A DNA stretch of 64,000 bases from Sinohyriopsis cumingii (Eukaryota > Mollusca > Bivalvia > Unionida > Unionidae). Positions 1 through 64,000 of this stretch are shown here, piece by piece. Position 1 is the first letter of the stretch, and each line of letters opens with the position of its first letter. The translations under genes and the position numbers were made by a program. The notes under the pieces are model-generated. The model worked only from the letters and a program-made list of their open reading frames with translations, searched no databases and had not been told where the DNA came from. Location: assembly GCA_028554795.2 (NCBI GenBank), contig CM068825.1:98325451-98389450 (forward strand). The letters are read 5' to 3'.

Positions 1-138
1 TGTACAGCTGACACCCTGTAAAAGACATTGTGGTGACATTACAGAGCCTGTTGATAAAAATAGGAAGTGCTGACACCGAAGCCTACAATGTGGCAACCAT
101 ATTATTGATATAAATGCAGGTAAACTTTAACTAAAAGA

Positions 139-855
139 TAGTCACCATAGGGGGCTAGTATTCGTCATAGAGGCCTAGTATGCATCATAGAGGGCTAGTA
201 TTTATCAAAGAGGGCTAGTATTCATTATAGACGGCTAGTATTAATTGTAGAGGGCTAGTATTAATCATAGAGGGCTAGTATTCATCATATAGGGCTAGTA
301 TCTATCATAGTGGGCTAGTATTTATCATAGAGGGCTAGCATTCATCATAGAGGGCTAGTATTCATCATAGAGGGCTATTATTCATCATGGGGGCTAGTAT
401 TCATTATACAGGGCTAGTATTCATCATGGGGGCTAGTATTCGTCACAGAGGGCTAGAATTCATCATAGAGCGCTAGAATTTATCATAGAGGGCTAGTATT
501 TATCATAGAGTGCTATTATTCATCATAGGGGCTAGTATTCATCATAGAGGGCTACTATTCATCATAGGGGCTAGTATTCATCATAGAGGGCTAGTATTCA
601 TCATAGAGGGCTACTATTCATCATAGAGGGCTAGTATTCATCATAGAGGGCTAGTATTCGTCATAGAGGGCTAGCATTCATCATAGAGCGCTAGTATTTA
701 TCATAGAGGGCTAGTATTTATCATAGAGTGCTATTATTCATCATAGGGGCAAGTATTCATCATAGAGGGCTACTATTCATCATAGGGGCTAGTATTCATC
801 ATAGAGGGCTAGTATTCATCATAGAGGGCTAGTATTTATCATAGGGGACTAGTAA
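139..855. repeat. 20-bp minisatellite, about 36 copies
   Basis: Tandem copies of a 20-bp unit close to catcatagagggctagtatt, with single-base variants and copies shortened by one or two bases (for example catgggggctag). No frame stays open through it because the indels are not multiples of three. It is a simple non-coding minisatellite. A block of several copies near 480-600 recurs near 680-790, which indicates multi-unit duplication inside the array. Confidence 0.95.
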
Positions 856-2145
856 GCAAAAATCACACGGACTTCATACAAGAGAAAATAATTATTGGAC
901 TTGAAAAATACATAAATTCAAATAGAAAACAAGTGCCCTCCTTAAAATCTTAAAATGATGTACAGTTTTACAAAGGAATACGTGTACTTAACACATTAAC
1001 ATATGCTAATAAATAGCTAACAAATGAAATCTAATTTTGTTTTGTTTTTTTAATCAGAAATGTTTCCAAAAATTTGGATTTGAATTGAAAATCTGTCACT
1101 AATGTCATCTGGCTACCAAGCTGGCATATGTGACACGTGTCAAACATGTGATTAAAGGCTCACAAATATATTTCTTATATTCAAAATTCATTTGTTGCAA
1201 ATACAATTACATTTAAAAAAAAGAACAATGTTTTGAATTATTTTGTTATATAAAACGAAAACATGCTGTTATTAGCAATAAATTCATGGCAGGATTACTC
1301 CCGAATTTCCGTACATTTCTTTCTGACGAAAACTACGAAAGTACCAGGACAGAGAAAATGAACCGTGGTACATACACCGGAAAAATATGGTAAAACGCTA
1401 TACGTGGTTATACCGCGCACCACTCAAGAGTGGAGGTATTGGCCACATCAAATGGATACATATGAAGAGCTTATTTATAGTGGAAAGGTTATTACTAGGA
1501 CCTAAGTGTTTCTAATTACAACTTTTATTTCGTGCTATGTTCACAAAATATTTAAACTTATAAAGCATAAATGGACTCTAAGAATTTTAAATGACCTTTC
1601 ACTTATGTAAAATTGACACTTTGTACACTTGTAAAGTAAAACTATAAAAACTTAAACATCAGTAAAAGGTATATTATTCATGGTTGTATTGTCTTCTGCG
1701 AAAGGCACATTTTTGTTCCCGAAGATCCATGCAATTTTTGTATGGGATTTACATATTTGCGGTAAGAAAAGTTAGTAATCATAACATGGACCAATATACA
1801 ATTTGTGCCAAGTATTAATGGGAAATAATTTCTTTTCGTGAGTATAAATTTGTGTGGTTTGACTTCTTGTACCTAGAATAGCGGATAGAAGAGGACTCTT
1901 ATTCCCAAAGGAGGACCATTCAATGCTTGGGTATTTCCATTCTTGGTTGGAGGAACTTTAAATTAAAATCTACAGTTAATGGTATTCCACGAATACTAGA
2001 TATTTCAAAGTGCATTATAATCATTAAAAAAACCTTGATATTTTGTCTGAGACAAATATTTATAAAACCCATTCATGTATCACAGGCCCTAGAAGCATTT
2101 TATTTGATATGAACGATCATATAATTGGAATGACATAGATCGCCC
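856..2145. other. AT-rich non-coding stretch
   Basis: No convincing exon, splice-site pair or repeat family was recognised. The only sizeable open frame (1927-2112 +) has no recognisable domain and unremarkable composition. Treated as intergenic or intronic. Confidence 0.6.
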
Positions 2146-2149
2146 TTGA

Positions 2150-2313
2150 CAAATTCACACACAAACGTATATTGGTAGATATTTTAAATCTAATGAAGAA
2201 GTCGATATGCAAGTAAGGAGTACTTGCACACACTATTTTATTCTAATCTGGATATCGGGCTACTTGTAGCATGAATAGTAATTAAACTACAGACTTAACT
2301 GGTCTTCAGGTGC
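2150..2313 (+). repeat. Dispersed duplicated segment, copy 1
   Basis: About 165 bp that match 3877-4041 in the same orientation. Shared stretches include aatctaatgaagaagt and cgaatagtaattaaactaca (spelled tgaatagtaatt... in this copy). The two copies are 1.73 kb apart with clear divergence. The second copy lies directly upstream of the exon-like segment at 4118, but no such exon follows this copy. Confidence 0.75.
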
Positions 2314-3430
2314 TGCATTCGAACGAGAACACCACCACATACACCCACCTCCTTACACAAAAACACCCACCCACCCCATAACTGTACTGTATTTGTGACC
2401 GGATACTTGCATTATTTAACTTGGAACAGTAGACTACAGTAGATATAAACAACTGTTATTTAGTGTCGGAATTGCATCACATGATTACAAAAACAGCTTT
2501 GTTCATTTGAGCTATTTTACCGACTAAAATGCTGTGATTGGATACATTTCTATGAAATTCTGTCATTTGAGAGACCGGTTTTTGTCCACATTCTACTGTG
2601 AACAAAAGTGAGTTTATTTACTCCTATAAGCTTAAATTTAAACCAAGCTTGTATATATGATGAATTCCATGTTACTGGTGTACAGCCCACCTCTTCCAGC
2701 ACACCCGATAACAACTGACCAGTACCCCTAGTTTTATGTGTTGTTTTTGTTCTTGTTCTTAGGTTTAACACCATTTTCAGCGCATGATATGGTATACATG
2801 TCGTGACAAGCCCCTGTGGAATGAATTGGTTGTATTGAGACGGAAGTGACTATTTTTTCCCAATTCCCTTTTGGCAATTGATTCGAAAAACGTTGATATA
2901 GTAAAATCAAAACATTCAAGAAGGCGGGGTAAGGAAAAATGCACACGATCATAGCTAATCAGTATAGAGAATACAGCGAAAGATTTTCATTTAGACTAAT
3001 CAGTATGACGTAGAGTGGTATGTTAAAATGTTGTCATTTTAAACTGCACACACTATATGTAAAATGTAACGACTATGTGATATATCTGCGAGAGGTTGCA
3101 TTTAAATAACGTACATTGTGTAACTTATATTTGTTGAATTAGGTTGCGTCAGAGTTTGAAATTTTAGCATATTCTTATACGTCTTTAAAAGAATCAGCCT
3201 TTGATCAGACTTGTACGACACTTACCGGTTTACACTGATACAAACCCCAAATGAATACCTTTTAGGATCTTTAGATACTAGTACATGTCATCTTTAATCT
3301 AATAAAATTGTCTTGCGAGTTTTTCTGGTTAAACGAGGTAGTCCCTGAAACTATTATATCCATCTAAATTCATAACAACATCACAATATCAATATGTACA
3401 GCTAAAGTGTGTCAATTTTTGACCAAAAAT
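2314..3430. other. Non-coding stretch
   Basis: Two short minus-strand open frames (2550-2774 and 2734-2952) overlap each other and show no domain or splice context. I see no gene here. Confidence 0.55.
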
Positions 3431-3431
3431 C

Positions 3432-3435
<4 letters not shown>

Positions 3436-3472
<37 letters not shown>

Positions 3473-3478
3473 ACACAT
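3436..3478. repeat. (AC)n microsatellite
   Basis: About 21 AC dinucleotides with one interruption (acacagacac). Confidence 0.95.
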
Positions 3479-3876
3479 ATATGGTTCATAGTTCTTTTGT
3501 TTGTCCGTTATAATCTAATCATGAAATAAAAAATATCTAGAGTCGTGAAGAAATATCATATAAAGAACATGAACAACAAATGTAAACAACCAAACAATAT
3601 TTAATTGTTATTATTTTAATATGATTTAATCTTGAATTTATTTCTGAATATATTAAAAGAGCTGAGTAATGTTCAACTTTTGCGAGATTTTAAAAAGCAC
3701 GATAATTCAAAGAGCAATTGTCTTTCCGAATCAATAGAACATTTGACATAGACAACATCATTTTTCAAGACTGGATCTCTGACGGAAATTCCTATGTGAT
3801 GTTACATAGATGACTCATGGTTAGGTTAGGCATCGCTTTTGATGAGAATGTGTACAATGTTTCCAACTAAAGTTTG

Positions 3877-4041
3877 TTAATTTCACCATTAAGCGTATAT
3901 TTCTAGAAATTTTGAATCTAATGAAGAAGTGGAGGTAAAAGTAACAACTATTAGCACATACTACTTTATTATAATCTAGATATTGGGTTACTAGAAACAC
4001 GAATAGTAATTAAACTACAGACTTAACTGTTCTTCAAATGC
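3877..4041 (+). repeat. Dispersed duplicated segment, copy 2
   Basis: Partner of 2150-2313. It ends about 75 bp before the polypyrimidine tract of the exon at 4118, so it contributes intron or upstream sequence there. Confidence 0.75.
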
Positions 4042-4117
4042 TGAACTGTTCTTGTTCAATTATTTTCTATTCTTATTTACAATTGATTTCACATTTAGAC
4101 TTTTCTTCCATTTACAG

Positions 4118-4230
4118 GACTGAAATAATCACAGAAGTGGTTCCAGCCGATATATATAGCACCATTCCTAGCGCGTATGAAAGACTAAGGAATTTCAGGG
4201 AGGATAACAATCCATATCTACAAATGCAAG
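4118..4230 (+). CDS. Putative exon C: receptor-like cytoplasmic segment with tyrosine motifs
   Basis: A 113-nt exon candidate bounded by a strong acceptor (ttcttccatttacag) and a donor (CAAG/gtacac). It enters in phase 2 and leaves in phase 1 with 37 complete codons and no stop. The peptide contains DIYSTI, SAYERL and NPYLQM. SAYERL fits the ITIM pattern (S/I/V/L-x-Y-x-x-L/I/V), and YLQM fits the YxxM pattern that binds PI3-kinase SH2 domains in other animals. The phases, the position of the tyrosine just before the donor and the shared ending (Y-L-x-M/V-Q before the split G codon) match exon A of the downstream array, so I infer common origin. The ORF continues past the donor to a stop at 4373, so a terminal exon is an alternative. 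The start codon and upstream exons were not found. Confidence 0.55.
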
Positions 4231-4604
4231 GTACACATCTTTGCTCGAAATGTCAGCATTTAGAGTTCAAAATTTGCAAATATGATCTTATTTCCATTCA
4301 AACTGGAGGAACAAGTAAAATACGAATGAAACATAATTTGTTCTTTCATTTGGAAGGGGTACTTAAATATTAGTTTGGCAAAAACGACAAATAAAACATA
4401 GTTTTAAAGTTTATTATAATTTATCTCACCATTAATAATACGTTTGATTTTATTAATGATATACCTGCTCTCTTTCCTATAAATATATTATTTATTACAC
4501 AAAACGTCTACAGTCAATACAGTTTATCAAACAAACAAGATCGATCATCATCGTACACATATTAGATTTAGTTATTTCAGATTAAACGATATTTTGAATC
4601 AAGT

Positions 4605-4796
<192 letters not shown>

Positions 4797-4902
4797 GACC
4801 AAGGTCAAAACTATAAAAATATCTTTCTTCCACATTTATTTAACGTGATATCATTTTATATATGTACCATTATTTTCTGCTCGCGCCTTATGTTCTTTTC
4901 AG

Positions 4903-4936
4903 AACATTCAGCAGTGAGCATTCGAAACGATTCAAG
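4903..4936 (+). CDS. Putative exon D: 34-nt micro-exon following exon C
   Basis: Acceptor ttatgttcttttcag and donor TTCAAG/gtaact are both close to consensus. The segment is 34 nt, enters in phase 1 and leaves in phase 2, and so joins exon C in frame (E-H-S-A-V-S-I-R-N-D-S, then a split codon). Its length and phases equal those of the exon B copies at 16815, 18822 and 20493. The C/D pair therefore mirrors the A/B pairs of the array. The function of the peptide is unknown. Confidence 0.5.
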
Positions 4937-4939
4937 GTA

Positions 4940-5412
4940 ACTATAACTATTCTATCTAGCATTTTAAAGACAGAATGAAAGAAAATGAAAATGCTAAGTT
5001 TTTTATTCTATCAACTCGCATTGCAACTTCTTGAGCGATTGCTGCAGACAACATCACCAAGGCAAGTTCCGTAATGTCAAATAAACGGGTTTCCTAGTGT
5101 TAACAACACGACAGGGTATAACACATCTATGTACGGTTGTAATTTATTTAAATATCAGGTAGATCTCTACTGTACAGTTGTATTGTCGGAGTTTCTATCA
5201 TGAGCCCGTCTGGTACACAGACAGCCATAATGGTATTGAAAAGGCACAGGTGCCGCAGGAATAATTGATATCGATCCACCTAGTTCCAAAATTTGTGAAA
5301 ACCCAATCAGTATGTAACACTGCAACGTTTGCGTTGTCGTGCCTGAGCTTCATAACTACTGTTGACGGCGTAACAAGTTAAACTGATTTTAATCACTGAG
5401 GAAATTTTAACA
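4940..5412. other. Non-coding stretch, probably intron
   Basis: No domain or repeat was recognised. By the gene model this is the start of the long intron between exon D and the first array unit at 14651. Confidence 0.4.
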
Positions 5413-6104
5413 ATGGCAGGCTCGATGTGGTTTCCCTTGCGTAAAAATTCGTTTGCCTACGTCAGTCTGTTCAGGCCAACGAGAATTGTTCTTTATGGCG
5501 ACCGTGTGATGTCAACTGCGTACGATGCAGATTCGATTGAAATGACAGAACGGAGTAGGGTGTATACAAATCCTAATCTTCGAAAGTAGGTAAACTAATT
5601 GATTCTATATCGCATGTGCTCGAGGAAAGTTCAGTGTTAGTCCAGGTGGAGCCACTATTTGATGTAAACACAAACGACTTATTTGCAAGAAGACCAATAA
5701 ACGATCGTTATCGGATGTTATGCCAAATGGAATGTTCGCTCAGCGACGCAAGTTCAATCTCAAGCGTGCGTGAATCTCATGCGGTGATCGGTCTAGAGAA
5801 AGTCACATAAAATTCAGGTTTCGCTGATGAGATTGTACTCATTGAGCGATCCTCTGAGATGTATTTACAGCAACATTTTTCATTACGACGCATATTTAAT
5901 TTAAAACGTGAAGTGTTTCAATGGAAATTGCTTCATAACTCATCATCAGCATTTGAACTTCATTCGTCCTATACATCATCGATGTCTTCAATGAGTTCAT
6001 GCATCAAGAAGCGAAACGTCTCCGAGTCCATGATAATACTGGTGAGCAGCCACCGTCAAATCGATGCAGCCGACTTTTGGTGCGTTGTTGCGCGCGCAAT
6101 CTGA
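5413..6104 (+). pseudogene. Unrecognised decayed coding block, plus strand
   Basis: A 58-codon frame from the ATG at 5413 (starts MAGSMWFPLRK, contains RPTRIVLYGDR) ends at a TAG. It is followed in another frame by 5616-6104, open except for one TAA at 5808. That second part contains INDRYRMLCQMECSLSD and a serine-rich stretch (SSAFELHSSYTSSMSSMSS). Composition is more even than the flanks, which suggests former coding sequence. I do not recognise the family. Together with the minus-strand block that follows and the ORF at 7503 it may be part of an old DNA-virus-like or self-synthesising transposon insertion, but no hallmark gene (polymerase, integrase, capsid) was identified. Confidence 0.35.
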
Positions 6105-6109
6105 CCCCA

Positions 6110-7423
6110 CTAATGTTTCCAACCGATCCACGAGTTCATGTACCTATTGTTCGTCCACAAACACGTTTTAACTGAATTTATTGTCATACAATCTGTGGTC
6201 GCTTCACTTTTACGTGTAAGTGCATGACCACCGAGGCCTTTTCCTCGTTTGGGCGGTTCATCCTCTGGTGGGGACAAATATAACTATTCTTCCTTGGGAG
6301 GCACATCCGTTTGTTTAGCCTCCAGATCATAGATACCTGGAATGTACATTTGGTTTGGCATTTTCTTCACCTATGGTTCGATAGAGGTTAGCAAGTTTCT
6401 CAGGTTATTGTTGTGTTCCCATGTTAAAAAACGGCAGTGGTTTTAGCGACTTTCTTTATTCCACAGTTTCCGCGGTCATGATTGAAATTTCTGTTCTTGG
6501 TCCGATCTATGGTACAAACTTTCGTTCGAATCCCTCTGTGAGAACTTGCGTATTGTTGCGACTATTACATTCCTTTGACACGTTTGTACCCATTCATCTA
6601 CTTGGGTAAAAGGTATAGTTGATCACGCGCGGCTTCGCAAGGTGATTACAAGTCTCTGTTATGATATCACTGGCGTATTTCGTCATTGTTTATGGTTATT
6701 ACATTTGTTTAATTGTTTTATCAGATGCTTGTGTGCGACACGTTCATGCCCACTTCGGCTCAATCCTTGCATGGTTCACCAGGCAAATAAATAGTGAGGT
6801 AACTGTAGACCTCAACAAACATATTCCGAAACTAACCCCACGAGTAATCAGTGGCACACCAAGTCCAATGAATGTTTGCAAGACAAGACCAAGTCAATGT
6901 CACGAAATATCATTAACATTTTACAATAGTCTCGGACTACCTTAATGTAACTGTGCGGATCGTTGGATCACATAGGTCACATCTATGTTTTTGTGTCGGC
7001 CTCTGCAAAACGTTCTCGCTGGATTGTGTTGGAGTTTATTATCACATTATATTATACAACAAGCTTATCCTCACTTTAATCAAAGTTGTCAATGGTAGGA
7101 GCTTCATCGATTTTGGTAAAGAAATCAACGGTGTAAGATTTACTTCTTGGTGACGACTGAAACCCTACTGTAAACTATCTCGGTACATCATAACACAGTT
7201 GATCGTCAGCTGATGGTACAATTATGTACAACCGATCTCACGTTAACTTTCTCAGAATCATACTCAACAGCAGTGGGATTTTCCCTGATTTAGCCTGGCC
7301 ATCACCGTGCTTGGGTAGTTGGGCTTTCAGTGAGCAGAAGAGTCGATGACGGTTGAGAAAGATCTTTCTCTTTTTTGTGATGCCATGTTGAACGTTACTT
7401 GTTGTATAACACAATTTTTGCAT
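6110..7423 (-). pseudogene. Unrecognised decayed coding block, minus strand
   Basis: Read on the minus strand, several protein-like segments occur in order but in different frames with stops between them: a candidate start MASQKRERSFSTVIDSS near 7380, then NPTAVEYDSEKVNVRS, SYTVDFFTKIDEAPTIDNFD, LANLYRTIGEENAKP, MPNQMYIPGIYDLEAKQ, and a proline- and lysine-rich segment with EDEPPKRGKGLGGHALTRKS. Several of the stops are TAA or TAG. No family was recognised. The arrangement is convergent with the plus-strand block at 5413-6104. The alternative is chance: a plus-strand frame of 94 codons also crosses 6661-6945. Confidence 0.3.
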
Positions 7424-7502
7424 AAACCAACCATGTATTCATATTGTATGCGGTGCCGTATCAAAATCTGTACTACGAATCCAGCTCGAATTAAAATACG
7501 TC

Positions 7503-7729
7503 ATGGTTGAACTGCGTGTACTGGAACTTGTGTTCGGTGTGGAGCAAATATGTCCACTTTCAGTACAAAAAGTTGGCTGTTATGTAGCTACTCCACAAAT
7601 GAAAATACCATGGACACCATGGAGCAAATACTCTGGTGAAAAGCATATTCCTGGATATAATTACCATGGTCTGGCACAGGGCTTGATATACGGCTTGATT
7701 CTAACATCCAGCGAAAGTCTAAGTTTATG
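7503..7729 (+). pseudogene. Short ORF with a phospholipase A2-loop-like motif
   Basis: A 75-codon frame. Its C-terminal third contains WTPWSKYSGEKHIPGYNYHG. The pattern (basic)-x-(L/I)-PGYN-(Y/F)-x-G resembles the calcium-binding loop of the PLA2 domain in parvovirus VP1 and in adintovirus-like elements, where the loop continues into GPG. Here the following residues are L-A-Q, and no His-Asp catalytic dyad follows before the stop, so even if homologous it is inactive. The ATG is not supported by context. It may belong with the decayed blocks at 5413-7423. Confidence 0.25.
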
Positions 7730-7784
7730 AGTCCTAATAACTCAAGTGTGTCAGACTTTCATATAAGGTTTGGTATTTATATTA

Positions 7785-8048
7785 CACGTTGTCGCGCAAT
7801 GTCTGACGTGTGGCAGGTTATAATAGTCTATAACAATGGGACATCATGCCGCAGACATATAGCATCATGTCCCACACGGTCACATTATTCTGACACCAGG
7901 TCGCCCAGTCCTAACATTAATGTCTTAATGATGAGCGCCAAGTGAGGCAGCAGCTAATACAATTTTTATAAGTCTTTGGTTTGACTCGGATGGGGTTAGA
8001 TCCCGCGAGCTTCCGCATCCGAGGGGGACGCTCTAACCATTTAGGCTT
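7785..8048 (-). mobile_element. tRNA-derived SINE (family 1), copy 1, degraded
   Basis: Matches the copies at 29194, 42704, 45970 and 48871. On the minus strand the element starts with a tRNA-like head (A-box and B-box region at about 7985-8048) and continues through a conserved body (tcctgacaccaggccgaccag in better copies, read on the plus strand). This copy has lost the canonical B-box (gttagatcccgcg instead of gttcgaacccgcg) and both ends. Confidence 0.85.
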
Positions 8049-8049
8049 G

Positions 8050-9186
8050 TTCCATATTCTTTCTTATTACAAATGAATTGGTTGTAATGCATACGTCTGA
8101 ATGGCATTAGTGATTCTATATAATCTCCTAAAAACATTTCTCTAATTAAAATTTACTCTTGATATTTTTCGCTGCTATATTCACTAATTACGTTATTATA
8201 TTCATTAGAATATTCTCTGTTCACTTCATTATCCACATTTGGTGGCCTACTCAGGATCAGCGACTTCAGCTTACTTGAACAATATCAAATAATGAATTTT
8301 CACGTTTTCCTCTGATGATTGGCCAGGTCTAAGAAATAACCCATTGCTCTGGTAGATTGATGCCAGGATTTGTTTACACATGTATTATTTCAAAATAAGG
8401 CCAACTGTATGTTTCAATCTGTGAATAGTTTGCCATCGATATAATTGTTTAATATATTCTCAGACAATCTCTACCAAATATATTGTAGCCATAATATTTT
8501 CTCCAATATATTGTATAGAAATATAGCCACAACAATATTCTCACAAAATATTCTCTATGACATATATTATCCTAGCTATATTCTCACCAGAAAACAGTCT
8601 CTGTATAAATGTACATTACAGTCAATAATGTCTGTGGCAGGCAGATATGCATTGAACTCCTATTGCAGCATCACTTTAGGCTCACACGGGGTGAGGCTCT
8701 CTTCAGTATCATGTACACACATTTAAATAAAAACGTACGAGTGATTTAAGGTAAAGTTATGGAATATACAAGGCTTTGACGTGCATCAAAGCCTGAAATC
8801 TAAAACGCTCATAATGATACTAATCAGCGCAATCGAATATATGCTTTACTTTTTGGACAACCATCTAGCGCATATGCAAATTTTATACTTGTTTTCGTTT
8901 GCGCTCATTCCTAACGAAGAGTAAAATGACTATAGATTGTGTTCGTTGTTCACGTGTTGTGTCTGTAGCCACAAGGGCCCAGAAGCTCAACTTCACAGTA
9001 TCACAAAAAATGCCTTCTACATAAAAAGAAACAACTATCAAACGAATATCGACTGTCGTTTGTATGGAGGCGTATGTTCTTTATGTATTGTTTTGATCGC
9101 GTGTTGGAGCTTTATTTAAAAGCGAATCTGAATATTGGGATGAAGGTAGCTAAACATAGAGGAGGTGTATAAAGAAAGTCGAACCA
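8050..9186. other. Non-coding AT-rich stretch
   Basis: Includes an imperfect series of ataatattctc-like words at about 8440-8600 that opens a 93-codon frame by composition alone. No gene was recognised. Confidence 0.55.
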
Positions 9187-9256
9187 CAACAACAATAATA
9201 ACAACAACAACAACAAAAAACAAAAAAAAAAAAACAAAAAAACAAAAACAACAACC
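9187..9256. repeat. A-rich (CAA)n/(A)n tract
   Basis: Repeated CAACAA and A-runs immediately upstream of the LINE that starts near 9385. It could be the tail of an older insertion. Confidence 0.8.
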
Positions 9257-9384
9257 TATGGTATTATTTTATTAACGGGTTCTATCAGAAAAAGGATTAT
9301 AATATAAATAACTATTACCGTGCATTTGCTTTTTTCGTTAATTGGTTTTGTAAACTATAATCAGCCCACTACACTACTAAGATC

Positions 9385-11446
9385 ATGGAAAGTTCCAGCT
9401 GCAAAGAGCTCTTCGAGATTACTAACAAGCTAATGTCAAGGAACAAATCAACACCACTTCCAACTACCTTCTCTCCAGTCGACCTTCCGGACATGTTTGC
9501 AAATTTCTTCCGTGACAAGTACAAACCATTAGAGATAAGCTTGACACCACAATTTCAATTGACTCGTCGTCACCATGCAGTTGGGATACAGAATTTGAGC
9601 GGCAACCATTAGCAGCATTTGAACCTGTCTCTATGGATTTCGTACGTACAATCGTGATGAAGAGTGCACCAAAGTCATGTGAACTTGATCCAATTCCAAC
9701 ATCACTGCTGCCTGAGTGCTTAGATCCAGTATTGCCTTCACTAACTGATGTTATTAATACCTCTCTCTCATCCGGGGAAGCCCCATCATTTTTCAAAACT
9801 GCCATTGTAAAGCCTCTGCTGAAGAAACCAACACTAGACCATAACGATTTAAAGAACTACCGCCCAGTTTCTCATCTCCCATTCATATAAAAATCTTAGA
9901 AAAGGTTGTTCTATCTCATCTTGTATCTCATCTATATTCAAACATTCTTTTTAGCAATGTACAATCTGCATATCGCCCTTGCCACAGTACTGAAACTACT
10001 CTTCTAACAGTAGTTAATGACATTCTCTCTGCGTTGGATAGCGGAAAGATTACAGTCCTCACCCTCCTTGATTTGTCTGCAGCATTTGACACAATAGACC
10101 ATGATATATTACTTCACCATCTCCAGCATGTATTTGGCATTCATTATACAGCCTTACTGTGGTTCAAGTCCTTCTTGGTCAACATGATACAAATTGTATC
10201 TGCAAATGGAATACACTCAAGCCCAGTTGATATATGTTGTGGTGTTCCACAGGGGTTTGTTCTTGGACCTGTTCTCTTCATTCTGTACACTCAGTCGCTC
10301 TCAAGTGTCATAGATCATCACCCAGTGTCTCACCAACTGCACGCTGATGACACCCAAATATACAAATCTAGCCACCCACCTGAAGTTGATGCTACCAGGT
10401 GTAGAGAGGTGCATTTCTGATGTGAAATCATGGATGACATGTAACAAGCTGCAAATGAATGATGATAAAACTGATCACAACACAAAGCCTTTCTCATTCA
10501 CATCCTTTACCTCAAACAATAAATATCAGCAACACCAACATTAAATTCACACAATCAGTACGAAACCTAGGTGTTACTCTGGACAGTACTCTCACATTGC
10601 ACCAACATGTCATGAACATATGAAAGGCTGCATATCTGGAGCTGAGACGCATTTCTGATGTGAAATCATGGATGACATGTAACAAGCTGCAAATTAATGA
10701 TGATAAAACTGATCACAACACAAAGCCTTTCTCATTCACATCCTTAACCTCAAACAATAAATATCAGCAACACCAACATTAAATTCACATAATCAGTACG
10801 AAACTCAATTCTGTCTGGTTCAGCTCAATATCTACTCCAGAAACTTCAAAAAGTTCAATACACAGCTGCTCGGATCATACTTAGAGTACCACGATCAGAG
10901 CACACCTCCCCGCTGCTCTGTACCCTACACTGGCTATCCATTCTATCCAGAATTAAACACAAAATTTGTTCTCTGTGCTGCGTTTCACTGTCGGACTCTA
11001 GTCCAACATACCTATCCGATCTCACCCATGTATACACACCAGCACGATACTTACGCTCCTCTTCTGACAATCGTATACTCATTATTCCCACTATGAAAAC
11101 AAAGTCATATGGACAGCGTTCTTTTGCATACCAGGGCCCAGCAACGTGGAATGAATTGCCCACTGAACTTAGACACTAAGATACAGTGATCACATTCAAG
11201 AAGGCTCTCAAAACTCACTTATTTCGACTGCAAGAACAAACTTGAAGACCTAATAATGTTTCCTACCTGAAATATTCTCAGCATGATTTTTAGTTTTTAA
11301 TGTTTTTTCTAATTTCATGGTGTTTGTTTTTGTAATAATATTATTATATGTTTTTTTATCTTATAGGTGTTGTCTAATGTTGTAAAGCGCTTAGAGCTAC
11401 TAAAGATTAGGCGCTATACAAAGTCCTCATTATTATTATTATTATA
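9385..11446 (+). pseudogene. CR1/L2-like non-LTR retrotransposon, 5'-truncated and dead
   Basis: The reverse transcriptase is readable in order. Linker at 9385-9610 (KELFEITNKLMSRNKSTPLP). RT start at 9633-9890 (SCELDPIPTSLL, LLKKPTLD, LKNYRPVSHLP). Palm motif A DLSAAFDTIDHD at 10070-10105. GVPQGFVLGPVLF at about 10240. LHADDTQIY near 10338, where the usual F/Y before ADD is H. C-terminal segment at 10830-11170 (AARIILRVPRSEHTSP, LHWLSILSRIKHKIC, GQRSFAYQGPATWNELP). Frames change near 9890 and 10400, and no endonuclease domain is present. The 3' end carries the typical tail tgtaaagcgcttagagcta ... aggcgctatacaaag followed by (ATT)n at about 11430. The YRP, motif A and 3' tail place it in the CR1/L2 group of the Jockey superfamily. 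Not mobile. Confidence 0.92.
10411..10804 (+). repeat. 156-bp internal direct duplication inside the LINE
   Basis: 10411-10566 is repeated at 10649-10804 (offset 238 bp, only a few mismatches such as aaatgaatga versus aaattaatga). It repeats the RT segment after the ADD motif (SDVKSWMTCNKLQMN) and destroys the reading frame. It arose after or during insertion. Confidence 0.9.
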
Positions 11447-11661
11447 TTGTGTTCTTGTATGAATTCATAACGTTGAACGTTGACAAACATCTTCAGAATA
11501 CGACACAATAATTTGAAACACAACAAAACATGAAAGTACTAAAATCAACATTGGATAATTTTAAAATGTAAAGTGTGTTAGCGTCGTTATTCATGTTTTC
11601 ACTTGACGAAATATTTCAGCACACAACTTCACAGTATCATTTACAACAGAGAAAACGAAGA

Positions 11662-11881
11662 CTACCGTATGTACTTGCTTATAATTTCAATCCAACTGCA
11701 AGATGAACAGACCCAGATAAACCGCCTCATAATAAACCGACAGATCTGGGTCTGTGCAGTTTATTAGTAATCAGTAGAACAAACAATATTGACCCTGATC
11801 TCCAGACGCACTACGCAAGGGCAGATCCGGGGATTTGTTGTTTGCAGTTTGACTCGACTTATAAGCATGTACATACGGTAG
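11662..11881. mobile_element. MITE with 23-bp terminal inverted repeats, TA-flanked
   Basis: The left end ctaccgtatgtacttgc... and the right end ...gcatgtacatacggtag are inverted repeats of about 23 bp with one mismatch. Each TIR can be read as CCGTATGTAC flanked by TA, which fits a Tc1/mariner or pogo-like target site. The 220-bp interior has no ORF but has an internal stem (cagacccagat / atctgggtctg at about 11710-11750). Assignment to a superfamily is inference. Confidence 0.75.
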
Positions 11882-11889
11882 ATCTCGCC

Positions 11890-12722
11890 CTCTAGCCGAC
11901 TATAACACTGAGAAATACAACTGATTGCAGCAATTGTCGAAGAACTGGAAAATGGGATTACGTTGTACAGTTATGAATTTTACCCAACTTTTATCGCAAC
12001 GACAGGTATAAAGAATATTTTATATTTTCCTTAAAGGGAGAAAAGATTTTTAGGACATTACTAATGTTACCTATCGGAACTCTCAAGGCAAAATGATATC
12101 TATGTATGAGGTGTATGGTACCTGGGTCGTGTAGATGGATTTAACCATCCTAAATTAAATATCAGTTGTTCTAAAAAGCACTGGTATAGTTTAACCAAAG
12201 TCTATTCAGTCCTGATTATTGAATGATCTGCATCATAACTGTCATTAAATAAAATCAGACGAAAATTATGTGATCGTAGTCTAATACATGACACCCATTA
12301 CTGAAATAGTCGCTAGCGAATGCCTACATAACCTATATGGCTTGTGCAAAATTATAGTGCTTGATAGCTAATCAACACTAAATATAAAATCAGTAGATCA
12401 TGCCTAAGTGGACATGTTATTTATGGTTTTTAACTGATATAAATGTTTCGCTTTGATTTTATTTTCCTGCAGTGATTCATGCTTGCTCCCATTGCACTGT
12501 TTCTTTGTTTCCTTCTTTTTCCTATGACAGATTGTTGATAAATGACGGGAAGCATTATCTTAAAATAACTCTGCAAGCAAATTGTTTTAAATACTGCTAT
12601 TTCAAACGGTTGTTTACATATGTCATTATCTAGCTCAATCTTGTTTATCATTTCATTACTTCCTCAGGCTGTTTAGTACATTGTTTGCTCGTGACCTTTT
12701 GAAAAGTCACATTGTCCCTAGA

Positions 12723-12770
<48 letters not shown>

Positions 12771-13200
12771 ACTTGCGCTCTCAGGGGTGTGCACGCACGC
12801 GTGAATGTATATCAATTCTTCTCATGAAAGGACTCCATATTGATTCACATGTAAAGCATTTTTGATATAAAAATATTTTGCTGATTACCTGTTTAATTGT
12901 TTCATCTAATTTGAACAAAAATGGCGTACGTCTTTTCAAAGTTTAGTTCAAGGTTAACATGCTTGCAAGAAGTTGCATGCTATCATATCCATTTGAAATT
13001 CATGCCATATAAGCTCTGTATTTGAAGTATACCGGTTTGGGAATATAAGCTACGTGTTATAAATAGAAAATACTATGGTGTATATCTGAATATTCCTAGT
13101 GAGCCATCCTTAATTTCCGTGTCTTTTAATATAACATTTAAGAACTCGGAGAAGAGCAAGCATAAATATGGCAGGTATTTCTCCAAAAATGAAATCTGGC
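11890..13200. other. Non-coding stretch with a (GT)n microsatellite
   Basis: GT repeat at about 12727-12769. The remainder is AT-rich with no recognised gene. The 73-codon minus frame at 12430-12651 shows no domain. Confidence 0.6.
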
Positions 13201-13214
13201 GCAGTTTCATGATT

Positions 13215-13965
13215 ACATTGTTTTGTAAAACTTAACAAATATTTTAATCATCAAAGTTAGACATGAAAATGTGAGAGGAACCTACAATATTACGAAGTGA
13301 ATCCAAATAAACCTGCAAAAAGTTTTATTAAAGTCCAGAAGAATGAAATGTTCCGCATAAACTTCAGAACTGGAATTGTACTGATCAGCCAAGAATAGTG
13401 ACGTTGTCAAAATAGCGTTAATAATTTCACAATAGTTCCAGAATAATATTATAGTCCAAAACTGATCACTTTTTATTTCTACTGAACAGTCAAAAACAAA
13501 TCTTTTTCCTCTCAAAATATAACACAAAAGACGTCTGCAGACTTGATGTCACAACAAGAACACAAAAAATAAGAATGACTCCAAATCAGGAATCAATCTG
13601 ATTCCTCAGTTCTCTCCTTATATACACCTTCAATAGTATATTAAGACTGTATATGGCAAAATTCGCCACTTGACAGATCTTCCTATTCAGTCTAATATTT
13701 TAAAATACCTATTCATGTCAATTAGCTTCTAATATATCACATGACTGATCTGTCCAATGGGAGAAAGGCCGAACTTATCTATTTTCATTATTAGTAACTG
13801 TGAACACACACGCAAGCATCTATTTATAGATCCTATGCATTTTTATGCACATACGAAAACCAGTTATAGATAATTACTACAATTTACAATGACTAAAATT
13901 AATTATTTTTAGACAAAATAATGTACCAGGAGTTTAAAAAAATTGATATACATAACATGCAGATC
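13215..13965 (-). mobile_element. LTR-like dispersed repeat, copy 1 (minus)
   Basis: The reverse complement matches 60925-61690 over about 750 bp with moderate divergence. Shared landmarks in order are ttttttaaactcctggt, aggatctataaatagatgct, the TATA-like aaggtgtatataaggag (13614-13628), and ggcggatc/gctgatcagtac. The TATA box about mid-element, the absence of coding capacity and two isolated copies suggest a solo LTR or a short non-autonomous retroelement. The 81-codon minus frame at 13282-13527 lies inside it and is not supported as a gene. No target-site duplication was defined. Confidence 0.5.
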
Positions 13966-14650
13966 AATAATTTCAAAGGTCACAATGTAAAAGATCCCTA
14001 TTAAACTCTTAGAGGGATGTTATATTTAGGATACGCCCTGTCTAATCTGCGTGTGCGGAAATACACTGCAGCAGAGTTTAAAGTCAAGTAACAATAACGA
14101 ATATTTTGTTTATCTATTGAGTACATAAGCAAATGTATGCTTTATGGTGTTCTAATTAGTAATCAGAATTGTTTCCATTTGAAGTACTGTCCATTATAGT
14201 TATTAAAAGCTACGATATATTTTTTCCATACCATTCTTACTCGTACATTCGGATTGTATATTATGAAATAAAATGTGTGCCATAAAACTGTTTACATTTA
14301 TATAAAAAATATGTCAGCCACAATACGAATTAGTCAAGATCATTTATTTGATTGTTATTGTTTTTCTTGGATATGCGTTACTTCATGATAAGAGACACAA
14401 TTTTAGGAAACAAAGTCAACCGACCCTTGTATACAAGTCAGATAACTGAAAGGCTGTTACTGATCACGGACCAAGAATTTGAGAATTAGATATGATATTA
14501 TAATAAATCGAATAAAGTTTGGATGTTTCTGAATGAACACTTACTGGGCCTTGTCACACCTATTGATAAGCAGCGAGACATGAAAATAAAAGGGGAAAAT
14601 AATCCATTGATCATCGTGCAAAATTAATATCTACTGTTCTTAAATTCTAG

Positions 14651-14808
14651 GTCTGAAGTTGGAAAGAATATTTTTGAAACTGCTGGAAATAATGAGAGCA
14701 CCAGAAGTAGCCTAACTGAGGTTGAAATAGATATTTTTGAAACTGCTGGAAATAACGAGAGTCCAAGAAGTAGCCTGACTGAAGTTACTTCCTACTTAGA
14801 AGTTCTAG
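14651..14808 (+). CDS. Array exon A1: two 21-aa repeats plus tyrosine tail
   Basis: 158 nt between acceptor cttaaattctag and donor TCTAG/gtggat, phase 2 to phase 1, 52 full codons without a stop. Two copies of the 21-residue repeat (start SEVGKNIFETAG, end ESPRSSL) are followed by TEVTSYLEVL. TSYLEV has the Y-x-x-V tyrosine motif at the exon end. Joined to B1 it reads through in frame. The repeat matches no domain I recognise. It is polar, with Asn, Glu, Ser and Thr, and is likely disordered. Confidence 0.6.
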
Positions 14809-15232
14809 GTGGATCAGGCATGTCTCCAACCTTATTCAATAACTTTTTAAGCCGATAATATTTAAGTGTAGCTGGGGAAAAAGAATAATTCGTAAATTTA
14901 TTCTTTTGCTTTTTATTCTATGACTATAGATAACTGCATGTCAGCATTAACATGCTTACGGAATATTAGTTTGAGAAATAAAAATCATTTTTATTTTGTA
15001 TATAATCAAATTTATTCCATTTGTTTGTGTTTTCTAAATCTATAACTGTCTATGGGAGTGTTTCTAATGTGAATTAATTGGCTGACATATAGAATTCTAA
15101 CTTTCATTATAATCTTTTGAACATAAGCGCGATCCACAGCTGTAACTGCAAGTTTTCACAAAGAAATATGGTTTTTTTTAAAACAGATTCATTTGTGACC
15201 GGAATGATTATACTAATCGATTATCATTTCAG

Positions 15233-15269
15233 ATCTTACAGTAGAGTGCAGAGAAGAAGCCAGTGCCAG
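15233..15269 (+). CDS. Array exon B1: 37-nt micro-exon
   Basis: Acceptor cgattatcatttcag and donor GCCAG/gttagt. Enters in phase 1 and leaves in phase 2, and completes D-L-T-V-E-C-R-E-E-A-S-A with a split Arg codon that is finished by the first base of the next exon A. Without phase conservation a micro-exon of this size would be unconvincing. Its recurrence five times with intact splice sites is the main support. Confidence 0.6.
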
Positions 15270-15889
15270 GTTAGTATGGCACGTGTAGCTGTAAAGATAT
15301 ATTGAAAACGTATACCAATCAACTTTCAAATGTATAGGCCAGGGTCGACATAAACGATTGCATTGGAGACTGCATATGAACACTGAGATTAAAGATGCAT
15401 ACTTCAGGCGAGCACATATGCCCACTCAAAGCAAATATAATGATTTATCTAAATGTAAATATAAATATCATTAAACGATGATACTTGCATACATTGATAC
15501 ATCTGAATAGTGCTATTTAACGTTCTGCGTTCAAGTGAAAAAGAATAAATTGGCTATAATTTCATCTCCTATAAGAAATAGATTACACAGTTTATATAAA
15601 TGGTAGTGAAAACAACGAATCATCATGGAAACAACATAGATATATTAGAGAAGGAAAAGTGGTAGCAAGAAAATCAACTTTTCTAAAGGATTGATAGGTG
15701 CGTTACTCCAGGTACTGGATATACTATGTGTACATTATTTTCTCGTTTTATTTCCAGTGGAAAAACCTAAAGTAGATCGAATTCGATGCTATAGCTCTCT
15801 GTACCATATTCAGGCAAACATAACAAGAAGACATAAAATTGAAACTAATAAGAACCAGGTATACAACATTAAACCAACGACAGGACAGC

Positions 15890-15965
15890 AGTGACTCAGT
15901 GGTTACTGTGTTGTAGTTGCTACAGGAAAGGGGGTGGGGTGAAGATTCAAGGTGCCCGTTTGATT
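15890..15965 (+). mobile_element. SINE family 2 head fragment
   Basis: tgactcagtggttactgtg followed by a degraded B-box-like gattcaaggtgcccg. It matches the start of the longer copy at 29815-29995. Body and tail are missing. Confidence 0.5.
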
Positions 15966-16146
15966 TCCCTATTATTTGAGAATTAGATATGATATTATAA
16001 TTAATCAAATAGAGTTTGGATGTTTCTGAATGAACACTTACTGGACCTTGTCACTTCTATTTATTAGCAGCAAGGCATAACAGTACAAATGAAAGTATAA
16101 AATGGATCATTTGCAAAATTAATATCTCATAACTATTGTATTTCAG

Positions 16147-16247
16147 TTCTCGGACTGAAGTTGGAATAAATATTTTTGAAACTGCTGGAGATATGGACAG
16201 TTCCAGGAGTAGCCTTTCTGAAGTATCTTCCTACTTAGAAGTTGTAG
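16147..16247 (+). CDS. Array exon A2: one 21-aa repeat, shifted acceptor
   Basis: The AG used by the other A exons is CG here (ctcgg). An AG six bases upstream (tatttcag at 16146) restores an acceptor and adds exactly two codons, so the frame is kept. The exon is then 101 nt, phase 2 to 1, with one repeat (TEVGINIFETAGDMDSSRSS) followed by L and SEVSSYLEVV. SSYLEV fits the ITIM pattern S-x-Y-x-x-V. Confidence 0.5.
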
Positions 16248-16689
16248 GTGGGTCAGTCTTGCCTCCAACCTTAATCAATTTATTTTTGAGTAGATAATAT
16301 TTACGCGTAGCTGGGAAAAGGAATAACTCTTTAATATCTTTAGTTCAGAACACATTAGCAAATGTCTGTAGATTATTATACTGTTTCTTGTTCTTTTTCT
16401 ACAACTGAGCATAATTACACGCCAGCACTGTCAAGATTGTAGGATATGAGCTTGCCAAATAAAAGTAATCTCAATTTTGCAAATAAACAGATTTAATGTA
16501 TATTTTAGTCTTTTCTGACACTGGGAGAGTTTCTAAATTAAATTATGTGGCAGAGATGCATAACTCCATCTTCCATTTGACTCTTCTGCATCTATATGCA
16601 CAACATAGTGGTCATTACCAGTTTGCAGTCGAAATATGTTTCTAAAGTCTTTTGTGAATGGAATAATTGTTATCATTAATTATTGTTTT

Positions 16690-16740
16690 GAATTCACAAT
16701 ATGGTGCGGAAAAGAAGCCAATGTATCTTGGCCAGAATTA
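16690..16740 (+). pseudogene. Decayed second exon B copy in unit 2
   Basis: tggtgcggaaaagaagcca aligns with the middle of exon B (agagtgcagagaagaagcca), but the acceptor is lost (attgttttgaattc) and there is no donor. Equivalent ghosts lie at about 18685 and 20360. They mark a 140-bp intron duplication specific to units 2 to 4. Confidence 0.6.
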
Positions 16741-16814
16741 CAAGTTTTCAAAGAAATATCTTTGAAAAGGTCTTTTGTGAATAGAATAAATGTTATCATC
16801 TATTATCACTTCAG

Positions 16815-16848
16815 ATCTTACAGCAGGAAGAGAAGAAGATCGTGCTGG
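16815..16848 (+). CDS. Array exon B2: 34-nt micro-exon
   Basis: Acceptor tatcacttcag and donor GCTGG/gtcagt, phase 1 to 2, L-T-A-G-R-E-E-D-R-A then a split codon. One codon shorter than B1, with the same phases, so frame continuity is retained. Confidence 0.55.
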
Positions 16849-18094
16849 GTCAGTATGTCATGTATAGCTCTAAAGACATAATGCAATGGTATTCCAGTCC
16901 AACGCATGAAGTTTAGTCCAGCGTTGGTGTTTAAAAAATGCAGATAAACACTGAGATTAAACGTGCGTACTGCAGGAGAGCACATTTCCCAAATCAAAGC
17001 AAATAGAACGAATATATCGAAATGTACATTAAGATGACATTGAACAATGTCACTTGCGTGCTTTGATGCATTTGAAAACTGCTATTTAACGTCTTGTGTT
17101 CATTTGAAGAGGAAAATAGATCATAAATCATGATTCTATCGCCCATAAAAAGTAATTACACACATTTTAAATAAATATGAGTGAAAGCAAAGAATCATCA
17201 TGGAAGCAGCATGGATATATCATTTGATGTAAATAGGTAACAAGTAAATAGACCTTTCTTGTGTTTTATTAGGTGCACGAGTCTGTGTAAGAAGTATTGT
17301 GTGCTTTTCTTTTGACTAGTCTTCTTTGTTTCTAAAGTAAAAACCGGAACTCGATCTAATCGATATTATAGATATCTGTATCATATTCAACCAAATAAAA
17401 TATCTAGACATACATATATCGATGAATAGTCACCGGATCAAGACGAAGAAAATCCATTTTAAACACTTGGAGAAATTTTGTATTTTGGTAATACCCTTTA
17501 TAATCTACATGTGAGGAAATAGACTTCATTAGAGTTTCAAGTAAACAAACCGGTGAGGAATCGGACGTTACTAATTCGAATTCATGAGCAGATGTACGCC
17601 TCCTGGTCCTCGGATTAATGATAATAATATAATTGTTTTCATTTGAAAGCAGCGAACCATTTATTTTTATGCCTTTCTTCGTCATACTTTCGAAATAAAT
17701 ATTATGAAATGAAAAATATGCCATATAACAAATTAGATTTTTAAGAAAAAAATCCAACATCAGCCACAATACGAATTAGCCAAGATCATTTATTTGATTG
17801 TTGTTGTTTTGATTGGAGATGAATTTCTTCAATATAAGACCTGCACTGCTAAATAACAAGAAATAATTAACACATGCATAAAAGTCGAATATTTGAAAGT
17901 TTCTTAATGATTATTGATCTCTGAATTAACATTTTAATATGATGTTTTCATTATGAATTAAATAAAATTTGGATGTTTCTAAATGAACAGTTACATGACC
18001 TTATCACTTCCATTGATTAGGAGCAAGACATGAAAATACTAAATGGATCATCTAGTAAACGTAAGATCACATAACTGTCGTACTTAAATTGTAG

Positions 18095-18252
18095 GTCTGA
18101 AGTTGGAATAAATGTTTGTGAATCTTCTGAAAATAACGATAGTCCCAGGAGTAGCCCGTCGCTAGTCGGAATAATTCTTTTTGAAAATGCTGGAAATAAC
18201 GAGAGTACCAGGAGCAGCCTGTCGGAAGCTTCTTCGTACATAAAAGTTCAAG
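18095..18252 (+). CDS. Array exon A3: two 21-aa repeats plus tyrosine tail
   Basis: 158 nt between acceptor cttaaattgtag and donor TTCAAG/gtgggt, phase 2 to 1. The first repeat has diverged (VCESSENNDSPRSSPS) and the second reads IILFENAGNNESTRSSL. The tail is SEASSYIKVQ. It differs from A4 by a single base (K versus E after SSYI), which shows recent unit duplication. Confidence 0.6.
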
Positions 18253-18821
18253 GTGGGTCAGGCATGCCTCCAACCTTAATCAGTCTCATTTTAACTTGAT
18301 ACTGTTTACGTGTAGCTGGGAGAAGGAAAGAAGGAATAATTCTTTAATAACGTAAGTTCAGACCACATAATAATCTGTAAATTATTGACCTGTCTTTTTT
18401 TTTTCTTCTTCTGCAACTGAGCATACTTACATGCCGGTAATTATCATTCTTTCAAATTATGAGTTTGCCTAATAAAAGTAACCTCTATTTTGCAAATTAG
18501 AAGATTTATTAAATTTGTCTTTTCTGACACTGTGATAGATTCTAATTTAATTTATTTGGCAGAGATGTAATATTCAGTTTTCCATTTTAATATTTCACAT
18601 AGGCGCCTATCACAGTCGTTAGCAGTTTTCAGTCCAAATTGGTTTTCAAGTCTTTCGTGAATGAAATAAATGTTATCATTGATTATCGTTTCATGTCGAC
18701 AAATGACTGCGGAAAAGAAGCAATGCATCATAGCCATAATTACTAGTTTTCAAAAAATATTTAAAATAAAATAAAGGTCTTTTATGAATAGAATAAATGT
18801 TATCATCGATTATCATTTCAG

Positions 18822-18855
18822 ATCTTACAGCAGAGGGAGAAGAAGACAGTGTGAG
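18822..18855 (+). CDS. Array exon B3: 34-nt micro-exon
   Basis: Acceptor attatcatttcag and donor GTGAG/gtcagt, phase 1 to 2, L-T-A-E-G-E-E-D-S-V then a split Arg codon. More acidic than B1. Confidence 0.55.
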
Positions 18856-19336
18856 GTCAGTATGGTATGACTAATTTTGAAGGCAAAATACAATGGTATA
18901 CCAGTACAAGTATGAAATGTTAGGCCAGCGTCTGTGTAAAAAGACTGCATAATGTTACCGACTGCAGATAAACACTGAGATTAAACGTGCATAACACAGG
19001 GGAATTCATTTCGCAAGTCAAAGTAAATAAAAGGAATGTATTTAAATATACATTTAGATGGCACCGCATAATGATACTTGCATACTTTGAAGCAATTGAA
19101 AACTGCTATTTAACGTCTTTTCTTCCTTTGAAAAGGAAAATAGTTAATAATAATGCATGATTCTATCTCCCTTAAAAGGTAATTACACATAATTTAACTA
19201 AATGTGAGTGAAAACAACGAATCATCATGGAAGCAGCATGGATATATCATTGGAAGTAAATAGGTAACAAGTAAATCGACCTTTCGGATTATTTATTAGG
19301 TTTATGATATTTATTTATTTAACCGGAAATTGTACG

Positions 19337-19339
<3 letters not shown>

Positions 19340-19403
<64 letters not shown>
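19340..19403. repeat. (TA)n microsatellite, unit 4
   Basis: About 32 TA repeats at the unit boundary. TA runs recur at similar positions ahead of exon A in unit 5 (21002-21080) and in the decayed unit (27791-27872). Confidence 0.97.
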
Positions 19404-19406
<3 letters not shown>

Positions 19407-19766
19407 TGTCTGTGTGCGTGTAGAAAGAGAGAGAGAGAATATATATACCAGTGTCAATAATAGTTTATTTTATGTTTATAAAAGCAGCGACACCATTTAT
19501 TTTATGCCTTTTATCATCATACTTTTGAATTATATATCATGATATGAAAAATGTGCTATATCACTATTTAGTTTCTTAATGATTATTGATCTCTGAATTA
19601 ACATTTTAATATGATGTTTTTATTATTAATTAAATAAAATTTGGATGTTTCTAAATGAACAGTTACATGACCTTATCACTTCCATTGATTAGGAGCAAGA
19701 CATGAAAATACTAAATGGATCATGTAGTAAACGTAAGATCACATAACTGTCGTACTTAAATTGTAG

Positions 19767-19924
19767 GTCTGAAGTTGGAATAAATGTTTGTGAATCTTCT
19801 GAAAATAACGATAGTCCCAGGAGTAGCCCGTCGCTAGTCGGAATAATTCTTTTTGAAAATGCTGGAAATAACGAGAGTACCAGGAGCAGCCTGTCGGAAG
19901 CTTCTTCGTACATAGAAGTTCAAG
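19767..19924 (+). CDS. Array exon A4: two 21-aa repeats plus tyrosine tail
   Basis: 158 nt, same splice sites and phases as A3 and one base different. The tail reads SEASSYIEVQ, which restores the acidic residue after the tyrosine seen in SSYLEV. Confidence 0.6.
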
Positions 19925-20492
19925 GTGGGTCAGGCATGCCTCCAACCTTAATCAGTCTCATTTTAAGTTGATACTATTTACGTGTAGCTGGGAGAAGGAA
20001 AGAAGGAATGATTCTTTAATAACGTAAGTTCAGACCACATAATAATCTGTAAATTATTGAACTGTCTTTTTTTTTTCTTCTGCAACTGAGCATACTTACA
20101 TGCCGGTAATTATCATGCTTTCAGATTATGAGTTTGCCTAATAAAAGTAATCTCTATTTTGCAAATTAGAAGATTTATTAAATTTGTCTTTTCTGACACT
20201 GTGATAGATTCTAATTTAATTTATTTGGCAGAGATGCAATATTCAGTTTTCCATTTTAATATTTCACATAGGCGCATATCACAATCGTTAGCAGTTTTCA
20301 GTCCAAATTGGTTTTCAAAAGTCTTTCGTGAATGAAACAAATGTTATCATTGATTATCGTTTCATATCTAATGCAGAGTGCGGAAAAGAAGCAATGCATC
20401 ATAGCCATAATTACTAGTTTTCATTAAATATTTAAAATAAAATAAAGGTCTTTTATGAATAGAATAAATGTTATCATCGATTATCATTTCAG

Positions 20493-20526
20493 ATCTTACA
20501 GCAGAGGGAGAAGAAGACAGTGAGAG
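20493..20526 (+). CDS. Array exon B4: 34-nt micro-exon
   Basis: Acceptor attatcatttcag and donor GAGAG/gtcagt, phase 1 to 2, L-T-A-E-G-E-E-D-S-E then a split Arg codon. Confidence 0.55.
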
Positions 20527-20999
20527 GTCAGTATGGTGTGACTACTTTTGAAGACAAAATACAATAGTATACCAGTACAAGTATGAAATGTTAGGCCAGC
20601 GTCGGTATAAAAAGACTGCATAATGTTACCGACTGCAGATAAACACTGAGATTAAACATGCATACCACAGGGGATTTCATAAAACAAATAGAAGGAATGT
20701 ATTTAAATATACATTTAGATGGCATTGCATAATGATACTTGCATACTTTGAAGCATTTGAAAACTGCTATTTAACGTCTTTTGTTCCTTTGAAAAGGAAA
20801 AGCAGATAATAATAATAATACATGGTTCTATCGTCCTTGAAAGGTAATTACACATAATTTAACTAAATGTGAGTGACGACAACGAGTCATCATGGAAGCA
20901 GCATGTGTATATCATTGGAAGTAAATAGGTAACAAGTAAATCGACCTTTCGGATTATTTATTAAGTTCATGATATTTATTTATTAACCAGAAATTGTAG

Positions 21000-21001
<2 letters not shown>

Positions 21002-21080
<79 letters not shown>
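21002..21080. repeat. (TA)n microsatellite, unit 5
   Basis: About 39 TA repeats followed by a short gtgtgtagagaga tract. Confidence 0.97.
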
Positions 21081-21084
<4 letters not shown>

Positions 21085-21633
21085 TGTGTGTAGAGAGAGG
21101 GAATATATAATTGTTATCGTTTAAATCTCTGTCAATAACAGTGTCAATAATAGCTTATTTTATGTTTATAAAAGCAGCGACATCATTTATTTTATGCTTT
21201 TTGTCATCATACTTTCGAATTATATATCATGGTATGAAAAATATGCCATATCACTATTTAGATTTCTAAGAAAAAATGCAACATCAGCAACAATACGAAT
21301 AAGCTAAGATAATGTATTTAATTGATATTGTTTTGTGTGGAGATGTATTTGCTCATGATAAAACACATACGGCTAACTAGAAAAACAAAACCGATCCATG
21401 CATATGAGTCAAATATTTGAAAGGTTTTACTGATAACATGACCTCCGAATTAACATTTTGATATTACCCCTATCCCTATTAATCGAATCAATTTTGGACG
21501 CTTTTAAATGAACATGCACTGGACCTTGTCACTTTTTATTTATTAGGAGCAAGTCGTGAAAGTACAAATGAAAATATTAAATGGATCAATTTTCAAAATT
21601 AATCTCACATTAGCTATTGTATATACATTGTAG

Positions 21634-22786
21634 GTCCGAAGTTGAAAGAAATATTTTTGAAACTGCTGCAAATAATCATACTGCAAGGAGTAGCCTAACT
21701 GAGATTGGGATAAATATTTTAGAAATTGCTGAAAATAATGAGAGTCCGAGGAGTAGCCTTTCTGAAATTGTGATAAATGCTTTTGAAACTGATGGAAATT
21801 ATGAGAGTCCGATGAATAGCTTGTCTGAAAATGGAATTAATATTTTTCAAACTGCTGGAGAAAATGGGAGTCCAAGGAGTAGCCTTTCTGAAGTTGTGAT
21901 AAATGCTTTTGAAACTGATGGAAATGATGAGGGTCCGAGGAGTAGCCTGTCTGAAAATGGAATTAATATTTTTGAAATTGCTGGAGAAAATGAGAGTCCG
22001 AGGAGAGGTCTATCTGAAAATGGGCTAACTATTTTTAAAACTATTTGAAATGATGAGTGTCAGAGGAGCAGCCTGTCTGAATTTGGGATATATTCTTTTG
22101 AAACTGCTGGAAATGATGAAAGTCTGAGGCGCAGCCTGTCTGAAGTTGTGATAAATTCTTTTGAAACTGCTGGAAATGATGAGAGTCCGAGGAGTAGCCT
22201 GTCTAAAATTGGGATTATTATTGTTGAAACTGCTGGAAGTGATGAGAGTCCGGAGAAAAGACTATCTGAAGTTGGGATAAATATTGTTGAAACTGTTGGA
22301 AATGATGAGTGTCCGAGAAGCAGCCTGTCTAAAGTTGTAATAAATGCTTTTGAAACTGCCGGAAATTATGAGAGTCCGAGGAGTAGCCTGTCTGAAATTG
22401 GGATTAATATTTTTGAAACTGCTGGAAATAATGAGAGTCCGAGGAAAAGACTGTCTGAAGTTGAGATAAATATTTTTGAAAATGTTGGAAATTGAGGAGT
22501 AGCCTGTCTGATGTTGGGATAAATGCTTTTGAAACTGCTGGAAATGATAAAAGTCTGAGGAGCGGCCTGTCTGACGTTGGGATAAATGCTTTTGAAACTG
22601 CTAGAAATGATGAGAGTCCGAGGAGTAGCCTGTCTGAAATTGGGAGCAATATTTTTGAAACTACTGGAAAAAATGAGAGTCCGAGGAGAAGCCTGTCTGA
22701 AGATGGGATTAATATTTTTGAAATTGATGGAAATGATGAGAGCCAAAGCAGTGGACTGTCTGAAATTTCTTACTTTGAAGTTCAAG
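21634..22786 (+). pseudogene. Array exon A5: 18 tandem 21-aa repeats, interrupted
   Basis: 1153 nt between acceptor atacattgtag and donor TTCAAG/gttggc. Eighteen copies of the 63-nt (21-codon) repeat precede a nine-codon tail ending ISYFEVQ. Two lesions are visible. In repeat 7 the conserved Gly is a stop (TGA at 22046-22048). In repeat 14 a net 10-nt loss near 22492 shifts the frame. Adding 10 nt makes the length 1163, which restores phase 2 to 1 exactly, so the ancestor was an in-frame exon. Repeats alternate partly between INAFETDGN and INIFETAGEN types, which indicates expansion by multi-repeat blocks. Antisense frames (LLLGLSLFPAVSK) are also long, as expected for a 63-nt repeat. The lesions could be real or assembly errors. 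Confidence 0.65.
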
Positions 22787-23222
22787 GTTGGCAGGCATGC
22801 CTTTACCTTTAATTAATCCCTTTTAACGTCAATAATATTTACGTGTAGCTGAGGAAATGAATAATCATTCAATAGCTAAAGTTCATAATACACCAGCAAA
22901 TGTACATAGGTGGAATTGTTGTTCTTGTTTTTGTGTATTTTCGCTATAACTGTGCACAATTACTTGTGAGCACCACCATGTATTTTGTGTGCAAATAATA
23001 CAATTTATAATATTCATTTGTCTCATCTGAAACTAGAACTATTTATAGGAGCATTTCTAATTTGAATTATTTGGCACAAATTAATAATGTAAAAATCCAT
23101 TTGTATCTTCTAAACACAGGTGCGCATCATAGCCGGAATTACAAGCTTTCACACAGAAACTAATTTTTTTATAAAAAGTCTCTGGAGGACAAAATTATTA
23201 TTCTAATCGATTTTCATTTCAG

Positions 23223-23259
23223 ATCTTACAGTAGAGTGCAGAGAAAAAGCCAGTGCCAG
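23223..23259 (+). CDS. Array exon B5: 37-nt micro-exon
   Basis: Acceptor cgattttcatttcag and donor GCCAG/gtcagt, phase 1 to 2. It differs from B1 by one codon (E to K in REKASA). It is of the unit-1 subtype, which shows that the two outer units are closest to each other. Confidence 0.6.
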
Positions 23260-23724
23260 GTCAGTATGGCACGTGTAGCTGTAAAGACGTATTGGAAAGG
23301 TATGCCAATAAACTTTCATATATTTAGGCCACGGTCGACATAAACGATTGCATAGTGTTGCAGAATGCAGATGAACAATGTAAGGTTAAGGATGCATACT
23401 ACAGACGTGTAAATTTTCCAACTCAGAAAATATAAGGGATTTATTTAAACACACACATGGCAAACTGTTTTTAACGCCTTGTATTCAAATAAAAAGGAAA
23501 ATAAATGATAACACATGGTTCAATCGACGCTGAAATGAACACATTTAAATAAGAGCGAATGAAAACAACATGGATATATTACTGAAACAAATTCGAGCCA
23601 CATCTTTGTTTTTCATTTCGTTAAGATTGTCATACATTTACTTTTTTCATTCATTGTTCTTGTCATTGTTTGTTAAGTGCATATGCGAATGAATGTTCAA
23701 TGGATAAGCAACATGATATATGAG

Positions 23725-24615
23725 ATTCAGTCTTATGCAGAAAGAATGATATTAAGATCTTCTATGATGCTTTGAAAACAATTTGCGGACCACAGTCATC
23801 AGGAACATCTCCAATACTGAGTGCTGAGAGCGCCATGCTCTTCAATGACAAACAAAATATACTTCAAATATGGGCAGACCACTTCAGCAGCGTCCTCAAT
23901 CAACATTTATCTGTTAGTGAGGAGGCAAATAATAGATTGCTTCATTTGGAAATCAACATAATACTTGCTGACTGAAACTGCAAAAACAACTGACCTGATG
24001 TCAAATGCCAAAGCACCTGGAATAGATGATATACCAGTAGAGGTTCACAAAACTGGAGGTTCGCAGATGGCACATAAACTTAATTAATTTTCCAGTCAAT
24101 GTTGACTCAAGGAACCATACCCCAGATGTTCAAAGAGACAACTATCGTCCACCTGTGCAAGGCTGAAGACAACAGCCAGTCATGCGACAACCATCGATAC
24201 ATCACCTTGTTATCAACAGATGGCAAACTTTTTGCCAGAATTTTGCTGAATCGTCATTTGCATCACATTGATCAAGGGATCTTATCAGAGTCCGTGTTCC
24301 TTCAGCAAGAGGGTCATGGACATGGTGTTTGCAGCTTATCAGCTCCAGCAGATATGTCAAGAGCAGTACTCCAACCAGTAAATGACAGTCATCGAACTGA
24401 CAAAATAATTTGACGCAGTTAGTTGTGTGGGCCTCTGAAAGATCACAGTAAAGTTTGGTTGTCCTGAGAAAATTACCATGATGGTTTGGCTGTTCCATGA
24501 TGGCATGTTCGCTCGTGTCGTGGAAGACGGCGAATCACCAGAACCATTCACAGTAAACAAAATGGAGTCAAGCAAGTCTGAGTGTTAGCCCCAACCCTCT
24601 TCAGTATGCAGACAG
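23725..24615 (+). pseudogene. Endonuclease/RT LINE fragment, copy 1
   Basis: RT-region peptides in mixed frames: ERNDIKIFYDALKTICGPQ, WADHFSSVLNQ, SNAKAPGIDDIPVEVHKTGG, FKETTIVHLCKAED, SCDNHRYITLLSTDGKLFAR, DQGILSESVF. This is the part before and at the start of the palm in the LINE type common in molluscs and cnidarians (order: KAPG-D-IP, IVHL-K, NHR-I-LLS, ARILLNR). The text breaks off near 24600 where a second copy begins. Not functional. Confidence 0.88.
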
Positions 24616-24624
24616 AACTACCAT

Positions 24625-26410
24625 TAAGTATTGATATAATGTATATGATGCTTTGAAAAGAATCTACTAGTCACATGCATCGGAACCATCAACAATACTG
24701 AATGCTGATGGCACCATACTGTTCACTGACAAAGACAATATAATACAAAGATGAGCAGAACACTTCAGCAATATTCACAGTTAATATTTATCTGTTAGTG
24801 AAAAGGCTATTGATCCTCCAACGCTGCCTGAAACTAAGAAAGCAGTTGACATGCTGTCAGACGACAAATTACCTGGAGAAGAATCTCCAGAGGTTTGCAC
24901 ATGGCACAAAAACTTAACTCTTCCAGTCAATATAAAAACAAATAACTATAGCCCAGTCCTGTGCACCACATCTATCAGGGGCTCCTGTCTGATAGACGGT
25001 GTGGCTTCCGGAAAGGACCAGTGACCACAAACATTGTTTCTACAGCTCGTTAACTCCAGGAGAAATGTCAGGAACCATACTCCAGCCTGAACATGACATT
25101 CCTCAATCAGACAAAAGTGTTTTATATGGCCAGTCATGGGGTCTCTGGAAGATCGTATCAAAGTGTGGTTGCCCAAATGAACTCGTCGTAATGGTTCGGC
25201 AGTTTAACGATGGCATGCTCGCTCGCGTTCTGGACCACAGTGTATCATCTGAACCATTCCCAGACACCAATGAAGTTACACAATTTACCTCACTCCTCGT
25301 CAATAAGATGTTCACTGCCAAGATTACTGACGCCTTCCGTGACTATGGCACTTGGATCGATATCATATACAGAACTGATGGCACGCTCTTTACTCTGGGG
25401 AGACTACGGGCAAATACAGAATATAGGGAGTAACTGTTTGCGATCTCATATTTGATGAGAACTGTTCACTGAATGCCAAATCTGAGTCTGAGATACTATA
25501 AAGTATGGACTATTTTGCTTCAGCTGGCGATAATTTTGGTCTTACAATCATTACTAAAAAGACAGAGATGATGCACTACCCAGTATCAGGAAAGCCTTAT
25601 TTAGACCCTACCATCACAGTGAATGGTCAAACCACCTGGCAGTAAACAAGTTTGCCTTTTTCGGCACTACACTGTCACGTGCATTTTACGTCGATTACGA
25701 AATATACGCCAGAATTACCATATCAATCGTGGCACTGGTCAGACAAAGCGCAAATGTGAAGGAGCGTCAAGGCATTAGTCTGCAGAACATACTGGACGTC
25801 TACAAAACCATTTTACTGTTATCCATGATGTATGAATGCGAAACCTGGACGGTACACATACTCTTTGCCAAGAAGCTGAATCAATTTCAGATGAAATGTG
25901 TGGAGAAATGGATGAGGATAATATAGCAGGACAAGGTCTCTGACACTGATGTTCTCACACGGGCAGTCATTCTAAGCATCCACACTCTGCTGCTGAAATC
26001 ATAGATGGAATGGGCAAAGCACGTCACCAGAATGTCAGATTCGGAACTGCTAAAGAAGATCTTCTACGGCGAGCGGAAAGAAGGAGAGCAATCTCATGGA
26101 GGTCACAAGAAATTCTTCAAAAACTCCCTTAAGTCATATTTAAAGCATTTCAACATTGACTTTGATTACTGAAAGTTCCCTCTAATGATAATTCCACCTA
26201 GCGCAGCTGCATCCATACTGGAGTTGCAGACTATGATCTGAGGAGAATTGGAGAAGAGCAAGCAGGGGGAAAGCTTGGAACTGCATCACGTCTATTGATC
26301 AATAAACCCCAGATTACAACTCTAGCCCATTGTGCCACAAACTTTCCAGAGCAAACATTGGTCTGATCGTCCGCTTACGTGCTCACCGAAACCAAACCAA
26401 TTAGTCATCT
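24625..26410 (+). pseudogene. Endonuclease/RT LINE fragment, copy 2, to its 3' end
   Basis: The element restarts at the same point as copy 1 (YDALKR near 24650) and runs further: GVWKIVSKCGCPNELVVMVR, FNDGMLARVL, MFTAKITDAFRDYGTWIDI, RTDGTLFTLGRLR, DNFGLTIITKKTEMMHYPVS, GISLQNILDVYKTILLLSMM, ETWTVHILFAKKLNQFQ, then the C-terminal finger-like CAT...ANIGLIVRLRAHRN near 26330. Catalytic motif A (usually VDLTKAFD) reads LNQTKVFY, and the FADD box region reads LIFDENCS. Both active-site aspartate motifs are lost. It splits the exon-pair array between unit 5 and the decayed units. Confidence 0.9.
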
Positions 26411-26732
26411 TATTGTCATCTTCGAAATCAAAGGACATACACTAGTTTAAAAAAGAATCAGTTATTTGAAACTGCAAAATATGAATCAGGTAGTATTTTC
26501 CACATATGCATTCTTTACTTTCTATAGTCATAATAAATTGTTTAGACTTGATCGTGTTAAATAGTATATTGACATGTATTATTGTCGATGGATGGGTGAA
26601 TGCAGCCATGTATGTATGTATGTATGTTTGTACAGTTTCAGTTCTTTTTTTCAGCAGGAATAATGAATTTTAATCAAACAGTCAAAAATAGTTTTCATAT
26701 TCAGTTCCATTTATTTTATACTCCGAATCAAG

Positions 26733-26815
26733 GTTTGAAATAACAAGATTGTTTCTTTGAAATGGTTGTCACTTCTAATAAGAGTCCAAAGAATAGTAAA
26801 CCTGAGACTAAGTTC
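26733..26815 (+). pseudogene. Decayed exon A remnant, unit 6
   Basis: aag/gtttgaaataaca aligns with the start of exon A (tag/gtctgaagttgga). It continues as tttgaa...aataagagtccaaagaatagtaaacctgagact, the 21-aa repeat with a frameshift. One repeat only. It lies beyond the LINE insertion and shows that the array once extended further. Confidence 0.5.
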
Positions 26816-26819
26816 TAAT

Positions 26820-27780
26820 CCGCACCCAAAAGTGTGTCAGCCACCCACCGCAAAATAAATATTTATGACTATTTTAAAATCAAAAAGAAATTATTATTAA
26901 TAATTCGATCAACTAACATGCAAGCAGACAAACCAGACAAACACACGAGCCAACAAAAGTAAACTTTAGAATTAATCATTCGAATATGTGATGTGTGAAA
27001 AGAAATAGATTTTCCACACATGTACGCCTTTCATTCTTAAGTCGACGCCAGTTATCCATACATAAACCTGTACAGAAATATAGACGTTGCCAATCACAAG
27101 CATCCTTATCTTAAGCGCTTTACTGCTATTTAGAAAAAGAATGGATACAAAAACGACAAGCTGTTCGAAGCGATGGAATTGACATTCTTGTGGGAATGCA
27201 TGCCTGCCTACATCCTTGTTTCTATTCATTGATCCATAAATAGATAGGTACACAATTCATAAATAAATATATACATAGATACATACATGCATAGAAACTG
27301 TGTAACAAAAAGTAGAGGCAACACAAAGATGTACATAAAGCATACTCTTCATGGTTAAAAGGGAGAAGAGTTTTTAAAAATTCTCGCTGAGAGCTATTAT
27401 ATTTAGCTAATGCACCAAATTTATATTTGAACAATTAATTTGCGTCTGAGTTTGAAGTCCAAAAATGCTACTTCGTGGTCTTCAAATGTAATATATATAT
27501 GATCCGACTTAACGTTTTCTAATCTTATAAGCAATATTGTACATAATTCTCAGGAAATCTATTGTTATCTTCAAACATACTCCATGGCTCTTCTAGTCAA
27601 AATAGATAGTGGACAAAACTATGTCTTAATTTATAGTGTTGTCAACTATTGTCAACATTTGCATTGAATGCAATTATATTTTTATATACCTTTCGTTCCT
27701 ATCCTTTCGAATTATGTTATTAAATGAAACTTAAAACCTTCTGATTGGTTGTACAAGATGTAACAACATCAATAGCGACA
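26820..27780. other. Decayed array/intron sequence
   Basis: AT-rich, with short overlapping minus-strand frames (26972-27434) that have no domain. It is similar only in short words to array introns. No functional feature is seen. Confidence 0.4.
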
Positions 27781-27790
27781 ATATGAAGTA

Positions 27791-27872
<82 letters not shown>
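27791..27872. repeat. (AT)n microsatellite, decayed unit
   Basis: About 41 AT repeats, at the same relative place as the TA tracts of units 4 and 5. Confidence 0.97.
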
Positions 27873-27874
<2 letters not shown>

Positions 27875-28114
27875 TCAATTACTTCATATGTAATTCTTCT
27901 TCATAAGAGAAACTTCATTAGAAACACTGCATTGGACGTCAAACATTTAGAAGGTTCCTACTGATAATAAACAGTTAATTAAAAGATATAAAATATGATC
28001 TTCTTATAAATCGAATGCGTTTGTACGAGCACGTTCTGGGCATTATAACTATTATTGACTGGCAACATGAAAATAATTGATATTCAGATATTAATGGCTC
28101 TAATACCCCATAAT

Positions 28115-28242
28115 TATGTTTAAATCTATTTTTGATAAAGGAAGAAAGACTGTTCCACCCGCTGGGAATCACGATGTTTCTCACAAAGACGAGGGTTTAA
28201 AGAATACCAGGACCGAAGTCCATTCCTCATTAGAACCCCATG
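28115..28242 (+). pseudogene. Decayed exon A remnant, unit 7
   Basis: gctgggaatcacgatg corresponds to the repeat word gctggaaataacgaga. The tail accgaagtccattcctcat, followed by tagaaccccatg/gttgg, corresponds to the tyrosine tail and donor (tcctacttagaagtt...). The tyrosine codon is lost (TCA in place of TAC) and the frame is broken. The intron words after it match those of intact units. Confidence 0.5.
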
Positions 28243-28702
28243 GTTGGTAAAATATGCCCCATCTATGACTAATCAATTTTTAATAATAACGTGTAAACGA
28301 CGTCATTATTCCGTACGGAACAATCATAATAATAGAGCACAAGTATTTATGACTCTATTATAAATTTTTACCAATTAATGCCACAAACGTGCATGCAGAT
28401 GAATGGGTTTACCAAACATATATTAATTTTTTTTTTCACAAACATTCAGTTTGTAGACCAGTATCTTTTTTCCATTGTAACTCTTCTTTTGTTTAAATTA
28501 AACTAGTTAAACTTATCGTATTCAGTGCACTTATATATAACAATGTTTCAAATTTAAACTATCTGGCAAACGTGCTTACTTTAAATTGAATTCAATTACT
28601 TTATAAAGGAAGCACACGTCGTTCATACTTAATGGTTGCAGGTATGATGTTTACAAACAAGTCTACTGTGAGAGATTTTTTTCCCTCTCATTCTCATTTC
28701 AG

Positions 28703-28745
28703 ATCCCATAATAACACGCAGATTAGAAGCAAAAGCCACTGTGAA
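28703..28745 (+). pseudogene. Decayed exon B, unit 7
   Basis: The acceptor cattctcatttcag is intact, and the text after it (atcccataataacacgcag, then attagaagcaaaagcc) aligns with exon B, but the donor has become gtgaac and no in-phase end remains. Confidence 0.5.
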
Positions 28746-29193
28746 CCACATTTTTCGCTATAAAGACATTGAAAAGGCATTCCAGTCTATGCATGTATGT
28801 TTAGGCCAACATTGAAATTCACGATCAGAAAGTGCTGTAAATTGGAGATGACAACTGTGAGATTAATGGTGCAAGCACCAATCAACGAAGCTTCAAAATT
28901 CAGACGAAATTACAACGATTTATTTAAATATTCATGTAGGTGTCATCCGACGTTGGCACTTGCATTCTTTTATACGCTAGGAAACTGGTATCAGATAATC
29001 TAAGTTTTTAGTTCCGTCTGTCGAAAATAGAAAAGTCAAAATTAAGCTAGTATCAGGAAGAAAACACATTGAAAAAAAAATCCCCAAGACAGTATTCTGT
29101 CACACATAATATATAATATATACAGTTTATGACAAAGGAAGAGATAACAATTACTTGCGCGCGCGTACGTGTGTGTGTGTGTGTGTGTGTGAT

Positions 29194-29552
29194 TTGGATT
29201 TTTAACGTAGCTTTAACAATTTTTCAGTCATATCGCTACGATGTATGCAGTGTGGCAGTTGATAGTGATTTTTAGCACTGGGGTATCATGCCACAGACAG
29301 TGTGGCAATTTAAAGTGATGTCTAGGATTGCGGCATCATGCCACAGACAAGTAGCATGATGTCCCACCCAGTCACATTATCCCGACACCAGGCCGACCAG
29401 TCCTAACACTATCCTCTTAATGCTGAGCGCCTAGCAAGGCAGCTGTTAGTACCATTTCTGTAAGTTTTTGGAATGACTTGGCCGGGGTTCAAACCCACGA
29501 CCTCCCGCATCCGAGGCGGACAATCTAACCACAAGGCCTCTGGAGCGGTACG
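29194..29552 (-). mobile_element. SINE family 1, copy 2, with internal duplication
   Basis: Full-length element whose tRNA-like head (cctcccgcatccgaggcgga on the plus strand) is at the right. A segment of about 57 bp (cagtgtggca...tgccacagaca) is present twice at about 29250-29350, unlike the other copies. A (GT)n run lies just left of the 3' end. Confidence 0.9.
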
Positions 29553-29814
29553 ATTAATTGCAATGAAAACAAAATGGACTTACTATTGATAGCAAAGAGG
29601 TGAAAGAAAGAAACTTAACTTTTGAAGGATAGATGCATAAATCGCGAAACCAGTTATCATTATCTCGATATCGCAATTTCCTCATGTAGTAACTTAAGCT
29701 CAATCAAATCTGACATGATAACAGTCTATTTGATATTCTACTAGAATAATAACCATACAAACACGTCAAACAAACTGGCAATAAACCAATACACATTTAA
29801 CTGAGCATACGAAC

Positions 29815-29995
29815 TACAATCACTCAGTGGTTACTGTGCTGTGCATGCAGTCTGAAGGAAGAGACCGAGTCCTGCTTATACCAGGCCCAATAAACCTCTG
29901 TGTTGGTTCTCTGGGCACGGCAATTTAATTTACTTGCCTCGCCCCAACCTTTTATGCCTCAATGAGAGATTAAACACCAAACCAAAACCTAAACA
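29815..29995 (+). mobile_element. SINE family 2, full-length-like copy
   Basis: Starts cactcagtggttactgtgc, has a B-box-like gaccgagtcctgc, a body with ctgtgttggttctctgggc, and ends in an A-rich tail (gagattaaacaccaaacca). The tRNA-like promoter and A-rich end indicate a second SINE family, in the opposite orientation to family 1. Confidence 0.6.
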
Positions 29996-29999
29996 ATCA

Positions 30000-30605
30000 A
30001 ATATACAAATAAGCATCAAGAACAACAATAGCAATAAAATTAAGGAAGAAATTTCTCACATCTTAAAACAGGTTTAGATTCCAAGTTTGATATTCCAAAG
30101 AAAACAATTAAAAAAAATACTAATTGGGTTATAGGAATAACAATGTAATATTTAACATAAATCAATGACTGGAATATGTACAAAACAAAAACGCAGTATG
30201 TCCACATATGTATTCTTTTATTTCTACAGTCATCGTAAATTGCCTAGACATTATCATAAGACAAGTTATAGGAAATGTCCATTGCAAAGACTATCAAGTA
30301 AAGACAATAAATCAATGCCAAAAAAATGCATTCATATATGTGCATCCATAGCAGCCTTTCTATGTTAGTGAAGAGATGTTGCTTTTTCTTATTGCACATT
30401 TTGTACCCTGCGTTTAAAGAAGTACAAAATGATATTTTCAGTGTAGATTAGAAGAGCTGTCGACGTTTGTTAATTCTTGTTATAAGAAAACATACCTATC
30501 TGTGATGAGTCTTTTGTTGAAAGCTTTTTTAATAAAAATCCAGTGTTTTAGAAAACAAAAGCAGGTCCGGACCCTTAATTTTGTTTACTCCCAAAACTGC
30601 AAAAT
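30000..30605. other. Non-coding stretch
   Basis: No gene or repeat was recognised. The 67-codon frame at 30165-30368 has no domain. Confidence 0.5.
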
Positions 30606-30609
30606 GAAT

Positions 30610-30985
30610 GATTTGAATCTCTGAAGTACGAAAAGATATAGCATTTCCACTTGTGCAATCTGAAGTACAAAAAGAAATAGCATTTCCACTTGTGCAATCT
30701 AAAGTACGAAAAGAAACAGCATTTCCACTTGTGCAATCTGAAGTACGAAACATAGCATTTCCACTTGTGCAGTCTGAAGTACGAAAAGAAACAGCATTTC
30801 CACTTGTGCAATCTGAAGTACGAAAATAAATAGCATTTCCACTTGTGCAATCTGAAGTACGAAAAGAAATAGTATTTCGACACTTGCAATCTGAAGTGCG
30901 AAAGTAGATAGCATTTCCACACGTGTAATGTGAAGTACGAAAAGAAATAACAATTCCACACGTGCAATCTGAAATTCGAAACTGG
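30610..30985. repeat. 39-bp minisatellite, about 9.5 copies
   Basis: The unit reads roughly ctgaagtacgaaaagaaat then agcatttccacttgtgcaat. One copy lacks 6 bp. Because 39 is divisible by three, all minus-strand frames stay open (for example LHKWKCYFFSYFR), but there is no start, splice or composition support for a protein. Confidence 0.93.
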
Positions 30986-31227
30986 CGATTCTCATATGGG
31001 TGGACATTTTAAATGTTATTGCCGTGGAAACATCGCAAAAGTGTCAGGACTCTGTTACAGCTTATATGCCAATAGAGATATCATCTACCAGTGCTTGTAA
31101 CTCAGCAGTGAATAAAAACTATTTCACGATCGTAATTTCATGTAGAATCAAGCCTGTTTGTTTGAGATTGTCGATCAGGAAACTAAGACATAATAAACTG
31201 TGTAATTTCTTCCAAATATTTCTTGTA

Positions 31228-31262
<35 letters not shown>
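31228..31262. repeat. (CT)n microsatellite
   Basis: About 17 CT repeats. Confidence 0.95.
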
Positions 31263-31544
31263 TTAGAGTACAAAAGTGACTGATGTGCAAGCCGGCCGTC
31301 TACTACAAAACATTACAAGTGTAGCTGTATAATTATCGCAAAACGGTACAACTGTCAAGATATAATTGTACTGACACCCTAATTGGTGATATAGGCAGCT
31401 GTGGATTAAATAGTTTCGGTTTTACCTTAGATTTTTATCTAAATAATTCGGTTCTCTCTAAAAAGCCTTTCTTAGAAGACAAGATATGATCTTGCATATT
31501 CCGTGCTCTACGTACTAGTTATCATGCAAATCAAATTAAAGCAA

Positions 31545-33505
31545 AACATTTAATCTTAATGAAGATCCCTAATGAAAATAATTACAGCGAAACATGTATA
31601 GTCTTAATGAGGACTCATGAAGACAATAATTGAGGTAGAACATTTAATCTTAAATAGTACTCATAAGGACAATAATTGAATCAAAACATTTATAGTCTTG
31701 ATGAGGACTTCTAATGACAATAATTCAAGCAAAACATTTATAGTCTTGATGAGGACTCCTAATGACAATAATTCAAGCAAAACATTTATAGTCTTAATGA
31801 GGACTCATGAAGACAATAATTAAGGTAGAACATTTAATCTTAAATAGTACTCCTAAAGACAATAATTGAAGCAAAACATGTATAGTCTTGATGAGGACTC
31901 CTAATGACAATAATTCAAGCAAAACGTTTATAGCCTTAATGAGGACTCATAATGACAATAATTGAGGTAGAACATTTAATCTTAAATAGTACTCCTAAGG
32001 ACAATAATTGAAGCAAAAATTTATACTCTTGATGAGGATTCATAATGACAATAATTGAGGTAGAACATTTAATCTTAAAGAGTACTCATCAGGACAATAA
32101 TTGAAGCAAAATTTATAGTCTTGATGAGGACTCCTAATGACAATAATTCAAGCAAAACATTTATAGTCTTAATGAGGACTCATAATGACAATAATTGAGG
32201 TAGAACATTTAATCTTAAATAGTACTCCTAAGGACAATAATTGAAGCAAAAATTTATACTCTTGATGAGGACTCATAATGACAATAATTGAGGTAGAACA
32301 TTTAATCTTAAAGAGTACTCATCAGGACAATAATTGAAGCAAAATTTATAGTCTTGATGAGGACTCCTAATGACAATAATTCAAGCAAAACATTTATAGT
32401 CTTAATGAGGACTCATAATGACAATAATTGAGGTAGAACATTTAATCTTAAATAATACTCCTAAGGACAATAATTGAAGCAAAACATTTATAGTCTTGAT
32501 GAGGACTTCTAATGACAATAATTCAAGCAAAAAATTTATAGTCTTGATGAGGACTCCTAATGACAATAATTCAAGCAAAACATTTATAGTCTTAATGAGG
32601 ACTCTTAATGACAATAATTGAAGCAAAACATTTTTAGTCTTGATGAGGACTCCTAATGACAATAATTCAAGCAAAACATTTATAGTCTTAATGAGGACTC
32701 TTAATGACAATAATTGAAGCAAAACATTTATAGTCTTGATGAGGACTCATAATGACAATAATTCATGTAAAACATTTATAGTCTTGATGAGGACTCATAA
32801 TGACAATAATTCAAGCAAAACATTTATAGTCTTAATGAGGACTCATAATGACAATAATCGAAGGGAAACATTTTTAGTCTTAATGAGGACTCCTAATGAC
32901 AATAATTCAAGCAAAACATTTATAGTCTTAATGAGGACTCCTAATTACAATAATTCAAGCAAAACATTTATAGTCTTGATGAGGATTCATAATGACAATG
33001 ATTCAAGCAAAACATTTATAGTCTTAATGAGGACTCATAATGACAATAATCGAAGGAAAACATTTTTAGTCTTAATGAGGACTCCTAATGACAATAATTC
33101 AAGCAAAACATTTATAGTCTTAATGAGGACTCCTAATTACAATAATTCAAGCAAAACATTTATAGTCTTGATGAGGATTCATAATGACAATGATTCAAGC
33201 AAAACATTTATAGTCTTAATGAGGACTCATAATGACAATAATTGAAGCAGAACATTTATAGTCTTAATGAGGACTCCTAATGAAAATAATTCAAGCAAAA
33301 CATTTATAGTCTTAATGAGTACTCGTAATGACAATAATTGAAGCAAAACATTTATAGTCTTAATGAGGACTCATAATGACAATAATTGAAGCAGAACATT
33401 TATAGTCTTAATGAGGACTCCTAATGACAATAATTCAAGCAAAACATTTATAGTCTTAATGAGGACTTCTAATTACAATACTTGCAGCAAACATTTATAG
33501 TCTTA
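31545..33505. repeat. 48-bp minisatellite with higher-order structure, about 41 copies
   Basis: The basic unit contains acatttatagtcttaatga, ggactcataatgacaat and aattgaagcaaa. Two unit types alternate in the left half: type a (gcaaaacatttatagtctt) and type b (ggtagaacatttaatctta). Blocks recur as higher-order repeats of about 233 bp (31991 versus 32224) and exactly 192 bp, four units (32859 versus 33051). The plus frame 32736-33245 (16-residue repeat MRTHNDNNSSKTFIVL) stays open because 48 is a multiple of three, and the minus frame 32402-32722 does so for the same reason. Confidence 0.95.
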
Positions 33506-33509
33506 TACT

Positions 33510-34140
33510 TTTATACTTTCATATTTAGCGTCGTGTTTATTAATTAATGTCATTTTCAGTTTTCTCTTCTTATTATATAACAATGAAAATGACTAAATAT
33601 GACCAAATATTTCAAAAATTAATGCACTTTTGATATCTGCATTTTAGTTATTAGACTGAATCATATTTTGATTTTATCCATATGCGACTTGTTGAAGTTG
33701 TATATTACGAGCTCATAATGAGACAACAGGTTAGTTTCTTAGGAGAAAACTGTGCGCAAACGCCGTTTAAAAAAACAAACTGTTTGAAACGAATGATATC
33801 TAAGATAGAACAGGAACCTTTCTCATAAAGTATGAAGATTTCAATGTCCGTTTGACAGAAACAAGTTTATTAATTTGACAAGAATATTGTTTAGTTCTAG
33901 TTGCTTGGTAATGAAATCTTGCGGAAATACTCAAAATAACTATTTTAGTTACAATAATTTACCTTCCATTTAAAGCAATCCTTATGTTTACTGCACTATA
34001 TTAATTAAAAACATCGTTACACTTAATATTAATTTTTACCGTCTTCTAATCGTTAGTATTTATTTCAATAATGTTTCTTTTTGTTGGGTTAAATTCTTAC
34101 TATTTGTTTATCAGAGACTGATTTAGTTATTTGTCAATTT
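33510..34140. other. Non-coding stretch, probably intron
   Basis: AT-rich. No domain or repeat seen. Confidence 0.5.
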
Positions 34141-34145
34141 ATCAG

Positions 34146-34216
34146 ATCATTGGGTGATATCATATATCACAGTCTTGATACTAATGTAAATCAAGACCAC
34201 TGTGCAACAGTCGGAG
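34146..34216 (+). CDS. Putative exon E: tyrosine-motif exon, phase 2 to 1
   Basis: Acceptor tatttgtcaatttatcag and donor GGAG/gtaagc (consensus). The 71 nt are open only in phase 2 entry, giving 23 codons with phase 1 exit, the same phases as exons C and A. The peptide SLGDIIYHSLDT contains IIYHSL, a fit to the ITIM pattern I-x-Y-x-x-L. It may be a further exon of the same gene or of a paralogue. No micro-exon of the B/D type was found downstream. Confidence 0.4.
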
Positions 34217-35490
34217 GTAAGCACTTTCTTTCAGGTTATGTAAATTTAACAGGAATTTATAAGATAATTCAATATTTCAATCAACCTATACGAAGGCTGT
34301 GGATTATTTTGAATTAAAGTTACGTGATGCAGAATCAAATATATTGTTTGAAGAAAAAAATGTTCATAATATTGATTTCATATTTCTGGGAAATGAGGCT
34401 AAGGAAAAGGAAGAAATTATCTCCATGTCCGTAATAAATTTCCACTATCCACAGACTTACAACAGGGCAGCAGTTTTAATAAATTTAGTTTTTTGCTGAC
34501 GCTTTATTAAAAATAAATTAAAGAAAGAAATCAGATCAAAGACATTTCTGGAATACTATCTATATTGAAATTGATTTACCACTATGTCACGCAATTTGAG
34601 ATTTCGGTGATATTCTTGATAAAGGTTTAGATATGAATAAGTTTATAACGTTTTAGATGGTGTATCAACAAACGAAAACACCACTAACAGCAGCAGCAGC
34701 ACACCCACTAATATGGACTTCATTACAATCATCATCATCGTCATCATCATCAACCAGCTTATTAGCCCTCAAATGAGTTTTGATTTCTAATTTCAGGTGG
34801 AAGGAAATGATCGTCGCTTCAAATGTATTGCAAATATAGTAGCAAGCAAATTGCAACGTCATTCTCAGAGTAAATTGTTGCCTCATTTTCTCTTCATAAT
34901 CCGATATATTTATATTGCTACTGAATCGATTTCTCTTTTGCCAATATAGACGTATTATTGTACTTAAAGTTAACACTTTCCTTCAATATTATTATGATTT
35001 AAGAAACACACTAAGCTGTTATGTCCATTGTTTTTTTTAACTTGATCCACGAGACGCAGCTGGATATTATTGTCATCTTTGATGCTGTATATATCACACG
35101 CTTGAATATTAGGTTGTGTCAATTTAGCTTACCTTATATTGCAAACTCAAACGTTAAAAGACAAAAAACATGTAAATATTGATTTAAAATAAAATATACA
35201 TAATTTATTAATTCAATATAATTTTTGCTACATATATTTCATGTGTGTTCTTTCGTCACATTTCCTAATTTTATATCAGTAGTAGAGGGGATGGTTTTGA
35301 GTCTGTGGGAATTTAAAATTAGGGAATAAGTGATTCAACATCGAAACGGAGGGGGCACTATGGAGTCTAAGGGAAATTAACACCATCGGTTTATGGGGTC
35401 GAACACAAACTTAGACTTAGTAGAAATTTAGGATTAATTTAGGGCTCTGTGGAATTAACATAAGTACTGGACTACGATGGGGTACGACAT
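34217..35490. other. Stretch without a supported gene
   Basis: A plus frame at 34299-34499 contains VDYFEL, another YxxL motif, but no acceptor of matching phase was found. A (CAT)n tract at about 34725-34752 opens the Asp-run in a minus frame. Otherwise AT-rich. Confidence 0.4.
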
Positions 35491-35899
35491 GAATGGATTA
35501 GTAATGGTTTTGGTTTGGTATGGTATGGGGTCCTAAAGGAATTACCATTACTGCACTACTATTGGGCCCTATCAGAAATGTTACATGGTTGCAACAACAT
35601 AGAGCCCTGTTGGAATTTAGCATTATCACACAATTGGTACTAATAGGGTGGGGTCTGCGGAAATTTTAACATTACCGCATAGTTCGGGAGGCTGTGCATC
35701 AAATGGAAATTAAATATTAGGAGCCACTATGGACCCTATGGAAAATGATCAAGGAGATATTAACTGTGAGCTACTACACCTTTATAAATGCACAGTACGA
35801 CATAAGCACCAATGTTTTCACACCATAGGCATAGTGGTCGCTGATGTTATGGGTTAGTTAACTCAGTGAAAAACGCAGTTAGTTCCACAATTAAAAGAG

Positions 35900-37780
35900 A
35901 TGGAGCCAAAGTTTAGACCAGTATTATGTGCAAGAGTAAGAAAAGGGTGTTGCTATGGTTACCATAGCCAGTGCAATAAGTGTATGTACAACGTCGTGGC
36001 TAGGGTATGAGTACAGGCAGAGGACAACAACCTACCGTAGGCCGTTATATAAAAAGTTTAACATTGGTGTACGTTTCCAAACCAAGGACAGGCACCTGGA
36101 AAAGGTATTTATACAAATGTGGTCGCTATTGTATAAGTACAGTAAGTGAACAAGGACCTAAGAGATGCTGCCAGATAAAAGGCATAAGGTGTGTGTACGA
36201 CTTCCAACAGTTGACAAGGATATAGAAAAAGTGTTTGTACAGAGATGTGACAACACTAGGGCACAAGGACCAAAGGAAGTCTCTTAGGTCAGAGCAGAAA
36301 ATCTCAGTGTGTACGATTTGAAACAATGGATAAGGATCTATGAGATGTAATGTTTCAAAACCTTCACTAATGCAAATACACGTAGAGGACAGGAATCTAA
36401 GGAATGCTATTATAGAAAGGTCACAACCTTTGCGTATAATTTCATAACAAACACGGATGTATAATGTTCATTAATACTAAGCTCTGGCAATTGTAAGCGT
36501 ACATAGGACATGGACCAAACGAAGGCATCTATATAAATTGTATAGTCTTGTTGTGTGGCTTCAAACAGTGCACAAGAGATTTAAGATATGAATTTATTCA
36601 AACCCTTTTACAAAGTCCTCGAGATCCTACAGGTAGCGGACAAGGACATAAGGAACGTCGCTATAGACAAGGCCGAATTTTTGGGTATGATTCCAAAGCA
36701 TTGGCAAGGAACTAAAATATGTAGTTAATCAAGATCTTGGTATTGGATGAGTACATGCAGCGATCAAGGACATGGCAAACGTCTGTGTACGATTTCAATC
36801 AAAGCAAAATGACCTAAGATGCACACTTATTAAAAATCCTGGCGCTTGAATATTAGCAAAGGACGATAACCTAAGGAAGACTACTAAAGACAACGCATGA
36901 TACCTGTATATGATTTCAAGCAATGGACAAGGACATATGATATGTCTGTAGTCGAAACCGTGGCAATTGTATTAATATAGTCAGAGAAAAAAGTGTTAAA
37001 AGAGTTTAGTATAAAAAAGTTGTGAATATTGTGTATCATTTTCAGACCGTGAACAAATATCTAGAATACAAACGAGCCCTTGATGATTTTATGAGAACTG
37101 GCAGTAGGGAAGGACCTATGCAAGGTTTCTTTTCAAAAGCCAGAGTATTGTGTTTGATTAAATAAGCGTGACTTTTGTGAATGATTTATAGTTTTGGAAA
37201 ATGATCTAGGATAATGTATTTATCTAAAACTGGTGATTGTACGAGTGCAGGCTGTGGGCATTGAAATATGCAAGGTTTCTATTCAAATGTGTGGGTATTT
37301 GATTGCAGATGAGGGGAAACGTATATTAGTGACTTTATGGGGCAGATATGACTTTCGTATATTGATTCAAGCTATGAACAAATGTATAGGATAGTTATGT
37401 ATACAAAAGCCGTGACGGTTGTAAGAGTCTGGACAGCCGATGATATAACTTCATACAATGAACAAGGCCCTTGAGTAGGATACAATATAGAAATGTGCTC
37501 GTTTTTTAAAGATATTTTGAACTAGTGGATAACGATCATGCATATGTTTCTATAGAAGGGCTTGGATTTTCTGTTAGTACACACACTGGATAAAGACCTA
37601 GGAATTGTTTGCATAAAATAGTTCTACAGAATAGAGTGAACAGGGACCTAGGACATGTTTCCATATAAAGGCTGGATATGTACTGTACGTGTAGAGACAT
37701 TGGACACGGAACTAGGTATATTTACATTGGAAAGGCTTTGTAATTTATTTGATTACAGAAGGTGGATAAGGATCATTTTA
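35900..37780. repeat. Degenerate tandem repeat ladder of about 90-100 bp (copy 1)
   Basis: Recurring words appear in fixed order: cagtggacaaggacctaagg, then ctatagaaagg, then gtgtatgatttcaaac, then ggacaaggatctagg, then tatacaaaagccgtggcaa. Spacing varies and copies have diverged strongly, so this is an old satellite-like array carried inside the segmental duplication. Confidence 0.7.
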
Positions 37781-38994
37781 AATTACGGTAATTAGCAAAT
37801 AACATGGATATAGCTTTTGATCAACTCATACATTTGACAACTAAGCACATATTTGCATATAATTATTTCAAATCATCGATTCGTCCTAATAATAATATTT
37901 ACATATTTCATGTCAACAGCAAATTATAAGCATCATTATGATATAGTTATATTTTGTATCTGACATAATAAAATTCTCTGTAGAAACAAAAATGAAAGAG
38001 ATTAATGTCTTGATATATTTGTTCATAATAGATTAAAGTGTAACCCTTGTTAACAATATAAATCAGATTTAGGTGACTTATACGTGGGTCATAGTATATC
38101 CTCTCTCCCTCACTATCTAGTGTATAGTGGATTCATTTTAAACCAAAGACTTCCAAAATGTCAAATTCTTCAGAGAATAAGTAAAAAAGGAAATATGTTA
38201 AGCATCATACACACTAATAGAATTATTGTTTCTCAAAGGAATACAATAATATTACCAGCTTGTTCTAGATATACAGAATGAACATGCCGTAACTTTAAAA
38301 TATTATAGAAACTCGGGTTTCTAACGCAATTCATTTAGATTGGCAAGTTTGTCAACGTGCACATAGCGTAACCTGAAATTTAATTTTATGACCTTTGGGT
38401 CATTACATTGCTGGATAGAATTTTATGATTTATTTTATCATTTTATTGCTGGAAATAATTTCATGACTCTCTGATCATTACATTGATGAATATACAACTT
38501 TGCTATGTTCGCTCCCCTCATATTTCAGTGTAATGAGCCTACTGAAGTACAAGTAAACACCTGCTGTATAATTTCCTGAAGCTATTTATTTTAACTGCAT
38601 TACTAAGTATGAAAATTATTGTAATATCTATGCATAAGTAATATATTTTTTATATGCTTTAAAGTTTTAAAGATTATGTCTTGTAAAGAAGCTTTGCAAT
38701 GTGTTCGTAATTTATGTTTGATTGCCTGGCAAAGCTTCTGTGCTTAATTATGGATATAAGGAAGAAAAGTGCTATTCGAAAGGTTGTGTTTGCCTTATAA
38801 ACTTAGCAATGTCTTCATTAATTTAGCAGCAAGGGTTGCGTCTGCTTGTTGTCCTTACTACGTTTTAGTAACGGAAATATTTTTTTATACTATATTTATA
38901 TTACTGAACGTGTTGTCAACAGAAGAACATCATTTATGAATTATGTTAATGTGACGAGCATCAATTAATGAATTGAGGAATGTGTATTCGCTAT

Positions 38995-39210
38995 CAATGT
39001 TATTACTAGATTAATTAGATATTAATAACGCACATTGTATTAAATAAAAGTAATTAAATTAATATACAAACCCTTGCACAACATGTACATGTAAACACTT
39101 GAAGTGGGAATATGAACGGATAATTTTGACAAACCGTTAGAAATTTATAGAGGTAGGTGGATCATCATGCATATATCACATTAAAATTATCACTGGACTA
39201 TCAAGACACT
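38995..39210 (+). repeat. Dispersed repeat, copy 1 (pairs with 60215-60465)
   Basis: Shares gaagattaat-like starts, gtaattaaattaatata, gtaaacactt and tatcactggactatca with 60215-60465. It breaks the order expected from the segmental duplication, so it is a separate dispersed element. Confidence 0.6.
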
Positions 39211-39214
39211 TTTC

Positions 39215-40920
39215 TTTGATAATGAGGAACTGAGTGATAACGTACCGCAAAAGAAGAAATATGAATATCAGGACCTGATAAATCACAACCATCACTGTAG
39301 TATGTTTCTTTAAGTTGTTTTACCAAGTCTTACGATGAATGAATATGCAAAAGCTGTGTTTGACCCCAAAAGTGAAAAAGCGAGTGAACACGTCATTGCA
39401 TCCACTGTATTTGCTTCATAGTGACCCATGCCAAGTACGAAGAGAATCTTAGCAGAGGTTTAGGAAATAGATTCAACGTTAAACAAAACTTACGCGAATT
39501 GTTGATGATGAAAACACGATAACAGTGACCGATATCACTAATTTCCAACAAAAGGGACTCGTCATGAACACGAAATTGTGGCCTGCTGCCCTTATTTGTC
39601 ATCATGTTGTATAATGCTTTTAGGAATACAAATTGTTACCATGTTTAGTTCCCGTTTACAAGGACATACATGTAGCTAAGTAATGCTTTATGTGTCTCGA
39701 TGTTAATGCAGGTGACAGTGAGCATTGTCATGTATCACGAAATAGTGGTCAAATATCACAATTTGCAACAATACAAGTTTAACATGATTGACCCGACATC
39801 AAGGATATGATTCACTTTGTACGACTGGAACTAAAGAACAGACGTGATTCATGGTTAGCCCTCTAGAAATATTTACAGAGATGATTCACATTTTTTTTTA
39901 TTCTTGTTCATAATGAAATTGTATGCAGAACAAATTATAACATCCTAGTGGTTTGATAAAATTTACAAACTATTTGGAATAACCATACTTTAGAAATTGA
40001 TTGCATGTCTATTTTAATTTGCAATAGTTGTGTGTTTTTAATTTTAATGTCTCCTGATCAAGGAGAGTGTGTTTGCATATGATAGGGTAGGCCTCTGAAT
40101 TATCAATATTGTATTGCAATTGTCTAAATAAATTATTCTCATGTTTTATTTCTGTTGCATTTTTGTTCCCGTCTGCTGTTTTCAAATACTACTGGTGGTA
40201 AAAGTGGCATTCAAATTCTTTGGTAATTATAGGCCACATGGAAATGGTCACATGATATAAGGAGATAACTCCCCTAGTTCATTTTACTGATTAATGTTCT
40301 CTTAGAAGGAGTTACATCCCCTGATTATCTTGTCAAGAGAGAAAAAGAAATGGGGAGTGCAACACATGTAGAATGTAAAGCTTTATTTGACAGTGGATTA
40401 GCATCATTTGCACAAAACTAAAAGTTCTTTACAGCAAGATGCTTTCTTTCGAATGTGATCATCCTGAGTTCAGATCTTTCGATTTTTTAAAAATGGGTGT
40501 TCTGTTGTTAATAAAGGTAGCTATGTTTGGTGGTACAAACTAGAAATTTAGGTGAACATGCTTCAACGGTTTTTCAACAGATGAAATGTTGATTGATGTA
40601 CAGATGGTGTACTATGGATGGAGAACAGACAAAGTGAAACCGTAAGCTCACTTGACTTAATTTAGAGCTAGGTCAACTGAAACTCATTGAGAAATCAAGT
40701 GTGCTATCAAAATAAGTTGGTAAATCTGACCTACCTTTTCAGGTGTGAACAATAGTCCCTAAATGAATAAATGTAGAATCCATTTGATGTTCATGGACTA
40801 GCAATAAAAAAGTTAGTTTTTATATTCGGGTCATTCAGATTGACAATTCATTCCTGAACAATATCCCATGTGATTTCTGTTATGGTTCTTCAAGGTGTTC
40901 TAAAAATAAACATATAGTTT
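39215..40920. other. Non-coding stretch
   Basis: No gene recognised. The part up to about 40330 is still alignable in short blocks to 55.2-55.96 kb. Confidence 0.5.
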
Positions 40921-40925
40921 ATATG

Positions 40926-41040
40926 TGTCAGGCACAGGCACTTGATGTTGGGGTAAACTAATGTGTACCCTCACCATATAACATATGTATGGTGATGGTA
41001 CACATTAGTTTACACCAGAATCAAGTGCCTGTGGTGTCAG
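40926..41040. repeat. Near-perfect 115-bp inverted repeat (hairpin)
   Basis: The left arm contains aggcacttgatgttggggta, aactaatgtgtaccctcacca. The right arm read on the other strand contains aggcacttgattctggtgta, aactaatgtgtaccatcacca. The arms are about 50 bp with about four mismatches around a loop of about 10 bp (itself acatatgt). It could be a small foldback/MITE or a hairpin RNA locus. Confidence 0.85.
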
Positions 41041-41044
41041 AGAA

Positions 41045-42480
41045 ATTCATGTTTGGGGTCATACATTTAGTACGTACGCAAAATATTAGACATTCTCCTC
41101 TCCCCCTCCTCCTTGTAGCATGGTGTACATTTTTTTTAACCCTCCCCCATGCACATGTATGCTTTTGTTTAGTACACTATCCCCAGCCACGTACTTCACA
41201 GTTTATAGTTTTAACAGCACGATAAACAGTCATGTCCTTGGCTGTCAAATCAGTTTTGTAATGTGCGCTCCACATGATGCGTTTGATGTTGGCTTAGGAT
41301 GCATGACAAATGCCACATACTTAGCACAGTAATCTCTTAATCTCACTGTTTGAAAATGATGGACAGTAGCGGTCAAAGGAAGATTCCATCAGCACTTTTG
41401 CAGGTACTTATTCTATACGCTGTATCAGAGAACAAAACTATGGACTGTTTTGGAAGCTAGAAAAGGACTGAGCAGGCTATCAACTTGTTGACATATAGAG
41501 CTTCCGTTTACAGGTTAGAAATTATACATTGATGAATTCAATAACTAAATCTTAACTTTTTATATCCTTGATGCCTTTTGTTTCTAAATTTGGTAAGGGG
41601 GGAGGGGCATAAATACTGGGAAAGTGTGCGAATACTATAGGTTGTGTGTAGTTGGCTAAGGTATAAATATTTTACTGTTAGTAGCTATAATATAGTTTGT
41701 GGGTACGTATTACTTCGTGTTACTTCCCCATGCACAACCAAATGTTGCAATTTAAAAACCGAAAAATGCTCATACGAGTTCGTACATCTCATTCAACTCA
41801 AGCTGCTTGAAAACTATTATGTTTGTCCTGTCATGAAGATTTTGGTCAGTCTGACATCCCAATTTAACTGCTTTTTAATAACTTTCAGCTGCGGAATGAA
41901 AACTTCATTGATTTCATTTGTTGAAAAACGTCTTTAACTTCTAAAATTTCTAACATTCCAACCTAAATTTACCTGGAAATGTTATATAGCTTTATCTACT
42001 GTGACATTTGTATGCAGTGGTGTACTGAGGTTAGCAGAATTTATACAGAGCAAAGAATCGCTAAAATATGTGAAACTGGATCTCGATCACTTTTAATAAA
42101 AATATCAGGACTTCATCCACATAACCATTTTTATGATTATTGTTATCTCCATCCCATGTTAATAAATTTGTATCGTTTCACAAATCGTCTCATTATTGTA
42201 CAGGATGTCATTTTAAATGACAGCAATTTTTCAAAGTTTACTCTTTCATTTTATTTGCTTAATCAATTAAAAATTCGTTTCATCTATCTTTCTCTTTGAA
42301 ATATAGGTCTATTCAGCAGAGAATGGGAAACAGCATCTGATGTTACTAATTATATTTGACTGAACCAGGGTGTGTGTGTGTGTGTGTGTCTTCGTCGTTT
42401 AAACATTAAAGGATTCATAGTACGCGTAAAAGGCACATCGGACATTTGTTTATCGCTGTGCGGCGGTTAACTTCAGAATG
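41045..42480. other. Stretch without a supported gene
   Basis: Overlapping plus frames of 70-106 codons (40989-42299) are Cys/Phe/Leu-rich with no domain and no splice context. A short (GT)n lies at about 42371-42388. Confidence 0.45.
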
Positions 42481-42542
42481 TTTTGCTAGGTTTTGGCATT
42501 ACTGTACAATGTTTTCTTTTTTTCACTGATTCATCTGCAGTA

Positions 42543-42689
42543 AAAAGTCATGGTCCGGGAGCAACTGTTGGATGCTTAATAAATGTAGGCAACGTCGATA
42601 CGGAATTATTTTTTATCACAGTGATTGCTGTGCCAGATAAGCAACCGGAAAAGATGTTTTATCCACACGTAATAGTTCCTGGGCTCTGA
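42543..42689 (+). CDS. Possible terminal exon, unrecognised
   Basis: Follows a pyrimidine-rich tract and cag (tttcactgattcatctgcag). The open frame contains SHGPGATVGCLINVGNVDTE and FFITVIAVPDKQPEKMFYP, and ends at TGA 42687. It abuts a SINE directly. Composition is balanced compared with the flanks, but no family was recognised and no partner exon was found. Confidence 0.2.
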   Translation, partial: KSHGPGATVGCLINVGNVDTELFFITVIAVPDKQPEKMFYPHVIVPGL

Positions 42690-42703
42690 AGATGTCGCTC
42701 AGC

Positions 42704-43013
42704 GGATTTTTAACGTAACTTTAACAATTTTTAAGTCATATCGCACGATGTCTGCAGTGTGGCAGTTTATAGTGATGTCTAGCACTGGGGCATCGTGCCG
42801 CAGACATGTACCATGATGTTCCATCCAGTCACATTATCCTGACACCAGGCCGACCAGTCCTAACACTAACCTCTTAATGCTAAGCGCCTACCGGGGCAGC
42901 TGTTAGTACTATTTTTAAAAGTCTTTTTTATTTTGACTCGGCCGGGGTTCGAACCCGTGACTTCCCGCATTCAAGGCGGACGCTCTAACCGCTAGGCCAC
43001 CTCAGCAGTCCAT
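42704..43013 (-). mobile_element. SINE family 1, copy 3
   Basis: Full-length, with the best preserved B-box on the minus strand (complement of ggggttcgaacccgtgac at about 42945). The A-box region is the complement of ctctaaccgctaggccacc. The body includes ccgaccagtcctaacactaa. The head resembles a tRNA gene, but the 310-bp body and repeated occurrence mark it as a SINE. Confidence 0.93.
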
Positions 43014-43082
43014 GTGGGGATAATTCAAGCACATAAAAACCATTGTTCCAAGCGTATATATTAGCAGCGATACCAATGATAA

Positions 43083-43882
43083 GTCCTTCAAACATTGTAA
43101 ATATCACTAGCCTTACCAATGAGTACACATTGTAATAATTGAGTCCAATGCCCCCTTGGCCATTTCAAATTTTCAGCAACTGTTTTAAAACGAGTAAAAT
43201 ATTTGTCTACTTTTTTGGTTTGAAAGGGGGCACTAATCTAACATTCTTTGCAAGATCAAAATTTAAATTTGGATTTGAAGTGTGAATATACTTTTCACTT
43301 GCCAGCTCCATTTCTTTTATTCTAAATTGATGTTCCCTCTCTTTCTCTCGTTCTTCTTTATCTAACTGCATTTGCATTTGTTCTCTTTGTAACTGCATTT
43401 GTTTTTCTTTCTCTCTTTCCTGTCTCTCTCCTCTTTCTCCGATTGGAAATCCATTTGCTTTTTCTGTAACTGTATTTTTTCTTTTTGTAACTGCATTTGT
43501 CTTTCTTTCTCTTTTTCTTCCGCTTGTAATGCATTTGTTTTTCTTGTAACTGCATTTGCATCTCACTCTCTTTCTCTCTTTCTTCTTTCTGAAGTCCCAG
43601 CTCCCATAACTCCAATTCCATCTTGTATTTTAATTCCAATTTCTTTACTTTTGTGTCAGAGTCTGATAGAGACTTACGGATCGAAACCAAAGCACTTTTA
43701 TCAAAAACATTCTTTTCTACCAAATACTGAACCAAAAAATTTCTTATTTCTTGTTTCGTTAAGGAAGACTTTACCTCAGAAAGATCGTATTTTCTGGCAA
43801 GTTGAATCAATTCATCTTTTTTGAAAAGATCTAATTGTTCCTGGGTAGGATTTGAACGAAAGATTTCCACTTGTGATGACAT
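43083..43882 (-). pseudogene. Ty3/Gypsy-like gag fragment with SCAN-like domain
   Basis: From the ATG at 43882, MSSQVEIFRSNPTQEQLDLF begins a protein with an N-terminal SAP-like helix pair (LIQLARKYDL), a long Glu/Lys/Arg-rich coiled segment (KMELELWELGLQKEEREKE) and then, after a frameshift near 43370, NPNLNFDLAKNVRLVPPFKP. A second shift near 43207 gives KKVDKYFTRFKTVAENLKWP and HWTQLLQCVLIGKASDIY. FDxAKNxRLVPPFxxKxVDKYFxxFE is the start of the SCAN-like gag domain in fish and mollusc Gypsy elements. The text ends at about 43083, so protease, RT and integrase are missing. The charged low-complexity repeats explain the frame slips. Confidence 0.82.
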
Positions 43883-43993
43883 TTTAGAAAAAGCTTGCCG
43901 ATTTCACTAAACATTTCAAATACTTGGGGAATTCAAATTTGAAAAAAAAAACAAACAATGTTTTCTGAAATATTTTAGACAAAATTCATCATT

Positions 43994-44011
43994 ATCCCGG
44001 ACGAACCTCCA
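43994..44011 (-). promoter_or_regulatory. Retroelement primer-binding site (tRNA-Pro-like)
   Basis: On the minus strand tggaggttcgtccgggat lies 112 nt upstream of the gag ATG. It resembles the tRNA-Pro primer-binding site of gammaretroviruses (TGG...CTCGTCCGGGAT) and would pair with a tRNA 3' end. A plausible LTR end (..AACA, then a 6-nt spacer) sits just before it at 44018. The extent of the LTR beyond 44018 could not be defined. Confidence 0.65.
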
Positions 44012-44389
44012 TTTCAATGTTATCAGTTCTTTTAATGCCTTCACTAGGTGGCTTAGTCAACGTCAGCGGCTAGAGGTTTTCATGCACAGCATAATAACTG
44101 CACTCACTTTTTCTTATAAGCCTTACCCAGTTTTCGTCCTTATTTTTCCAGTATAATTCATGTTACTATTAATTTATCAGGAGGCATCGTACGTGTATTA
44201 GAAATTTATACAACAGCTTTTGAGCCTCTTTGACAAATCTGTATGACGTCTTTAGGCGGAATTTAATATTTTCTGTGATGTTACAAACACGCCATTGTTC
44301 GGAAAATATGATTCTCGTATTAGCTAGAATCACAAATGCTTTCACAATACTATACGCAACAATACTTGAAGGTTTCTACTCTCTCTATG

Positions 44390-44392
<3 letters not shown>

Positions 44393-44484
<92 letters not shown>

Positions 44485-44505
44485 TACATACATACATACA
44501 TACAC
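44393..44505. repeat. (TA)n-(CATA)n microsatellite
   Basis: About 40 TA repeats followed by six CATA-type repeats. Four overlapping frames (Tyr/Ile runs) on both strands are artefacts. Confidence 0.97.
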
Positions 44506-44997
44506 TGCTAGCTGTATTAGTGTATTGTTCTGAGGGAGGCACTTAATCGTAACTTCCCTTGGGTAGTCCGCTGCGGTGATTCTCTCGAGCGATTCCGTTA
44601 CTTGTACATGTATGTATGAAAACTTGTACATGTATGTATAAGTCTCTGCCTCCAACATTCATGTCTGAAATCAACTCTAGACCGATTCACGGGAAGCAAA
44701 CTCAACTCAAAACATTACTGAGTGGCATATACCATAATTTTCATGTTTGTTATCGAACGGAAATAAAATATATGTAATCTTCGCCAGTTGTATAATACAG
44801 AGAAACAGACTCAAAAAGACGTCCATGTTAAGCAGGGCAAACGTTTACATACCCAAACATAAATTTAACATTAAGCCGCCATTTTTGACAAGTCAGTGTG
44901 GTTAGACTTAATTTAGTGGGCTGAGTTTAAGTTTTCTGGTTATATGGCAGTATTTTATTCAGACAGAATACTGGTTCCAATTGTAATATGGTTTTGA

Positions 44998-45142
44998 GAT
45001 ATGGGAAATGCATATGTCACAGTGATATACAGAGATATGGGAAATGCGTATGTCACAGTGATATACAGAGATATGGGAAATGCGTATGTCACAGTGATAT
45101 ACAGAGATATAGGAAATGCATATGTTACAGTGATATGCAGAG
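44998..45142. repeat. 36-bp tandem repeat, four copies
   Basis: The unit is gatatgggaaatgcgtatgt followed by cacagtgatatacaga. The plus frame repeats MGNAYVTVIYRD and continues to 45333, and the minus frame is open too. It is in-frame by length only, with no other coding support. Confidence 0.92.
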
Positions 45143-45149
45143 TGCATAC

Positions 45150-45965
45150 TGTTTTGATGATGTATAATTTCCATGTTGAAAGCGGGTACCTCCATTTTCA
45201 TGTGCCATCGGATATATGGCAGAGTACATTATTAAATATGTATATTAAATGGACGATCACCTTTTTCTCACGATCAGTAAAACAATTGACGTTTCAGTCA
45301 TATACATACTTGGTAGTCAATATTTTCAATTAGAAGGACCGATATGTACTACTGGCAAAATTATAATTGTACGCTTTAGCAAAGATTTAACCTGCTTTAC
45401 TTCATCCACTGTTTACAGCAATTTTCAAATAATCTTTATACGGGACTCAGTTTTTTTCAATTATTGTCAGCAAAAAGAAAATAAGATACTGCGCAACAAA
45501 GCAAACAATTTAATAAAAGCTCATCGTACCCTTAAATATTTTCTGTCGTTTCCATGCATTTTTTATTTTACCACAGTGTGATTCCTGATTCATAAAAGAG
45601 TATTGTTTCCGTCATTGTGTATGGTACACAATTATGGCATTATAATGATTATACTAATAATCAAATAATCCTAGTTTAATGACTATCTGTGTACCTCTGT
45701 TTATAGTGATTATTTGTTGATTATGGGGAGTCGGTGCTGGTAAGATATTTCTCAGTTAACTAATATCTAGAAGCAGACGTCATAATGTATAGTATTCGCG
45801 AGACTTTACGATAACATGGATTAGTTTAATAAAATCGACCCTCCTTAATTTCGTAAGAAAAGGAATTATCTGGATATTCTAACATATACCTGTTCAGTAA
45901 TTTGAGATAGAATAATTCTTTCTATTAGGTGTTTGGATTATGTTTTAGTGCATGTTATGTGTGTA
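45150..45965. other. Stretch without a supported gene
   Basis: A 110-codon frame at 45249-45581 has no recognisable domain. AT-rich. Confidence 0.45.
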
Positions 45966-45969
45966 TGTG

Positions 45970-46280
45970 TGTGTGATTTGGATTCTTAGCGTAACTTTAA
46001 CAATTGTTCAGTCATATCGCTACGATGTAAGCAGTGTGACAGTTTATAGTGATATCTAGCACTGGATCATAATGCCGCAGACATGTAACATGTACCCAAT
46101 CACATTAACCTGACGCCAGGCCGACCAGTCCTAAAACTAACCTCTTAATATTGAGCGCCAAGCGAGGCAGCTGTTGGTACCATTTTTAGAAGTCTTTGGT
46201 ATAACTCGGCCGGAGTTCAAACCCGCGACCTCCTGCATCCGAGGCGGACTCTCTAACCACCAGGCCACCTGAGCGGTCCA
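45970..46280 (-). mobile_element. SINE family 1, copy 4
   Basis: Full-length. The left flank agtgcatgt (about 45948) and the right flank agtacatgt (about 46280) are a likely target-site duplication with one mismatch. The head contains the complement of ccaccaggccacctgagcgg. Confidence 0.9.
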
Positions 46281-46555
46281 GTACATGTCGTAAAGTACAG
46301 CTCTATTGACTGAAAAGGCTTACTGATGAGTCATGCGGACGTGAAGCAAACAACAACAAGAACAAACAACATGCAATTATGAAATTAGGGTCTTGTAAAT
46401 ATTGGGTCATTAGTGATTTGAGGAAAATTGTTGGTGGTATTCGCGCGTTTAAGAACCCTTCATTTGACAGATTATTGTCCTGATGTCCTTTGAAAAAGAG
46501 GAAACACGAATCTCAAGCTAGACGTGATCGTGAGATCCAATGAGCGTTAAAATAA

Positions 46556-46618
46556 CAACAACAACAACAATAATAATAATAATAATAATAAGAAGAAGAA
46601 GAAGAAGAAGAAGAAGAA
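46556..46618. repeat. Compound trinucleotide repeat (CAA)n(TAA)n(GAA)n
   Basis: Three adjoining trinucleotide runs that differ at the first base. Confidence 0.95.
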
Positions 46619-46624
46619 TTCATA

Positions 46625-48125
46625 GTCTGTACTAAATATATGTGATTTTTATTTTTGATTGTTTCCAACAGGTAACATGGCGTTAAATCCAAACAGCAAC
46701 TTCTGTTAAAAGTCGAAATTTAAATATGGCGAAATTGGCACTTTCTCATACATTGCAATTGACAAGTCAACCCGCTATGCAGATGAGGCGTCTAACCAAA
46801 CTTCTCGAGATATAATATCGTTGATATTATAAAGAGAAACACCATTTTCGTATATGTTACAATTTTATCTTACTTGGATTCCCAAATATAACAGATGTTT
46901 CCTACATTTTTAAATTTCATTATAAATAACCCAGAACGTATTAGAATAGTCTATATGGGCACTGTGACCTGTATCAATCCAAGTGTGGTTGGAATTTTGA
47001 TCATAGTTCAGCTTGGGAAAAAACGCATTAAATATAATATATTGAGAAATCATTGAAGGTCTGACCGCATAGCCAAGGCCTGTACACACTTCTTCCCCCG
47101 CCACCCACTCCATAGCAGTAAAAAGTAAACTTTTCTATGTTTCTATGAAATCTTGCTTACTGTTTTGTCTATGTGCACTAATTTTAGACAGCTGTCTTAC
47201 ATGGATGAAGAGGATATTTAAGCTTATAGTTGTTGAATCAGACGATACAGACTAGGCTGATGGTGGTGGACCGGTGGTGCGTTTCCGCATAGGGTGATTC
47301 CTGTAAATAGCGATGTATATGCACGAACATACCTTCCTATTGATCTTTTTTCTCTCAGTAAAAGAAAGATGCATAATACAACCAGCCGTAGTTAGCGTTA
47401 AAGAAATACAGCTGGTATAATTTAAATGCATTAAATATTTCCATTACTACATATTCATAAATCGATAGACTTTACAGTCAGAAAAGTCAGCACCACGAAC
47501 AAAGATAGGATGAATACTAAATTTACAGTAATTACGTGTCGTATTAATTAGTTAGTTAAAACCATTACGTTAAAAAAGCGAAGTTAGTGTTAAGTACAAT
47601 GTTTATCATTACACGTCTACACGTCCTTTACGGTCTTAACATATAAATCTAGCCATCATATTCGCATTTTCCGGTATGATGCACAGCAATGTTTCATTGA
47701 TTCTGTTTATCTTGCACTTCCCCGATACTTATTTTAGTTTATGATTGATCCGTCCTTCTTATCAATTGCTAATTATTTAAACTTACGAACATAAGTGCCG
47801 TCAATAGAACGCATTGTAAAGCTATCGAAAGACGAGATCTAAATTTCAAAAACTAAATGGATACTTAAATAAAAACTGAGCAGAAATTGAAGGGGTCCAG
47901 CGAACGCACGGGTCTAATAAATGTAATTTTGATACCATTTCATTTTCTGCATCTTTATCTAGTTAACTTTGTTATCTTCGATTTCCCCCTTTCTTGTTTC
48001 TGTTATTGGAACTTTGCGTTTCTTCTTCGAATTTAAATTCCGGGCACATTTTATCATGTATAATGTATATCGCATTAAAATTTTATCATGTATAATGTAT
48101 ATAGCATTAAAAGATGACGTGACTC
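46625..48125. other. Non-coding stretch
   Basis: A duplicated word ttttatcatgtataatgtat occurs at about 48049 and 48081. No gene is seen, and the 67-codon minus frame at 46910-47113 has no domain. Confidence 0.5.
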
Positions 48126-48129
48126 GACC

Positions 48130-48560
48130 CGACCCTCAGCGTTCTACCAGTCTTGATGTATGGTGTGGGCACGCGAATGCAAACCGCGGCGGTGGTTAAA
48201 AAGATCAATGCATTTTAATGGTGCCTCCGCAGCGTTCTTCGTGTCATACGCACCCAGTACATCACAAATGCAGAGATTAAAGACAGAACGAAGCAGTCAC
48301 CGGACATAGACACTATCAGGTCAAGACGCTTACATCTCTTTGACTACAATGGTCGAGCACCTCCTTGGACCACAATCGCTGCATTTAAAAAAAAACAGCA
48401 AGGGATGGAAGCGATCAGTGGGAAGACCGAAAAAGCATCTGACCAAGTGGTGGAGCAGGACCTTAAGGAGTTCGACCTCGGAATACTCACCGCATCTACT
48501 CGTGGAGACCTGCATCTACGGCTAGGCTGTCTCAGATGGGACGCTAATGATAACGGTGAT
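48130..48560 (+). pseudogene. LINE RT C-terminal fragment
   Basis: A continuous frame with one stop reads VLPVLMYGVGTRMQTAAVVK, then WCLRSVLRVIRTQYITNAEI, RSRRLHLFDYNGRAPPWTTI, and after a frame slip at an A-run GWKRSVGRPKKHLTKWWSR. The order LLYG-E-W, RRCLR-IL-I-W, I-RRL-WFGHV-R, GRPRK-W is the C-terminal region of endonuclease/RT LINEs. The rest of the element is missing, so it is an insertion fragment. Confidence 0.85.
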
Positions 48561-48870
48561 GGTGGTGATAGTGGTTGTGCTGCTGCTGATGATGATGACC
48601 CGACCTTCAATATTTTGGGACACGAGAGCGAGGAAGATATATGCAGTAGTCTGGTTAAAATATGCATTGTCATATAGTTCAACGATCCCCAGGTACTCTA
48701 TATCCTGGCACAAGTATTATGGGATGTTGTCAATATTAATCTATCCTAAATATTAAAATATAACTTTTAATTCTGCATTAAACGTTTTATTTTATCGTAT
48801 CTTATAACCCCGTCCATGTTTAAATATATGCCGTTTTGAAACTGCAGTGAAGAAGCCAATGGAGGGCGTG

Positions 48871-49189
48871 ATGTTATATGATTTGGGACTTTTAACGTAG
48901 ATTTAACAATTTTTCAGCCATAGCGCTACGATGTCTGCAGTGTGTCAGTTTATAGTGACGTCTAGCACTTGAGCATCATGCCGCAGATGTGTAGCATGAT
49001 GTCCCACCCAGTCACATTATCCTGACACCAGGCCTTCCAGTCCTAACACTAACATCTTAATACTGAGCGCCAAGCCAAGCAGCTGTCAGTACCATTTTTG
49101 TAAGTCTTTGGTATGACTCGACCTGGGATAGAACCCACAACCTCCCGCATCCGAGGCGGACGCTCTAACCACTAGGCCGCCGGAGCGGT
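48871..49189 (-). mobile_element. SINE family 1, copy 5, with intact target-site duplication
   Basis: Full-length element bracketed by a perfect 15-bp direct repeat, ccaatggagggcgtg, at 48856-48870 and 49190-49204. This shows retrotransposition into this site and relatively recent insertion. The B-box is partly decayed (gggatagaacccac on the plus strand). Confidence 0.95.
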
Positions 49190-49379
49190 CCAATGGAGGG
49201 CGTGTATAATCAGTGAATGATAGTTAGTGTGGAAGTACCGGTGAATATAAATTGCTCTTAAGAACTTTCAGAATAGACAATATTTAAGAATGGTTTAACT
49301 GCAATTTTTGTTATTATTGTGTAATATATATTTTTTTAGTTCTTCATAATAATTTAATTAAATCATCTTGATTTGTGTG

Positions 49380-49760
49380 CATATTGTCACTGTGTTCTCC
49401 ACAAGTAGCATTCCAGCCAATCACTCGTCCATTCTGTGACATAGGCACTGACGATCGTGACAGGCTTTCTTCCATGCGACAGGGTAAGTTTCATGGTGAT
49501 ATGCCTTTGGAAGTCCAGCTAGCTTTCTAGCAAACATTGACTTCACTGCAAAGCCGACTCCGTCCTCATGTGGCTCCTCACTTCCTCTTCCACTCCAAAA
49601 GAAGGCGTAGCCAGCACCCATTTCACAAAGTTCGTCTCTCCTGCAAGGCGATTGTCATTTAAAGCTGTAACGTTAATGTTTTACTGGCTATCTCTCTGCG
49701 AGTCAATAAACTCTCCTCTGAGGTCTGTTAGCATCATTTCTGTCCAAACGTGCGGAGGGT
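49380..49760 (-). pseudogene. LINE endonuclease-domain fragment
   Basis: On the minus strand NINVTALNDNRLAGE is followed in another frame by GAGYAFFWSGRGSEEPHEDG, VGFAVKSMFARKLAGLPKA and then ITMKLTLSHGRKPVTIVSAY. The order AALSETRLA, GAGYTFFWSGR, GVGFAI, RLMTLRLPL, ATIVSAYAP is the apurinic-endonuclease domain of the same LINE class as the copies at 23.7-26.4 kb. At least two frameshifts. The RT is missing because the sequence ends near 49380. Confidence 0.85.
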
Positions 49761-49764
49761 GAGA

Positions 49765-50640
49765 GGAACGATCTTCATCTCTTTGTTTGCAGTGTTTCCA
49801 AGGCTGATGTAGAGTCCCCACCAGCCGCGGTTAGCTGGCTAGGGAAAGATGGAGATAGCAAGTTTAAGGCACCTTTTCTAGCCCCTTTCTCATGCCATGG
49901 AGGTGAGCAGTGTGAAACCTAAAAAGAGCTGCTCAGTCGCTCAGGGGGCTGCCGAACTCTAATGCTTATCCGTGTTACTGAAGAACGACCGTATGGGCTG
50001 CCAGTGTACCCACACCTGCCTCTTCGTCGTTCATCCGTCGCCATAGGACTTTGTGGACACGGATGACCAAGTGACTTGCGCAATAACTTGGTTTAAAGTG
50101 AGGAAGTGTTGCGCGTCGTTGACCTCACTCTTTCATCCAAGACCATCTGGATCCAGTGGCAAGACATAGCCAAGACAGCTGGAGATTCAGTCGGAGGTGT
50201 ACGGAAGTGTATGGGGGTGAGTGGGTAGTACCCTGGTGGGGGAACAGTCGTACCGTTTCCAGGGTACCTGATTTACCTGTGATCCCTACATGCAGCCAAC
50301 TCTCACATGTGGCTCCAAGAAGCTGTGACATGCGCAGCAGCAACACCCCGGTAAACAACTTCGTCTGGCGGGCTAAACCAGGTGAGGGTAGCCGACGGGT
50401 CTTAAACTCTTGGTGAATTATGGCTTGCCTACCTAAACATACGGAAACTAAATTCGACGGACTGCGTGGAGGAGACCGAGCAGGAAGGCGATTCATAGCA
50501 ACGCAATATGGAGTGCATAGAGCATGACGAGGCGAGTAGATTGTCCTGGTCATCCTGCCAAAGTAAACTGAAGCACAATGACACCTTTTCCATGCTGACA
50601 CCAAAGCTATACCCTCTGTACAACTAGCAGGTTAGCAATT
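49765..50640 (-). mobile_element. Probable 5' leader of the minus-strand LINE
   Basis: GC-richer sequence immediately upstream (minus sense) of the endonuclease fragment, with no clear domain. The 159-codon minus frame at 50125-50604 is rich in Ser, Arg and Cys and looks like a chance ORF in a GC-rich untranslated leader. The extent is inferred from composition and contiguity. Confidence 0.45.
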
Positions 50641-50644
50641 ACTG

Positions 50645-51425
50645 ATCAAACCCTCGGCCATATCCTGCTACTACGACGTAAATACGGCAGGTGGAGCAAT
50701 ATTGATTCTTATTGTCTGTCGAACAGTATCCACATAAACCGTCGCACAATGTCAGTTTCCTAAAAGATACACCGATCTTTACAAGCTGATTCTTCTCTTT
50801 AAGCATGATGTGAAGACAGTAAACTATTATCGATGTTATGTTGGTACCCAACAGTTTTAGAATTACTGTGTAGGAAAAGCTTATGAAGAAACATGACTTT
50901 TAACAGATGAAAAACTCACCCTGCTCATGTGTAGAGATTGCACTTCCTAAAAGAGAACGCATCTCTATCTACCCAAAATCATAAGTCGCTCAGGAGAATT
51001 GCACTCATATGGAACGGCGCAAGACCTATCGTAGCAATCAGACCATGCTAGCTGATACTGCATCATCACATCTAAATCACCACTAATACACAACATCGCA
51101 CAGTCGGTCCTTTAAAACTTCATAAACTAATTCTAATTAAATAGATTTTGTTCAAATCAGCACGCAAACGACTTCTAACGAATGCTTCTGGATGCTAATA
51201 CTGCACATGATGAGTCCCAATCAGTTTTCTAAAAGAAAAACAAAAGAGACATCTGCTTTCACATATGAATATTTTAATCAAACTACATGATTATAAACTT
51301 TTAACAATCTCAATGCACCGAGCTATCGGAAACATCGGTGCGACTTTCTTTATTCCACCCATTAGACAACAACGTTCGTAACCCAACTATTCAAACGTAA
51401 TTGGGATGCGGCGGTTACCCGCCCG
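50645..51425. other. Non-coding stretch
   Basis: No gene or repeat recognised. Confidence 0.5.
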
Positions 51426-53829
51426 ACTGTACCATTAATGGTTCTGATATGGTATAGTATGGGGCCCAAAAGGAATTAACATTACTGCACTGTTATTGGT
51501 CCCAATCAAAATGTAACATGGTTGCATCAGTATAGAAAATTATAGGAATTTAATATTACCGCACAATTGGGACTGGCGGGGGATTAGGACCTATGGCAAT
51601 TTGACATTGCTGCATAGTTCGAGAGTCTGTGCGCCAAATTAAATATAATATTAGGAAGCCACTATGGGTCCTCTGGGAAATGATCAAGGAGATATGCAGC
51701 CTTATACATGTACAGTACGGCATATGCTCAAATGTTTTCACACTATAGGCATGGTGGTCAATGAAGTTACAATTTGCTTACCTCGGTAAAATAACGCAGT
51801 TAATTTCACAAGAAACGGATACAGAACCAAATTTAGAGAAGATTTTGAAAATAATTCAGTTCAAAAGGTTTTCTTCAGTCCGTATTATATGCAAAATGTA
51901 GAAAGTGTGTTACGATAGTTGCAGTAGCTAATGCAAATGGAACAAATATGTACCAAGTCGTGGCGACTGTGTGAGTACAAGCAAACAATAAGGACCTAAG
52001 GTAGGCCTTGATAGAAAAGCTTAACATTGATGTACGTTTCCACGCTAAGGATAGGGACCAGGAAAATGTATTTATACAAAGTGGTGGTGTACGAGTACAG
52101 TAAGTGGATAAGGATCTAATTGATGCTGCCATATAAAAGGCATAAGGTTTGTGAATGATTTGCAACAGTTGACAAGGATCTAGCAAAAATGTTTATACAG
52201 AGTATTGATAGTTGTGTGAATCAAACTAGGGCGCAAGGACCTAAGGAAACCTCTCACACGAAAGGCATGAAATGACTATGTACGGTTCTAAACAGTGGAC
52301 AATGATCTATGAAATGTACTTATAAAAATACACGTAGAAGACAGGAACCAAAGGAACGCTGTTATAGAAATATCATAGCGTGTATGTATCATGATATTCA
52401 TTAATTAAAAGCTGTGGCAATCGTACGAGTACAAATAGCGGACAAGCACCTAAGGAAGACAGCTATGTAACATGTATATAGTTTTTGTGTGGCTTCAAAA
52501 AGTGCACAACGTATCTAGCATATGCGTTTATTCAAAACCTTTCACAAAATCCTCGAGATGCTACAGGCAGCGGACAAGGAATAAAGAAAGGTCTCTGTAG
52601 GAAAGGCCCAATCTTTGGGTACGATTCCATGCATGAGCAAGGACCTTAAATAGGTACTTACTCCAAGCAGATGTATGAGTAAAAGGACCGGGGAAACGTC
52701 TCTGTACAATTTCAAACACAGCAAAGAAAATATTAAAAATTCTGGCGCTTGAATATTAGCAAGGACGGTACTCTAAGGAAGACTTCTATAGACAATGCAT
52801 GACATATATGTATGATTTCAAGCAAAGGACAAAGATATAGCGTATGTATGTATACAAAACCGTGGCAATTGTTTGAAGATAGAGAAAAGAATAGTTAAAT
52901 GAGGTCAGTATAAACAGGCGTAATTTTTTGTGTATGCGTTCAAACAGTGTACAAAGATCTAGAGTACATATGCAAACAAACCCTTGATTCTGTTATGAAT
53001 ACTGGCAATAAGCAAAGAGCTAGAGTAGGTTTCTTTTCAAAAGCCAGAGCATTGTGTTTGACTATATAACCATGACTTTTCTAAATGATTTTTAGCTGTG
53101 GACGAAGATCTTGGATAGGGATATTCACACACAATGGTGATTGTACGAATGCAGGCTGTGCGCATTGGCGTAGGCCATGTTTCTATTCAATGGTGTGGGT
53201 GTTTGATTGCAGGTGTGGAGAAGCACCATATTCGTGCCTTTCTTGCAAGTAAACGTGCATTTTGTATATGAATTCAAACAATGAACAAAGTTATACGATA
53301 GTTATGCATACAAAAGCCGTGACGACTGTATGAGAATGGGCAGCGGCAAAGGAATGCTGCTATATGCAAGGCGGGGTTAATTATATAATTTTAAACAGTG
53401 AACAAAGGCCCTTGTATAAGATTCAAGATATAAATGTGCTCGTTGTTTAATATAACCTAGATCTGTGGACAAGGATCTTGTATATGTTTCTATATAAGGG
53501 GCTTTATTTTCTGTGAGTACGCTGATTGGATAAAGACCTAGGAGTAGGTTTCATTGATAAAACATTTCAGCTTTGTGTATAAATTCAAAGCGTAGGCAAC
53601 GGTCTAGGAACACCTATGCAAAGGGTTGACTAATGTAATGATCAATGATGTAATAAAATGTTATAAAGAATAGGTTTTGCCTTGGTACATGACTGCAAAG
53701 ACTGGACGTGACCTAATAAAGTTTTTCTATAAAATGGCTGGATATGTACTATACGAGTATAGACATTAGACAAGGATACAGATCCATTCACATAGAAAAG
53801 GCTTTGTAATGTACAAGCAGAGATACTGG

Positions 53830-54145
53830 ACAAGGATCCAGGCACATTTGCATTGAAAAGGCTTCGTAATCTATTTGATTACAGAAGGCGGACAAGGATC
53901 CAGGTACATTTGAATTGAAAAGGCTTCGTAATTTATTTGATCACAAAAGGTGGACAAGGATCCAGGTACATTTGCATTGAAAAGGCTTTGTAATCTATTT
54001 GATTACAAAAGGTGGACAAGGATCCAGGTACATTTGAATTGAAAAGGCTTTGTAATCTATTTGATTACAAAAGGTGGACAAGGATCCAGGTACATTTGAA
54101 TTGAAAAGGCTTTGTAATTTATTTGATTACAAAAGGTGGACAAGG
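53830..54145. repeat. 62-bp tandem repeat, about five copies
   Basis: The unit contains ggacaaggatccaggtacat, ttgaattgaaaaggctttg and taatctatttgattacaaaa. Present once in the other duplicate (about 37700-37780), so the expansion came after duplication. Confidence 0.92.
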
Positions 54146-54772
54146 CTCATGTTAAATTATAGGAATTACAAACTAACATGGGTATAGCTTTTGATAAACG
54201 CATACATTTGACAACTGAGCACATATATGCATATGATTATTTCAAGTTATTCATTCGTCCTAATTATAATATTTACATATTTCAAGTAAGCAGCAAATTA
54301 TATACATCATAACGACATAGATAAATATTCTATCTGACACGAATATGGTTCTCAGTAGAAGCGAAAATGAAAGAGATTATATCTTAACATATGTTTTTCT
54401 AATCCATTAAAGTATAACCTCTGTTGGAAATTTGGACCAGATTACGCTGATGTCTTAGTATATCCTCTCTCTCTCTGTCCCTAACTATCAAGTGGATGGT
54501 GGATTAATTTTAAACCAGAGACTTCCAAACTGTCAAGTTGTTTAGAGATAAAATAAAAATAAAAATATATTGAGCATCATAAACATAAATAGAATTATTG
54601 TTTTTCAAAAGAAAACAATATTAACAGTTTTTGTATATATATCGAATAAACTTGCTCTAATAATAAAAAATATAGAAATTCAGATTTCTAAAAACAATTA
54701 ATTTAGATGGACAAATTTGTTAACGTGCACAGAGTTTAACCTGAAATGTAATTTTAAGACTGTTCTGATTAC

Positions 54773-54985
54773 GTTACAGGATATAATTTGATGACTTTCT
54801 GATCATTACGTTACAGGATATAATTTGATGACTTTCTGATCATTACGTTACAGGATATAATTTGATGACTTTCTGATCATTACGTTACAGGATATAATTT
54901 GATGACTTTCTGATCATTACGTTACAGGAAACAATTTGATGACTTTTTGATCCTTACGTTACAGGATATACTTTGATGACTTTCT
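54773..54985. repeat. 37-bp tandem repeat, about 5-6 copies
   Basis: The unit is gttacaggatataatttgat followed by gactttctgatcattac. The other duplicate has two diverged copies at about 38400-38500. Confidence 0.92.
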
Positions 54986-56044
54986 TATTATTAATTGTTG
55001 GCTATATGAAGTTATGTTCAACGTCTTTAAATTTCACAGTGACCGTAAGGACTCTACCGACATACAAGTAAATACCCTCTGGAAATACCCTCTGTATGGC
55101 TTCTTTTTTGCATTAAAAACTGTGAAAATCACTATGCTATATGTAAGTATGAGACGTATAATTTTATATGCTTTTCAATTTTAAATGTACTTGTGATGTT
55201 AAGAATGTATGCCTATTTCTCTGAAAAATCTGTTAAGAAATATTTCTCTTATGAAGAGGACGGGGAAAGTATGTGCCACGTACATTTGTGGATACGTGAG
55301 GGATGAGTTGATCATAGGACAGATGAACAATTCTTTCTTTTAGTAAAATCTGTTGATTTTATGTAACTGTAGGAGGTAAAATTATAATTAAATATATCAT
55401 GATGGTACGCTTATGTTAAAATGCAGGAATGATGAGCAATTTAAAAAATAATGAACATCAAACGATACAGGTTTTTTTCAGATATTCAGTATCGCACTAA
55501 ATATCTTTCCCGTCTCTAGAGGTCATCAAATGTTATCTGGCATAAAGACATTGGTAATACAGAGAATGTGACAGTTTTAGAAAAGCTTGCTAAATATGGG
55601 TCAAATTACATCTTTCAATGGTGCATATGCTTGCTCTTTCAGATTATACGCTCTCGTGTGCGTGTGTGGTTGTGTTTGTGAAATATATTAAAAGAAATGC
55701 AAAAAAAAATGTTAAGATTAACAGTACTTTGCAACTTATTCTGACAAAGTGACGATAACTTAATGTTCAGGCTGTTTAAGAGAAGAACTTATTCAGTTTG
55801 AGTTAACTGACCTACCTTTGTAATATAACCGATGTAGTATGTTCAGAAACAATTTTTTTTCCAAAGGGAGCTAACCCATCTAGTTCAATTTTATGTTAGT
55901 AGGGAGAGATATGTGCAAAGGACATCAGATTCTGATTATTTTACTCAAATCAAAACAATATTCTATTTTTATACATGGAATTCAAGAAAATGTATCACTT
56001 TGTATTACTATTTTGTCAACGAAGAAAGGACAAGGATAGAGATG

Positions 56045-57088
56045 ACATAACACATATTAATCAAGGAGGACATAAATACACATTAATCTAGGAGGACATA
56101 AATACACATTAATCTAGGAGAACATAAACACACATTAATCTAGGTGGACATAAACACACATTAATCTAGGAGGACATAAACACATATTAATCTAGGATAT
56201 AAACACACATTAATCTAGGAGGACATAAACACACATTAATCTAGGAGGACATGAACACACATTAATCTAGGAGGACATAACACACATTAATCTAGGACAT
56301 AAACACACATTAATCTAGGAGAACATAAATACAAATTAATCTAGGAGGACATAACTACAAATTAATCTAGGAGGACATAAACACACATTAATCTAGGAGG
56401 ACATAAACACATATTAATCTAGGATATAAACACACATTAATCTAGGAGGACATAAACACACATTAATCTAGGAGGACATGAACACACATTAATCTAGGAG
56501 GACATAAACACACATTAATCTAGGACATAAACACACAATAATCTAGGAGAACATAAATACAAATTAATCTAGGAGGACATAAATACAAATTAATCTAGGA
56601 GGACATAAACACACATTAATCTAGGAGGAGATAAACACACATTAATCTAGGAGGACATAAACACGTATTAATCTAGGATATAAACACACATTAATCTAGG
56701 AGGACATGAACACACATTAATCTAGGAGAACATAAATACAAATTAATATAGGAGGACATAAATACAAATTTATATAGGAGGACATAAACACACATTAATC
56801 TAGGAGGACATAAACAGACATTAATCTAGGAGAACATAAACACATATTAATCTAGGATATAAATACAAATTAATCTAGGAGGACATGAACACACATTAAT
56901 CTAGGAGGACATAAACACACATTAATCTAGGAGGACATAAACACACAATAATCTAGGATATAAAAACACAATCATCTAGGAAGACATAAACACACATTAA
57001 TCTAGGAGAACATAAATACAAATTAATCTAGGAAGACATAAACACACATTAATCTAGGAGGACATAAACACACATTATTCTAGCACAT
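56045..57088. repeat. 26-bp minisatellite with higher-order repeats, about 40 copies
   Basis: The unit is aggaggacataaacacacat plus taatct. Shortened units (aggatataaacac) recur at 56181, 56408, 56662 and 56841, that is every 227, 254 and 179 bp, which shows multi-unit duplication. It has no counterpart in the first segmental duplicate. Confidence 0.95.
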
Positions 57089-57089
57089 G

Positions 57090-57920
57090 CTAACTACTTC
57101 CTAGCATGTAGAGTATTACGTGACACTAAAGAGATAAATAAAATCAACTATGTACAATAGCTGACTTAAACCATAAACCCAGCTACAAAATAACTATTTA
57201 AATATGCACAAAATTTAACCAATAAATATTTTTGCGCATGCCAAGTAACGTCTTCTGGTCAGGAAAGGTCTTCAAGCGGCGATGACTGACATATTGCAGG
57301 TAATTTATATCTTGAGAGCCATTATAATTGCATCTGCTTCATGGTTACTTCAGACAACTCCAGAAATATTACGTGTACTTTCAAAGGAAATGAGACTGTA
57401 ATTTGACTTCCGATGTAAATTTTGCAACATGAACAGATGACTAGTCCTAACCTATACAGTATGTTGATCCATATAGAAGGAAAACACTATTCTACCAGAC
57501 AAGATCGCCTGGCCCAATGTTGCGGATGATGACATCTAAGAGTGGCAGATAAATTACTTTCACTCCCTCAAACACTCCCCCATATTTTAATCTCAGTAAT
57601 ACGTTATTTGCCAGTACTGTTTAGCTAAATTATATCATTAACGATATAGGCCAGGTGATCTTTTAATAATTTAAGAACGTCTAATTTGGAAACCTATAAC
57701 CTTTAATGGTGGAGATCGGACAAGATTTATACTCAAAACCGAAGAGTAATAAATGTATTACTGAAGTAGGAGAAGTATGCAAGGATTAATGTATTTCCTA
57801 GTACAATAAGTGCTGGAGAGAGAAACGAATTTGTGAATCGCAGACGTAAACCCTCTTATATTATGGAATGAACCTACGATTATCAACCAGGTCTCTGAAA
57901 GATGGCTACTTGAGCACCAG
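57090..57920. other. Non-coding stretch
   Basis: No gene recognised. It may include the 5' part of the transposon relic that follows. Confidence 0.45.
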
Positions 57921-57929
57921 CTTGAACTA

Positions 57930-58560
57930 AAGTGGGGTGTACTACAGGAGGTGTCCCAGTGGATGACATCACCCTCTCCGGAACTAATTGCTTTGGAAAA
58001 TGGGATGACACAATAGTCTGTCTTGCCTTACAATTACCTCCTCGTCATGGGGTCATATATGCGGATTACTACTTTGCAGCTGTGGTTGCATATCCGTATT
58101 TAGAAACTGAGCTGCCTCGTGGCTCAATCAGGTTGTGTTCATTTATTTGCTTGTATCAACGGGCCACTAGCCGTTAAAATGTACCTATATTTGTGGTCCT
58201 TACAATCCCGAGATACAATAACGGTAATGAGACCTTCGAATAAAGTCATAGATTACAGGGGTTCAGTCCTAATAAATGTCCAGTGTGTCATTTCTGCAAA
58301 GATGGAGGAATTTCGCTATCAATGCAACTACGACTGCAAAGCAACGATAGATAACGATTCCTCCTACAGAAGACTGAAATAATTCGCAAAGAATGTACTG
58401 GCGTTTGGGGTTATACCCACTAAAAACGTTGCCTTCGACTATAAATCCTGCAACGATTTAGCGGAGAGGCAAGCAAACAGGCCTGATGAAATCCCCATTG
58501 TGAAGCTGCATAACCCAATGGGTGGGACAGATTTGCGAATGAACCCTTTAGCTGGAGGCC
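57930..58560 (+). pseudogene. piggyBac-like transposase relic
   Basis: Segments in at least two frames are KWDDTIVCLALQLPPRHGVI, YADYYFAAVVAYPYLETELP and, further on, DEIPIVKLHNPMGGTDLRMN. In piggyBac/DDE_Tnp_1_7 transposases, xxFDNFFTSxPLLxxLxxRG carries the second catalytic Asp, and a later xxYNxxMGGVDxxDQ carries the third. Here the first corresponds to YADYYFAAV and the second to HNPMGGTDL, with spacing of about 150 codons as expected. Stops lie between them. No terminal repeats or TTAA sites were assigned. The alternative is a chance resemblance in one of the two segments. Confidence 0.5.
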
Positions 58561-58564
58561 GTTA

Positions 58565-60210
58565 CTAAAGTCTTCAGAACAAGACTGATCACCCCGTATT
58601 TTTCCTCGACCTTCTTGGTTTTCTGTACAAGTTTTCTGACTATAGAAGAACGTGAAGGCAAGAGAACGTCAGTTCTAGGCATTGATCTCGACAGTCTTTC
58701 TAAACTAAACTAAAAACTCTTTTTGTCACCGGAGCACATAGTTTAGTTTGTAGAGGGGCGTGTGTACCTTCTCCTCTGAGCATCAAAACATTCCTGACAA
58801 TCTGTTACAATATACATGGCATTATCATCCTCCCGTTTCAAGCTTCGGTAAAATAAACGATTATTAGGCCCAGAATGATCCTTCTTCGGGGAAGGCCTAG
58901 ACGCAGGTACATATATCTTATATGACTCTTCACATGGAGCAACTGAACTATCTTTAATTTGTGCTTTCCTTGAAAAAAAAATATAATTTTCTCATCTTCC
59001 CCTACGGTCCTTTAGGGGAAGCGGGACTAACTCTCTCCTTCTGTAATGACATCTCCTGAGTTATGTGTGGTGGTCTTTGAACCTTTGCACGCGTACTTGC
59101 AGAGGGCAATATAGAAGACATTCATGATGGTACAAGATGATCTCTCCTTGAAAGGGGAAACGCTATCTCCCAAGAGAGTTGAACGGGAACACTGGGATGG
59201 AGGAAGCATTCGTCTGATCTCCTTTCCCGGTATCATGCATAAATGCAGGTTCTGTCTCTGTAGTTGGGCAATTAGGTAATATGTAGGCAGGGGGCAGGGT
59301 TCAATACTATCTCTAATCCTATACATAGATTTTGCAAGTGTTTCTGATGCTCAATACACAGTGACCAGTAGCGGGACTGGATCCAGGTGAACGGTGGTCT
59401 GTAGTTGGTGACTGATGACCAGTCCATAATTACTAACCTAAGCCAACGAAGAGCTAGATAATGTAGGAAACGACTTTCTCAGAACTTAGAAAGCTACAAT
59501 GATGCATTACCCTCCTGACGTCAGGTGCCTAAACATGCTGACCCTCCCACAAAAGGGGACCATACTCCCTGATAGAATTTAGTTCTACCTCCAACGGAGT
59601 TAAGACTGCTTGTGGTTTTTTGATCACCAGAGCAAGCCGATAGCCCTTAACAACAGAAACTGTTCTTTTTCAGAAGTCACGCCATCTTATCGGGCATGGT
59701 GCTACTCTTCCCCCCTTTATTTTGGGAGAGTGCAATCAGTCCTTTGAAAGGGTGATAACAACAGTTACTTCCTGCAATATTGTGTCTCTCCCTCTTTTAT
59801 TCGGGGAGACAAAGTTGATTCCAGTTATGATGCATATTTTCTGATATGTTAAGATTTCTGAGGTGGAGGAAGAAAAACTTACTACTTTAATCTTTTATGA
59901 TGTGCGATTGTACTGTTGGAAGATGACAAGAAATTGGACATACGTCCATTCGTGTACACATGCGGTGTGAAGATCTCATGGTGCTTTTTCTTATGCAAAC
60001 ACTTGTCCCCAATTGTTACATCTGATAAGGAATTCTGAAACAAGAAACATCTTGGACGTCCAAAGCACTTGATGATGACTACGTGGGTTGTGTGTAATTG
60101 TTGTTATCCTTACTATTCTTTTGTAATTGAAAATAAGTTGTTCGTACTTCTTTACTGAAGGAGTTGTGAACAGAATTAAGGAGGAGAATGTGTAATCTCT
60201 GCTAAAGTTG
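58565..60210. other. Stretch without a supported gene
   Basis: GC content is slightly raised, but no domain is readable. The 99-codon minus frame at 59027-59326 is not recognised. It may contain more of the decayed transposon. Confidence 0.4.
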
Positions 60211-60214
60211 TTAG

Positions 60215-60465
60215 GAGATTAATTATAGATGTTAATAAGACACATTGCATGAAATAAACGTAATAAAAAAAATAATTAAATTAATATAAACAATCCCGTA
60301 CAACATACACACGTAAACACTCAAAAACACCAATGGATAACTTTTTGACACGCGTTTGAAACTTATACACATTCCAACAAGTAATTCCAAAACCAACAAC
60401 AAGTACGGAAGTAGATGACCTATTATGCGTATAGCACTCAAAATTTATCACTGGACTATCAGATA
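60215..60465 (+). repeat. Dispersed repeat, copy 2 (pairs with 38995-39210)
   Basis: Shares aataattaaattaatata, cgtaaacact and tatcactggactatcag with the copy at 38995. Confidence 0.6.
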
Positions 60466-60924
60466 GTATGTACGCTGTATCTTTTATAGTCCACGAGATG
60501 ATGTATACATAATATACAAATATTTTATTTATATCACATATAAACACATATATTTCCCCTTTAAACGGAGGTAAGATTAACTACATTCAATTTTGCATTG
60601 ACAGAGCGAATGAACTCTTCACAACTCTGTCAAGTGTATCCGCTACAAAATGTAGCTTTGTCTTTTTTATGGCTGTTAACAATCCACTTTGCAAATTCAT
60701 AAGTTGCTTGTTTTCTTTTTTATCTTCTATATTGATCAAATGAATGTAAGACACGCATATGATTTAAACATAAAAGATGGCTTTAATAAAGAAAGTAGAG
60801 CACTAAAAACACAAAGTTAGCTTACGATAAATGAACTCTCAGCCATTCAAGTATCGGCGCATGGAAATTAGCGTGGAATAGAAACAAAGCGAAATAACAA
60901 ACCAACTAAAGGTAATTAAAATAT

Positions 60925-61690
60925 TTTAGTTTTTAGGTATATTTACATTTTTTAAACTCCTGGTGCATGATTTTATTCATGGCTGTAAATTGTACTGATT
61001 ATCTTTAGGTTTTGCCTACGTGACTTGGGTCTGTATTAGGAATATTAAATAACGCACAATTGCGTAGGATCTATAAATAGATGCTTAATATCTTTACATG
61101 TTTGCGAGATTCAGTTTTTCCCATTGGACATCGGTCGGGTGGTTTCTTAGAAGAATTCAGTTAATTCTTATTGGATAGTTAGGTCATATGAATAAACATT
61201 TTGAAACATTAGATTGAGTAGTATGGTCTGTCACATGGGGCTATGTTTTGAAATATAGTCGTAATAGAAGGTGTATATAGGGAGGGAACTAAGCACTATG
61301 ATTTCATTCCTGTTTTGGAGTAATTCTTATTTCAAGTGTTCCTGTTGTAGCATCAATTCTTCTAGCATGTTTTATGTTGTTCTGAGATATTGTTTGAGAC
61401 GAAACACATTTGTTTGGACTGTTAAGTGGAAATAGAAAATGCTAATTTTTGGACTAAAATACTATCATGGAACTAATGTGAATTATTTAAAGGAGTTCTC
61501 GACTACGTCATTTTGACAAAATCACGATTCTTGGCGGACCAGTACATTTCCGGTATTAAAATTTATACGGAACATTTTATTCTTTGGGACTTTCACTAAA
61601 CTTGATCAGGATTATTTTGGATTCAATTCATACTACTCTAATTCCCCTGTAAATTTTCATGTTGTAAATTTTATAAATAAATTATTTAAG
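60925..61690 (+). mobile_element. LTR-like dispersed repeat, copy 2 (plus)
   Basis: Inverted relative to 13215-13965. The TATA-like gtgtatatagggagg at 61271-61285 lies in the same place as in the other copy, and an aataaat lies near the 3' end (about 61674). No ORF. See copy 1 for the interpretation. Confidence 0.5.
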
Positions 61691-61699
61691 TTTTACTAA

Positions 61700-61829
61700 A
61701 CTTGTTGGTTTTGATTCTGTCTGTTACTAAGTGTAAGACCACAGAGTTGTAACATATTTTATTTCCGATTAATCTAAGTCATTGTTCTGCCTTGTTTAAC
61801 ATTAATACTGACCGTAAAACTGCTTTTAT

Positions 61830-61872
<43 letters not shown>

Positions 61873-61984
61873 CTTTGGTTGCTTTCACTTAACTTTTACC
61901 ATAATTCATAGAGCCAAGGACGCAGACGAAAATCCTCTATGCTCGTCTTTTCATGGATTTTTGCCTGTTTCTTGCTACGATGGT

Positions 61985-62017
<33 letters not shown>

Positions 62018-62279
62018 TAGTTTGGGGGCTAAGGGAGAATTAAGGTAGGAGCATTTTTTTAAAATTGTTAATCCCTATGTTGGTCGATTAGTTTGCTTTA
62101 CTGATCAACTGACGCTATGAGAGAACGGGAGGGAGCGACATTCGGACATTTTCCTATTTAATTATTTAACAATAGAACATTATTATCGGTTTAAGAAACA
62201 TAACAACAACAAATCATTAAATACATTACAGAAGATGTGTCTTGCAAGTAAGAAATTTACCATAAAGTGTTTTTGTGTT

Positions 62280-62318
<39 letters not shown>

Positions 62319-63055
62319 GTGTGTGTTTGCACAATTTTGCTGTACAATAAATGGTAAGAAATACGTTTTCACTTCAGCAGATTTTAACACTGTTGACCTT
62401 AGCATGATACTTACCGTAAATGCATGCATCGGCTTGTATGTCGATCTCTATTACATGTCCTTTGTTGATTAAAACTTACGATCCACAGAGGATTTTTATT
62501 TCCAGGACAATATCTCCCTGCAAAGTAAATTTATTAAACACCTGACAGAAGTTGTTCTAAGAATAATGAGGGTGTACTGTAAAAATTTAACACTTTTTGT
62601 TTAAATTTATTAGGTTATACATAGACTTACTAATGTTATTTGATAATGGAATTGCCTTTTCTCTGAGTGTCAAAACTCACCAAACATACTGAAATAAATA
62701 CACTGAAGTACCCAACGGATTTATAGTTTGCTTCATTTGGTGGGCTTGAGTTGAGAATCCAAACAATGCCGTATTTGTCAAGAAACATCTTTTTAGCACC
62801 CGGTATCTATGGCAACCGTACAAAGTTCAAGTTATGATAAGTTGATTTTTCGCGCTACTTATGGAAAGGGAGACAACCATTAATATATATGGTAATGTAA
62901 GAACTGAATAGAATCCCCACTGTACACATATTAGATAGTCTTTCTTGTCCCTGTAGAGACTCATAAGCAAACGTCCACGTAAAAAACCCACCACCAAATA
63001 AGAATAATGACAATAATAATAATACTAATAATAACAATAACAATAACAAAAACAC

Positions 63056-63092
<37 letters not shown>

Positions 63093-63835
63093 TTGCTGGT
63101 AATAATTACCTCAAATCTCAGATATGTTATAAATCACCAACTGCAATGCAATAACATATATATTATTGTTTAAAAGTTATAAATCGTTTTTAAATTGTTT
63201 GAACATTAATGGTGATACGTGTAAGCGATTGTGCAACATTCGCGGCAAAAATGGAGGGCCGTTTCCGAGAGGCCTTTTTTCTCATAAGCCTGTACATCTG
63301 AACAGATAAACGAGTACAAAAAAGTTTCATCCTGCGTGATATGAAATGTGCATAATATTTAGAATATGTAAATAAATGTATTAGTTGATCCTAAGTTTGC
63401 CTTTACTGTTTCAATAAATTTTAATACAAATAAACATTTTTTACGTAAAGTTTCGTTCAAGTCATTTTGCATGGTGAAATGAACAGACAGTTTACAGAAA
63501 GTTACTGGATTCACGGCTTAGATACTTGGTATCCACATGACATTAATGATAAAGCATTATATAAAATTGAATAGAATATTGCATACATATGTATGAATTA
63601 TAAATATATACTTGCATGGATGTCTTTTTTATCTATATTTTGATTTTTTTTAAAATCCATTTTCATTTACATAATCAAGTATCCCCTCCTCATTTTTAAA
63701 CAATTAACAAATAATGGCTGTTAAATAAAGCTTTTTTGCTTTCTAAGGGAAATGTGATGGAAATGCATTATGTTGATTAATAATAACAAATTTATTGACA
63801 AATATTGCAAGCTTTCATTAATTTTAAACATTTTC
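61700..63835. other. Non-coding stretch with microsatellites
   Basis: (CT)n at about 61832-61870, (GA)n at about 61989-62014, (GT)n at about 62283-62327, and (AAT)n with variants at about 63000-63090. No gene seen. Confidence 0.7.
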
Positions 63836-63839
63836 ACAG

Positions 63840-64000
63840 AACTGGAAACGGAGAGGAACATACAGAAAACGTGACAAAATACCGGAATGTGTACAAAATC
63901 ACGAGGAAGTTTTACATGCCATTTTCTTTGGGCATATGAAAACCTATCTTAAAAATGTGTGTTCCACTTCCCGTAGTTGCTGTTCTGTGCTGATCAAAAA
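63840..64000 (+). CDS. Possible partial exon at the window edge
   Basis: Follows a pyrimidine-rich tract and cag (taaacattttcacag). In phase 0 the frame is open to the end of the window (53 codons, starting NWKRRGTYRKRDKIPECVQN). Basic N-terminal part, no recognised domain. It is given only because it runs off the end. Confidence 0.15.

Follow-up and report, generated by a model that had tools for sequence, protein, structure and literature searches.

The question raised by this locus is whether a series of short open intervals bounded by AG and GT belongs to a protein-coding gene that grew by duplication of exon pairs. In the window (the whole 64,000-nt stretch of Sinohyriopsis cumingii DNA that was analysed), a preliminary description had outlined five pairs, each consisting of a candidate exon A and a candidate micro-exon B, which are listed here with their properties as found in the present analysis:

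14651..14808, plus strand: exon A1, 158 nt, two 21-residue copies and a tail, phase 2 to 1
15233..15269, plus strand: micro-exon B1, 37 nt
16147..16247, plus strand: exon A2, 101 nt, one copy and a tail
16815..16848, plus strand: micro-exon B2, 34 nt
18095..18252, plus strand: exon A3, 158 nt, two copies and a tail
18822..18855, plus strand: micro-exon B3, 34 nt
19767..19924, plus strand: exon A4, 158 nt, nearly the same as A3 (recent duplication)
20493..20526, plus strand: micro-exon B4, 34 nt
21634..22786, plus strand: A5, 1153 nt (1 mod 3), reading frame broken
23223..23259, plus strand: micro-exon B5, 37 nt, 36/37 identical to B1

Layout of the array and the fifth pair

All nine introns proposed between these exons run from GT to AG, and the proposal that each B rebuilds a split codon with the next A held at all four such junctions (Ser, Gly, Arg and Arg); the A|B junction codon is G|AT (Asp) in five of five pairs. 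The lengths of A1-A4 are all 2 mod 3 and those of B1-B5 all 1 mod 3, and these exons are open with matching split codons. The A2 acceptor lies 6 nt upstream of the homologous position, in frame, and the homologous acceptor is lost in A2. A1 to A5 carry 2, 1, 2, 2 and 18 copies, respectively, of a 63-nt (21-residue) unit, the motif of which is rich in Ser, Glu, Asn and Gly and has the consensus SEVGINIFETAGNNESPRSSL.

The five pairs had been described as alternating in phase, such that any number of them could be spliced in or out without a frameshift. By length and phase this fits pairs 1-4, which measure 195, 135, 192 and 192 nt and are each frame-neutral as a whole, but not pair 5, which totals 1190 nt (2 mod 3). 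One of the 18 copies in A5 is short (53 nt, 22454-22506), with a 10-nt deletion leading to a TGA at 22493-22495, and an in-frame TGA is also found at 22046-22048. Pair 5 is broken, and therefore four pairs, rather than five, could be gained or lost without shifting the frame.

We consider it likely that a single two-exon cassette was multiplied here within a protein-coding gene on the plus strand, of which the locus is one part; the host is a eukaryote and probably an animal. In the proposed mechanism, exon A would supply one or two copies of the 21-residue motif (18 in A5) and a short tail, and micro-exon B would supply an acidic linker made of 10-11 whole codons together with the shared split codons; A or B alone would shift the frame, while the two together would be neutral. 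Since the pair is frame-neutral, unequal exchange between introns could add or remove pairs, and in a second process, changes in the copy number of the tandem 63-nt unit would lengthen or shorten A. The sequence itself shows the layout, the homology of the units, the persistence of both exons between diverged units and the break in A5; from it we infer splicing, expression, the remainder of the gene and the mechanism of exchange.

Shared descent and the features that survived divergence

Growth by exon-pair duplication, as first proposed, has good support: homology extends over entire units of about 1.4-2.4 kb, introns included, and units 3 and 4 are nearly identical (of 12 segments compared, 11 are 92-100% identical and the other has an identity of 0.61). 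Intron 1 of units 1 and 5 is 0.59-0.64 identical, against 36/37 for B1 and B5, and the likeness of B1 to B5 reaches partly 150 nt into the following intron (0.85). The adjacent introns of the diverged units are about 72% identical, and some intron stretches are conserved like exons (e.g., 14497-14570, 14850-14887 and 15368-15454). In the first A copy of units 1 and 2, the alignment has one gap column, at the shifted start of A2. Since the units are homologous, the common phases are inherited through tandem duplication of one locus, and we rejected the counting of five phase-matched pairs as independent observations. Because the pairs share descent, the informative test is which features survived divergence.

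In order to apply this test, we collected AG..GT intervals conserved in four units, with the A/B class reaching 4 nt beyond each exon end; unit 4, nearly identical to unit 3, was omitted from the conserved-stretch, interval and simulation analyses. In A/B, 14 of 14 intervals kept both their length mod 3 and an open frame common to the units; these intervals are nested and hence non-independent (6 lie within A, and 8 in B or up to 4 nt past it). Outside A/B, 1 of 45 intervals kept both. On the minus strand, there were no such intervals when 4/4 units were required and one when 3/4 sufficed for the acceptor. Where units differ by gaps within B or the last copy of A, the gaps are of 3 nt; of the 28 pairwise gaps in the adjacent introns, 4 have a length divisible by 3. 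In a rough simulation of neutral survival, both exons survived in 0 of 20,000 runs at the divergence of the adjacent introns (product of the two, 9.8e-6), with values of 0.00065 and 0.0106 at 0.6 and 0.4 of the adjacent-intron rate. The damage inside A5 falls outside both the interval test and the simulation, since only the last copy of A entered them. Together, the two analyses make it probable that A and B are genuine coding exons of the plus strand.

Codon substitution within the 63-nt copies was examined in two ways, with the 53-nt copy excluded from both and A4, which matches A3, omitted from the pN/pS test. The pN/pS was 0.56 for A1-A3, which is not significant (8.4% of neutral simulations were equally low), and 0.95 for A5, in line with neutrality. 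A cruder dN/dS test gave 0.50 (A1-A3), 0.58 (A1-A4) and 0.94 (A5); in the other two frames A5 was lower (0.73 and 0.72) and A1-A4 higher (1.40 and 3.61). Stops occurred in 1 of 22 units, with a simulated mean of 3.3 and that count or fewer in 19% of runs; this scarcity is no better than the neutral expectation. Openness by itself was rejected as coding evidence: A2-A4 are also stop-free in one minus-strand frame, and A1 has one stop in each of two minus-strand frames. Minisatellites are plentiful in the window, and one is open on the minus strand without any other coding sign. A 39-nt array at 30620-30981 has a multiple-of-3 unit without a stop, which opens cheaply.

Units 2-4 also contain decayed extra copies of B, absent from the preliminary description:

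16662..16738, plus strand: decayed extra B copy of unit 2, E 0.041, splice sites gone
18665..18721, plus strand: decayed extra B copy of unit 3, E 0.016 for 18665-18697, self-comparison match 18640-18721
20337..20392, plus strand: decayed extra B copy of unit 4, E 2.1e-05

All three have lost both acceptor and donor, and they show how sequence decays here when it is not constrained. They bear on the reading that the locus is a tandem array of non-coding segments in which a 63-nt minisatellite is embedded, its exon-like look a chance property of the founding unit that was copied along. The inherited phases, which leave the five pairs non-independent, fit this reading, as do the ease with which stop-free multiple-of-3 arrays such as the 39-nt one open and a codon constraint that is absent in A5 and not significant in A1-A3. 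However, both exons survived in frame next to introns only about 72% identical, and the extra B copies did not survive as the A and B exons did, and we regard a non-coding array as improbable.

The sixth unit and the standing of pair 5

A sixth, diverged unit, overlooked in the earlier account, is recognizable by homology at about 27679-28991, where some splice sites are lost:

27679..28283, plus strand: A-side homology of unit 6, nhmmer E 4.7e-13 with a large composition bias
28651..28991, plus strand: B-side homology of unit 6, nhmmer E 7.7e-28

The ancestral frame of A6 stays open as far as the GT that follows 28242, a weak donor (12% of the window's GTs score equally well), and the homologous acceptor is not kept. 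B6 has kept its acceptor before 28703, which ranks among the best 0.3% of the window's AGs, and has lost its donor, the frame running open until a TGA at 28813-28815. Between A6 and B6, both open, the GT, the AG and the G|AT codon are retained.

The splice sites of the A and B exons were scored with a consensus matrix. At A1 and A5 the donor is weak, being equalled by 7-8% of all GTs, and the acceptors of A1-A5 are weak too, falling within the top 4, 18, 9, 9 and 12% of AGs, respectively. The donor of B5 is within the top 0.5% of GTs and its acceptor within the top 6% of AGs.

These results bear on whether the gene is a decaying one, a pseudogene whose pairs were long coding and are no longer expressed or useful, with A5 and pair 6 damaged and pairs 1-4 not yet hit. 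The stop, frame-shifting deletion and neutral evolution of A5, the loss of the B6 donor and the A6 acceptor, and the weak donors of A1 and A5 would all be expected of such a gene, and the conservation test mostly reflects the past rather than the present. Pairs 1-4 are nevertheless undamaged across seven 63-nt copies, four tails and four B exons, and the recent duplication that gave units 3 and 4 added an intact pair; we judge a pseudogene unlikely, although less so than a non-coding array. 

A stop more than 55 nt upstream of an exon junction usually triggers nonsense-mediated decay. Both A5 stops lie farther than this from the A5 donor at 22786, and B5 has a good donor and an acceptor of the rank given above, which would suit a regulated poison cassette, in which inclusion of pair 5 leads to decay and skipping to protein. 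The A5 donor is weak, though, and the A5 array resembles neutral decay rather than a device that has been kept; this is by far the least probable of the readings. In the coding reading that we prefer, the working protein most likely uses pairs 1-4, with pair 5 skipped or being lost; clean skipping of pair 5 is suggested by phase only.

The predicted product, related architectures and meaning

Protein searches returned no homologue among 8,000 scored candidates sharing most words with spliced A1-B4, or among 1,640 candidates for one A5 open frame; animal coverage was apparently thin in both. The search itself works, since a reverse-transcriptase control gave 2,855 matches, of which the 120 listed were mostly unnamed metagenomic-type entries with one named animal. 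In Pfam, no family passed the cut-off for the translation of spliced pairs 1-4 (the best, Kinocilin, had an E of 0.059, below the cut-off) or for two A5 open frames. Solved structures gave no matches for one A5 frame and spliced A1-B4, viral contigs gave six pattern matches and no relatives, and a crude scan of 1-14600 for a signal-like first exon gave no candidates under its thresholds. When the structure of one A5 open frame was modelled, confidence was low (mean pLDDT 55.5, pTM 0.48); each repeat of the model has one strand of about 9 residues. As a guess, the product could be a repetitive, acidic, low-complexity structural or secreted protein, possibly disordered or weakly beta-forming.

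A literature search on comparable arrays gave no match for the terms used, among the matches listed. The preliminary description knew of no family with this 21-residue repeat and micro-exon arrangement; the arrangement is less singular than that implies, as tandemly expanded two-exon repeats are known. In LPA kringle IV (the KIV-2 VNTR), each repeat has two exons, of 160 and 182 bp, within a unit of 5.6 kb, and is multiplied with its introns in tandem, with variable copy number (PMC11201333). The array likewise appears to have a two-exon unit duplicated in tandem with its introns. It differs from the kringle-encoding LPA repeats in its unit of about 1.4-2.4 kb, its B exons of 34-37 nt, its low complexity and the internal 63-nt repeat of exon A; no kringle domain was found by Pfam in spliced pairs 1-4 and the two A5 frames. 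Its architecture thus resembles that of LPA kringle IV with an intra-exon minisatellite added.

Very short exons, like B, are also found in schistosome micro-exon genes (MEGs), whose exons are symmetric, 6-36 bp long and about 80% of the coding region, with potential protein variants by splicing (PMC5825161). Against that definition, we rejected membership in this group: B is 34-37 nt, 1 mod 3 and asymmetric, and the A exons (A1-A4, 101-158 nt, 2 mod 3) would hold the bulk of the coding sequence. Tropoelastin has lysine cross-link modules; these are not apparent here, the predicted composition being acidic and Ser/Glu-rich with 0.8% Lys. The array shares with tropoelastin and other elastomeric proteins the alternation of two module kinds along the protein (PMC3291537), and with Drosophila Dscam tandemly duplicated exons inside one gene (PMC1397879). 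Dscam arrays are mutually exclusive alternatives, whereas here the frame-neutral pair could enter serially.

Overall, the array adds a new case to a route of gene growth already known, and by itself it leaves existing knowledge of gene growth unchanged. We tentatively raise the possibility, which we hold to be less likely than not, of an undescribed, lineage-restricted repeat protein, whose length would be set by tandem gain and loss of frame-neutral pairs of asymmetric exons (one of them a micro-exon of 34-37 nt) together with a 63-nt minisatellite in the larger exon, and whose pairs might be chosen per isoform by splicing; the birth and decay of pairs, as well as the sixth, relic unit, would then be visible within one 15-kb locus. 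If expressed, the locus would be a compact, alignable record of the growth of a repeat-protein gene: one pair was duplicated recently, the array inside one exon expanded and then broke, and both decayed copies of the micro-exon and an old relic are preserved. Whether asymmetric exons can duplicate only as pairs could then be tested directly, as could variation in pair number between isoforms or individuals.

Structure of the proposed exon-pair array

The array on the plus strand (14651-23259) consists of five proposed pairs of an A exon and a micro-exon B, each pair lying with its introns in one duplicated unit (units 1-5). Read as introns, all nine proposed junctions start with GT and end with AG. 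The A1 to A4 exons measure 158, 101, 158 and 158 nt, and B1 to B5 measure 37, 34, 34, 34 and 37 nt. The split codon at the A|B junctions is G|AT, encoding Asp, in 5/5 cases, and the four B|A junctions rebuild Ser, Gly, Arg and Arg. The A exons are built from a 63-nt unit encoding 21 residues, with seven copies across A1-A4, all open, and 18 copies, one of them short, in A5. A second, upstream B-like copy in units 2-4 has lost both acceptor and donor. Tandem multiplication of a two-exon repeat is already known from LPA kringle IV (PMC11201333), which the proposed pairs resemble in this; schistosome micro-exon genes differ in that their micro-exons are symmetric (PMC5825161).

The preliminary description had assigned the same phases (A, 2 to 1; B, 1 to 2) to all five pairs; this was wrong for pair 5, because A5 is broken and its length, 1153 nt, is 1 mod 3. 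The A5 reading frame is interrupted by a TGA at 22046-22048, and the short copy (53 nt, 22454-22506) shifts the frame to a TGA at 22493-22495. With a pN/pS of 0.95 against a simulated neutral median of 0.88, A5 is evolving without codon constraint. For A1-A3, pN/pS was 0.56, which is at most suggestive of codon constraint, since 8.4% of neutral simulations were equally low. Stops were found in 1 of 22 63-nt units versus a simulated mean of 3.3, and 19% of the simulations had no more than that, so that no stop scarcity beyond neutral expectation was found among these 22 units.

Survival of the proposed exons after divergence

The alignment between units continues through the introns, and, judged from its sequence, the array is a single locus that was copied. 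Units 3 and 4 were 92-100% identical in 11 of the 12 segments compared; identity in the remaining one, 151-300 nt upstream of A, was 0.61. Since phases common to copies are expected from descent, the informative question is what survived after divergence.

The exon-adjacent introns of units 1, 2, 3 and 5 were 72% identical, and 4 of their 28 pairwise gaps were multiples of 3. Between-unit gaps inside the last A copy and B were 3 nt, and the first A copy showed one gap column between units 1 and 2, at the shifted start of A2. Of the two alignments, one had 0.59 of its exon columns invariant and 0.39 of the columns elsewhere; the other had 0.60 and 0.34. Some intron stretches, such as 14497-14570, 14850-14887 and 15368-15454, were about as invariant as the exons. 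The first, ~80-150 nt upstream of exon A, equals the exons in between-unit conservation and is possibly a splicing signal.

We then surveyed, blind to the proposed exons, every AG..GT interval of 20-330 nt conserved in 4/4 units, allowing the A/B class 4 nt beyond the exon end. This yielded 59 intervals, 14 in A/B (nested, six within A and eight at B) and 45 elsewhere. In all 14 A/B intervals, length mod 3 was the same across units and one shared frame stayed open; elsewhere, 14/45 kept length mod 3, and one of these was also open. The same survey of the minus strand gave no frame-keeping interval. The full A interval was recovered only when the acceptor was required in 3/4 units, because unit 2 has lost the homologous acceptor; the AG in use there lies 6 nt upstream, in frame. 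At this setting, 26 of 28 plus-strand intervals fell in A/B, and the minus strand gave one. In neutral simulations from unit 1, both exons survived in 0/20,000 runs at the adjacent-intron rate, and at frequencies of 0.00065 and 0.0106 at 0.6 and 0.4 of that rate, figures that assume a star tree (overstating independence), are conditional on the exons previously chosen, and represent A5 by its last copy.

A diverged sixth unit and other features of the window

A profile built from the four units matched a diverged unit 6, holding A6 and B6:

27679-28283, plus strand, A-side homology of unit 6 (E 4.7e-13, with large composition bias)
28651-28991, plus strand, B-side homology of unit 6 (E 7.7e-28)

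The two segments have the order and spacing expected for an A/B unit. A6 carries an 18-nt insertion, and its ancestral frame is open for 46 codons (7% of random 47-codon frames in this window are open) up to a GT at the homologous donor position; this donor is weak, 12% of GTs scoring equally well. B6 retains the G|AT codon and a strong acceptor, in the top 0.3% of AGs by a consensus matrix. Because the A6 acceptor and B6 donor are absent at the homologous positions and the B6 frame continues to a TGA at 28813-28815, we read pair 6 either as a relic or as a pair that has turned into a 3' end. The stretch from 28703 to 29779 contains neither AATAAA nor ATTAAA. Unit 6 has a long (TA)n tract in its upstream flank (27792-27872), and others lie in the introns downstream of B3 (19339-19403) and B4 (21002-21081).

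Judged by itself, the window looks rich in minisatellites. A 39-nt minisatellite (30620-30981) is open throughout on the minus strand (ORF 30529-31008, 159 aa), and a plus-strand 175-aa open frame covers part of a 48-nt minisatellite (31534-33505, ~42 copies). Further tandem arrays are:

142-854, 20-nt unit
44996-45142, 36-nt unit
53827-54145, 62-nt unit
54768-54993, 37-nt unit
56044-57083, 26-nt unit

A tRNA-like sequence on the minus strand (42934-43006; RF00005, 33.7 bits; no ARAGORN call) lies close to a minus-strand 181-aa open frame (43358-43903).

The predicted product

Homologues of the A/B product were not found in the protein collection, Pfam or solved structures. A reverse transcriptase fragment at 9845-10420 (RVT_1, E 1.6e-21), which we take to be LINE-type, served as search control; the 120 of its matches that were listed from the protein collection were mainly metagenomic-type entries, and absence from that collection therefore means little. 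Spliced pairs 1-4 would encode 237 complete residues (Ser 19%, Glu 16%, net charge -36), and the Uversky line puts this product on its disordered side. AlphaFold2, run without an alignment on one A5 open frame, gave a low-confidence model that tentatively suggests one strand per 21-residue repeat. Our best guess is that the array encodes a putative repetitive structural or secreted protein.
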